A stretch of 40,125 bases of DNA from Fibrobacter sp. (GTDB lineage: Bacteria > Fibrobacterota > Chitinivibrionia > Chitinivibrionales > Chitinispirillaceae): contig JAAYIG010000234.1 in NCBI GenBank assembly GCA_012523595.1, positions 1 to 40,125 of the forward strand, written 5' to 3'. The stretch's first letter is position 1. Each line of letters starts with the position of its first letter. Below the pieces are notes generated by a model. That model was not told where the DNA came from, did not search any database, and saw only the letters and a program-made list of their open reading frames with translations. Below, in pieces: positions 1 through 40,125 of this stretch. The position numbers and the translations under genes are program-made.

Positions 1-223
1 AACAGCAATCTTTTTTCATTGCGGAGGATTGGATTTGTACCCATATCCTCCTGTAAAGCCTTGTTTACGTTTCAGAAGTGCTTAGGCACAATATGTTGGG
101 GCTACCCACGAAAAAGCCGGAAGCGGCCACTTTAATAATGCGCGAGTGATGATATACTTGTGAGAAAACCGACATTACACTGGGGACATCACCTGTCAGA
201 TAAGAAGTACATGCATCTGAAGT
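1..223. other. Left-edge stretch with no confirmed gene
   Basis: No complete coding region is visible here. On the minus strand an ATG at 44 (reading MGTNPILRNEK...) stays open to the window edge, and an AGGAGG lies at 47-52. The spacing of only 2 nt between them is too short for a normal ribosome binding site. It could be the first codons of the next gene of the vgrG/DUF2169 islet, where an effector or PAAR gene would be expected, but 14 codons are not enough to decide. Confidence 0.3.
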
Positions 224-1258
224 CTATCCACCCTCAACCACATACTCAATCTTCTCCACCGATACAAGCTCATCTATTCCCCCATACTCCAGCGCCCCTC
301 TCCAGACCATGCTGAGCAGTTTTCTTTTCATGTCAATTATAACTGTCTGCAGTACCGGCTGAAGCTCCTTTGGACCTTTTCCAATATCTATGCTGATATG
401 AGGAATTTCTCCGGGAAGCTCGAATTTAAAAACACTGTACTTACTATCCAGATTCTCAAGCATCACACTCTCTTTACCCTCAAGAACTTTTCCCCAGAGT
501 TCCTCGGAGGCACCCTGAAAAAAGCGGCAGTCAAAACCGAATATTTCCCCCGGCTCACCCTGACTCCCACCGATCTTCTGAACCATTATACCCGCATACT
601 TGAAACGAGGATAAAAGTCCCGACGGGTCCAGCCAAATGACACCGGATTCGGCGTGCAATCCCATCTCCAGGGTTTAGATACAAAGATATTGTCAGGAGT
701 AACAGGTGATAATGGGTCCTCGATCCGGGGTACCTTTACCTGCTCCGGATCAAATGCCCCGTTCTTTATAGTAAAACCTGTCCCGATGGGATTCGGAGGG
801 TATACATGCACAATCCCATGCTTGTCACGGCAATAACCTCCGAAAGCCTGACTGTAGCCCAACTGCATCTCAGTAAATGGAACCGGATCACTGAAGCGAA
901 ATCCTCCAAGTGTGCGGGATTGAAGTTTTCTCTCCCCGTAAACATTTATGGTTTTCCTCATCGGCCCGACCGCAACAGTACACTGCAGCACATAAGCATG
1001 TTTTCCGTCAGGTGCACAGGCATTTCCAGTCACAACCACATCGGTTGACGGTTTAAAGGCAACAAGATCGGATTCAGCGGTCATTTCCGAGTGAAGTATA
1101 TTTGAGGGATCGGCGTATTCATCCGTCAAAATCATAGGCACCTGCTGATCTGTTGCAGTTACCTTTCCCTGCCCGATACTATATGTCCGCTTTCCTATAA
1201 CCGATAATATCTGTCTGCCATCCTGATCTTTTCCGGGTACAAATGCCTTCTGCCACAT
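224..1258 (-). CDS. DUF2169 family protein, type VI secretion accessory/adaptor
   Basis: This 344-residue protein matches the DUF2169 family by its run of conserved pieces: KPSTDVVVTGNA near residue 70, FGGY after a LGYSQA segment near 138, NPIGTGF near 155, a PRIEDPLSP segment near 175, and a FGWTRRDFYPR segment near 210. DUF2169 proteins occur almost only beside vgrG or PAAR genes and are thought to act as chaperones or adaptors that load effectors onto the type VI spike. No signal peptide or membrane segment is visible, as expected for a cytoplasmic loading factor. The ATG lies 10 bp after the vgrG stop codon, so the two are almost certainly cotranscribed. The effector it would serve is not in the window. 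The family is clear; the adaptor role is inferred from the family. Confidence 0.85.
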   Translation of the reverse strand: MWQKAFVPGKDQDGRQILSVIGKRTYSIGQGKVTATDQQVPMILTDEYADPSNILHSEMTAESDLVAFKPSTDVVVTGNACAPDGKHAYVLQCTVAVGPMRKTINVYGERKLQSRTLGGFRFSDPVPFTEMQLGYSQAFGGYCRDKHGIVHVYPPNPIGTGFTIKNGAFDPEQVKVPRIEDPLSPVTPDNIFVSKPWRWDCTPNPVSFGWTRRDFYPRFKYAGIMVQKIGGSQGEPGEIFGFDCRFFQGASEELWGKVLEGKESVMLENLDSKYSVFKFELPGEIPHISIDIGKGPKELQPVLQTVIIDMKRKLLSMVWRGALEYGGIDELVSVEKIEYVVEGG

Positions 1259-1268
1259 TCTCTCCCTT

Positions 1269-3431
1269 TCAGTTAACCATCACTATTCCACCCTTTACAG
1301 TAGTAATCCCCCCGGCACTCAGCTCTGCTGAAACACCCCCTCCTGCCTTGAGACTCACATCTCCCTTTACTTCCACAGTCATTCCCCCCATCTTCAGACC
1401 TCCCGATGCTTTTCCCTCTATCTGCAGAGCATCGAGTTTCAGACTAGTGGCCGCCTTCTGTTCTATACTGAGGCCGCTCTCTTTCAGTGCCTGTGCCGCA
1501 TTTAATTCAATCTCCCCGGAAGAGGATTTAAGTGATACTCCGGTACCACTCACTTCAATATTTCCTCCTGCCTTAAGAGAAATCTTCCCGCCCGTATCCA
1601 GTACAATACCGGATTTCTCCAGCGAAATGGTACTCTGCTTATTCTGTAAAGTTATTTTCCCGCTGCTGTCGTCCAGATCGACACTCAGCCCCTCCCCTGA
1701 CTGCAATGTTACCCGCTTGCTCTTGTCATCCGCCCTGATAACATGGCCTCCCGCCGTGCTAATCGATGCAAAATCCCCATTGTCCCCATTCCCGATAACA
1801 ATTGTATTCTCTCCGCATGTCAAAGAGACTGTTTTGTTCTTTTCATCAAATACTATATGACTTTTCTCAGATGTCCTGATCAGCACCCGATCGTTTTCAT
1901 CATCCATCTCCAGACAGAAACTCTTTTTTGTCATTATACGAACCCGCTGCTTCCCGTCTGTATCATCAAGGAGTATCTCGTTTCCACCAGCACTCCTTAT
2001 GATGTTCTGCTGTTTATTGGTGCTTACTACAGGAGAGACGGTATTGGCATTGGGGATTGTACCCAGACCAAGAGGTTTACTTGGATCTCCATCTATACAG
2101 GCAAGTACCATCTCTGTACCCTGCCTTGCGGGAAAATGGATCCCGTACTGAGGGCCGCTGTTTGGCTGGGCAAGACGGATATATTTCGATCCGCTGCAGT
2201 CATTTTTTCTCTCCGATACATCAAACGGGAAACGGATCTTGTACCTTCCCATTTCATCAATACAAGCATACTCAGGATCATTCGACTCCACTATCCCGGT
2301 GAGAATCCCGTTTACTCTCGGTATATCCGCCTTTATCTCCGGAGCAAACACCCCTGCTCTCTCACCCGGAATACAGGAAAACTCATTGCTGTAAACCGGA
2401 GTGTCATTTCCGTTCTGATGACCTCCGGAATGCTTTACGCATGTCAACAGATAGGGTACGTTGAAGTCAGCACGGTGATGTTCCTTTAATGTAAAACGCA
2501 GTCCGGCTCTGAATCCGCGCTTGTTTCCGGTACCATTCAGTACAATCTGCTGTGTTTTTATGCGCCTGGAAAGCACATCGGCTGACCTTTGAACCTCATC
2601 ACTCTTCCTGCCGAATCCGCCATATTGATAAAATGTTCCGCCTTTGCCGCCCTCGATATCCCTCTTTCCTGTAAGCTCCACTTCCGGGTTGCGGTAATTG
2701 TAATTCCTCACCAGAACTTTTCCGGCAACTGCCTGCTTAGTTGAACTCAGTGACAATATGGATTCAAACTGCTCGAAATTGTCACTTTTGTCAAGGCCAG
2801 AAAGCGGCTTGAAAAGGACATCTTCATTCTCCACTACTCCAAATTCCGCCGGATCATCTGTAACAATCAGTTCCTCGCCTGCTACTTCTGTTTCCTCATT
2901 ATACTGCGGAACCGGATCCTGACGGAAAAGGAACCACACCCCTGCACTCTCCATCAATCTCGAGATGAAATTAAGGTCCGATTCCGCGTATTGAACCACA
3001 AACTCCTGTTCAGGCATATTTGAAACACGTATTCTGTAATTGCCAATTCTGTATTCATCAAGAACTGCCTTGACAATCTCAGGAATGGACATTTTCTGAA
3101 ATATTCTTGATTGCTGATTAAGGCCGGCAAGCCATAGCCTGGGTACCAGAACCGCACCGTAAACACAGTAATCCGTGTTTTTATCAATTATCCGGAATTC
3201 ACTTACAATACCCGAATATGGCAGGTAATTCTGACCGCTGGCAATAAGAAGTGTGGCCGGCATCCCAACGATATCATCATGTCTTATCTGATCGTCACTT
3301 GAGATAAGCGACAGATCAAACCTGTATGGTGAGGAGATTCGTTCTGTTCCGGAAAAACTGGCTACCCGGAAAAGACTTCTGTCCAGACCTCCACAGTAAA
3401 AGCGGAAATGAGTCTCATTGGCCCTGGGCAT
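1269..3431 (-). CDS. vgrG: Type VI secretion tip protein VgrG
   Basis: VgrG forms the trimeric puncturing tip of the type VI secretion tube. The N-terminal half reads like the phage gp27-like part (YRFDLSLIS near residue 35, then SRLMESAGVWFLFRQD), and the middle is the gp5-like OB-fold (YKIRFPFD, then SGSKYIRLAQPNSG and GIHFPARQGTEMVLACIDGDPSKP). The C-terminal ~250 residues are a repetitive beta-rich spike (ISLKAGGNIEVSG, VSLKAGGG) ending in GGIVMVN with no extra effector domain. I chose the ATG at 3431 because GGGAGGG sits 5 nt upstream and MPRANETHF is a typical family start; an in-frame ATG at 3497 would add 22 unlikely residues. The product is about 720 residues, usual for the family. 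No tssB, tssC, hcp or tssM homologue is in the window, so this is a satellite islet rather than the main cluster. Confidence 0.93.
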   Translation of the reverse strand: MPRANETHFRFYCGGLDRSLFRVASFSGTERISSPYRFDLSLISSDDQIRHDDIVGMPATLLIASGQNYLPYSGIVSEFRIIDKNTDYCVYGAVLVPRLWLAGLNQQSRIFQKMSIPEIVKAVLDEYRIGNYRIRVSNMPEQEFVVQYAESDLNFISRLMESAGVWFLFRQDPVPQYNEETEVAGEELIVTDDPAEFGVVENEDVLFKPLSGLDKSDNFEQFESILSLSSTKQAVAGKVLVRNYNYRNPEVELTGKRDIEGGKGGTFYQYGGFGRKSDEVQRSADVLSRRIKTQQIVLNGTGNKRGFRAGLRFTLKEHHRADFNVPYLLTCVKHSGGHQNGNDTPVYSNEFSCIPGERAGVFAPEIKADIPRVNGILTGIVESNDPEYACIDEMGRYKIRFPFDVSERKNDCSGSKYIRLAQPNSGPQYGIHFPARQGTEMVLACIDGDPSKPLGLGTIPNANTVSPVVSTNKQQNIIRSAGGNEILLDDTDGKQRVRIMTKKSFCLEMDDENDRVLIRTSEKSHIVFDEKNKTVSLTCGENTIVIGNGDNGDFASISTAGGHVIRADDKSKRVTLQSGEGLSVDLDDSSGKITLQNKQSTISLEKSGIVLDTGGKISLKAGGNIEVSGTGVSLKSSSGEIELNAAQALKESGLSIEQKAATSLKLDALQIEGKASGGLKMGGMTVEVKGDVSLKAGGGVSAELSAGGITTVKGGIVMVN

Positions 3432-3478
3432 GACACCCTCCCGAATATGTAGAAAGTTGGGAAAAATAAAGAGAGAAC

Positions 3479-3496
3479 TGAGGCGAAGAAGCCTCA
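3479..3496 (-). terminator. Weak hairpin between the lipid operon and vgrG
   Basis: On the minus strand a TGAGGC/GCCTCA stem with a 6-nt loop is followed, after about 8 nt, by a T-rich run ending in TTTATTTTT. It lies downstream of the fabD-like gene and upstream of the vgrG start, so it may limit readthrough from the lipid operon. The stem is short and the T-run is not immediate, so this is tentative. Confidence 0.35.
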
Positions 3497-3581
3497 TCGA
3501 ATTAATATAATTTCGGATCCTGACTGCCAGTATTAATTCTATCTTCAGGAGATATGACCGGTATTCAGCGATTGGAAACCA

Positions 3582-4532
3582 TTAAGTAACCGTTTCCGCG
3601 TATTCCGCCGCAGCGAGCTCCACACCACGGAGATTGTTGATATTATAAATCGTGGTTTCCCTGGCAAACCCGTTTACCCGGGCAAGTCCCGAAAGAACTC
3701 TTCCGGGTCCTACTTCATAAAGGGTGTCTACGCCGGTACTCTTGAGATAATCCATTGACTCACGCCAGAAAACAGGACTGGTCAATTGCCATGTGACAAG
3801 ATGTTTTATGGTGGTTGGGTGAGTCTCAGGTTTTGCGGTAGCGTTAAGCACGATGGGTATGGATGGTTTCTGGAATTTTATCCCTTCAGCCCAGTTCTCA
3901 AACTCCAGACGGACCTCGTTTAAAAATGGGCTGTGCCACGGGCCTACAACATTGACCCTTTTGCATTTCCCCACTTTCTCCTCATTGATACGGGCAGCAA
4001 ACCGGTCCAGCAGCTCGTTATCGCCGGAAATGACTATCTGACGGGAAGCATTGTCATTTGCAAGTACGATACGGTTCGGCTCGTTCATCTCCTCGATATA
4101 CTTCTCCAGAACATCAAGATCAATAAACATCACAGCCATCATGCCGCCATTGACCTGTGATGCCACTTTGTCCATCAGTTCTCCGCGTTTGGCTGCGATA
4201 GAGACAGCGGTTCCGTAAGTTACTACTCCCGCAGCGGCAAGAGAAGAGATCTCTCCTAAAGAGTGTCCCAGAACTATATCCGGAGTAATCCCGTTTTCTA
4301 TCATGCGGTTCAGGTAACCAAGGCTGACAGCTACAAGTGCCGGCTGAAGAAACCTTGCCTGAATCAATTTACGTTCAGGACCGCGTGTGCAAAGCTTTTC
4401 CAGATCCTCATGAGCAAGATCGCTGGCCAGTTCGATGAGTGAACGGAAAAAAGGATCGTCTTTGAGATCCTGCCCCATGCCGATCTCCTGTGATCCCTGC
4501 CCCGGAAATAGAAACGCCTTCTTCACTGTCAT
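3582..4532 (-). CDS. Malonyl-CoA:ACP transacylase-like protein (FabD family)
   Basis: FabD-type enzymes load malonyl (or another acyl) units from CoA onto an acyl carrier protein. The 316-residue sequence has the family start FLFPGQGSQ, the nucleophile motif GHSLGE with Ser91, the carboxylate-binding Arg116 in AAKRGELM, and the catalytic His200 in GPWHSPF. All core residues are therefore present and the length is normal. It is the last gene of the operon, and its ATG overlaps the stop of the FabG-like gene in an ATGA, implying coupled translation. Being inside a dedicated ketosynthase operon, it probably supplies extender units to that ACP rather than being the housekeeping fabD, so I do not give the symbol. 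GPWHSPF has Trp-His where many FabD proteins read FHSP or FHTP, so the preferred acyl group may differ. Confidence 0.93.
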   Translation of the reverse strand: MTVKKAFLFPGQGSQEIGMGQDLKDDPFFRSLIELASDLAHEDLEKLCTRGPERKLIQARFLQPALVAVSLGYLNRMIENGITPDIVLGHSLGEISSLAAAGVVTYGTAVSIAAKRGELMDKVASQVNGGMMAVMFIDLDVLEKYIEEMNEPNRIVLANDNASRQIVISGDNELLDRFAARINEEKVGKCKRVNVVGPWHSPFLNEVRLEFENWAEGIKFQKPSIPIVLNATAKPETHPTTIKHLVTWQLTSPVFWRESMDYLKSTGVDTLYEVGPGRVLSGLARVNGFARETTIYNINNLRGVELAAAEYAETVT

Positions 4533-5278
4533 GCCACTGTCCCCGTCAATCCGCCGTCAACTACTATGGTTTGTCCTATTATATATGACGCATCCTCCGA
4601 GAGGAGAAATGCCACAGCTTTGGCCACCTCTGAGGCTTTACCGAACCGGTGCAGCAGAATTCTGTCAAGGTTCTGATGTTTTATCTGGCGGGGCATTCTG
4701 GCAGTCATATCTGTCTCAATAAACCCGGGAACAACTGCATTTACCCTTATTCCCTTCGGTGCCAGCTCCGCTGCCAGAGATCGTGAGAACGCAAGCAATG
4801 CCCCTTTGGATGAGGCATAATTTGTCTGCCCGGCGATACCCAGAAGACCCGAAACTGAGGCTATATTGACAATCGCTCCGCTCCTGGCATTTATCATCGG
4901 CCTGCTCACAGCCTTAGCCCATCTGAAAGCCCCGCCAAGATTGGTATCGATCACCTTTGTCCATTCCTCCTGGGGCATTGTCATTATAAACTGATCGGAT
5001 GTGATGCCGGCGTTATTCACAAGTATGTCTATCTTCCCCTGTGAACCGATTATGGAATCCACAGTACCGGCAATAAGCCCGCTGTCTGTCTGAGAGCATT
5101 TTACAGCGCTGCTTCCGCTGGATTTCTCCACCTCCGCGGCGGCCTCTTCGTCTCGATTAAATGTAAAGAATACCTTTGCTCCCCTGGAGGCGAGCTCGTG
5201 TACTACCGCTCTCCCTATTCCCCGTGAACCCCCGGTTACCAGGGCGACTTTACCTTCAAAATCTTTGGTATTGTTCAT
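4529..5278 (-). CDS. 3-oxoacyl-ACP reductase-like SDR (FabG family)
   Basis: This is a 249-residue classical short-chain dehydrogenase/reductase with the NADP(H)-binding glycine motif TGGSRGIG (15-22), the NNAG segment (88-91), and the catalytic Ser141, Tyr154 and Lys158 (YASSK). The C-terminal end IIGQTIVVDGGLT is the usual FabG end. It would reduce a 3-ketoacyl-ACP to the 3-hydroxyacyl-ACP. The gene overlaps the thioesterase gene upstream and the FabD-like gene downstream by 4 bp each (ATGA junctions), tying it to this operon. Because no dehydratase or enoyl reductase is encoded alongside, its product either stays a hydroxyl group or is handled by enzymes elsewhere. A housekeeping fabG identity cannot be ruled out, but the context argues for a pathway-specific ketoreductase. 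Confidence 0.93.
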   Translation of the reverse strand: MNNTKDFEGKVALVTGGSRGIGRAVVHELASRGAKVFFTFNRDEEAAAEVEKSSGSSAVKCSQTDSGLIAGTVDSIIGSQGKIDILVNNAGITSDQFIMTMPQEEWTKVIDTNLGGAFRWAKAVSRPMINARSGAIVNIASVSGLLGIAGQTNYASSKGALLAFSRSLAAELAPKGIRVNAVVPGFIETDMTARMPRQIKHQNLDRILLHRFGKASEVAKAVAFLLSEDASYIIGQTIVVDGGLTGTVA

Positions 5279-5706
5279 TTAAGACTCTGGTATTTCTCCC
5301 ATATTTCAGAAGGCCACTCTTTGACAAGCTTTCTGGAGGGATACTCGATTATAGTTATCAGTGTTTCACCTTCTGCAATCGAGGCTCTGGTTTTTTCATT
5401 GACAATTGAGTGTGTGAACTTCAGTTTTCCTCTGTATTCAGACTCAATTTTATGAATAGTAGTCATAATGAGGCTGTCACCGAATCCGGCAAACCCCAGG
5501 TATCTGCATGTATTCTCAATAACCGGGAAAGCATATCCCATGCTGGCTGACTGATCTATAGAAATTATATCAGTCATGATCTGAAGCCGGCCCTCTTCAA
5601 ACCATCTGAAATACTCGGCGTTGTGTACAACCCCCATCATATCCACCTGATAGAAACGCGGGGTGATTTTTAGCTTGCGGATTATGGAGCGCTGGTTGAC
5701 AGTCAT
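5275..5706 (-). CDS. Hotdog-fold acyl thioesterase (4HBT/YbgC-like)
   Basis: A 143-residue protein of the 4-hydroxybenzoyl-CoA thioesterase/YbgC type. The diagnostic stretch is YQVDMMGVVHNAEYFRWFEEGR (19-40), shown here only as a landmark: Asp22 is the expected catalytic acid, and VVHNAEY matches the VVYHANY element of the family. Such enzymes hydrolyse acyl-CoA or acyl-ACP thioesters. In this operon it probably releases or edits a chain on the ACP. The gene starts at an ATG 33 nt after the GcvT-like gene and its stop overlaps the FabG-like start. Hotdog folds also include dehydratases of the FabZ type, but the FabZ motifs are absent, so thioesterase is the better call. Substrate unknown. Confidence 0.85.
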   Translation of the reverse strand: MTVNQRSIIRKLKITPRFYQVDMMGVVHNAEYFRWFEEGRLQIMTDIISIDQSASMGYAFPVIENTCRYLGFAGFGDSLIMTTIHKIESEYRGKLKFTHSIVNEKTRASIAEGETLITIIEYPSRKLVKEWPSEIWEKYQSLK

Positions 5707-5739
5707 GGGAAAGCTGAACCACCCTGGAATCTGAAAGAC

Positions 5740-6834
5740 TCAGATCTCGTCAAGTTTTACGGTAAGGCTCCTGGGCATGATCGGCGGCATGGATATGGTC
5801 CCGATCTGTGGACCACCGGAAGAGCCCGCATTGAAACTGAGACCGGCATAAGCAAAATCAATATCGAACAGCGACAGCCCGATTACAGAATCGAGGGTAT
5901 ATGAGAAACAGGAAGACACAATCTCGGCAACCTGTCTGTCACCATGAAAAACCGGCATCCCTTCTGTAAGAGTATTCTCCCTGAATGTACGTACTCCGAT
6001 TATCTTCTTTTTAAGCCCTTCCTTGCGCCTCTCTAAAATAGCCTCACGGCCGGGGAACTGCTCCTTGTCAAAATCTATCATCCACTGAAGTCCCAGAGGA
6101 AGCGGATCCTTTACACGGGCACCTTCGGCAAACACATTGAAAAACCTGCCCTCGAGACGGAGATCATTGTGAACCGCAGATCCGCACAAGCCGCCTCCGT
6201 TTTTCTTTACAAGTGATTCCAGTATTTCCCACAGTTTGACTGCTGCTTCAAGCGGCACCATCACAAGATAACCAAACTCCGATGTCTTTCCTGCTCTTAA
6301 CAGCCGTACTTCAGAACCCTCGAAAGGATATGTCTCTATGGAAAGATAGGGAAGACCGAGGATATCTGTGCCGAAAAGTTCCTTCATTACAGCCCACGCT
6401 TTATACCCGTCAACACCAAAAACAGCGTGAGTCTCAGTCAGATCCTTTACATCCGGACTGGCCGTGAAAATCGACCGCAGTTTCGCATCGTCGGTGATAC
6501 TCTCACAGAACACCAGCAGTTCATCATCATTGTTTGCAATATAGCAATCGGCAAGAATCATCCCGTTGTCATCGGGAATAAAAGTATGAAGCACCCTTCC
6601 AAAGCGGATCTTTGCGACATTTCCCGCGGCCAGGGAATCCAGTAAGTCAAACCCTGACTCCTCAGGCACACTGAATTTCTGCATATATGAGAAATCAGTC
6701 AACCCTGCGTTATCCCTTACATGATAATATTCGGTCTTATTATCGGAAAAAACAGCGGCGACCTCTGTACCGTATCTCTCTGTAAACTGTGCTCCGGCTG
6801 AAGCCAGTTGCCCTCGGATTGGTGATACTCTCAT
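5740..6834 (-). CDS. GcvT-like (aminomethyltransferase/YgfZ-fold) protein of the lipid operon
   Basis: The 364-residue sequence follows the GcvT fold from end to end: an N-terminal half with VRDNAGLTDFSYMQKFSV (about 38-55), matching the VR..AGLFD.SH..K..V element, and a C-terminal part with PLPLGLQWMIDFDK, FPGREAI and GLKKKIIGVR, the end-domain signature. The fold binds tetrahydrofolate in glycine cleavage T-protein and in folate-dependent demethylases. Key T-protein features are changed: the segment matching GGVIDDLI reads GMILADCY, and the C-terminal barrel ends in a divergent tail. It is therefore not a second T-protein (the true gcvT is at 27296). The start lies 3 nt after the ACP stop. 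A C1-transfer, demethylation or folate-dependent repair role in the operon is inference; family membership is solid. Confidence 0.8.
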   Translation of the reverse strand: MRVSPIRGQLASAGAQFTERYGTEVAAVFSDNKTEYYHVRDNAGLTDFSYMQKFSVPEESGFDLLDSLAAGNVAKIRFGRVLHTFIPDDNGMILADCYIANNDDELLVFCESITDDAKLRSIFTASPDVKDLTETHAVFGVDGYKAWAVMKELFGTDILGLPYLSIETYPFEGSEVRLLRAGKTSEFGYLVMVPLEAAVKLWEILESLVKKNGGGLCGSAVHNDLRLEGRFFNVFAEGARVKDPLPLGLQWMIDFDKEQFPGREAILERRKEGLKKKIIGVRTFRENTLTEGMPVFHGDRQVAEIVSSCFSYTLDSVIGLSLFDIDFAYAGLSFNAGSSGGPQIGTISMPPIMPRSLTVKLDEI

Positions 6835-6837
6835 TAT

Positions 6838-7128
6838 CTATTCAGCCTTCTTTTCCTGCTCTGCAAGTACAAAATCAACTACAGTATTGATTGAACGAAG
6901 TATCGATGTATTCTGGTCCGGGACCTTTATCCCGAAAGAGTTCTCAATACAGAGAACTATCTCCAGGGCATCAAGTGAATCCAGTCCCAAACCCGCTCCC
7001 AACAAAGAAACATCCTCATGAAGATCCTGAGGTTCATAGGGAAGATTCAAACGACGGATAAGTTCTTCTTTGAACTTACCTATTATTGCTTTCCTCTTCT
7101 CTATCTGTGAATTGATATCTTGAGCCAT
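6838..7128 (-). CDS. Acyl carrier protein
   Basis: A 96-residue acyl carrier protein. The phosphopantetheine attachment site is Ser51 in GLDSLDALE, followed by helix III features typical of ACPs (IENSFGIKVPDQ). A charged N-terminal extension of about 15 residues precedes the four-helix core. It would carry the growing chain of the pathway as a thioester on its 4'-phosphopantetheine arm. It sits between the double ketosynthase gene (23 nt upstream) and the GcvT-like gene (3 nt downstream), so it is the dedicated carrier of this operon rather than the housekeeping acpP, which normally lies beside fabF and fabG in a fatty acid cluster. No phosphopantetheinyl transferase gene is seen nearby. Confidence 0.93.
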   Translation of the reverse strand: MAQDINSQIEKRKAIIGKFKEELIRRLNLPYEPQDLHEDVSLLGAGLGLDSLDALEIVLCIENSFGIKVPDQNTSILRSINTVVDFVLAEQEKKAE

Positions 7129-7151
7129 AAAGAAAAATCTTCTCTTTCACT

Positions 7152-9458
7152 TCAGAAAACTTCCAATACCACCACACAGCTCATTCCTCGAAGGGAGCTG
7201 AAAAACGTTACAATATAATTTTTGTGTTCATTTTTTCCAACTAATCCTGACTTCAACGCCGCGGTAAGGTTATATAATGGAGAACTTGATGGGGCAAAAC
7301 CGATCACAGGAGTCAAATCCACAGTCTGCAATTCATCTCCCAGCACAGTTTTTACTGTCTCCCGTTCCCTTTCATTCCAGGAGTTATAGCATACCATCCC
7401 AACCCTGCTTTTTTCAACCCCTGCCTTGTTAATTACACTGTTCAGCAGATTTTCCAGAGAACTTCTGCCGGCATCTCCTCCGGAAACGCACCCATCAAAA
7501 GAAAATTCAATTCCCCTGATAAGGCAGATCGGGGTTGCACCCCGTGCCTCCGCCCTTGAAAGCGGCTCCAGAAAAAACATCACTGAACCCTCACCCGCTG
7601 CCGCTTCTGCTCCTTTTCCTTTCTCCGAAAGGAAACAATCAATCAGCCCCTGCTCAGACATATCATCTACAGTCCCACAAAGAAAAGCGGAGGCATGATT
7701 GTTCTTTACAGCAGCCCAGGCCATCCCAAGACCCAGAAGTCCTGCTCCAGGTCCATTGCAAAAAGTATTGTTGTACCCGGTCAATGAAAGTACACGACAA
7801 ACCGTTCCTGTTACGGAATTAGGTACAATAAACGGGAATACATTTATCTGCTCTAACTGGTATCCGTTTTTCAGCAAAGGACGTATATGCTCAGGTTCAG
7901 CCCACGTTGAGCCATGGGCAAGGTTCATATAAAAACCAATTTCCGACCTGGAGGAAGGTCTGTCAGAAATTCCCGCGTTTTTCAGTGCGAGCGCTCCTGC
8001 TGCACAAGCCATTTTCCCTGCTCTGTCTATCCCCCGGGAGTTGAGCTTTCTGTCTATTGAAGAAAGTTCAAAATCCGGGACTTCAGCCACTCTCAGTCTG
8101 CTGCCATCCCTTGTTACCTTCTCCCTGAATGTTATTCCATTGACTGAAAAATCTTCAAACTTATCCCATCCAATACCCGCTGCAGAAACGACCCCTATTC
8201 CTGAGATACATACAGGGTCTGTATCCGGAATACCATTTTCCGGGATTGAAATTTCAGAACCGGTAGAAACAATTACCGATGCGTTGTTGCCCCCGAAAGC
8301 AAAATTATTCTTGATAAAAACATGTTCGCCTTTCCATGACCTGCCCGCATCCGGAACATAATCCAGATTACAGCCCTCCCTTGCCACTGTGAAATTGGCA
8401 GTAGGAGGATATATGCCGTTTTTAGAACAGATAAGCGAAGCAACTGTCTCTACAGCGCCTGCAGCCCCAAGGCAGTGCCCTACCATAGACTTGAGAGAAC
8501 TTACCGGAACAGAACCGGACCACTCCCCGAACACCTTCTTTATGGCTTTGGTTTCTGCTTTATCATTGGCTTCAGTTCCAGTTCCATGCGCGCTTATATA
8601 ACCGATAACCTCAGGGGTTACACCCGAATCCCTGAATGCCAGTTGCATGCTGAACGATGCTCCTTTTCCGGATGGATCCGGTGCGGAACAATGGTAGGCA
8701 TCGTTTGACAACCCATAGCCAAGGATCTCACCTGTAATGGTTGCTCCACGTGATCTGGCGTATTCTGACTCTTCAAGAACCAGAAATCCGGCACCCTCCC
8801 CGAGATTAAGCCCTGAAGGAAGAGAAAATGGAGCACTTGGCTGCCTGGATGTTGCTTTTAATCCGGCAAAACCACAAAGAGTTGTTATACTCAAAGCATC
8901 CGCTCCTCCAACAAGAGCAGTGTCCAGTATCCCACACCTTATCAGGTCGCCGGCAGCAGCAATGGCAGCATTAAAAGCGGAACAGGCTGTGGTAACAGTA
9001 AATGCCGGTCCCTTTATCCCAAAAGCGGATGCCAGAAGCATTGCAGCGCTATAGTATTGTTTTTTAAATAAAAGGTCTTCGGAGCAGAAGTCGGAACCGT
9101 TTATCTCCTGCAAATAAAGATCCTCGATTGTCAGCATGGGGCCTGAGCAGGTGCCCAGAATGAGGCCTGTTCTCTCTCCTCCCCTCAGAGCAACTCCGGA
9201 TTGTTTCAGTGCTTCACAAGCGGCTATATACGCCAACTTTACAAATCTGTCTTCTGCGGAAAATGCGGAATCCTCCAGTTCAGGAGAATCGATTTCCCCA
9301 ACCAGACCGGCAAATTGAGGCCCGAAGTGGGCAATCCGGGGATCTTCAACCCTGCTGATACAGGTCTTTCCGGCTATAAGGGATTTCCTGAACTCATCGA
9401 CTCCTCTTCCGGCACTGCAGATTACACCCATGCCGGTAATCACTACCCTCTTTCTCAC
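7152..9458 (-). CDS. Tandem ketosynthase: active KS fused to a degenerate KS (chain-length-factor-like)
   Basis: A 768-residue protein made of two FabF-like ketosynthase domains. Domain 1 (about 3-400) has the complete condensing site: Cys159 in TVTTACSAF, His291 in HGTGTEAND, Lys323, and His328 in GHCLGAAG. Domain 2 (about 415-768) keeps the thiolase fold landmarks (ISGIGVVSAAG at the start) but lacks the site. The nucleophile position falls on Pro570 within NGPGAG, and no HGTGT or GH motif is seen. This is the arrangement of type II polyketide KS and chain length factor subunits, here in one chain. It starts with GTG, overlapping the upstream stop in a GTGA. It would extend an ACP-bound chain; product unknown. 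Confidence 0.9.
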   Translation of the reverse strand: MRKRVVITGMGVICSAGRGVDEFRKSLIAGKTCISRVEDPRIAHFGPQFAGLVGEIDSPELEDSAFSAEDRFVKLAYIAACEALKQSGVALRGGERTGLILGTCSGPMLTIEDLYLQEINGSDFCSEDLLFKKQYYSAAMLLASAFGIKGPAFTVTTACSAFNAAIAAAGDLIRCGILDTALVGGADALSITTLCGFAGLKATSRQPSAPFSLPSGLNLGEGAGFLVLEESEYARSRGATITGEILGYGLSNDAYHCSAPDPSGKGASFSMQLAFRDSGVTPEVIGYISAHGTGTEANDKAETKAIKKVFGEWSGSVPVSSLKSMVGHCLGAAGAVETVASLICSKNGIYPPTANFTVAREGCNLDYVPDAGRSWKGEHVFIKNNFAFGGNNASVIVSTGSEISIPENGIPDTDPVCISGIGVVSAAGIGWDKFEDFSVNGITFREKVTRDGSRLRVAEVPDFELSSIDRKLNSRGIDRAGKMACAAGALALKNAGISDRPSSRSEIGFYMNLAHGSTWAEPEHIRPLLKNGYQLEQINVFPFIVPNSVTGTVCRVLSLTGYNNTFCNGPGAGLLGLGMAWAAVKNNHASAFLCGTVDDMSEQGLIDCFLSEKGKGAEAAAGEGSVMFFLEPLSRAEARGATPICLIRGIEFSFDGCVSGGDAGRSSLENLLNSVINKAGVEKSRVGMVCYNSWNERERETVKTVLGDELQTVDLTPVIGFAPSSSPLYNLTAALKSGLVGKNEHKNYIVTFFSSLRGMSCVVVLEVF

Positions 9459-12400
9459 CAGCCCTCCATACCTTCACCACAGGCAACTACAACAGCGAAG
9501 TTATACCCCACATCGCTGCTGCCAAGGGCGAGGATATAACGGGGATGTTCCTTCAGTTTTCTATTGTCAATGTAATCCAGGCCGGTCCTCTGAGCCCAGA
9601 GAGGTTCATTCTCATTCAGAGAGTAAAGCACAAGTCCAAGACTGTGAAGAATAGAAGCGGATTCGATGTATCCTGTGTTAAGCGATGTAGCAGCCATGGG
9701 AAGATCACTCCATCTCTCCCCCATTACGCTTTCAAGTGCTCTGAGCACCTTCAGATCCTGAGCATTGCCCTGGGGTGCCCAGACCGCAAGCCCGATCTGG
9801 TCTGAGGAGACTCCGCTTCTTTTCAAAGCCTTTTCAACTGCCCTCACCAGACCTTCACTACCCAGACACTGGTTCTGGAACCCGCAGGTATCCATTGCCA
9901 TTCCATAACCAAGGATTTCAGCCAGCACAGGTATTTCGCGTTCCTTAACAGACGACAAAGTCTCCAGTACCAGGGCCGCCGATCCCTCACCTATCACCTT
10001 TCGTCTGAGTTCTTCAGGATAAATGCGGTAATTTGCTTCCTGTTCTCCACTGTAAAGATATCCGATCTGTTCGTAATTATAATAGGTCTGGGCATAAACC
10101 TCATCTGATGCCGCGGCAACAATGGCCCTGGCACGATTCAAAGCCAGCATGTCAAAAGCATAAGAGAGGCTCTGAAGTCCGGCATGATGTCCCGGAGCGA
10201 GAGTCATGTTTATCCCTTTGAGACACAGCGCATTTGCAACCCAGCCAGCGGTAGAGTTTGCAGTAATATTTGAGAAACAGTTTATGTCAGGCGAGTAATC
10301 AGGAGTTGAAAACACACTGTTCATGTGCTCGGCTTCAGATGATCCGTTGCAGATACCCATCACTATTCCCACATTTTCCGCTATTGCGGGTCTGACACGG
10401 AATTTTGCATTCGCAAGCGCATCGGCTGAAGCCGCAGTGGCATAAGTGCTGATCAGATTCATACCTGAAAAATCAAGACGTCTGTCGATTTCATCTGCCC
10501 GGAATTCAGGTACAAGCCCAGCAAGTTTCGATTCAAAAGAGGGAAGTTTCAGACGCGAAACCGGACCGGTTCCGACCCTGTTTTCTCTCAGAGCCGTGAG
10601 ATTGACACTTGCTTTGACACCGAGGGAACTGACCGCTCCGACACCTGTTATAAATACCCGTTCCGGTCTGATCTCACGCGCCTTTATTGGAGTATCCCAT
10701 TTGGATATCACAACTGCTGCATTGTTCCCGCCGAAAGCATAGTTTGCAGACATGAATGCCTCGTATTCCTTCTCACGTGGAACATTTGGCACATAATCCA
10801 GCGTACATCCCGGACGGGCTTCGGAGAAATTCAATGTAGGAGGAATAAAACCATTATTCATCGCTAAGAGATTGCAGGTCGCCTCTAAAATTCCGGTTGT
10901 CCCCATACAGTGGCCAAAAAAAGATTTGGTAGAAGTGACCGGAACAGGCTTATCACCAATAAACTTCGAAATTCCCTTTGATTCAGCCCTGTCATTTGCT
11001 TCAGTACCGGTTCCATGCGCATTTATACATCCGATACTTTCAATCTCCATTCCCGCATCGTCAAGAGCAGCTTTCAGTGTCCGGCAGACTCCCTCACCTC
11101 TGGGATCAGGAGATGTTGGATGATACGCATCACAGGATGTGGCATGCCCGACCAGTTTTCCAAGGCACCTTGCGTTGCGAAGCAGCGCCTGCTCCATCTC
11201 CTCTATCACCCAGAAACATGATGCCTCACCGATATTTAGTCCCGCAGGAATGGAAAAGGGAGAGATGCGGGTTGTAGAGATTGCTTTGAGCCCGTTAAAA
11301 CCGGATACATTTGCTACACACAGCGAATCGGACCCGCCTGCCAGCACTGTCTTGAAATACCCGCGATTTATGAGAGTCTGCGCCAGTCCCAGAGCAGCAG
11401 TTGTTGACGAGCAGGCAGTAGTGACAATCCACACATCTGAAGTTAACCCAAGGGCGTTCGCCAGAGCCTTTCCGAATCCATAATACTGTGCCATCAGATT
11501 CATTTTTTCATCGAATGGCTTTTCGCTCTTCTTATGAATCCACTTGTACTCTTCTTCTGCTGAACGCAGCCCTCCGTTGCAGGTACCCAGCACGAGTGCT
11601 ATTTCGGAACCGTCAAGTTTGTTAATTGTCAGATTGGCATCAGCAAGAGCCGAACGTGCGGCGCTAATGGCGTACCAGAAATAGGGATCATCGTATAATG
11701 CTATCTCCTCTTTGCTCAGGAACTTCTCCGGATCAAAATTCCTTATTTCACCGCAGAGATCTGTCCTGAAATGGGAAGCATCAAAATGTGTCGCCGGTTT
11801 CAGCCCGTGCTTTCCGGCCTTTAATGCATCCGTTAATTCATCCTTGCTGTTTCCAATGGGACTCAGCACTCCTATACCGGTGATTACCGCCTGTCCGCGG
11901 ATTCCCTGTCTCTCCAGAGGTTTACCAACAGACCGTTTACCCTCTTTCCAGGTCGCAGGTTCCAGATGTGCGGCATGTGATGTCTTCTGCATGCGGAAGA
12001 ATTCATTCCAGACCTTTATAAACTGTCCGTAAAGCTCTTCAGCAGACATGCCCATGGGTTGTGAGACCACATGCGCTCCGTTGTAGTGTGACCAGTCTGT
12101 ATCAATTATCCTCTTCTGGCGCACCAGGCGATCCCAGTGCACTGAACCGGGGTAAGGTGTGAATATGAAAAACTCAGCAGTATGGATACCAGCTTTGTCA
12201 AAGAGATTTAAAATCCTGTCGGCAATCGAATTGTCATCCCAGTCCCTGCCAATAGCACAGGAGCCAAAAAATCTGATATCACGGTCCTCCAGCATCTTTA
12301 CAAGATCACAGAGCATGGCCTGCTCCTGGATGCCTCCGTTCAAGGCCCTGATCGAGATCGGATCCACATTCATCGTGCAGTAGAAATTCTTTACACCTGC

Positions 12401-13216
12401 ACGGGCGGCAAGATCCAGGAACTCCTTATCGGTATTGAGCGCCATGGTTGAGGAAACGAAATATTTCTTCCCCAGCGGAATAAGCGCCTCAAAAAGTTCT
12501 TTTGCATACTGTGCAATTTTGCTCTGCTGAAAGAAAAGCGTGTCATCGGCAAGATAAACATTCTCATATTTCAGTTGAGCTATCTCTTCAACAACATCTT
12601 TGATGGGCCGGAAACGGATTCTGGTGCCCATGTGAGCCGGTATGGCACACATCGCGCAATTGTACATACAACCGCGTGTCAACTGAACAAGATCCTCATC
12701 CCAGTCATAACCCTGTTTGCTGTAGAAGAGATCTCTCCTGGGAATTTTCATCTGGGACAGATCAAAGCTGTGCCTGCCTTTGTAAATTCTCTGCAGCTTT
12801 CCATTCCGGGCATCTTCAAGTATCTGTCCCCACGTGGGTTCCCCTTCACCAATATTTACAGAATCAGCATACTTCAAACATTCATCAGCCATGAATGAGG
12901 GAAAAAAACCACCCATTATCACTTTTTTACCGTGATCACGGTAACCCTGGGCGAGCTGGAAGGCTCTTGTGGCCTGCGGAGTAAAGCAGTTAATCGCCAC
13001 CAGATCGGCATCGATATCAAAATCCACCGGATCACCGTTGTTGTCATCAACCAGAACCACTTCGTGCTCCGAAGGAGTCAGTGATGCCAGAATCGGAATA
13101 CCCAGAGATGGAGGTGTGGTGAAATCACCAAGGAAGTAATCAATCAGACCTTTATCGAGATCAGGATTATTCTTGAGAAACTTTTCAAAGTGCGGATAAA
13201 CAAATACAATTTTCAC
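9455..13216 (-). CDS. B12-binding radical SAM enzyme fused to KS and degenerate KS domains
   Basis: A 1253-residue three-part protein. Residues 1-145 look like a B12-binding Rossmann domain (VVLVDDNN, DLVAINCF, VIMGGFFPSF, NIGEGEPTW) without a DxHxxG motif. Residues 170-420 are a radical SAM domain with the 4Fe-4S motif C183-x3-C187-x2-C190 and a DUF4070-like tail. Residues 443-840 are a full ketosynthase with Cys602, His734 (HGTGT), Lys764 and His769. Residues 850-1253 are a second ketosynthase fold without the site: His1010 replaces the cysteine, and Tyr1183 the second histidine. The start is GTG with only a weak AGGA about 15 nt upstream. It is the first gene of the operon. Coupling of a radical step to chain extension is inferred from the fusion. 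I see no stop codon or frameshift in the linker, so the fusion appears real. Confidence 0.9.
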   Translation of the reverse strand: MKIVFVYPHFEKFLKNNPDLDKGLIDYFLGDFTTPPSLGIPILASLTPSEHEVVLVDDNNGDPVDFDIDADLVAINCFTPQATRAFQLAQGYRDHGKKVIMGGFFPSFMADECLKYADSVNIGEGEPTWGQILEDARNGKLQRIYKGRHSFDLSQMKIPRRDLFYSKQGYDWDEDLVQLTRGCMYNCAMCAIPAHMGTRIRFRPIKDVVEEIAQLKYENVYLADDTLFFQQSKIAQYAKELFEALIPLGKKYFVSSTMALNTDKEFLDLAARAGVKNFYCTMNVDPISIRALNGGIQEQAMLCDLVKMLEDRDIRFFGSCAIGRDWDDNSIADRILNLFDKAGIHTAEFFIFTPYPGSVHWDRLVRQKRIIDTDWSHYNGAHVVSQPMGMSAEELYGQFIKVWNEFFRMQKTSHAAHLEPATWKEGKRSVGKPLERQGIRGQAVITGIGVLSPIGNSKDELTDALKAGKHGLKPATHFDASHFRTDLCGEIRNFDPEKFLSKEEIALYDDPYFWYAISAARSALADANLTINKLDGSEIALVLGTCNGGLRSAEEEYKWIHKKSEKPFDEKMNLMAQYYGFGKALANALGLTSDVWIVTTACSSTTAALGLAQTLINRGYFKTVLAGGSDSLCVANVSGFNGLKAISTTRISPFSIPAGLNIGEASCFWVIEEMEQALLRNARCLGKLVGHATSCDAYHPTSPDPRGEGVCRTLKAALDDAGMEIESIGCINAHGTGTEANDRAESKGISKFIGDKPVPVTSTKSFFGHCMGTTGILEATCNLLAMNNGFIPPTLNFSEARPGCTLDYVPNVPREKEYEAFMSANYAFGGNNAAVVISKWDTPIKAREIRPERVFITGVGAVSSLGVKASVNLTALRENRVGTGPVSRLKLPSFESKLAGLVPEFRADEIDRRLDFSGMNLISTYATAASADALANAKFRVRPAIAENVGIVMGICNGSSEAEHMNSVFSTPDYSPDINCFSNITANSTAGWVANALCLKGINMTLAPGHHAGLQSLSYAFDMLALNRARAIVAAASDEVYAQTYYNYEQIGYLYSGEQEANYRIYPEELRRKVIGEGSAALVLETLSSVKEREIPVLAEILGYGMAMDTCGFQNQCLGSEGLVRAVEKALKRSGVSSDQIGLAVWAPQGNAQDLKVLRALESVMGERWSDLPMAATSLNTGYIESASILHSLGLVLYSLNENEPLWAQRTGLDYIDNRKLKEHPRYILALGSSDVGYNFAVVVACGEGMEGW

Positions 13217-13240
13217 TTATAACCGGAATTCCTAAAAGAG

Positions 13241-13270
13241 AGTATAATCTCAGAGAAATGCATTTCACAA
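13241..13270 (-). promoter_or_regulatory. Candidate promoter of the lipid operon
   Basis: On the minus strand TTGTGA (13265-13270) and TATACT (13241-13246) are separated by 18 bp, a reasonable sigma-70 type promoter 25-50 bp upstream of the GTG start at 13216. The -35 element overlaps the right half of the inverted repeat at 13261-13280. Confidence 0.5.
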
Positions 13271-13280
13271 CCGTGAAATG
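13261..13280. promoter_or_regulatory. Inverted repeat, candidate operator
   Basis: A perfect palindrome with 8-bp arms, CATTTCAC and GTGAAATG, around a 4-bp centre. It lies in the 221-bp divergent region between the lipid operon and the aminopeptidase operon and covers the -35 element of the minus-strand promoter. Size and symmetry suit a dimeric repressor site. No regulator gene is next to it. A second palindrome, ATACATATATGTAT, occurs at 13349-13362. Confidence 0.5.
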
Positions 13281-13437
13281 ATCCTCCGATAAAGCCTTCT
13301 GACAGTATGGTTACCGTAAAAATATATATTTGTATTAGGATCGGACATATACATATATGTATTCACTTATCCACCGACGTGTATTAAGACACACGGAAAT
13401 CCTTTTATTTCCATATTTTTACTAAATCGGAGCAATC

Positions 13438-14829
13438 ATGAAACTAAGGCTTTCCAGAAATGCCACTTTTTCTACCCACATTATCTTTACCACAAAAGAA
13501 CAGACCCGTGGGATAGCAGATTTCGCGGGTGAGGCTGGTGATCTGGAGGTCCGATATGAGGGGAAAAAGACTATAATCTATTGTGGATTGGGTGAAAAAG
13601 CCCTTTTAAACACTCGGATCATACGAAGCTCATCGGCCCGGGGAATCCGTAAAGCAGTGGAGCTGAAAAGAGATTCCGTTTCACTAATCCTGCCTTCAGT
13701 AAAGATCCCGGCATCAGAATCCGGCACTGCAGCAGTAGAAGGGGCGATTCTTGGAGCTTATTCATTCTGCCGCTATAAGAGCGAAAAGGCACATTCCATT
13801 AAAACAGTCGAAGTGATCGGAGACCTCAGTGCTTCAAGCCTTAAGCAGACAGAGGCAATCTGTAAAGGGGTCAATTATGCCCGCGACCTGGTTAACAGCA
13901 ACGCATCGGAGATTACCCCGGAAAAACTCGCCAAAGAAGCCCTGAGCCTCAGCCAACCCGGAAAATTGAAGGTAACCGTTCTAAATGAAAAGGAATTGAA
14001 ACAGAAGGGACTCAATCTGATCTATGCAGTCGGTCAGGGTTCGCCATTTCCACCAAGACTCATATTAATGGAATATAAAGGTAATCCCAAATCAAAGTTT
14101 AAAACCGCTATTGCGGGAAAAGGAATCACTTTCGATTCAGGCGGACAGAACCTCAAGCCCACTGGACATATTGAGGCGATGCGCATGGATATGGCCGGGG
14201 CAGCTACGGTTCTGGCTACAATGAAAGTGCTCTCCGAGCTGAAACCTGCTGTTAATGTAATCGGGGTTATAGGCGCTGCGCACAATGCTATTGGCGAGAA
14301 CGCATTTTTCCCGGGAGACATTTACAAATCATACCTGGGTAAAACCGTGGAGATCAACAGTACTGACGCTGAGGGAAGGCTGGTGCTTGCAGATGCGGTT
14401 GCCTACTGCAACGAAACATGTAAACCTGACCGTCTGGTTGATCTTGCTACTTTAACCGGTGGTATTTTGTTTGCTTTGGGTGAACTTGTCGCAGGCCTTT
14501 TCTCAAATGATGATAAGCTGGCAGATCTGCTTTTTAAATGCGGCGAACATACAGGAGAGAGATTGTGGAGATTCCCGATGTATAAGGAGTATTGCGATTC
14601 GATCAAAGGTGACCTGAGTGATCTGAGGAATCTTTCCAAATTCAAAAAAGGCTATGCCAGTTCCATCACCGGCGCGGCATTTATCAAGGAATTTATCGGA
14701 GACACTCCCTGGGCACACATTGACATTGCCGGAACTGCATTCAATGAGGGACAGGCTCGCGGTGAAATTCCTCAGTATGGAACCGGTTTTGGTGTCAGAC
14801 TTCTTATGGAGTTTCTTCTCAGATCATGA
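13438..14829 (+). CDS. M17 family leucyl aminopeptidase
   Basis: A cytosolic dinuclear-metal aminopeptidase that trims N-terminal residues from peptides. The 463-residue protein has every catalytic position of PepA in register: metal ligands Lys228, Asp233 (KGITFDSGG), Asp251, Asp310 and Glu312 (STDAEGRLVLADA), plus the catalytic Lys240 and Arg314. The N-terminal domain (1-150) is divergent and the protein is about 40 residues shorter than E. coli PepA; the DNA-binding role of PepA should not be assumed. A GGAG about 8 nt upstream supports the ATG. Its stop overlaps the ATG of the phosphodiesterase gene (ATGA), so these genes form one operon. The promoter should lie in the divergent region, but I cannot place it with confidence. 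Confidence 0.93.
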   Translation: MKLRLSRNATFSTHIIFTTKEQTRGIADFAGEAGDLEVRYEGKKTIIYCGLGEKALLNTRIIRSSSARGIRKAVELKRDSVSLILPSVKIPASESGTAAVEGAILGAYSFCRYKSEKAHSIKTVEVIGDLSASSLKQTEAICKGVNYARDLVNSNASEITPEKLAKEALSLSQPGKLKVTVLNEKELKQKGLNLIYAVGQGSPFPPRLILMEYKGNPKSKFKTAIAGKGITFDSGGQNLKPTGHIEAMRMDMAGAATVLATMKVLSELKPAVNVIGVIGAAHNAIGENAFFPGDIYKSYLGKTVEINSTDAEGRLVLADAVAYCNETCKPDRLVDLATLTGGILFALGELVAGLFSNDDKLADLLFKCGEHTGERLWRFPMYKEYCDSIKGDLSDLRNLSKFKKGYASSITGAAFIKEFIGDTPWAHIDIAGTAFNEGQARGEIPQYGTGFGVRLLMEFLLRS

Positions 14830-15548
14830 TCCAAAACTCAAAAATCCTTGTCGCACACAGGGGTGCTCCATACTTTTTCCAGGAAAACACTATCGACTCC
14901 TTTGCCAAAGCAGTCACTTTAGGGGCAGACATGGTGGAGTTCGATATCAGGCGAACCGCCGATGGTGTTCTCGTTGCTCACCACGATCCATTCATCCTGT
15001 TTAATAATAAGGAGTATCTGCTGAGCGAGATCTCTTTTGACAAGCTCCGCAGTATCTCTTCTGAAATCGGTTTCCAGGTGCCTGACATCGAGCAGGTAAT
15101 CAAGGCTCTTTCAGGAAAAACCGGCCTGGTTATTGAGTTTAAGGAAAAAAACTGTGAGCGGGAAGTACTCGATATTGTTTACAAGAACACTGATCCCGGA
15201 AAATGCATCTTTACCTCATTTCAACCGGAAATTCTCCTTTCAATAAAAAACATCAACTCAGAATTACAAACAGGTTTTCTATTTGAGACCCTTAGTAATA
15301 CAGTAACTGAGATTACTTTTGACATCCTCTGTCCCCGTGAAAGCCTGTTAACCTCAAATCATGATTTCTTCTCTTCTCAAAAAAGGGGAGGCAAATCGAT
15401 AGCGGTCTGGACAGTGGATGACTCAATGGCTTTAAAGATGTTTCTTGATGATCCTGTAGTCGATATTATAATTACTAATAAGATAGACAGGGCACTGCAG
15501 TTGCGTAATATTCGCAAGGAGATCCGCTGTGACGGAGAAAATACTTAG
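14826..15548 (+). CDS. Glycerophosphodiester phosphodiesterase family protein
   Basis: GDPD enzymes split glycerophosphodiesters from phospholipid turnover into glycerol-3-phosphate and an alcohol. The 240-residue protein carries the GDPD signature: His11-Arg12 (AHRG), Glu20-Asn21 (EN), Glu38 and Asp40 (EFDIRRTADG), then His53-Asp54 (HHDP). A later VIEFKE supplies the usual additional acidic residue, and AVWTVDD near the end is the family's VWTVN element. There is no signal peptide, so it is probably cytoplasmic. Its start overlaps the aminopeptidase stop by 4 bp, and its end overlaps the GAF gene by 20 bp. Substrate specificity cannot be read from the sequence. Confidence 0.92.
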   Translation: MIQNSKILVAHRGAPYFFQENTIDSFAKAVTLGADMVEFDIRRTADGVLVAHHDPFILFNNKEYLLSEISFDKLRSISSEIGFQVPDIEQVIKALSGKTGLVIEFKEKNCEREVLDIVYKNTDPGKCIFTSFQPEILLSIKNINSELQTGFLFETLSNTVTEITFDILCPRESLLTSNHDFFSSQKRGGKSIAVWTVDDSMALKMFLDDPVVDIIITNKIDRALQLRNIRKEIRCDGENT

Positions 15549-17277
15549 AACAGCAATTGTTGGCAGTGATGAGGAAACAGAGCGAATACGCCAGAAACTA
15601 AGCTGTCTTCAGAGGTTTGAATTTGTAAAATGTCTGGACCCGGAAAGGGAATCCCTGATGATGCTGTCAGGTCTTCCAGGTCTTGACCTGCTTATAAATG
15701 CCTCGACAGATCAATCTCTGCCTGACATTATCAAGAGACAATACCTCCCGGATGTTGAAATCCTGAGCGATTTAAGTGCAGAACTTCTGTTCTGCACCGA
15801 TATCACAGAACATAGTGGAAACACCGATCCATTCTTCCGCTCCAGAGTCCTGAACAGCCTCCAGGAACTCCGGTATTCATCTTTCCTCTCTTTATGCGGA
15901 CAGGACCTGACAAACCACATCCTTGCACTTGCGATCGAATCTCTTCAGGCCGATTCCGGCTCCATAATGTTAACAGATAAAAAAAGTGGAGCACTCTCAA
16001 TAGAGACTGTCCGCAGCCTCAAATACAAAGAAACTGCCCGGTTGAGGAATCTCCGGAAAGGAATCGCCTGGAAAGTAGTAAGTACCGGAAAACCGATGCT
16101 CATAAGGGGAAAAACCAGGGAAAGATCCGACCTGGTGTCCGCTGTCTCCTGTCCGCTTGTTTCTGATGAAACGGTCATTGGTGTCCTGAATATTAACAGT
16201 CAGAAGCCGGAGAGACATTTCGATCCCGAGGATCTTCAATTTGTGATGAAAATTGCAGGTTTCGCAGCAGGAATAATCAGAGACCAGAAAATTAAAAAGG
16301 AGGCGTTTACACAGTCAGTTTTGCTTGGGGCACGGGAGATTCTCGACCTTGACTTCCCTCTGGGTGAAAAATTGAATCTTCTCTTAATGAAGGTAGCCAA
16401 CAGTTTCCGGGGAAAGATCTGCAATCTTTATTGGTATGACAAAGATTCCGGACGGTTCCTCGTTCAGGCATCAAGCTCATTTGATATCAACAGGATCGGG
16501 TTTGGAAAGGTAAAATTAAACGATTTCTTCACCGGAAGAATGATACGGTGCAAAGACTCCTTTACATTCAGTACTCATGCCGAAAACTCACGCAACAGGA
16601 AATGGTTTGTTGCCCAGCCCCTTTTCCAGAATGGAGAGATATCAGGGCTTATAATGCTTTACCTCCATTCAAACAAACGGGAGCTAAGTACTGAAAGTGA
16701 GGTACTGACTAAAATCGGAAAAATGCTTGAACAGGAATTGAGTAAAAACGCCGCTCTCAATACCGTATGGCTCGATTCAGTCAAGTATTCAGCCCTCTCA
16801 GAGGCTACTTTCAACCTGGCGGAAATACCCGATATCCGTAAACTGGCAAAAATGATTGTTACAGAAACCTGCCTTATCCTCGAAGCTGAAACCTGTATCC
16901 TGAGCCTGTACAACGAAGTAATGAACTGTTTTGAAATACTTGAATCCTTTTCCCTGAAAGGCAGCAAACAGGCCGAAATTCTTTGCAAAGTAGATAAAGC
17001 CATTACCCTTAAAGCATCGGTACAGAATACCCCCCTGCTTATCAATGATCTCTTCAAGGAGGGTTATGTCAGCAGCCAGATCCCAAGCAGATCGGTTATA
17101 TCCATGTGTCTGCGCCAGAATGACAGAATAATGGGCGCAATTTCAATTTATGACAAAAACCAGTTCGATTCCTTCCAGCAGAAAGCTTTCTCTAACCACG
17201 ACCAGGAAGTCTTCACCAGGTTATGCCTTCAGGCAGCAGCAGCAATGAACAGATTTCTGATGCTGAAAAAAAGATAG
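15529..17277 (+). CDS. Multi-GAF domain protein without a visible output domain
   Basis: A 582-residue protein starting at GTG 15529, chosen because AAGGAG lies 6 nt upstream. Residues 1-100 are a small alpha/beta region (TAIVGSDEETERIRQKL) that resembles a nucleotide-binding fold but lacks a clear motif. At least two, probably three, GAF-like modules follow. The first (about 108-250) is clearest, with GSIMLTDKKSG, a central GIAWKVVSTGKPMLI and SCPLVSDETVIGVLNI, followed by a DLQFVMKIAGFAAGII helix. Others occupy about 265-405 and 425-575. GAF domains bind small ligands or mediate dimerisation. No histidine kinase, GGDEF, HD-GYP, phosphatase or DNA-binding domain is present, so any output must come from a partner. 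It is the last gene of the aminopeptidase operon. Confidence 0.8.
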   Translation: MTEKILRTAIVGSDEETERIRQKLSCLQRFEFVKCLDPERESLMMLSGLPGLDLLINASTDQSLPDIIKRQYLPDVEILSDLSAELLFCTDITEHSGNTDPFFRSRVLNSLQELRYSSFLSLCGQDLTNHILALAIESLQADSGSIMLTDKKSGALSIETVRSLKYKETARLRNLRKGIAWKVVSTGKPMLIRGKTRERSDLVSAVSCPLVSDETVIGVLNINSQKPERHFDPEDLQFVMKIAGFAAGIIRDQKIKKEAFTQSVLLGAREILDLDFPLGEKLNLLLMKVANSFRGKICNLYWYDKDSGRFLVQASSSFDINRIGFGKVKLNDFFTGRMIRCKDSFTFSTHAENSRNRKWFVAQPLFQNGEISGLIMLYLHSNKRELSTESEVLTKIGKMLEQELSKNAALNTVWLDSVKYSALSEATFNLAEIPDIRKLAKMIVTETCLILEAETCILSLYNEVMNCFEILESFSLKGSKQAEILCKVDKAITLKASVQNTPLLINDLFKEGYVSSQIPSRSVISMCLRQNDRIMGAISIYDKNQFDSFQQKAFSNHDQEVFTRLCLQAAAAMNRFLMLKKR

Positions 17278-17365
17278 TATTAAAATTTCATTGTAAGAAT
17301 ACGGTAAGAGTGTTAATTTTAGATATATAACGGAGCAAACCTTAAAAACCTTAGAGGAGGTCTGA

Positions 17366-17755
17366 ATGACTTATCACAAACTGTTTTTATCCATGGCCAT
17401 AGTTGCTTTCGCTTTTGCCGGATGCAGCAGCAAAGTGGATATCAAGAAGGGCGACAAACTGGTTGTTCTCGAGACTTTAAGGGAAAAGGCTGAGACGCAA
17501 TGGGAAGATTCATACACTGACGGATTCACTGCTGAAATCCCGAAGGGCACGGTTCTGGAAGTCCTTTACAATCCACGCACCGGAGCCAATATTATTGAGT
17601 GCAGGCCGATTGAGGTTGGTGGTAAATCTGATGCTTCAGCGGTTGAAGAATTTTTTGTTCCGGAACACATCAGAAATAAAGATGGATATGCAGGATACTC
17701 CTTCGCGATCAAAAAAGAGTTTCTAGGTACAAAAGTCAAGAAAGCCGACAAATAG
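17366..17755 (+). CDS. Small putative lipoprotein of unknown function
   Basis: A 129-residue protein with a signal peptide whose hydrophobic core (LFLSMAIVAFAFAGC) ends at Cys20, a plausible lipobox, followed by SSKVD, so it is probably a lipid-anchored envelope protein. The mature part is beta-rich (KLVVLETLREKAE, IPKGTVLEVLYNP) and could be a small barrel of the SH3 kind, but I do not recognise the family. An AGAGGAGGT lies 4 nt upstream of the ATG, an unusually strong ribosome binding site, and a clean terminator follows, so it is expressed as its own unit. A candidate promoter (TTGTAA 17291-17296, TAATTT 17314-17319, 17-bp spacer) is only a partial match. It resembles the secreted protein at 31769 in size and style, but I see no clear sequence identity. 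Confidence 0.8.
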   Translation: MTYHKLFLSMAIVAFAFAGCSSKVDIKKGDKLVVLETLREKAETQWEDSYTDGFTAEIPKGTVLEVLYNPRTGANIIECRPIEVGGKSDASAVEEFFVPEHIRNKDGYAGYSFAIKKEFLGTKVKKADK

Positions 17756-17780
17756 GCCGGCCAGGGATCTGAAATAAGCT

Positions 17781-17813
17781 AAAAAGCCCGACCTTACCAA
17801 AGCCGGGCTTTTT
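17781..17813 (+). terminator. Rho-independent terminator of the lipoprotein gene
   Basis: AAAAAGCCCG and CGGGCTTTTT form the stem around a 13-nt loop, with the T-tract on the right side and a matching A-tract on the left, so it may work in both directions. It lies 25 bp after the lipoprotein stop and also faces the minus-strand gene ending at 17940. Confidence 0.9.
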
Positions 17814-17939
17814 AGTTTTATCCTTAGTCCCTCTATGATCTTCACATAATATCAATATTCATTATCTTATTTCTCCCGCTCTCCGCGTCTTGGTGCTGGA
17901 CTCTCATTTCCTGTATCCAGCATCCACAAAGATATAGTA

Positions 17940-18557
17940 CTATTTTTTCTTTTTAGCTGGCTTCTTTACTGGTTTTTTCTTCTCAGTTACTTTTTTCGAT
18001 GTACTGTCGATAAATGCCAGTACACTTTTTAAACTGTCAATAACACCGTAAAGTCCTTTAATCTCGGACTGAATATTCCCTATCTTCACCATTGCAGTAT
18101 CTTTGAAAGGATCAAACTCTTTTCTTGGCAGCAGATCCTTTGTAGCAATAGTTGTTACTGAATTGATCCTCTTTTCGACATATTTACTGCCCAGAATCAA
18201 CCCGGCACCAAGGATTGCAATTATAAATATAAACGCAATCACCTTCGCAACCGGAAACCCTCCGCCCCCTTCTGCCAGCGCATCAAATTCATCATCACTC
18301 GGTTTTCCGGAGTCCTTTTCGAAAGTTGAAACCTTCTCCTCTCTCGCTTCCTTTGGAGGCTCCGCGACAGCGTACCAGTAAACTCTCCCATGCTGGTTCT
18401 GCTTAGCTGTTACAAATCCTTTTCTGGCAAGGTTTTGTAGAAAATTCTGTACAAACTGCTCGTCAAGTTTCAGATGAAAGGCTATGTCTGAGACGTCCAA
18501 GTCCAGATTGTTGTTCTTTTTGATGAAGTTCAGAATCCTCTTTGAATGAATGTCCAT
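17940..18557 (-). CDS. Winged-helix N-terminus plus single membrane segment, unknown function
   Basis: A 205-residue protein of unrecognised family with a clear layout. Residues 1-65 look like a small winged helix: helix (SKRILNFIKKNN), helix-turn-helix (VSDIAFHLKLDEQFVQNFLQNLARKGFV) and a wing ending in RVYWYAV. A charged linker (66-95) and a GGGG precede one membrane segment (103-124, VIAFIFIIAILGAGLILG). The rest (125-190) is soluble with a possible coiled coil (IQSEIKGLYGVIDSLKSV), ending in a lysine/proline tail KKPVKKPAKKKK. This suggests a membrane-anchored DNA-binding or protein-binding module, a layout similar in principle to transmembrane transcription regulators. The winged-helix assignment rests on pattern only. 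It stands alone, divergent from glyA. Confidence 0.7.
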   Translation of the reverse strand: MDIHSKRILNFIKKNNNLDLDVSDIAFHLKLDEQFVQNFLQNLARKGFVTAKQNQHGRVYWYAVAEPPKEAREEKVSTFEKDSGKPSDDEFDALAEGGGGFPVAKVIAFIFIIAILGAGLILGSKYVEKRINSVTTIATKDLLPRKEFDPFKDTAMVKIGNIQSEIKGLYGVIDSLKSVLAFIDSTSKKVTEKKKPVKKPAKKKK

Positions 18558-18739
18558 AGAACCACCTGTGATGGGGAATACTTTTGTTCTGTTTCATCAA
18601 TATAAAATGATCTACCCCTGAACAGTCTTTTTTTTCCAACTTCTTTCCAAAACCTCCAATTTGAACCCTAAGGGTTTGTATGCGGGAATTATTTTACTTT
18701 GGTTTACCTGATTAAAGGATTTCATAACTCGAAATAGAA

Positions 18740-18828
18740 AAAAGAATTTTGTAAATAATTTACTGGCGTTGCAAGATGGATAACCATCGGGGATTCTTTT
18801 CCTCTTCTGCCGCACGCCTGGGCAGAAG
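18740..18828 (+). ncRNA. ZTP (pfl motif) riboswitch upstream of glyA
   Basis: All main pieces of the pfl/ZTP riboswitch occur in order: a P1 stem AAAAGAAT (18740-18747) with ATTCTTTT (18793-18800), the conserved ACTGGCG (18762-18768), a P2 hairpin GATGG/CCATC with an ATAA loop (18775-18788), GGGGA (18789-18793), and a 3' hairpin CTTCTGCC/GGCAGAAG (18804-18828) whose loop region contains the conserved GCCTGGGCA (18816-18824). GGCG (18765-18768) can pair with CGCC (18815-18818), the class's pseudoknot. The class senses ZMP/ZTP, the purine intermediate that builds up when 10-formyl-THF is scarce, and often precedes glyA. A T-run at 18837-18842 and the GGAG at 18845-18848 follow closely, so control could act on termination or on ribosome access. 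Confidence 0.87.
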
Positions 18829-18857
18829 GAGCAATATTTTTTGATGGAGTAACCAAA

Positions 18858-20372
18858 ATGCCCCAATCAGCAATTTCCGCTTATCTTAGCGGCAGAAATC
18901 CCGACCAGATAGATTCCGGCATGATAGCCTACCTTGGAAACCTCCAGGAGGTTTCAAAGGTATCTCCCGGTATCTGCAAATCTATCGTGAAGGAACTTGC
19001 TGATCAGAGATCGAATCTCAAGCTGATCGCAAGCGAGAATTACTGTTCTCTTTCAACACAGCTCGCTATGGGTAACCTCCTTACAGATAAATACGCGGAG
19101 GGCTATCCTTTTCACAGGTTTTATGCCGGATGCAGTAATGTGGACGATATCGAAGCCTATGCTGCAGAGCAAGCCTGTAAACTGTTTGGAGCAGAGCATG
19201 CCTATGTTCAGCCCCACAGCGGTGCAGATGCAAATCTGATTGCCTACTGGGCTATTCTTAACAGCCGCATCGAGATTCCCGAACTGGAAAAAATCGGTGA
19301 AACAAACCCCTCAAAGCTCTCCCAGGAAGACTGGAATACACTCAGGGCAAAACTGGGTAATCAGCGTCTTCTGGGAATGGATTACTACTCGGGCGGGCAC
19401 TTAACCCACGGCTACAGGCATAATATTTCAGCACAGATGTTCGATTCCTATAATTATAGTGTCAATCCCTCCACGGGCCTTCTCGACTATGATGAAATAG
19501 AGAGAATGGCAATGGAGATAAAGCCTCTTATACTGCTGGCTGGTTACAGCGCCTACCCCCGGTGCATCAATTTTGCCAGGATGCGCCAGATAGCCGATAA
19601 AGCCGGAGCAGTATTTATGGTGGATATGGCTCATTTTGCCGGGCTGGTTGCCGGAGGTGTTTTCAAGGGAGATTTCAACCCGATTCCTCATGCACATGTT
19701 GTCACCACTACCACCCACAAGACACTCCGGGGACCAAGAGGCGGACTCATTCTCTGCGTTAAGGAATTCGCAGAAAGCGTGAACAAAGGATGTCCGCTTG
19801 TGATTGGTGGTCCACTGGCTCATGTGATGGCCGCAAAAGCGGTTGCTTTGACAGAGGCTAATTCTCCGGAATTTAAAAAATACGCCGCATCCATTGTCGA
19901 AAACGCCTCAACACTGGCAGGATTCTGCATGGAGATGAGAATGAAAGTTGCCACAGGAGGAACAGACAACCATCTGTTCCTTATCGATGTCACCCCCTTT
20001 GGCCTCACCGGACGTCAGGCAGAGAGTGCTCTGAGAGACTGCGGAATCACTTTAAACCGCAACTCTCTGCCGTTTGATCCCAACGGTCCCTGGTACACCA
20101 GCGGTTTACGTATCGGAACACCTGCTGTCACCACTCTGGGAATGGGACCGGAGCAGATGAAAGAAATAGCATCGATAATAAGCCTGGTCTTGTCAAATAC
20201 AAAACCTGAGACCTCCACAAAAGGAGAGCAGGCCGGGAAACCATCGAAGGCAAAGTACTCTACCGATACAAACGCGGCTCAGGAAGCCATATCTCGTGTA
20301 AAGGCACTGCTTGATCGCTTTCCGGTCTATCCTCAGCTCGATCTCGATTTTCTCCAGAAGCAATTTTCCTGA
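18858..20372 (+). CDS. glyA: Serine hydroxymethyltransferase
   Basis: GlyA interconverts serine plus tetrahydrofolate and glycine plus 5,10-methylene-THF, the main C1 source. The 504-residue protein is longer than the usual ~420 owing to an N-terminal extension and an insert around 135-175; similarly long forms are known from chlamydiae and spirochaetes. Landmarks are LIASEN (57-61), HSGADAN (120-126), [12 protein letters not shown] (256-267), the PLP lysine Lys288 in [14 protein letters not shown], and [15 protein letters not shown] (near 423). The first active-site region reads HRFYAGC where most enzymes have RYYGGC. An ATGGAG upstream fits the ATG. The ZTP riboswitch directly in front supports the assignment and its link to purine and folate status. 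A strong terminator follows, so it is monocistronic. Functionally it pairs with the gcv operon at 27.3 kb. Confidence 0.96.
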
Positions 20373-20381
20373 CCTGTATTC

Positions 20382-20406
20382 CCGGGAGCTGTTTAACAGC
20401 TCCCGG
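20382..20406 (+). terminator. Terminator hairpin after glyA
   Basis: A perfect 10-bp stem CCGGGAGCTG/CAGCTCCCGG with a 5-nt loop begins 10 bp after the glyA stop. The following sequence is T-rich (ATTTACTTTTA) but not a pure T-run. Confidence 0.75.
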
Positions 20407-20539
20407 ATTTACTTTTACCTGATTATTTTTTGTTAACCAAAGTCTCAGAACAGGTATTTTTTAATCATTTCATCACTTCAGTACCCTGTCCTCGCAAGTC
20501 TCCAACACCCCTGAAAAATCAATTTCATGCTGATTTTAC

Positions 20540-20569
20540 TGGACAACAATTATCGCAGTGATTTATAAT
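20540..20569 (+). promoter_or_regulatory. Promoter of the HU-like gene
   Basis: TGGACA (20540-20545) and a perfect TATAAT (20564-20569) are separated by 18 bp, about 55 bp upstream of the HU start. This is the strongest sigma-70 type match I see in the window, fitting a highly expressed DNA-binding protein. The remainder of the 20407-20610 gap shows nothing else. Confidence 0.7.
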
Positions 20570-20622
20570 TCAGACATAGTTTTTCAAGTTCCTTTTCACT
20601 TGTCTTAACAGAAGGAGTGCGC

Positions 20623-20946
20623 ATGGCAAAGAGCCTGACGCAATCTCAGATTATCGCGAAGCTTGCCGACCAAGTCGAGCTTCCGAAAAAACAGGTAAAG
20701 TCCTTCCTGGACAACCTGGCAAGTTTGGCTTATTCTGAAGCCAAAAATGGTTTCACGGTCCCGGGTCTGGGGAAACTTGTTCTGGTGCAGCGTAAAGCCA
20801 GAATGGGAAGAAATCCTGCAACCGGCGAGCAGATCAAAATTCCTGCAAAAAAAGTCGTGAAATTCAGGGTTTCAAAAGCTGCCAAAGATGCCATTGTCGG
20901 AGGGGCAAAGCCTGCACCGGCAAAACCGGCAAAAAAGAAAAGATAA
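20623..20946 (+). CDS. HU-family DNA-binding protein with basic C-terminal tail
   Basis: HU proteins bend and compact DNA in the nucleoid. This 107-residue protein has the HU pattern: N-terminal dimerisation helices (LTQSQIIAKLADQVELPKKQVKSFLDNLASLA), the GFTVPGLGKLVLVQRKARMGRNPATGEQI arm (RNPATGE is the DNA-intercalating tip) and KKVVKFRVSKAAKDAI. A C-terminal extension of alternating Ala, Pro and Lys (KPAPAKPAKKKR) adds extra DNA-binding charge. I start it at the ATG 20623, six nt after GAAGGAG; the GTG at 20617 lies inside that ribosome binding site. With a consensus-like promoter and its own terminator it is a monocistronic, probably strongly expressed gene. Confidence 0.93.
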   Translation: MAKSLTQSQIIAKLADQVELPKKQVKSFLDNLASLAYSEAKNGFTVPGLGKLVLVQRKARMGRNPATGEQIKIPAKKVVKFRVSKAAKDAIVGGAKPAPAKPAKKKR

Positions 20947-20957
20947 AGCAGTTGCGG

Positions 20958-20985
20958 CGGGGTCCTCTGGACCCCGTAATTTTTT
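20958..20985 (+). terminator. Rho-independent terminator of the HU-like gene
   Basis: CGGGGTCC/GGACCCCG, an 8-bp GC-rich stem with a 3-nt loop, is followed by TAATTTTTT. It lies 11 bp after the HU stop and just before the end of the convergent RluA-family gene. Confidence 0.92.
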
Positions 20986-21918
20986 CTACCCCCTCCTGAG
21001 TTTCTCCAGAAGTCCCTTCATATCATCAGGCATATCACATTCAATTACACACCTGGTATTTGTGAACGGATGAATAAAAGAAATTAAGCGACAGTGAAGG
21101 GCGTGGCGATGGAAGGATAGTGTGTGCGCAGAGGGATTCTCACGCCATCTCTTGTATGAGTCCTCACTCATGCCGTAAAGCTTGTCTCCTACAATCCCGT
21201 TTCCTACAGCAGCAAGATGAATGCGTATCTGATGAGTTCTGCCGGTCAGAGGTCTTACTGTAATGAGGGAATGCCTGTTCCCTATAGCTGTTACCCCCAG
21301 AATATCAGTCACAGCCTTCTTGCCGTCCAAATCAACTCCAACCTTGTAACTGATCGAGGAAAGCATGTCTTTTTTTAACGGCAGAGAAATTTTCTTGATT
21401 CGGCTGTCAAAGAGATTGTGCACAATAGCAACGTACTCCTTCTCAACCAGTCCTTCAGCAAACAATCTCCCTGCTTCCGCCCTTACCGATGAGCTTTTTG
21501 CAATCAGCACCACACCCGATGTATCACGGTCAAGCCGATGAGCAGCATGAGCCAGAGGATATGGAGGTTCATGCACATGCCTCAATTGATAAATAAGATT
21601 ATTCCTGAAAGACTTGCCGGCCCTGTGGACAAGAAGATTGCCGGGCTTGCTTACACCAATAAACCATTCATCCTCATAAATAATTCTGTAGGACAGATCG
21701 GCCGGTGGTTCCTGAAACTCTCCAGGATCGTAGATAATAACAGAACCAGGAAATACCTTCTCTTCTGCACCAGCCCTGTGACCATCGAGTTCCACAGAGC
21801 CGCTCTCCAGTATTCCGGCCCATTCTTCCTTTGTATGATATGTAAAACGCTTCGACAGGTAAAAAACCAGATCAGTACCCGGTGGGATGTTTCCGGGAAT
21901 AACCGAACGAAATTTCAT
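20986..21918 (-). CDS. RluA-family pseudouridine synthase
   Basis: These enzymes convert selected uridines of 23S rRNA or tRNA to pseudouridine. The 310-residue protein has an N-terminal S4-like RNA-binding region (about 15-65) and the catalytic motif HRLDRDTSG with Asp130, followed by VVLIAKS. LTGRTHQIRIHLAAVGNGIVGDKLYG near 222-247 is the second conserved block. Length and domain order match RluA, RluC and RluD enzymes, but the target uridine cannot be told from the sequence. The ATG overlaps the stop codon of the upstream receiver/ATPase gene (ATGA), so the two are translated together, an odd pairing of RNA modification with a regulatory protein. Confidence 0.92.
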   Translation of the reverse strand: MKFRSVIPGNIPPGTDLVFYLSKRFTYHTKEEWAGILESGSVELDGHRAGAEEKVFPGSVIIYDPGEFQEPPADLSYRIIYEDEWFIGVSKPGNLLVHRAGKSFRNNLIYQLRHVHEPPYPLAHAAHRLDRDTSGVVLIAKSSSVRAEAGRLFAEGLVEKEYVAIVHNLFDSRIKKISLPLKKDMLSSISYKVGVDLDGKKAVTDILGVTAIGNRHSLITVRPLTGRTHQIRIHLAAVGNGIVGDKLYGMSEDSYKRWRENPSAHTLSFHRHALHCRLISFIHPFTNTRCVIECDMPDDMKGLLEKLRRG

Positions 21919-22841
21919 AACTCATTTATGTAAAGAGGCTTGTGGCCCTTGAAGGTGTCTGAATAGTAATTGATAATAATTACCTCTGTGCGGCGTGCCT
22001 TGTCAATGTTTATTATCAGCCGGTCGATGTATCTGCGCGCTATAAACAAACCCCGGCCATGGGAATCATAGAGCCCTACAGGAAGGCCGTTCTGATCACG
22101 GGAATTCTGGCGGTTAAGCCAGTAAAGCACATCGGTTTTCTTCAACCTTCCGCCGACATCACAGATTGAAACCGCGTACTTTTCACTGTCCCTTGCGATT
22201 GTAACCCTGATGGCCTCATCCTCTGTAAGGACAAAATCATGCTCCCAAGTCTCCTTGCGGTCAGGGATCTCGTTTCTGATCCCATAGAAAATAGCATTGG
22301 TGAGAAGTTCCACAATCACCAGTTCGAGACGGTTTGCCTCCTCCTTGTCACCTATCATCTCGACTATTTTCATCGCGTCCTTGTCCAGGTTCCGCGAACT
22401 GAGAATTCTATACTGTGAACTCTGCACATCAGGCTCAAAATAGTGATGCAGCCCGAAAATGTCATTTCGCAGAAGCTTGTTTAAAATTGAGGAGAGCTCC
22501 GCGAAATTAAACGGCGATGTTTTGACAAATATATTACCAATATCATATTTCATCGCCATCTCAAAGTAGTCTTCGACATTGTAAGCTGTAATCAGCACCC
22601 TTTTTACTGCAGGATACCTGTCCCTCACTTCCTTCAACAGGTCAAAACCCCTCATTGCCGGCATGTTGATATCTGAGAGGACAAGGTCAATGTGTTCTCT
22701 GGACAGAACCTCAAGCGCTTCTGCACCACTCGCCGCTTCAAAGACAATGTAATTCTCATTCTCCCTGAGATAATCCAGAATCATCTGCCTTATTTCCAGT
22801 TCATCATCAACCAGAAGTATCACTTCTTTTTGATTTTCCAT
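21915..22841 (-). CDS. Receiver domain fused to an RsbW-like ATPase domain
   Basis: A regulatory protein of about 308 residues. In the numbering of the upstream ATG at 22856, residues 12-125 are a CheY-like receiver with acidic residues VDDE (17-20), phosphoacceptor Asp62 (LVLSDINMPAMRG) and Lys112 (FVKTSPF). Residues about 160-300 are a small ATPase domain of the RsbW/anti-sigma type: ELLTNAIFYGIRNE (N-box), ISICDVGG-like (VSICDVGG), and GHGRGLFIARRYIDRL (G-box). There is no dimerisation/phosphoacceptor histidine domain, so it is not a classical histidine kinase. A likely role is a phosphorylation-controlled switch protein that binds or phosphorylates a STAS partner, and a STAS gene lies 2.2 kb away. 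Neither start (22841 or 22856) has a good ribosome binding site. I prefer 22841. Confidence 0.85.
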   Translation of the reverse strand: MENQKEVILLVDDELEIRQMILDYLRENENYIVFEAASGAEALEVLSREHIDLVLSDINMPAMRGFDLLKEVRDRYPAVKRVLITAYNVEDYFEMAMKYDIGNIFVKTSPFNFAELSSILNKLLRNDIFGLHHYFEPDVQSSQYRILSSRNLDKDAMKIVEMIGDKEEANRLELVIVELLTNAIFYGIRNEIPDRKETWEHDFVLTEDEAIRVTIARDSEKYAVSICDVGGRLKKTDVLYWLNRQNSRDQNGLPVGLYDSHGRGLFIARRYIDRLIINIDKARRTEVIIINYYSDTFKGHKPLYINEL

Positions 22842-22891
22842 ATCATGGCATTCCATTATTTAATTTGTCAGAAATTCCCCAGAAGATAAAG

Positions 22892-25015
22892 ATGAAACAT
22901 ATCAGGGCTTTGCTTAATTCCATTTACGGGATTTTCCCAGGATTGCCCTTCTGGACAAGGCTCCCTGCGCTCATGAGCTGGATTGCTGTTTCCTGCGGAA
23001 TAGCTGCCTCTTCGCTTTTCCCTATACCTGCCCATAATAGCTTATTGTACACCACTTTTTCAATTGCTGCAACGGTTTCTCTTCTGGCCGGAGTTTTTTC
23101 ACGTCTGAGAACCATTCAATTCTGCGGTTTCCTCCTTTTCTCAATATTTCTCTGTACCCTCCGCCAGAATAACCAGGAAAAGATTTCCCGGTTACTTTCA
23201 GATCACAGCTCAGATTACCACACAATCACAGGCTCAATCACCTCACTTCCGGTAAAATCATATGCAGGTTATAAATTTCTCCTGAAAATTGACTCTGCAT
23301 CTTTCGACAATGAAAGGATTTTAATCTCCAGGCATATTCTGTGCATAAGCCCCACTGTTCCGCCAATGCATGGCACTCTTAGAGTCTTCGGGAAATGTGC
23401 TCCCGGACAGAAACGGCTCAACAGATATGACTTCAATGAATTGACATGGCTAAACTCCAATGGGATTAGCGCCAAAATGAGCGTAGACTCAATGGAGATT
23501 TCAGGCATACCAAAAAGCATACCCCAATCAATCGCAGACCTGTTCAGAAACAGGGTATTTTCGGTTCTTGACCGTTTTACAGATCAATCTCATCGCGCAG
23601 TTCTCCTTGCAGCCTTTCTCAATGAAAGAGAGCATCTTTCAGCAGAAATAAACACCGCTTACCGCAAATCCGGCATTTTTCACCTGCTTTCGATTTCCGG
23701 ACTTCATGCAGGTATGATTCTTGCAGCAGCCTATGTACTTCTTGGTGTTTTCCCTGTGAATGCAGCCTCAAGACACGTTTTATCACTGCTTGTATTATGG
23801 AGTTACCAGCTTTTTATCGGTTTTATTCCATCCCTTTTCAGAGCAACACTGATGGCTACCCTGATAATCGTCTGCCTGCTCTTTCAGAAAAAAAGCTACT
23901 CTTTGCAGTCACTTGGCCTTGCGGGTACTGTATGGCTGATTCTCTCTCCGGAGAGTCTTTTCATGCCGGGTTATCAATTGTCATTTGCGGCCACTTTCGG
24001 TATCATCGCTCTCCAACCTCTCTTTTCCTCTCTCTGCCCCAGACTCAGCATCCCAATCTGGAACTCTCTAGTCAAATGGCTTTACTCCACCTTCAGTGTT
24101 TCCTTCGCTGGATTCATAAGCACCGCCCCTGTCCTCCTATATCACTTCGGTACATTATCCATTTACGGCCTGATTGCAAATCTTGCCGCAGTTGGCCTGA
24201 TGTCAATCTGCATGTGGTCCTTTTTTGCAAGCCTTGTATTTGAATCTCTCATCCAACCCCTCTCCTCTTTGGCGGTAATTGTCTCTTCAATTACACTCAG
24301 TCTGATAAACTGCATTGCGGGTCTGTCGAACAAGATCCGCTGGAGTGAAATCGCACTGCCTGTTCCACCGGCGGAGATCATATTACTTTACACAGTTATA
24401 ATAATTGCTTTCATATTGGCAGATCGTAGATATGTCCGTGTAATCCTTTCCTGGACAGTGCCGCTTTTTCTGCTTATCATACCGATATCCTTTCTGCTGA
24501 GATTATCTCCTGAAAGTCTGACTGTTGAAAGATTCTATACAAAAGGGAACAGTTCTGTAACTGCGGTAAAATGGCCCCACAGAGGAGTATGGCTTTTCTG
24601 TGACGGAAATGAAAAAAAGCTCGCATCAATTTACAGGTTCTCAATTCAGAACTGGATAAGGCATAATCCGTTATCTTTTGTGGAAAAGGCATATTTGATA
24701 GAAAAAAGTCCGCGACAGGTAAATTCCCTCTTTACAGACACACAGGAAAAAACCGGAAATTTAATTACTTCTTTCAGGCAATCTGCAAATGAGAGGTTGT
24801 TCAGGAAAACATCACCATGCAGTTGTGTGTTCTCTGTTGATGGGAAAGATATCAGACTGATCTGCGCCGATAAATGGGTAAACTTCAGCCTGAAAGACAG
24901 TTTAGTCAGATGGGGCGATGTGAACACAGCAGATACATCTATATCAGAAATACCAATCCGCCTGACTTTCAACCGCAGGATGGTAAAATTATCTACTCAA
25001 AGAGGTATTGATTAA
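22892..25015 (+). CDS. comEC: ComEC/Rec2-family DNA uptake channel, lacking a normal metallo-hydrolase end
   Basis: ComEC forms the inner membrane channel for single-stranded DNA in transformation. The protein (about 707 residues) opens with membrane segments, then a DUF4131-like soluble region (about 80-190), then the competence domain (about 210-500) with LLSISGLHAGMILAAAY and many hydrophobic helices (LLVLWSYQLFIGFIPSLFRATLMATLIIV). The usual C-terminal metallo-beta-lactamase-like domain (DVGQGD, HxHxDH) is not recognisable; the last ~190 residues (from SPESLTVERFY) are a divergent remnant. I start at the ATG 22892, since the alternative TTG at 22865 has no ribosome binding site. The gene diverges from the receiver/ATPase gene with only about 50 bp between them. 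The STAS gene follows at once. Confidence 0.87.
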   Translation: MKHIRALLNSIYGIFPGLPFWTRLPALMSWIAVSCGIAASSLFPIPAHNSLLYTTFSIAATVSLLAGVFSRLRTIQFCGFLLFSIFLCTLRQNNQEKISRLLSDHSSDYHTITGSITSLPVKSYAGYKFLLKIDSASFDNERILISRHILCISPTVPPMHGTLRVFGKCAPGQKRLNRYDFNELTWLNSNGISAKMSVDSMEISGIPKSIPQSIADLFRNRVFSVLDRFTDQSHRAVLLAAFLNEREHLSAEINTAYRKSGIFHLLSISGLHAGMILAAAYVLLGVFPVNAASRHVLSLLVLWSYQLFIGFIPSLFRATLMATLIIVCLLFQKKSYSLQSLGLAGTVWLILSPESLFMPGYQLSFAATFGIIALQPLFSSLCPRLSIPIWNSLVKWLYSTFSVSFAGFISTAPVLLYHFGTLSIYGLIANLAAVGLMSICMWSFFASLVFESLIQPLSSLAVIVSSITLSLINCIAGLSNKIRWSEIALPVPPAEIILLYTVIIIAFILADRRYVRVILSWTVPLFLLIIPISFLLRLSPESLTVERFYTKGNSSVTAVKWPHRGVWLFCDGNEKKLASIYRFSIQNWIRHNPLSFVEKAYLIEKSPRQVNSLFTDTQEKTGNLITSFRQSANERLFRKTSPCSCVFSVDGKDIRLICADKWVNFSLKDSLVRWGDVNTADTSISEIPIRLTFNRRMVKLSTQRGID

Positions 25016-25028
25016 TTATCTTAGTATC

Positions 25029-25379
25029 ATGCAGCTAAAAACTGAAGTATGGAATGGCTGGCACCTTATCTCTTTGGGTGGTCAATTTGTGGTAAGAAAC
25101 CTGGCACCTGTCAGATCTGAACTGGATTCAGCAGAAAACAGTGATTCTCACCGGGTTGCACTTGACCTCTCCGACTGTACACACCTTGACTCCAGTGCAA
25201 TCACTCTGATCGTCAATTATTTCAAACGGCTGACCAGTAAAAATGGGAAAATGGTTGTCTACGGAATCAATAAGGATATAAAGGAAATTTTCTCAATTGT
25301 CGGTCTCGACAGAATTATCCCAGTCTACTCCTCAAAAGAAGATTTCCAGCAAAAAGTCAGCGAAAATGTGGAAACTTAA
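25029..25379 (+). CDS. STAS-domain protein (anti-sigma factor antagonist type)
   Basis: A 116-residue single STAS domain of the SpoIIAA/RsbV type. The core reads VALDLSDCTHLDSSAITLIVNYFKRL, where Ser55 and Ser56 (in LDSSAI) match the DSSG serine phosphorylated by cognate kinases, then KMVVYGINKDIKEIFSIVGLDRIIPVY. Unphosphorylated STAS proteins bind and neutralise an anti-sigma or switch ATPase. The receiver/ATPase protein encoded divergently at 21915 is an obvious candidate partner. I start at the ATG 25029; a TTG at 25008 would add seven residues and overlap comEC. AGAGGT at 25001 does not fit either start well. The stop overlaps the esterase start by 14 nt, so the gene sits within a comEC-STAS-esterase operon. 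No sigma factor gene is nearby. Confidence 0.87.
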   Translation: MQLKTEVWNGWHLISLGGQFVVRNLAPVRSELDSAENSDSHRVALDLSDCTHLDSSAITLIVNYFKRLTSKNGKMVVYGINKDIKEIFSIVGLDRIIPVYSSKEDFQQKVSENVET

Positions 25380-26544
25380 AGTCTTCTGCCTTTCCGCATT
25401 CCTGATCCCTTTTCTCCTGTGCACCAATCCATCGAAGCCCGAACAGACCCTTCTTTTCCGCAATTGGTTTACAGGTCAAACCACCGCAGAAAATAAGCCT
25501 GCATTTAAAATTCAAGACATAGATTCTCTGGCTCTGCATTTCAGGAAAATCGCGAAAACGGGGTCATTCTCTGAAACGCTGACCGACTCTGCATCGGTAC
25601 AATATATGATCGGATACCGGACCCCCGACACACTGCGACAGGACACCCTTTATCCCCTTGTCATCTATCTTCACGGCGGCACAGGAACAGCACTTAACAA
25701 CAAAGGTGAGAAAGCTTTCGAAATGCTGCTTCCCCTGGCTGACAGCATGCAGCTTTTCCTCGCCAGCCCCTCTGCAAACAGATACTCTCCATGGTGGAGT
25801 CCTTCAGGACTCTTCAGGATTCTGCAGACACTGAGATTTATGACACTCCATTACCCGGTAAACCCGGAAAAGGTTTTTCTGGCGGGTGTCTCAGATGGTG
25901 CTGCGGGATGTTTTGCGGCAGCAAATACAATTAACGGACCCTTTGCCGGCTTTCTCGCCATCTCAGGGTATGGAGGAATTCTTCAGGCAACAGGAATGCA
26001 GATCTTCCCTGGCAATATCATGCTCCGCCCGGTATATAATGTCAACGCTGGAAAAGACCATCTCTACCCACTCAGAACAGTAAACCGCTTTCTGGACTAC
26101 CTGGAAGAAAACGGTGCTAATGTGATAAGGAAAGAGTATCCGGATGAGAAACACGGGTTTGACTACCGGATGCAGGAGATGGGGACAATAGCCGGATTCT
26201 TAAGAACCTGGTCACGCCCTGCTTTCAATTCGGTATCATGGCATTTTGTACCTGGATTCCCCAATCTGCCTCCCGGTATAATTGATTGGAAATTAAAGGA
26301 TGAAACAGGCAAAGGATTTCTAAACGGATACATGGTTTCCGATACATTCAAAATAAACTCAGAGGGGCTCCGCTACGCAGTCCTGAGTCTTCCGGCTTCT
26401 GACAAGATTTTCATCCAGGCAGGTGAAAACCCTGTAAAAATTGAAAAAGAGGAAAAACTCAATAGTCAATTGATTTTACAGACAATAAGGAGTTCCTGTT
26501 TTCCGAATCCCAAACTGGAGAGAGTGTTTAAAATCAGCTTATAG
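25366..26544 (+). CDS. Exported alpha/beta-hydrolase (esterase, PHB depolymerase-like)
   Basis: A 392-residue protein with an N-terminal hydrophobic signal (LKVFCLSAFLIPFLLC) and Cys19 as a possible lipid attachment site, though the lipobox (FLLC) is imperfect. The mature part is an alpha/beta-hydrolase: LVIYLHGGTGT (98-108) forms the oxyanion region, Ser176 in GVSDGAAG the nucleophile, Asp231 in NAGKDHLYP the acid, and His263 in DEKHGFDYR the base. This resembles the esterase/PHB depolymerase branch and secreted carbohydrate esterases. I start at the ATG 25366, because upstream in-frame codons lie within the STAS gene and would mask the signal peptide. A C-terminal region of about 100 residues (from WHFVPGFPNLPPG) resembles a small beta domain of unknown role. 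It sits between STAS and DJ-1 genes; substrate unknown. Confidence 0.85.
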   Translation: MWKLKVFCLSAFLIPFLLCTNPSKPEQTLLFRNWFTGQTTAENKPAFKIQDIDSLALHFRKIAKTGSFSETLTDSASVQYMIGYRTPDTLRQDTLYPLVIYLHGGTGTALNNKGEKAFEMLLPLADSMQLFLASPSANRYSPWWSPSGLFRILQTLRFMTLHYPVNPEKVFLAGVSDGAAGCFAAANTINGPFAGFLAISGYGGILQATGMQIFPGNIMLRPVYNVNAGKDHLYPLRTVNRFLDYLEENGANVIRKEYPDEKHGFDYRMQEMGTIAGFLRTWSRPAFNSVSWHFVPGFPNLPPGIIDWKLKDETGKGFLNGYMVSDTFKINSEGLRYAVLSLPASDKIFIQAGENPVKIEKEEKLNSQLILQTIRSSCFPNPKLERVFKISL

Positions 26545-26553
26545 GAGGTAAAC

Positions 26554-27099
26554 ATGTCACATGTAATTACAGTTTTAGCTGACGGGTTTGAGGAGATCGA
26601 GGCTGTTACGTTCATAGACCTGCTAAGAAGGGCTGATATAAAAGTAACGATCCTGGGGCTCGAGAGCAAAGAGGTGCGGGGGAGTCATGATATAAGGATC
26701 ACCTCTGATATGCTGCTCAAAGATTTCAATGGATCATTCGATGGGATAGTACTTCCTGGAGGAATGCCGGGAACAAAAAACCTTGCCGAATCTCCGGAAT
26801 TGATCAAAAGGATTCAAAAGGCAAACTCCGAAGGCCTTCTCTGCGCCGCGATTTGTGCAGGACCGAGCGTACTGGCCCGTGCGGGAATTCTGGAGGGTGT
26901 TAATGTAACCTGCTATCCCGGAGTTGAAAAACAGCTACCAGGTGCCAGGCTCCAGGAAACTGCCGTGGTACGGGACAAAAACATCATAACCAGCCGTGGA
27001 GTGGGAACAGCAATCCCATTCGCCCTGGAACTGATCTCTTACCTTACCAGCAAAGAGGTTTCTTCCAGGATAGCTAAATCAATAGTTTTCAACGGGTGA
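26554..27099 (+). CDS. DJ-1/PfpI family protein
   Basis: A 181-residue flavodoxin-like protein of the DJ-1/ThiJ/PfpI superfamily. Glu14 (GFEEIEA) and Cys101 (AAICAGPSVLARAG) are the conserved elbow pair, with VLPGGMPGTKNL in between and a TSRGVGTAIPFALELI end close to human DJ-1 and E. coli YajL. Proteins of this branch are stress-linked chaperones or deglycase-like enzymes, and their exact chemistry is debated. TAGGAGGT, 5 nt ahead of the ATG, is a near-perfect ribosome binding site, and the gene follows the esterase by 9 nt. A GC-rich hairpin follows at 27116. Confidence 0.93.
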   Translation: MSHVITVLADGFEEIEAVTFIDLLRRADIKVTILGLESKEVRGSHDIRITSDMLLKDFNGSFDGIVLPGGMPGTKNLAESPELIKRIQKANSEGLLCAAICAGPSVLARAGILEGVNVTCYPGVEKQLPGARLQETAVVRDKNIITSRGVGTAIPFALELISYLTSKEVSSRIAKSIVFNG

Positions 27100-27115
27100 G
27101 CTGGGAAAAGGCTTC

Positions 27116-27139
27116 GGGTATCAGGCTTGCCTGATACCC
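27116..27139 (+). terminator. Strong hairpin after the DJ-1 gene
   Basis: GGGTATCAGGC and GCCTGATACCC make an 11-bp perfect stem with a 2-nt loop, 17 bp after the stop. No T-run follows (AATATAAGACC), so it may stabilise the 3' end or stop transcription only partly. Next to it are three similar units, GGTATGGACT, GGTATAGAC and GGTATGGAC (27151-27178). Confidence 0.5.
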
Positions 27140-27193
27140 AATATAAGACCGGTATGGACTGGTATAGACGGTATGGACAAAGAAATAGAGGTG

Positions 27194-27223
27194 TTAAGAG
27201 GTGATGGTTTAATTAGTTATACT
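27194..27223 (+). promoter_or_regulatory. Candidate promoter of the glycine cleavage operon
   Basis: TTAAGA (27194-27199) and TATACT (27218-27223) with an 18-bp spacer, about 70 bp ahead of gcvT. The -35 matches four of six consensus bases. I found no glycine riboswitch or T-box here. Confidence 0.45.
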
Positions 27224-27295
27224 TTGCCCCTAAAAAAGTTGTATTTTCTCCTTTTTATCTGAAATCTTCCACTCCTTCCAGAACTGTGTCCTGCT

Positions 27296-28381
27296 ATGAA
27301 AAAAACAGTCCTTTATGAGAAGCATTTAGCCCTGAATGCTAAAATGAGTCCTTTTGGCGGATTTGAAATGCCGATTCAATATGAGGGGATCATAAAAGAG
27401 CACAATGCAGCCAGAAAATCTGCCGCTATTTTTGATACCTGCCACATGGGTGAATTCCTTATCCAGGGAACAGGGGTTGTCGAAGACCTGGAGAGAATAG
27501 TCTCCTGTTCGGTTAAGGATATTAAGATCGGAGGATGCAGATACGGTTTGATCTGTAATGAACAGGGCGGAGTAATCGACGATCAGATTCTTTACAGGCT
27601 CGAAGAGAACAAATTTTTCATGGTAGTCAATGCATCCACGCAACCAGGTGATTTTCAATGGATCAAAGAGCACCTTTCAGAAAACAGCAGCATTGAAAAC
27701 CTCTCAGATCAGACTGCCAAAGTGGATATTCAGGGACCCCTGGCCCCGAAAATACTCTCAAAACTCATGACCGAGCCGATTGAGGACATGAAGTATTTCA
27801 CATTCAAATACAATTACTGCCACGGGGAAAAGGTTCTAGTCTCCAGAACAGGATATACAGGTGAAATTGGATTTGAAATCTACTGTTCAAATGACCTGGT
27901 TCTGAAACTCTGGGATGAGTGCATCGAACTGGGAGCAGTACCTGCCGGTCTTGGAGCCAGAGACACACTGAGACTGGAAATGGGGCTACCGTTATACGGA
28001 CACGAACTGAGAGAGGACATAAATGCCGCAGAAAGCGGCTTGACACGCTCTATCGCATCCAAGGATTTCATAGGGTCATCGGTAGTGCTTGACAGTTCAA
28101 AAAGAACCCGTATCCTTTCCGGAATAATAATCGATGGCAGAAGGGCTGGACGTGCAGGAGATATCGTTCTGGACTCTGATGGTAATGAAACCAGCTTCAT
28201 TACAAGCGGAAGTTTCTCACCAAGCCTGGGAATAGCTATCGCCCTGGCGTATGTGAAACCGGCACCTGTTGGTGAACCGGTAAAAATAAAAACTGAACGC
28301 GGAGAACTGACGGGAAAGATTGCGGAGGTTCCTTTTTACAAAGAGGCAACAGCCAGAGCAGACATAAGAAAATTTCTATGA
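27296..28381 (+). CDS. gcvT: Glycine cleavage system T protein (aminomethyltransferase)
   Basis: T-protein moves the methylene group from the lipoyl-bound aminomethyl of H-protein to tetrahydrofolate, releasing ammonia. The 361-residue sequence has the standard start KKTVLYEKHLALNAKMSPFGGFEMPIQY, AIFDTCHMGEF, the GGVIDDQILYRL element with its conserved acidic residues (near 83), SRTGYTGEIGFEIY, and ARDTLRLEMGLPLYGHEL. This distinguishes it from the divergent GcvT-like protein at 5740. The ATG lacks an obvious ribosome binding site, but the N-terminus aligns well with the family. It is the first gene of a gcvT-gcvH-gcvPA-gcvPB operon. The dihydrolipoyl dehydrogenase (L protein) is not in the window, as often happens. 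Confidence 0.96.
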   Translation: MKKTVLYEKHLALNAKMSPFGGFEMPIQYEGIIKEHNAARKSAAIFDTCHMGEFLIQGTGVVEDLERIVSCSVKDIKIGGCRYGLICNEQGGVIDDQILYRLEENKFFMVVNASTQPGDFQWIKEHLSENSSIENLSDQTAKVDIQGPLAPKILSKLMTEPIEDMKYFTFKYNYCHGEKVLVSRTGYTGEIGFEIYCSNDLVLKLWDECIELGAVPAGLGARDTLRLEMGLPLYGHELREDINAAESGLTRSIASKDFIGSSVVLDSSKRTRILSGIIIDGRRAGRAGDIVLDSDGNETSFITSGSFSPSLGIAIALAYVKPAPVGEPVKIKTERGELTGKIAEVPFYKEATARADIRKFL

Positions 28382-28466
28382 TCCTGTTTCTATACTGTGC
28401 TGCTCCATATAACCACGATTACAGTAAACTGTTGGATCTTCAACCAATCATAGAAGGAGAAAAAAC

Positions 28467-28850
28467 ATGACACCAAACGATCGCAAATACACCAGAACAC
28501 ACGAATGGGTTAAAATTGAAGGAAATATAACCATTGTTGGTATCACAGAGCATGCACAGGATGCCCTTGGCGACATAACCTTTGTGGAACTGCCTAAGGT
28601 TGGCACTGAAGTCGAGAAGGAAAAGGAATGCGGAGTAATTGAATCTGTAAAGGCGGCAAGTGATCTCTACTCTCCAATCTCCGGATCCATATCAGAGGTC
28701 AATACAGAGTTGGAAACCACCCCGGAAGTAATCAACAGCGATCCCTATGGAAAAGGCTGGATCTTTAAAATCACCAATTTCAATGAAGCAGAACTGGACA
28801 GTCTCATGGATGCTGCTGCTTACGAATCATTTCTGGAGACCGAGCAATGA
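28467..28850 (+). CDS. gcvH: Glycine cleavage system H protein
   Basis: H-protein is the lipoyl carrier that shuttles the aminomethyl group between P, T and L proteins. The 127-residue protein starts RKYTRTHEWVKIEGN and has the lipoylation site Lys62 in ECGVIESVKAASDLYSP, with the later NSDPYGKGWIFKI element. An AGAAGGAG 7 nt upstream gives it a strong ribosome binding site, stronger than that of gcvT, which fits the need for more H protein than enzyme. It follows gcvT after 85 nt and overlaps gcvPA in an ATGA. Confidence 0.97.
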   Translation: MTPNDRKYTRTHEWVKIEGNITIVGITEHAQDALGDITFVELPKVGTEVEKEKECGVIESVKAASDLYSPISGSISEVNTELETTPEVINSDPYGKGWIFKITNFNEAELDSLMDAAAYESFLETEQ

Positions 28851-30184
28851 GTTTTATCGCAAATACCGAAGAGCAGCAAAGAGAGATGCTGCGGGTTTGC
28901 GGGGTAAATTCGATTGATGAACTGTTCGTGGATATCCCCCCCACCCTTAAACCACGCTCTTTTTCTCTCCCACAGGGGAAATCGGAACTCGAGATCGATT
29001 CCTTTTTCCAAAAGCTGGCAAAGAAAAACTCCACTGATCTGATCAGTTTCCTTGGAGGTGGTTTCTACGATCATTTTATACCGGCAGCAGTCGATGCACT
29101 GGCCTCAAGGAGTGAGTTTTATACTGCATACACACCATATCAGCCGGAAATCTCTCAGGGGATGCTGCAGGCTATCTACGAGTACCAGACAGATATCTGC
29201 CGTCTTACCGGGCTTGATTTCTCAAACGCATCTCTTTACGACGGTGGTACGGCACTCTATGAAGCCTGCCAGATCGCCATCAACGCAACCGGAAGGCGCA
29301 AGATAGTCATCGATGGAGGGGTGAATCCGATCTATCGCAGGATGGTCCACACCTACACTGCCAATCTTTCCATAGAACTGGTAGAGGTTATGCGTGCACC
29401 GGGACAGACCGACCGGAATAAAATTTTTGAAGCCATGGATGATAAAACCGCTGCTCTGCTGCTTCAGAACCCTGATTTTTTCGGTACCATCGATGATCAT
29501 TCAGATATTGCAGAAAAATGCCACTCTCTCGGGATCCTGGTTGTGCAGTCGGTCTATCCCGTAGCTATGGCCTTTCTGAAATCTCCTGCAGAACAGGGAA
29601 TCGATATCGCAACCGGTGAGGGCCAGCCACTTGGAAACCCGCTGTCATTCGGCGGACCTTATCTGGGGTTCATGGCTGTAAGGAAAGAACAGGTAAGGAA
29701 GATGCCTGGAAGGATGGTGGCGGCTACGGTAGATTCCAGGGGTCAGAAAGGATTTGTCCTCTCTTTACAGGCAAGAGAGCAGCACATACGCCGGGAGAAG
29801 GCGACTTCCAATATCTGCTCCAACGAGGCACTCTGTGCTTTGAGGGCACATATCTATCTGAGCCTAATGGGTAAAGAGGGACTGAAAGATGTGGCCTCGC
29901 TCTGTATTGACAAGGCACATTATGCCATGGAAAAGATTAAAAAGATCCCCGGGGTTTCTGTTATGGATTCCTCACCAATATTCAATGAGTTTACAGTTAA
30001 ACTTCCGATCAATGCCGAAGAGTGCGTCGAAAAGATGATCGGGCATGGTTTTGCCGCTGGTTTCCCTCTGGGGAGATACTATCCCGGGATGGAAAACCAC
30101 CTTCTCATTGCTGTCACAGAGAAACGGACAGAACAGGAGATCAGCAGATTTTCGGATGCACTGGAGGAAGTATTATGTCGTTAA
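28847..30184 (+). CDS. gcvPA: Glycine dehydrogenase (decarboxylating) subunit 1
   Basis: The N-terminal half of the P-protein, which decarboxylates glycine; in this lineage P-protein is split into two genes. The 445-residue protein has FLGGGFYDHFIPAAVDALASR (near 65), TAYTPYQPEISQGMLQAIYEYQTDIC, SLYDGGTALYEA, and the NIC(S)NEALCALRAHIYLSLMGKEG end, all family landmarks. The PLP lysine is on subunit 2, and the two form the active heterotetramer. The ATG overlaps the gcvH stop, and the stop overlaps gcvPB by 10 nt, so subunits should be made in equal amounts. Confidence 0.97.
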   Translation: MSFIANTEEQQREMLRVCGVNSIDELFVDIPPTLKPRSFSLPQGKSELEIDSFFQKLAKKNSTDLISFLGGGFYDHFIPAAVDALASRSEFYTAYTPYQPEISQGMLQAIYEYQTDICRLTGLDFSNASLYDGGTALYEACQIAINATGRRKIVIDGGVNPIYRRMVHTYTANLSIELVEVMRAPGQTDRNKIFEAMDDKTAALLLQNPDFFGTIDDHSDIAEKCHSLGILVVQSVYPVAMAFLKSPAEQGIDIATGEGQPLGNPLSFGGPYLGFMAVRKEQVRKMPGRMVAATVDSRGQKGFVLSLQAREQHIRREKATSNICSNEALCALRAHIYLSLMGKEGLKDVASLCIDKAHYAMEKIKKIPGVSVMDSSPIFNEFTVKLPINAEECVEKMIGHGFAAGFPLGRYYPGMENHLLIAVTEKRTEQEISRFSDALEEVLCR

Positions 30185-31629
30185 TTTTCGAAAAATCTGT
30201 AAAGGGAAGAAAGGGAGTAAACCTTCCGGCCAGTGATGTCCCGGTTCATTATGAAATTCCCTCTAATTATCGGCGCGGACAGGATGCGAATCTATGTGAA
30301 CTTTCCGAGCTTCAGGTTGTAAGGCATTTCACCGAACTTTCCAGGAAAAATTTCGGGGTGGATAACTCTTTTTACCCTCTTGGTTCCTGTACGATGAAGT
30401 ACAATCCCAAGATCTGCGAAAAAATCGCATCAATAGAGGGTTTCAGCTCTCTTCATCCTCTTCTCGCACAGCTTCCAGGGGGAGAGATGCTTACTCAGGG
30501 CGCCCTATCGGTTCTCTATGATCTGGAACAGTTGCTTTGTGAAATCACCGGGATGGATGCTTTCACGCTGCAGCCGATGGCTGGTGCCAATGGAGAGCTT
30601 ACAGGTATGATGCTTATCGCGGCATATCATCGATATAAAGGAAACCATAAAACTGAGGTCCTTATTCCCGATGAAGCGCATGGGACTAACCCGTCAAGTG
30701 CAGCAACAGCAGGATTTCAGGTCAGGTCTATTCCCACGGGTGAGAATGGAATTCTGGATATTGAAGCGCTGGAATCGGCAATATCTGAAAAAACAGCAGC
30801 AATCATGCTCACTAACCCGAATACTCTTGGGCTTTTCAACTCGCAGATAGAGAAAGTATCAGAGATTGCCCACAAACATGATGCCCTGCTTTATTACGAT
30901 GGGGCGAATCTTAACGCCATTATGGGAAAATTCCGGCCTGGTGATGCTCATTTTGATGTGATGCATGTTAACCTTCATAAGACCTTTGCCACACCTCACG
31001 GAGGTGGCGGACCAGGATCGGGACCGGTTGGAGTCAGAAAAGATCTGGAACAATTTTTGCCGGTTTCACGTATCATAAGAAGAAGTGATGACACCTATGC
31101 ATTGAGTTACGATTATCCTCAATCCATTGGTTACATAGCTCCTTTTTACGGAAATTTCGCGGTATGTCTCAAGGCTTACACATACATTCTGCTTTTGGGT
31201 GGTGATGGGTTGAAAAGGGCGAGTGAAAACGCGGTTCTCAATGCGAACTATGTGATGCATTCTCTAAAGGAGAGTTATCACATTCCTCACCTGCGCACCT
31301 GTATGCATGAATGTGTGTTGAGTGCAAAGAAGCAACTTGAGAACGGCGTGCATGCCATCGATATTGCAAAGGCTCTGATCGACCGGGGATTCCACCCAAT
31401 GACCATCTATTTTCCGCTCATTGTTAAGGAGGCTATGATGATTGAGCCTACGGAGACAGAGGGCAAGGAGACACTGGATGAGTTTATCGGAGCTATGAAA
31501 GAGATAGCAGAACAGTCCGTCAGTAACCCTGAAAAATTGAAACAGGCACCTCTTTCTACTCCTGTGGGCCGTTTGGATGAAACCAGGGCTGTAAAAGAGA
31601 TGGATTTCAGTTATAAGGAAAAAAAGTAA
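30175..31629 (+). CDS. gcvPB: Glycine dehydrogenase (decarboxylating) subunit 2
   Basis: The PLP-bearing half of the split P-protein. I use the ATG at 30175 (MSLIFEKSVKGRKG), which gives 484 residues, the normal length, and puts the start inside the gcvPA stop region; longer upstream reading would run through gcvPA. Landmarks: YPLGSCTMKYNPK (67-79), MAGANGE (135-141), DEAHGTNPSSA (166-176), DGANLNAIMG (242-251) and the PLP Lys269 in VNLHKTFATPHGGGGPGSGPVGV. With gcvT, gcvH and gcvPA it completes the glycine cleavage pathway apart from L protein, feeding methylene-THF that GlyA can also use. No terminator is obvious after it. Confidence 0.97.
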   Translation: MSLIFEKSVKGRKGVNLPASDVPVHYEIPSNYRRGQDANLCELSELQVVRHFTELSRKNFGVDNSFYPLGSCTMKYNPKICEKIASIEGFSSLHPLLAQLPGGEMLTQGALSVLYDLEQLLCEITGMDAFTLQPMAGANGELTGMMLIAAYHRYKGNHKTEVLIPDEAHGTNPSSAATAGFQVRSIPTGENGILDIEALESAISEKTAAIMLTNPNTLGLFNSQIEKVSEIAHKHDALLYYDGANLNAIMGKFRPGDAHFDVMHVNLHKTFATPHGGGGPGSGPVGVRKDLEQFLPVSRIIRRSDDTYALSYDYPQSIGYIAPFYGNFAVCLKAYTYILLLGGDGLKRASENAVLNANYVMHSLKESYHIPHLRTCMHECVLSAKKQLENGVHAIDIAKALIDRGFHPMTIYFPLIVKEAMMIEPTETEGKETLDEFIGAMKEIAEQSVSNPEKLKQAPLSTPVGRLDETRAVKEMDFSYKEKK

Positions 31630-31686
31630 ACCAGAATATGGTCGCAAACCACAAATGAATAGAAGATTCGAATTTTTGGTAACATA

Positions 31687-31727
31687 TTGCTTTCACAAAC
31701 ATAATTTATTATACTATAAGTATAGTA
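31687..31727 (+). promoter_or_regulatory. Promoter with inverted repeat ahead of the SH3-like gene
   Basis: TTGCTT (31687-31692) and TATACT (31710-31715) with a 17-bp spacer form a good promoter. The -10 lies inside a perfect palindrome with arms TACTATA (31712-31718) and TATAGTA (31721-31727), which could be an operator or simply an AT-rich start region. Confidence 0.6.
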
Positions 31728-31768
31728 GTGTCTCTAATGTCGACAAAATAGTAAAAAGGAGCATTTTT

Positions 31769-32206
31769 ATGCGTTTAAGTAAGTGGGCAGTGATCCTGGC
31801 ATTCGCCGCATCCGTCTTTGCTGCACCAGAAAAATACGTACAACCTACCAAAGAGGGTACTGGTGTTTATAAGAACGAAATCCGTGAGGTTTATGAGGAG
31901 CCCATTTTTTCTGTCGGTACCCAGGATCGTCTTCAGATCCTTGAGACAAAAGCCCGTCACTACAAAATCAAATCAGCAACGGGCCAGGTTGGCTGGGTTG
32001 AAAAAAGGCTCGTAGTTACAGTTGGAAAAAGCAAAACATTCGTGTTCGATAATGCAGAAGTTATCGGGTATCTCGACAACCCCACTCCGGTGTACATTAT
32101 TGATACCGATGATCCCAATGCGGACCCCATCAACCTGGACCGTTCATTCAAAGATGCTCTCAGGGAAAATGTAGACAAGGAAACTGTTGAGCGTCAGGTC
32201 AAGTAG
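31769..32206 (+). CDS. Secreted SH3-like domain protein
   Basis: A 145-residue protein with a signal peptide (RLSKWAVILAFAASVFAAP, cleavage probably after VFA). The mature protein has an SH3b-like region: a spaced beta pattern with EEPIFSVGTQDRLQILETKARHYKIKSATGQVGWVEKRLVV (about 45-85), close to bacterial SH3 domains that bind peptidoglycan or envelope partners. The C-terminus is acidic. The ATG 31769 follows AAAAGGAG with 8 nt spacing; an upstream in-frame ATG at 31655 would bury the signal peptide and cross the promoter. It has its own promoter and terminator. Function unknown; periplasmic or outer-surface location likely. Confidence 0.85.
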   Translation: MRLSKWAVILAFAASVFAAPEKYVQPTKEGTGVYKNEIREVYEEPIFSVGTQDRLQILETKARHYKIKSATGQVGWVEKRLVVTVGKSKTFVFDNAEVIGYLDNPTPVYIIDTDDPNADPINLDRSFKDALRENVDKETVERQVK

Positions 32207-32227
32207 TTTACAAAATTAATTCGGAAT

Positions 32228-32262
32228 AAAAAAAGGCAAAACGAAAGTTTTGCTTTTTTTTT
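32228..32262 (+). terminator. Rho-independent terminator of the SH3-like gene
   Basis: GCAAAAC-GAAA-GTTTTGC stem with a GAAA tetraloop, extended by an A-tract on the left and a run of nine T on the right, 20 bp after the stop. The flanking A and T runs may let it act on both strands, ending the convergent histidine kinase transcript too. Confidence 0.93.
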
Positions 32263-32347
32263 ATCCCTTCCTGCTTGTGCGACAGGGCATTACCTGTTCT
32301 AAAACAGACGTTCTATAAGATGAAAAAGAAAAGTCCCCCTGAGACTC

Positions 32348-34003
32348 TTATTTAAAAGTCGCCTCTTCCTTTTTCTTCATCAGCAGACGCCAGATCTTAT
32401 CCACCAGTTCTCTCCCGTTAAACGGTTTCACTATGAAATCATCCGCACCGTTTGCAAAGCACATCTGAATTTCATCGTTCTGAGTGCCAGCAGAGAAGAA
32501 GGCTATCGGGGTCTCGCGCGTTTCCTCCTGTGACCGCAGGATACGGCATATACGATACCCATCAAGGCCAGGAAGATAAGAGTCCATAAGAATAACCGAG
32601 GGATAATGCTGGAAAGCAAGCCTCAGTCCTTCTTCACCGGTTTCTGCTACAAAAATCTCAAAAGCATTCTCCAGAACCATTCTGGCAATCTCGACAGCCT
32701 CTCGATCACTATCTATAAAGAGAATTGTGGGTTTGCGGTCAGTCTTGTCATCGATCTCGACCACGGTGTTCTCAACCCGGTCCAGAATAATCGCCTTTGT
32801 CTCATCATCATCCCAGCTTATCTCCGATTGCATGGGAAGGATGATATGAAATGCGCTGCCCGGGAATGAGTTCTCTTTGACACCTTCACTTTCAACCCAA
32901 ATCCTGCCCCCGTGACGGTCGATTATACCCTTCACGATAGATAATCCCAGACCTGTCCCCCCCCCCATGAACTTTGCATAATCGGTACTGTGCCTGTTGG
33001 CGCTGCCTACCTCATAGAAGGGATCGAAAATGTTTTTCTGCTCGCTTTTGTCTATTCCGATTCCGTGATCTTTAACTATGACATGGAAGCTGTCATGGTT
33101 TTCCACGAACATTCTCACCTCTACAGCTGAGCCGTCAGGAGAGTACTTTATGGCATTACTGAAGAGATTTGTAAATACCTGCTGCATGCGCATCCGGTCC
33201 CCGTAAAAATGGGGAAGCGACTCAGGAAAATCGCAATTGAAAACTATACTGCGTTTTATAGAGAACTGTGAGAGTTCCTCAATGCAATCCTTTGCTACCG
33301 TCCCCAATTCCAGCATCTCCGGTTTAAGCCTCAGCCGTTTCTGCTCTATCCGGGTAACATCGAGAATATTGTTTACCACCTTATGAAGTCTGTCTGCTGC
33401 GCGGTTTATACTCTCCACCATCCGGTAAATACCACTGTCCAGCTTGTCCTGCATATTGTCAATGATAATATCGGAATACCCTTTTATTGAGGTCAGTGGA
33501 GTTTTCAGCTCATGTGAAGCGATACTGAGAAAATTGGACTTCAGTTCAGACACTCTCTTGAGCTCTGAGTTGGAGCGAATAAGCTCAGAGTTCATCTTTG
33601 CGGTCTCCAGGTTCTTCTTTTCCAACTGCTCAGCCAACCGCAGGTCAGAAGTGATATCCCTGAAAATTAAAGCAATATGCTCCTGCTGATTTCCGTTAAT
33701 GTCAACATGGAAATAATCCAGTTTACATATAATTGTTTCTCTTTTCCCGGACTGCAGAAGAACTCTCGCCTGTCCCTGCTTGTCATTCAGAATTCTCTTC
33801 AGGAGTTCTTCCCATGACACTTCACCGCTCATCTCAGATACATACTCTGTCAGAGGTTTCCCAATCAGATCCTCACGATGACAACCTAACATCTGCTGTG
33901 CCAACAGGTTGGCATAGTGCACAACCCCATCAGCCTTCAGAAGCACTATACCAACTGTTGCGTGCTCGACTATCCGGGCAAGAAGCAATATTTCATGATC
34001 CAT
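32348..34003 (-). CDS. Hybrid sensor histidine kinase (PAS-HisKA-HATPase-receiver)
   Basis: A soluble kinase of about 551 residues. Order from the ATG at 34003: PAS domain (about 8-120, with GIVLLKADGVVHYANLLAQQMLG), a coiled linker, HisKA with His164 in SHELKTPLTS, an ATPase domain with N-box NLFSNAIKYSPDG, DHGIGI and GGGTGLGLSIVKG, then a C-terminal receiver (425-545) with Asp474 (ILMDSYLPGLDGY) and Lys526. No membrane segment is present, so it senses a cytoplasmic cue. The TTG at 34021 would add six residues. It lies just downstream of a nucleotidyltransferase-like gene and is separated from it by a few bases, so the two probably act together. The terminal receiver could pass phosphate on or act as a sink. 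The response regulator is not in the window. Confidence 0.92.
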   Translation of the reverse strand: MDHEILLLARIVEHATVGIVLLKADGVVHYANLLAQQMLGCHREDLIGKPLTEYVSEMSGEVSWEELLKRILNDKQGQARVLLQSGKRETIICKLDYFHVDINGNQQEHIALIFRDITSDLRLAEQLEKKNLETAKMNSELIRSNSELKRVSELKSNFLSIASHELKTPLTSIKGYSDIIIDNMQDKLDSGIYRMVESINRAADRLHKVVNNILDVTRIEQKRLRLKPEMLELGTVAKDCIEELSQFSIKRSIVFNCDFPESLPHFYGDRMRMQQVFTNLFSNAIKYSPDGSAVEVRMFVENHDSFHVIVKDHGIGIDKSEQKNIFDPFYEVGSANRHSTDYAKFMGGGTGLGLSIVKGIIDRHGGRIWVESEGVKENSFPGSAFHIILPMQSEISWDDDETKAIILDRVENTVVEIDDKTDRKPTILFIDSDREAVEIARMVLENAFEIFVAETGEEGLRLAFQHYPSVILMDSYLPGLDGYRICRILRSQEETRETPIAFFSAGTQNDEIQMCFANGADDFIVKPFNGRELVDKIWRLLMKKKEEATFK

Positions 34004-34026
34004 GATTATTCTCTCACTCAACTTTG

Positions 34027-34755
34027 TTAAACCGGTACCGTTCCGGTCCCCTTTATATTTTCATTCTGTCTGATTAACAAGTTTAATGTATTAGTAAATC
34101 GTTGTAACAGTTCACAGTGATTTTTGCTGAAATTTTTCAAATTGTAAAGGATATCGGAAAATACCGAAGCTCCCAGGCCATAAAGGTCCTCAACAGAAGC
34201 AATCGCTTCGGAACTGGTGTTTGGGATTTTACGATCGTTTATGACTAGGAGAGCTTTAAACACAGGGATAAGCTGCAGCACAGAATTCCTGAGAAGTTTT
34301 TCTGTCTTATCCGACTTTCCGCTGACAGCCAGGTAATCTGCATTTAAATGCAGAAAGAGATTCTTAAGCTCTCTGCTGCATTGTATGCCGAGCAGTTCCT
34401 TTTCGACCTTTACCTCTCCCAGGAGATCCTCTCCAAACAGTATGCGATAATTGCTTTGAATATCCAGAAACTGAACAGGTGAGGCATCAAGCAGCATTCC
34501 GATACCATCCCGATTCATAAAATAAGTAACTTCAACACCCCTTCTCTGCCATTTCCGGTAAACACCAGCACAGGCCTCGATTTTTTCAACCGGAATGCCA
34601 TTAAAGATAAATATTGTACTTATTTCAGATTTTCCGGGATGATACTCATGTGAAACTGCGCTTCCAAACAGTACAGCACTGATAAGGCCATCCCCTGTTA
34701 TCTTTAAATAATCAGAGATCAGCCTGTCCACTATATCGTTTGGATTCTTTATCAC
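34027..34755 (-). CDS. Nucleotidyltransferase-fold protein, probably degenerate
   Basis: A 242-residue protein whose N-terminal part resembles the minimal nucleotidyltransferase fold: LISAVLFGSAVSHEYHPGKSEISTIFIF (about 23-50, quoted as a landmark) fits the GS...D.D pattern, but the metal-binding pair that normally reads D-x-D is EIS here, so catalysis is doubtful. The C-terminal half (150-235) is helical, like the partner region of HEPN or kanamycin-type transferases. It starts with GTG and ends just before the hybrid kinase gene. Its job is unknown; a ligand-binding or regulatory role with the kinase is only suggested by position. Confidence 0.65.
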   Translation of the reverse strand: MIKNPNDIVDRLISDYLKITGDGLISAVLFGSAVSHEYHPGKSEISTIFIFNGIPVEKIEACAGVYRKWQRRGVEVTYFMNRDGIGMLLDASPVQFLDIQSNYRILFGEDLLGEVKVEKELLGIQCSRELKNLFLHLNADYLAVSGKSDKTEKLLRNSVLQLIPVFKALLVINDRKIPNTSSEAIASVEDLYGLGASVFSDILYNLKNFSKNHCELLQRFTNTLNLLIRQNENIKGTGTVPV

Positions 34756-34911
34756 AACATCCCGCCCCTGACCTGCTTATGCTGGTACTTTATAAAAATG
34801 CGTAAAGGACCACCACACAGGCAAAAAAATCTATATTCCGGAAACAGTTCTGTGTCTAGAAAAAAATTGTGATCATGAAGCTTCTGAAGAGCCGGGAAGC
34901 ACTTTTTGAAA

Positions 34912-35790
34912 TTATTCACCTCGCAGTTGCTGAATCTCTTTGTTTAAAATGTCTGCTCCATTGAAATCTTCTTTTCTCACTGCGGCAATTTTTTTTGCAT
35001 AAAGTTCCAGCAATTTGTAATCAGTCGATGTAAGTTCACCCTGACTTTTTACCAGATCGATAATCGCCTCTACATCATCTCTGTATGGATATCCATCCAT
35101 AAAATTGCGAAAAAGGTTCTCCACAGGCTGAAATGTTTGCGGTTCTTTGCGACTGTAAAGAAGGTTAGGGATAAATTCCTTGAGCAGTTTCTCCTCGACA
35201 TTCACTCCAGGTGTCATCACGGTGGGTGTAATAGTCTCGTTACGTTCGATCTGTGAAATAAGCATCTCTATCTCATTTCTGACTTTCTGATGCTCCTGCT
35301 CACGAAAACGAGCCTGATACAGGATCGGAAGTGCATTGACCCCTAATACCGCATTGCCTATGTTCTTAAAGACTCCAATAAAGAAAATATCCCCTTCCTG
35401 GCGCAGGATCTCTTCCTCGGAGTGAAAAGGCACAATTTTGGCCGGAGTAGGAATAAACTCCTCCATCTCACCCATATTCTCGAGACGTTCCTTTAATTTC
35501 TGAGGGTCAAGTGCAGACTCGATCCCATCCATTCTCTCAAGCAGCTCCGCCAGTCCCTCTCCAAGCCCCTCCTCTAAAGATACCCCCATCTCTGATTTGA
35601 GAAAATCTTTTAGACTGCTCTGCTCTTTAAAATTCCCCTGAGCTACGAGTAGCCCATTGTGAATCATCGAGGCTATCGGATGCTTCATCGATGCAAGATC
35701 AGATGGGTCAATATCAATCAGCGCATAAACAATCACCCGACCATCAAGACGATCACTGTCTCCTTTTTTCTGCTCAATATCAAGAGTCAT
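34912..35790 (-). CDS. UVR-motif protein of unknown function
   Basis: A 292-residue soluble protein. I use the ATG 35790, which follows GGAGAT at 5 nt spacing and overlaps the DUF1189-like stop in ATGA; upstream in-frame codons lie inside that gene. It starts with VIVYALIDIDPSDLASMKHPIASMIHNGLLVAQGNF, then an acidic helical region, and ends with a UvrB/UvrC-like motif YAKKIAAVRKEDFNGADILNKEIQQLRG (about 263-290), the helical hairpin seen in UvrB, UvrC and ClpC/McsA. There is no nuclease or helicase domain, so a repair role should not be assumed. The motif usually mediates protein contact. Paired with the membrane protein it may be a cytoplasmic partner. Confidence 0.7.
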   Translation of the reverse strand: MTLDIEQKKGDSDRLDGRVIVYALIDIDPSDLASMKHPIASMIHNGLLVAQGNFKEQSSLKDFLKSEMGVSLEEGLGEGLAELLERMDGIESALDPQKLKERLENMGEMEEFIPTPAKIVPFHSEEEILRQEGDIFFIGVFKNIGNAVLGVNALPILYQARFREQEHQKVRNEIEMLISQIERNETITPTVMTPGVNVEEKLLKEFIPNLLYSRKEPQTFQPVENLFRNFMDGYPYRDDVEAIIDLVKSQGELTSTDYKLLELYAKKIAAVRKEDFNGADILNKEIQQLRGE

Positions 35791-36623
35791 AACAAATCTC
35801 CAGATTTGTTTGAATTGTTCCCTGTTGCCACTACCGCCCTGAACATGACAATGGTAGAAATAAAGATAAGAATATGCCATGTCCAGTACAGTTTTACTCC
35901 GGATAATCCGATCATAATACTTCCAACACAAATCGGTGAAACTGCAAAGCAGGCAGCCCTGATGTAATGCCCTATTCCACGCTCACGCTCAACCCTGAAA
36001 AGATATGCAGCTATTGCCAGAAACGAGATACTGAAAACAAGCATAAATGTGCTCTGCGCGAGATTAGAAAAAAAACACAATATCAAGAAACCGAACAGAT
36101 TTTTCAGAATAAAAGCTTTGATATGTTCTGATGTAAATTTAAGATTGTTATTACCCAGAAGAACCTGCTTGTAGGGAACACTTACTGATGTTTCAGCGTT
36201 GAGAAAAACGATCATGTTTTCTGATTTCATAACGATTGCAGGTACCTTCATAGAGTATCCGGAAACTGCAGAAGTATCGAGAATCAGCATGGAGTCAGTA
36301 TCGTTATCAAAGACACTGGGAACACCGAACAAAAGATCCAATACAGGCAGAATAAGATATGCCGGAGGCACATAGGGAGTAGGCAGACTGGTCAGCAGCT
36401 TGCCATCTACAATTTCAGTGCCCGGAAAGGCAGCCTCAAGGCGTTTTGTAATACCCCTCTGCTCATCTATCATATAATAAACCTGAGAGACACTGGTCAG
36501 AAAAGCTGTAAGGAGAAGAAGCTGCAATAAAAAGCGGACGATGAATCCCTTGCTTGCTGCAAGAATTTCTTTGTAAAAGGGAGGATCGACTATACTTCTG
36601 TGCAGTTGTTCAAAAAAACTCAA
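35787..36623 (-). CDS. DUF1189-like multi-pass membrane protein
   Basis: A 278-residue integral membrane protein. It has one N-terminal segment (about 27-46, GFIVRFLLQLLLLTAFLTSVSQ) followed by an extracytoplasmic beta-rich loop (about 55-165, MIVFLNAETSVSVPYKQ), then four segments in the second half (FLILCFFSNLAQSTFMLVFSI, LAIAAYLF, FAVSPICVGSIMIGLSG, TWHILIFISTIVMF). This layout and the opening FFEQLHRSIVDPPFYKEI match DUF1189 proteins, whose function is unknown. The TTG start is supported by GGGGGAGG seven nt upstream. It overlaps the UVR-motif gene by 4 bp, so the two are made together. Confidence 0.75.
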   Translation of the reverse strand: MSFFEQLHRSIVDPPFYKEILAASKGFIVRFLLQLLLLTAFLTSVSQVYYMIDEQRGITKRLEAAFPGTEIVDGKLLTSLPTPYVPPAYLILPVLDLLFGVPSVFDNDTDSMLILDTSAVSGYSMKVPAIVMKSENMIVFLNAETSVSVPYKQVLLGNNNLKFTSEHIKAFILKNLFGFLILCFFSNLAQSTFMLVFSISFLAIAAYLFRVERERGIGHYIRAACFAVSPICVGSIMIGLSGVKLYWTWHILIFISTIVMFRAVVATGNNSNKSGDLL

Positions 36624-36651
36624 ATTTTATCCTCCCCCATGATTTTCCGGC

Positions 36652-36673
36652 TGCCTGCCCGGAAGGGCAGGCA
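36652..36673 (-). terminator. Hairpin after the phosphofructokinase gene
   Basis: TGCCTGCCC/GGGCAGGCA, a 9-bp perfect stem with a 4-nt loop, framed by CCGG on both sides, 15 bp past the phosphofructokinase stop and 28 bp ahead of the DUF1189-like start. No T-run follows on the minus strand, so termination may be partial or the hairpin may protect the 3' end. Confidence 0.45.
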
Positions 36674-36688
36674 ACCGGTATGAAGAAC

Positions 36689-37909
36689 TTAACATCTGTT
36701 AAGGATTTTTTCCACCCTTGGAGCGGAAATCCTATCATACTGCGGCATCGCCCCGATAAGCGGCCGGGCGTAATTTTTAAAGGCCGTTGTAACAGTTGAA
36801 TTCTTGGCATCGATGAATTCAGGCGGCATCGACTTTGTATTGCGGGCAACAGTCTTGAGAGGAGTAAGGAAATACTCCACAGAATAATCACCCGTACGTT
36901 TGATAGCCACGCTACCATCGACATTGTTCCAAACAGAAAACTGAACAGCTTTCTCTCCCACTTCACGCGCCTCATTGGCATCGATCTGGGAAACGGTACC
37001 CAGGTAACTTCTCTGAAGATATCCGAAAGTGTCGGTTCTCACCCGTTTTATCTTCAATTCTGTTTTAATGAGGTCTGCCAGAGCATCACCCAGTGCACCT
37101 GTGCCTGAGAGCTGTACATTCCCGTGGGCATCTTTTTCCATGTTCTTTGTAAGAGCGGTTATAATCGGCTCTTTGTTGACATCACAGATACCCTCAGACA
37201 CGGCGATTACACAACGGCCGTTCTCTTTATAGATACGATCCACATCAGCCAGGAATTTTTCTTTGTCAAAGGCAACTTCAGGCATATATATCAGATGAGG
37301 TCCATCATCGGGGAATTTTTTGGCGAAAATGCTCGTCGCAGTGAGAAATCCTGCGTTTCTGCCCATAATCACACCGATATAGATACCCGGAATACTCCTG
37401 TTGTCGAGGTTGATTCCGGCAAATGCCTGGCTCACAAAAAGACCTGCAGAACCGAAACCGGGACAGTGGTCTGTAACCAGAAGGTCATTATCAATTGTTT
37501 TTGGAATGTGTACCACTCTGAGCTCATACCCTGCCTTCTGGGCATTTTCGTTGACAATACGGCAGGTATCCGCTGAATCGTTCCCACCACAATAATAAAA
37601 GTAACGCACATCGTGAGCTTTCAGCACATCGAATATTTTCTTACAGTATTCTTCATCAGGTTTGTCACGCGTAGAGAGCATCCCTGAGGATGGAGTACGG
37701 GCAACCATTTCAAGATTATGTGTCGTAGCCTGTGTAAGATCAAGGAAATCCTCGTTAACAATGCCTCGTACACCATGGATGGCGCCGTAAATATTCTCAA
37801 TATTATCAAATTTCCGCGATTCCAGAACAACTCCAACCAGACTCTGGTTAATTACCGCGGTCGGGCCGCCCCCCTGAGCGACAACTGCCTTACCATGTAA
37901 CTTTGCCAC
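36689..37909 (-). CDS. Phosphofructokinase, probably pyrophosphate-dependent
   Basis: The enzyme interconverts fructose-6-phosphate and fructose-1,6-bisphosphate. The 406-residue protein starts AVVAQGGGPTAVINQSL and has the GGND motif (108-111) where ATP enzymes read GGDG and most PPi enzymes GGDD, then PKTIDND with Lys137 and the catalytic Asp140. Lys in place of the Gly of PGTIDND is the mark of PPi use. MGRNAGFLTA follows near 183. PPi-type enzymes are common in anaerobic or glycolysis-specialised bacteria and allow reversible flux. The GTG start follows AGGAG at 6 nt. GGND instead of GGDD makes donor preference slightly uncertain. It is not obviously co-transcribed with the UbiB-like gene upstream, from which 203 bp separate it. 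Confidence 0.9.
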   Translation of the reverse strand: MAKLHGKAVVAQGGGPTAVINQSLVGVVLESRKFDNIENIYGAIHGVRGIVNEDFLDLTQATTHNLEMVARTPSSGMLSTRDKPDEEYCKKIFDVLKAHDVRYFYYCGGNDSADTCRIVNENAQKAGYELRVVHIPKTIDNDLLVTDHCPGFGSAGLFVSQAFAGINLDNRSIPGIYIGVIMGRNAGFLTATSIFAKKFPDDGPHLIYMPEVAFDKEKFLADVDRIYKENGRCVIAVSEGICDVNKEPIITALTKNMEKDAHGNVQLSGTGALGDALADLIKTELKIKRVRTDTFGYLQRSYLGTVSQIDANEAREVGEKAVQFSVWNNVDGSVAIKRTGDYSVEYFLTPLKTVARNTKSMPPEFIDAKNSTVTTAFKNYARPLIGAMPQYDRISAPRVEKILNRC

Positions 37910-38112
37910 AAATAGCTCCTTTGAAAACTGATGAGAAAAAAGCCAACAAACCCGAAAAAGGTGTAAGGAACAAAATAGAAGATGCTTTTACCGCACCAAA
38001 GAACTTTCTTACCAGCCGAGTGGGGTAAAGTAGATGCAAAGATGTTTAGAATGATGTGCAAAAACAAGAAAAAAAATACAAAAGAAAGGATCGTAAAGGG
38101 AAGAGAGGGATT

Positions 38113-39801
38113 TTACATTTTTTCCTGCTTTCGAATAGAAATAAGCAGTCCAAATCCCATAAAAGCAGCAATCAAAAAGCCCGCCAGCCCTATGACAGGC
38201 AGACCGTAAAAAGAGGGTGGTACATTTGAGAGCACAACTATTGATGAGCCCACAATGAGTGATGCCAGTACAAGACCATAAACCAATCGGTTTATCATTG
38301 TATCGAATTTTCTTATAAGCGGATCAAGTCCTCTGTGCTCAAACTCAAATCTCGCCTTTCCGGCTTTCATTAACTGGAGAATATCTCTGGCTTCTGATGG
38401 CAGATCCCTTATCAGAAAAAAGATATCCTGCAATGTGTCAGCTCCCTCGTGAGCCAGATTTGCTAAACCAAACTGCTCCTGAACCAGCTTCCGGGCAAAA
38501 GGTTCAAGATGCTCCATCATGTTGAAATCGGGATCAAGCTTGTATCCGATTCCTTCCATTGTAACCATGGCTTTTACAAGCAGGTAAAAGCCGGGTATCA
38601 CCCGCAGCCTGTGCACCACAAGAAGCCTTGAGAGCCTGTTGAGAACATCTCCGATATTGATCATCGAAAGAGGCCGGGACGCATACTCCTGAATAAGTTC
38701 GGTGATCTCGTACTCCAGATCTGTCCTGTTCTCTATTCTATGATTTGACATATCATAGAGAGTCTTTACTATGCGCTGAGGATCACGATTGGCAACACCC
38801 ACTATCAATGAGCCAAGCCATTCCCGTGATGTAGGTGTTAAGATACCGGTCATACCCAGATCCAGAAAACAGATTATGTTTCCCTCTTTGACAAGCAGAT
38901 TACCGGCGTGGGGATCAGCATGGAAGAATCCGTGAACGAAGATCTGTTTAAGCACCAGCGATGCCCCCCTGCTGGCGGTTTCCCTGGGATCAATACCGGC
39001 CTCCCTCAATTCATTCACATTGGTGATTTTTATTCCATGGATAAACTCAGTTGTAATTACCTTTCTTGTGGTTAAATTGTGATACACCTCCGGAATATAA
39101 ATATAGGGATCTCCCTTGAAATTGCAGGCAAAGTGGTCGATATGAAGAGCCTCTATGTGAAAGTCAAGTTCTTTGCGTATAGCACCCGCAAATTCATCCA
39201 CAAGCTGTATCGGATTGAAAACATCCATCCCCTGCACATGCTTTTCAAGTAGCGATGCCAGATGATACATGATTTCTATATCGGTGACGATCTGCTCACT
39301 TATGCGCGGCCTCTGCACCTTGACAGCCACCTCCTGGCCGTTTTTCAGAGTCGCCTTGTGGACCTGTGCGATTGAGGCTGACGCAAACGGTGTCTCGTTA
39401 AAAGTGCAGAAAATTTCACTGACCGGTTTTCCAAGCTCCTCCTCTATGGTTTTCAGTGCATCGGTTTCAGAGAAGGGGGGAACTGAGTCCTGAAGTTTTT
39501 CCAGGGCAGTGATAAGATCTGCCGGAAGGATATCGGGGCGGTTGCTCGCAAACTGTCCCAGTTTGATAAATGTAGGCCCAAGTTCTTCCAGAGCCATTCT
39601 GATCCGGTCCCATCTTGAGATCTCCTCTATCTTTTTGTTTTTCTTTACTCTTAATATTCTTGTTCCTGCGCTGATGTAACGCTCGATGTTGACTCTTGAT
39701 AGAAGATCCCCGAAACCGTACTTGACCAGAACAGATCCTATTTCACCATACCTTCCGATATGGCGGTAATGGATTCCCTTGTGACGTCCAAAGCTTATCA
39801 C
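38113..39801 (-). CDS. UbiB/AarF (ABC1/ADCK) family atypical kinase
   Basis: A 562-residue protein of the UbiB/ABC1 family, whose members are atypical ATPases needed for ubiquinone or other isoprenoid lipid handling. Motifs: KxGQ (Lys80-Gly82-Gln83, IKLGQFASNRPD), the Ala-rich loop ASIAQVH (142-148), Lys161 in VAVKVQRP, HADPHAGN (Asp296, Asn301) and DLG (314-316). Two hydrophobic segments at the C-terminus (about 510-555) anchor it to the membrane, as in UbiB. A GTG start with AGGAG 4-5 nt upstream overlaps the phasin-like stop in GTGA, so the two genes form an operon. In an organism lacking ubiquinone the substrate would be another lipid. Confidence 0.93.
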   Translation of the reverse strand: MISFGRHKGIHYRHIGRYGEIGSVLVKYGFGDLLSRVNIERYISAGTRILRVKKNKKIEEISRWDRIRMALEELGPTFIKLGQFASNRPDILPADLITALEKLQDSVPPFSETDALKTIEEELGKPVSEIFCTFNETPFASASIAQVHKATLKNGQEVAVKVQRPRISEQIVTDIEIMYHLASLLEKHVQGMDVFNPIQLVDEFAGAIRKELDFHIEALHIDHFACNFKGDPYIYIPEVYHNLTTRKVITTEFIHGIKITNVNELREAGIDPRETASRGASLVLKQIFVHGFFHADPHAGNLLVKEGNIICFLDLGMTGILTPTSREWLGSLIVGVANRDPQRIVKTLYDMSNHRIENRTDLEYEITELIQEYASRPLSMINIGDVLNRLSRLLVVHRLRVIPGFYLLVKAMVTMEGIGYKLDPDFNMMEHLEPFARKLVQEQFGLANLAHEGADTLQDIFFLIRDLPSEARDILQLMKAGKARFEFEHRGLDPLIRKFDTMINRLVYGLVLASLIVGSSIVVLSNVPPSFYGLPVIGLAGFLIAAFMGFGLLISIRKQEKM

Positions 39802-40094
39802 TTATTCTCCTGCTTCTCAAGTTTGCTCAAACGGCATTGAATATCCTGTAATTCCGCCCTGGAAGGGATATTCAGTTTTTTAAGGGCTGATTCGATTTTC
39901 TCATTGACCAGCTTTTCGAGCGAACTTCTGGCCTCATCTGTTCTTTTCATCAGTTCATCGATAAACCTCTTCCCCTCTATCTCCGACATCTTTGCTTCCA
40001 TAACGATTTTCCTGCCTATCTCTTCGGCAGCTTCCCTGGTCACCATGGCAAGCCCTACAGCCGCATAGATCGATTTTCTCAACAGGTCAAGCAT
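39798..40094 (-). CDS. Phasin-like small coiled-coil protein
   Basis: A 98-residue mostly helical protein: a hydrophobic N-terminal helix (LLRKSIYAAVGLAMVTREAAEEIGRKIV), then long charged helices (SEIEGKRFIDELMKRTDEARSSLEKLVNEKIESALKKL) that look like a coiled coil. Such proteins are often called phasin or PHA-granule-associated, and they are repeatedly found ahead of ubiB/aarF genes, as here. No PHA synthesis gene is in the window, so the granule role should not be assumed. The ATG follows AAAGGAG. Only about 30 bp remain upstream to the window edge, so the promoter is outside. Confidence 0.75.
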   Translation of the reverse strand: MLDLLRKSIYAAVGLAMVTREAAEEIGRKIVMEAKMSEIEGKRFIDELMKRTDEARSSLEKLVNEKIESALKKLNIPSRAELQDIQCRLSKLEKQENK

Positions 40095-40125
40095 ATGTCT
40101 CCTTTGCTGAAATGAGAGTGTGATT

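Follow-up and report, generated by a model that had tools for sequence, protein, structure and literature searches.

What would be made by an operon in which a radical SAM enzyme is fused to ketosynthase-type domains and a GcvT-like gene lies beside an acyl carrier protein (ACP) gene? The operon comprises seven intact minus-strand genes at positions 3582-13216 of the window, the 40,125-nucleotide stretch of DNA analysed here, which comes from an uncultured, anaerobic Fibrobacter sp. A sequence-only reading had described it as an unassigned assembly line of lipid/polyketide type that is separate from housekeeping fatty acid synthesis (FAS) and has a radical SAM gene at its entry, a description that our analysis supports.

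Gene content and conservation of the operon

Domain matches confirmed all seven genes and the domains previously proposed for them. The features are as follows.

9455..13216, minus strand: gene 1, fusion of a B12-binding-like domain, a radical SAM domain, a ketosynthase (KS) and a chain length factor (CLF), 1253 aa (P0001), GTG start
11897..13216, minus strand: radical SAM portion, residues 1-440 of gene 1
10691..11902, minus strand: KS domain within gene 1 (residues about 439-842), with complete Cys-His-His
9458..10687, minus strand: CLF domain within gene 1 (residues about 844-1253), which has lost the active-site Cys
7152..9458, minus strand: gene 2, KS-CLF fusion, 768 aa (P0002)
6838..7128, minus strand: gene 3, ACP, 96 aa, phosphopantetheine motif GLDSLD
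5740..6834, minus strand: gene 4, GcvT-like protein, 364 aa (P0004), GCV_T domain
5275..5706, minus strand: gene 5, YbgC-like 4HBT hotdog thioesterase, 143 aa
4529..5278, minus strand: gene 6, FabG-type ketoreductase, 249 aa
3582..4532, minus strand: gene 7, FabD-type malonyl transferase, 316 aa, GHSLGE motif
13217..13437, no strand: intergenic stretch that separates the operon from a divergently oriented M17 leucyl aminopeptidase gene, probable promoter region

The genes are tightly coupled, as had been noted, with three 4-bp overlaps (9455-9458, 5275-5278 and 4529-4532) rather than the four originally counted, and with remaining gaps of 23, 3 and 33 bp. The divergent M17 leucyl aminopeptidase gene (13438-14829, plus strand) is a conserved neighbour in eight loci. 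A promoter and terminator scan around the operon returned matches at chance level. The same seven-gene order is intact in L009; dN/dS between the window and L009 copies was 0.03-0.08 for the genes where it was computable, indicative of strong purifying selection. The operon is therefore not a chance arrangement.

Each fused ketosynthase protein is a KS-CLF pair

The proteins encoded by genes 1 and 2 had been read as KS-KS. Their first domains are indeed catalytic KS domains; the second, KS-like domain has neither the active-site Cys nor His, so that each fused protein represents a KS-CLF pair. The catalytic residues reported for the first domains are retained in every relative, with the Cys-His-His triad present in 22/22 gene 1 KS domains and in all 11 members of the other KS set, and the corresponding CLF site is devoid of Cys. 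In the phylogenetic tree the two KS domains of the operon are sisters, as are the two CLFs, and all of them fall outside FabF (SH-aLRT 99). This topology indicates that a single KS-CLF pair was later duplicated to give genes 1 and 2. Two independent FabF duplications were rejected as the origin of the KS domains because the tree groups KS with KS and CLF with CLF.

The gene set has the composition of a type II KS-CLF system: the catalytic KS has as its partner a KS-like domain without the active-site Cys, a discrete ACP and FabG (ketoreductase, KR) are encoded in the operon, and FabZ (dehydratase, DH) is encoded on C203, another contig of the same genome. The latter presumably serves as the dehydratase of the operon's line. 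The PUFA synthase PfaC is also a KS-CLF fusion, and these synthases make polyunsaturated chains without oxygen. PfaC thus shares with the operon the combination of KS and CLF in one polypeptide, but its setting is a type I megasynthase in which ACPs occur in tandem and the dehydratases are fused, and the operon matches TIGR02813 only weakly.

A second operon belongs to the same system

The full radical SAM-KS-CLF fusion was found in 17 of the 168 genomes of the phylum, corresponding to 17 of the 40 genomes of the window's order within Fibrobacterota, and it occurs sporadically in Verrucomicrobiota. This recurrence across 17 genomes and a second phylum excludes an assembly artefact as the source of the fusion. 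Gene 2 is optional, being missing in several otherwise complete relatives, the gene 5 thioesterase is present in some relatives only, and FabD is missing from some loci; the core set is therefore restricted to the radical SAM-KS-CLF fusion, the ACP, the GcvT-like protein and FabG.

The FabZ gene on C203 forms part of a three-gene operon together with an acyltransferase (Pfam Acyltransferase/AGP type) and an iron-sulfur-flavoprotein-like (Isf-like)/SCP2 fusion. This type of trio adjoins the seven-gene operon in L015, L017, L022, L044, G030 and G031, whereas the two are unlinked in the genome of the window. The three-gene operon co-occurs with the fusion operon in 16/17 genomes (p about 1e-20), and the Isf-like/SCP2 protein was found in 16 of the 17 fusion genomes and in one other genome. 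The set of seven genes first proposed as the pathway was incomplete: by co-occurrence and synteny, approximately ten genes constitute one dedicated system.

A dedicated GcvT-like partner with a rebuilt pocket

Among the 168 genomes of the phylum, the GcvT-like protein occurs only in those that bear the fusion (15/15), which identifies it as a dedicated partner of the assembly line. In the two fusion genomes without it, the operon runs into a contig end. In all loci that carry the two, its gene is immediately next to that of the ACP.

By structural comparison the protein is a T-protein in fold (1woo, Z 39.9); it retains catalytic Asp96, and neither the R-G-T-E-G positions nor R226 vary. These features, and the position of its gene beside that of the ACP, would fit a true folate-dependent C1 transferase, which would place a methyl, methylene or methoxy group on acyl-ACP or take one from it. 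Against this, the position of T. maritima Glu195, which is kept as Glu in GcvT, DmdA and DMGDH, is occupied by L, Q, Y, M or C in 14/14 relatives, and Tyr83 is replaced by H, Tyr100 by A/V/C, Tyr188 by K and Arg227 by H. We take these five positions to be folate contacts in T-protein structures. The rebuilt pocket contains invariant His83, Cys97, Lys183 and His222. With the Glu of folate-using relatives lost and the His/Cys/Lys/His set gained, the sequence makes C1-folate chemistry doubtful, and we regard the transferase explanation as unlikely; the fold proposed originally is there, along with the catalytic Asp, but it does not support folate one-carbon chemistry in the way first suggested. 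The TIGR00528 (GcvT) score of 117.6 is below the equivalog cut-off of 235.85.

The window also encodes a canonical GcvT (27296-28381) within a gcvT-H-PA-PB operon (27296-31629). Gene 4 resembles the GcvT/DmdA/YgfZ family in its fold and catalytic Asp, but differs in its rebuilt pocket, in being bound to one gene cluster and in standing apart from the canonical operon. YgfZ/Iba57 proteins carry a Cys-containing motif of the type KGCxxGQE. A role of this kind in Fe-S maintenance was rejected, since the corresponding stretch of P0004 reads EQFPGREA, with no Cys, and the fold similarity to YgfZ is lower (Z 22.4, versus approximately 40 for the T-protein).

The radical SAM domain and its relation to ladderane-type clusters

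The CxxxCxxC motif of gene 1 (C183, C187 and C190) is invariant across 15 relatives and the PF04055 score lies above its cut-off, which places the domain in the radical SAM superfamily. The N-terminal B12-binding-like Rossmann domain scores just under the Pfam cut-off (31.9 versus 32.1 bits). The best structural match of the radical SAM model is AprD4 (fold Z 28.9), followed by MgmA, CysS and TsrM; OxsB also aligns. AprD4 is not known to bind cobalamin. Gene 1 has a B12-binding fold, and cobalamin binding is putative.

The nearest relatives of the radical SAM domain are not fused; they are encoded in a second cluster found in the same order. This cluster additionally contains KS, CLF, FabG, FabZ and phytoene-desaturase-like genes and resembles the gene sets of K. 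stuttgartiensis and D. psychrophila (PMC2649909). Together with a weak match of gene 1 to TIGR04072 (rSAM_ladder_B12), it speaks for the operon being a branch of the ladderane/anaerobic polyunsaturated-hydrocarbon pathway type (anammox, Desulfotalea), in which radical SAM enzymes and KS paralogues would introduce unsaturation or rings. However, the match reaches 52.7 bits against an equivalog cut-off of 360, and strict ladderane membership was rejected on this score; the window operon has no phytoene-desaturase-like gene, which is present in the separate second cluster; and seven genomes have the second cluster but not the operon. The published ladderane/Desulfotalea clusters and the operon have in common radical SAM enzymes (one B12-binding) among FAS-type genes with divergent KS paralogues in anaerobes, and presumed radical chemistry on lipid chains, but in the operon the radical SAM domain is fused to KS-CLF and accompanied by a dedicated GcvT-like partner; in the ladderane study (Rattray et al. 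2009, PMC2649909), neither GcvT nor any glycine or aminomethyl gene is mentioned. We consider a ladderane-type branch improbable.

Another parallel in outline is the jawsamycin/fuelimycin polycyclopropane pathway, which consists of an iterative PKS, a radical SAM cyclopropanase, a KR and, in some cases, a TE (PMC13389473). As proposed for the operon, an iterative KS system without enoyl reductase has its growing chain modified by a radical SAM enzyme. The cyclopropanase, however, is a separate protein of HemN-like type and carries Cx7CxxC, whereas the enzyme described here has CxxxCxxC, a B12-binding-like domain and a fusion to KS-CLF in a type II setting.

Comparison with aryl polyene and housekeeping loci

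The operon comes immediately after genes for an AMP-ligase, GT2-LpxL, an aromatic amino acid lyase, a LolA-sized protein, MMPL, KS and KR in L015 and L022; in L017, where the contig begins there, it follows the later part of the same set. KS-CLF plus KR and DH without enoyl reductase also corresponds to aryl-polyene logic (PMC8358021). The operon might accordingly serve aryl-polyene/flexirubin biosynthesis as an accessory module, supplying the polyene or the second acyl chain of a pigment lipid. We find this quite unlikely: the ammonia lyase, AMP-ligase and MMPL exporter typical of such clusters are absent from the window, and no aryl-polyene genes of this kind accompany the operon in L009, L011, L012, L044 or L045; in the tree, its KS domains do not group with the KS of the neighbouring aryl-polyene-type genes. 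ApeO-ApeC systems share the KS-CLF heterodimer, KR, DH and ACP of a reducing type II line, but their CLF is separate and half-sized and they have no radical SAM or GcvT-like protein, in contrast to the fused, full-length CLFs seen here (PMC8358021). The earlier distinction from aryl polyene clusters applies to the window; in the three relatives the operon adjoins lyase/MMPL genes of the flexirubin/aryl-polyene type, and its product may there serve a different molecule.

An ordinary duplicated housekeeping FAS locus, to which the FAS-like sequences of FabG, FabD and ACP might point, was rejected as highly improbable. A separate PlsX/FabH/FabD/FabG/FabF-like set lies on contig C212, which also means that the operon is not the organism's sole fatty acid synthesis locus; moreover, over half of the genomes of the order lack the operon, its KS domains lie outside FabF on a starred branch of the tree, and it carries the radical SAM fusion and the GcvT-like partner.

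A proposed dedicated anaerobic acyl line

Taken together, the data are best explained by a dedicated anaerobic type II KS-CLF line that produces an unusual, probably unsaturated, radical-modified acyl chain for a membrane lipid, a reading to which we assign a probability of about 0.55. In the order of steps that we infer, FabD would load malonyl units onto the dedicated ACP, the KS-CLF units would extend the chain, FabG would reduce the ketone and the C203 FabZ would carry out dehydration. Because no enoyl reductase is encoded in the gene set, double bonds may remain in the chain. An enoyl reductase from housekeeping FAS could work in trans, which counts against an unsaturated product. The radical SAM domain, being covalently tied to KS-CLF, would modify the chain on the ACP while it is being extended or between extensions, with the Isf-like/SCP2 protein as a plausible electron donor to its cluster and/or lipid carrier. 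The GcvT-like protein may work next to the ACP on the chain that the carrier bears, with or without folate. The AGP-type acyltransferase would transfer the chain to a glycerolipid and, where present, the thioesterase could function in chain release or editing.

For Chitinispirillum alkaliphilum, which may or may not carry the operon, published lipid data list iso/anteiso and saturated chains of the ordinary kind, along with two polar lipids that were not identified (PMC4814513). Within the partial coverage of our literature search, no paper combining these genes was found, and nothing relevant appeared on radical SAM with ketosynthase and GcvT, on aminomethyltransferase with ketosynthase and ACP, or on radical SAM-chain length factor fusions; a type II PKS catalogue contains no mention of radical, fusion, Fibrobacter or Verrucomicrob (PMC10132072).

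More tentatively, the operon may represent a form of anaerobic lipid biosynthesis not described before, in which the KS-fused radical SAM enzyme edits the growing chain by methylation, ring closure or radical dehydration, the GcvT fold has been re-tooled from folate chemistry with the ACP in place of H-protein, and the product is a new membrane lipid of Fibrobacterota and some Verrucomicrobiota. If the assembly line works as proposed, the ten genes would represent a self-contained route to an uncharacterized lipid in which a radical enzyme and chain extension are united in one polypeptide, and a GcvT-fold protein would appear to have left folate chemistry. As ten named genes that can be expressed together, the system would offer a compact, testable handle on the radical chemistry by which anaerobes modify lipid chains, a question that ladderane biosynthesis also poses.

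A seven-gene operon distinct from housekeeping fatty acid synthesis

Gene coordinates and domain assignments confirmed the seven minus-strand genes of the operon at the positions and with the domains proposed by the sequence-only reading; three 4-bp overlaps were found rather than the four it had counted, the remaining gaps being 23, 3 and 33 bp. The gene sets considered here are as follows.

Gene sets and their positions
Window 3582-13216, minus strand: the operon (radical SAM-KS-CLF fusion, KS-CLF protein, ACP, GcvT-like protein, 4HBT hotdog thioesterase, FabG, FabD)
Window 27296-31629: canonical gcvT-gcvH-gcvPA-gcvPB operon, complete, 20 kb from the GcvT-like gene
Contig C203 of the same genome (L097), 9636-11988: acyltransferase, FabZ and SCP2 fusion ("trio"), a tight operon with 4-bp overlaps
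L037 (G018:C127), 5831-17182: second cluster of the order, with two standalone B12-type radical SAM genes

Contig C234 of a 4.1 Mb assembly makes up the window, whose closest relatives within a public genome collection are Fibrobacterota metagenome bins. The operon is not the organism's sole fatty acid synthesis locus: a second, standard locus, PlsX-FabH-FabD-FabG-FabF (assigned by position and sequence), lies on contig C212, and its FabF clusters with E. coli FabF in the domain tree. In comparison with the related locus L009 (88% identity in the radical SAM part), dN/dS was 0.03 for the radical SAM part and 0.05-0.08 for the KS-CLF parts, the ACP and the GcvT-like gene, values that point to strong constraint on the operon genes. 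For the thioesterase, FabG and FabD, dS was saturated and dN/dS not computable; dN was 0.11-0.25.

The full radical SAM-KS-CLF fusion (frames of ~1250 aa scoring >800 bits with a profile of the radical SAM part) occurs in 17 of the 168 genomes of the phylum, every one in the order of the window, in 2/388 sampled genomes of Verrucomicrobiota (the phylum of the bin carrying L018) and in several more bins of that phylum. All 15 of the 168 genomes with the operon-specific GcvT-like protein are among these 17 (Fisher p 1e-19; p 3e-9 within the order's 40 genomes; both values ignore relatedness and so measure co-occurrence, not independent events). In the other two, G022 and G039, the operon runs into a contig end.

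Two fused KS-CLF pairs

Both fused proteins had been read as KS-KS. Their first domains bear this out, the Cys-His-His triad being intact in 22/22 radical SAM-linked and 11/11 standalone KS domains; the second domains of both lack the active-site Cys and the equivalent His pair. In a quick tree of 73 domains, which has some long branches, the KS domains of the two proteins form sister groups, as do their second domains, and the second-domain groups join CLF-like proteins from a separate cluster (SH-aLRT 99, 99 and 97 for the three groupings). From residue pattern and tree, each fused protein is therefore a KS-CLF pair, and a single fused pair underwent duplication. The second pair is dispensable, since it is missing from two complete-looking loci (L018 and L045). 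The core, consisting of the radical SAM-KS-CLF fusion, ACP, GcvT-like protein and FabG, is retained in almost all loci that are not cut off by a contig end; L013 and L020 have the ACP-to-FabG stretch elsewhere, and a GcvT-like gene lies on other contigs of both genomes.

Radical SAM and GcvT-like proteins

In the radical SAM domain, a CxxxCxxC motif and a B12-binding-like Rossmann core are conserved over 15 relatives. The best structural match of its AlphaFold model (pLDDT 81) is AprD4, a radical diol dehydratase (Z 28.9), followed by MgmA (24.8), CysS (23.9), TsrM (23.1) and OxsB (21.6). Given this spread of matches, the reaction of the modelled domain may be of either methyltransferase or dehydratase type, and cobalamin binding is putative.

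The GcvT-like protein has the T-protein fold (Z 39.9, 22% identity; model pLDDT 90). T. maritima Asp96 is retained in 14/14 GcvT-like proteins; Glu195, present in GcvT, DmdA, DMGDH and the window's own GcvT, is substituted in 14/14. Relative to T. maritima, the pocket carries Tyr83 to His, Tyr188 to Lys and Arg227 to His replacements, and Cys97 is new and invariant. We take Tyr83, Tyr188, Glu195 and Arg227 to be folate contacts in T-protein structures. The simplest reading is that a T-protein fold would have been recruited and its active site rebuilt. Because the canonical gcv operon is intact, the GcvT-like copy is not required for glycine cleavage. Its gene immediately adjoins the ACP gene in every locus having both, and T-protein acts on a lipoyl carrier, H-protein; by analogy, the GcvT-like protein may thus act on the ACP-bound chain. 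A serine hydroxymethyltransferase gene is located at window 18858-20372.

Associated and adjoining genes

A PlsC-type acyltransferase, FabZ and a flavodoxin/FMN-reductase-SCP2 fusion flank the operon in L015, L017, L022, L044, G030 and G031. The SCP2 fusion, found in 16/17 fusion genomes and one other genome, has an invariant C-x2-C-x2-C-x7-C motif, which resembles that of the iron-sulfur flavoprotein family. The trio would supply the dehydratase (FabZ) absent from the seven-gene set and, because it includes an acyltransferase, suggests that the operon product may finish as a glycerolipid.

In L015 (413-9918), L017 (753-7165) and L022 (231-9776), the operon comes straight after genes of the flexirubin/aryl-polyene type, which encode an aromatic amino acid lyase, a LolA-sized protein, an MMPL exporter, a KS and a KR; L015 and L022 add an AMP-ligase and a GT2-LpxL fusion. 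An O-methyltransferase with a Dimerisation2-like domain adjoins the operon in L044 (12526-13719), L013 (8364-9437) and L019 (17333-18679), loci that include one Verrucomicrobiota bin. A divergent M17 leucyl aminopeptidase gene (window 13438-14829) adjoins it in at least eight Fibrobacterota loci, with no obvious functional link. Genes for VgrG, the tip protein of type VI secretion, and for a DUF2169 protein lie just downstream of the operon and on its strand (window 224-3497), where no sign of operon membership was seen.

A second cluster and known pathways

The sequences closest to the operon's radical SAM part (380-435 bits) are standalone radical SAM proteins from a second cluster, which also holds KS, CLF, FabG, FabZ, LpxL-like and phytoene-desaturase-like genes and is more widespread in the order than the operon. 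In the window's genome it is split among the ends of contigs C12, C221 and C172 (L040, L041, L049). In gene content, it is similar to the Kuenenia and Desulfotalea clusters (PMC2649909). In L046 (G037:C21, 6482-9280) and L047 (1123-3888), a phytoene-desaturase-like flavoenzyme and a B12-type radical SAM domain are joined in a single protein of 932 aa, whereas L037 encodes them in two adjacent genes. Their fusion hints that they may act in consecutive steps. The window's genome also has a further KS/ACP/Ketoacyl-synt_2/KS locus, which includes a polysaccharide deacetylase gene (L051, G000:C58, 5318-10254).

The openly licensed papers searched contained no earlier description of such a gene set. 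Membership features of ladderane, aryl polyene and GcvT systems were looked for in the operon and its proteins and were not found there; the operon is kin to ladderane-type clusters by gene family, and in outline it works like the polycyclopropane pathways (PMC13389473). Taken together, we somewhat favour (probability about 0.55) the reading that the operon is an anaerobic KS-CLF assembly line, dedicated to building a radical-modified acyl chain that goes into a lipid.
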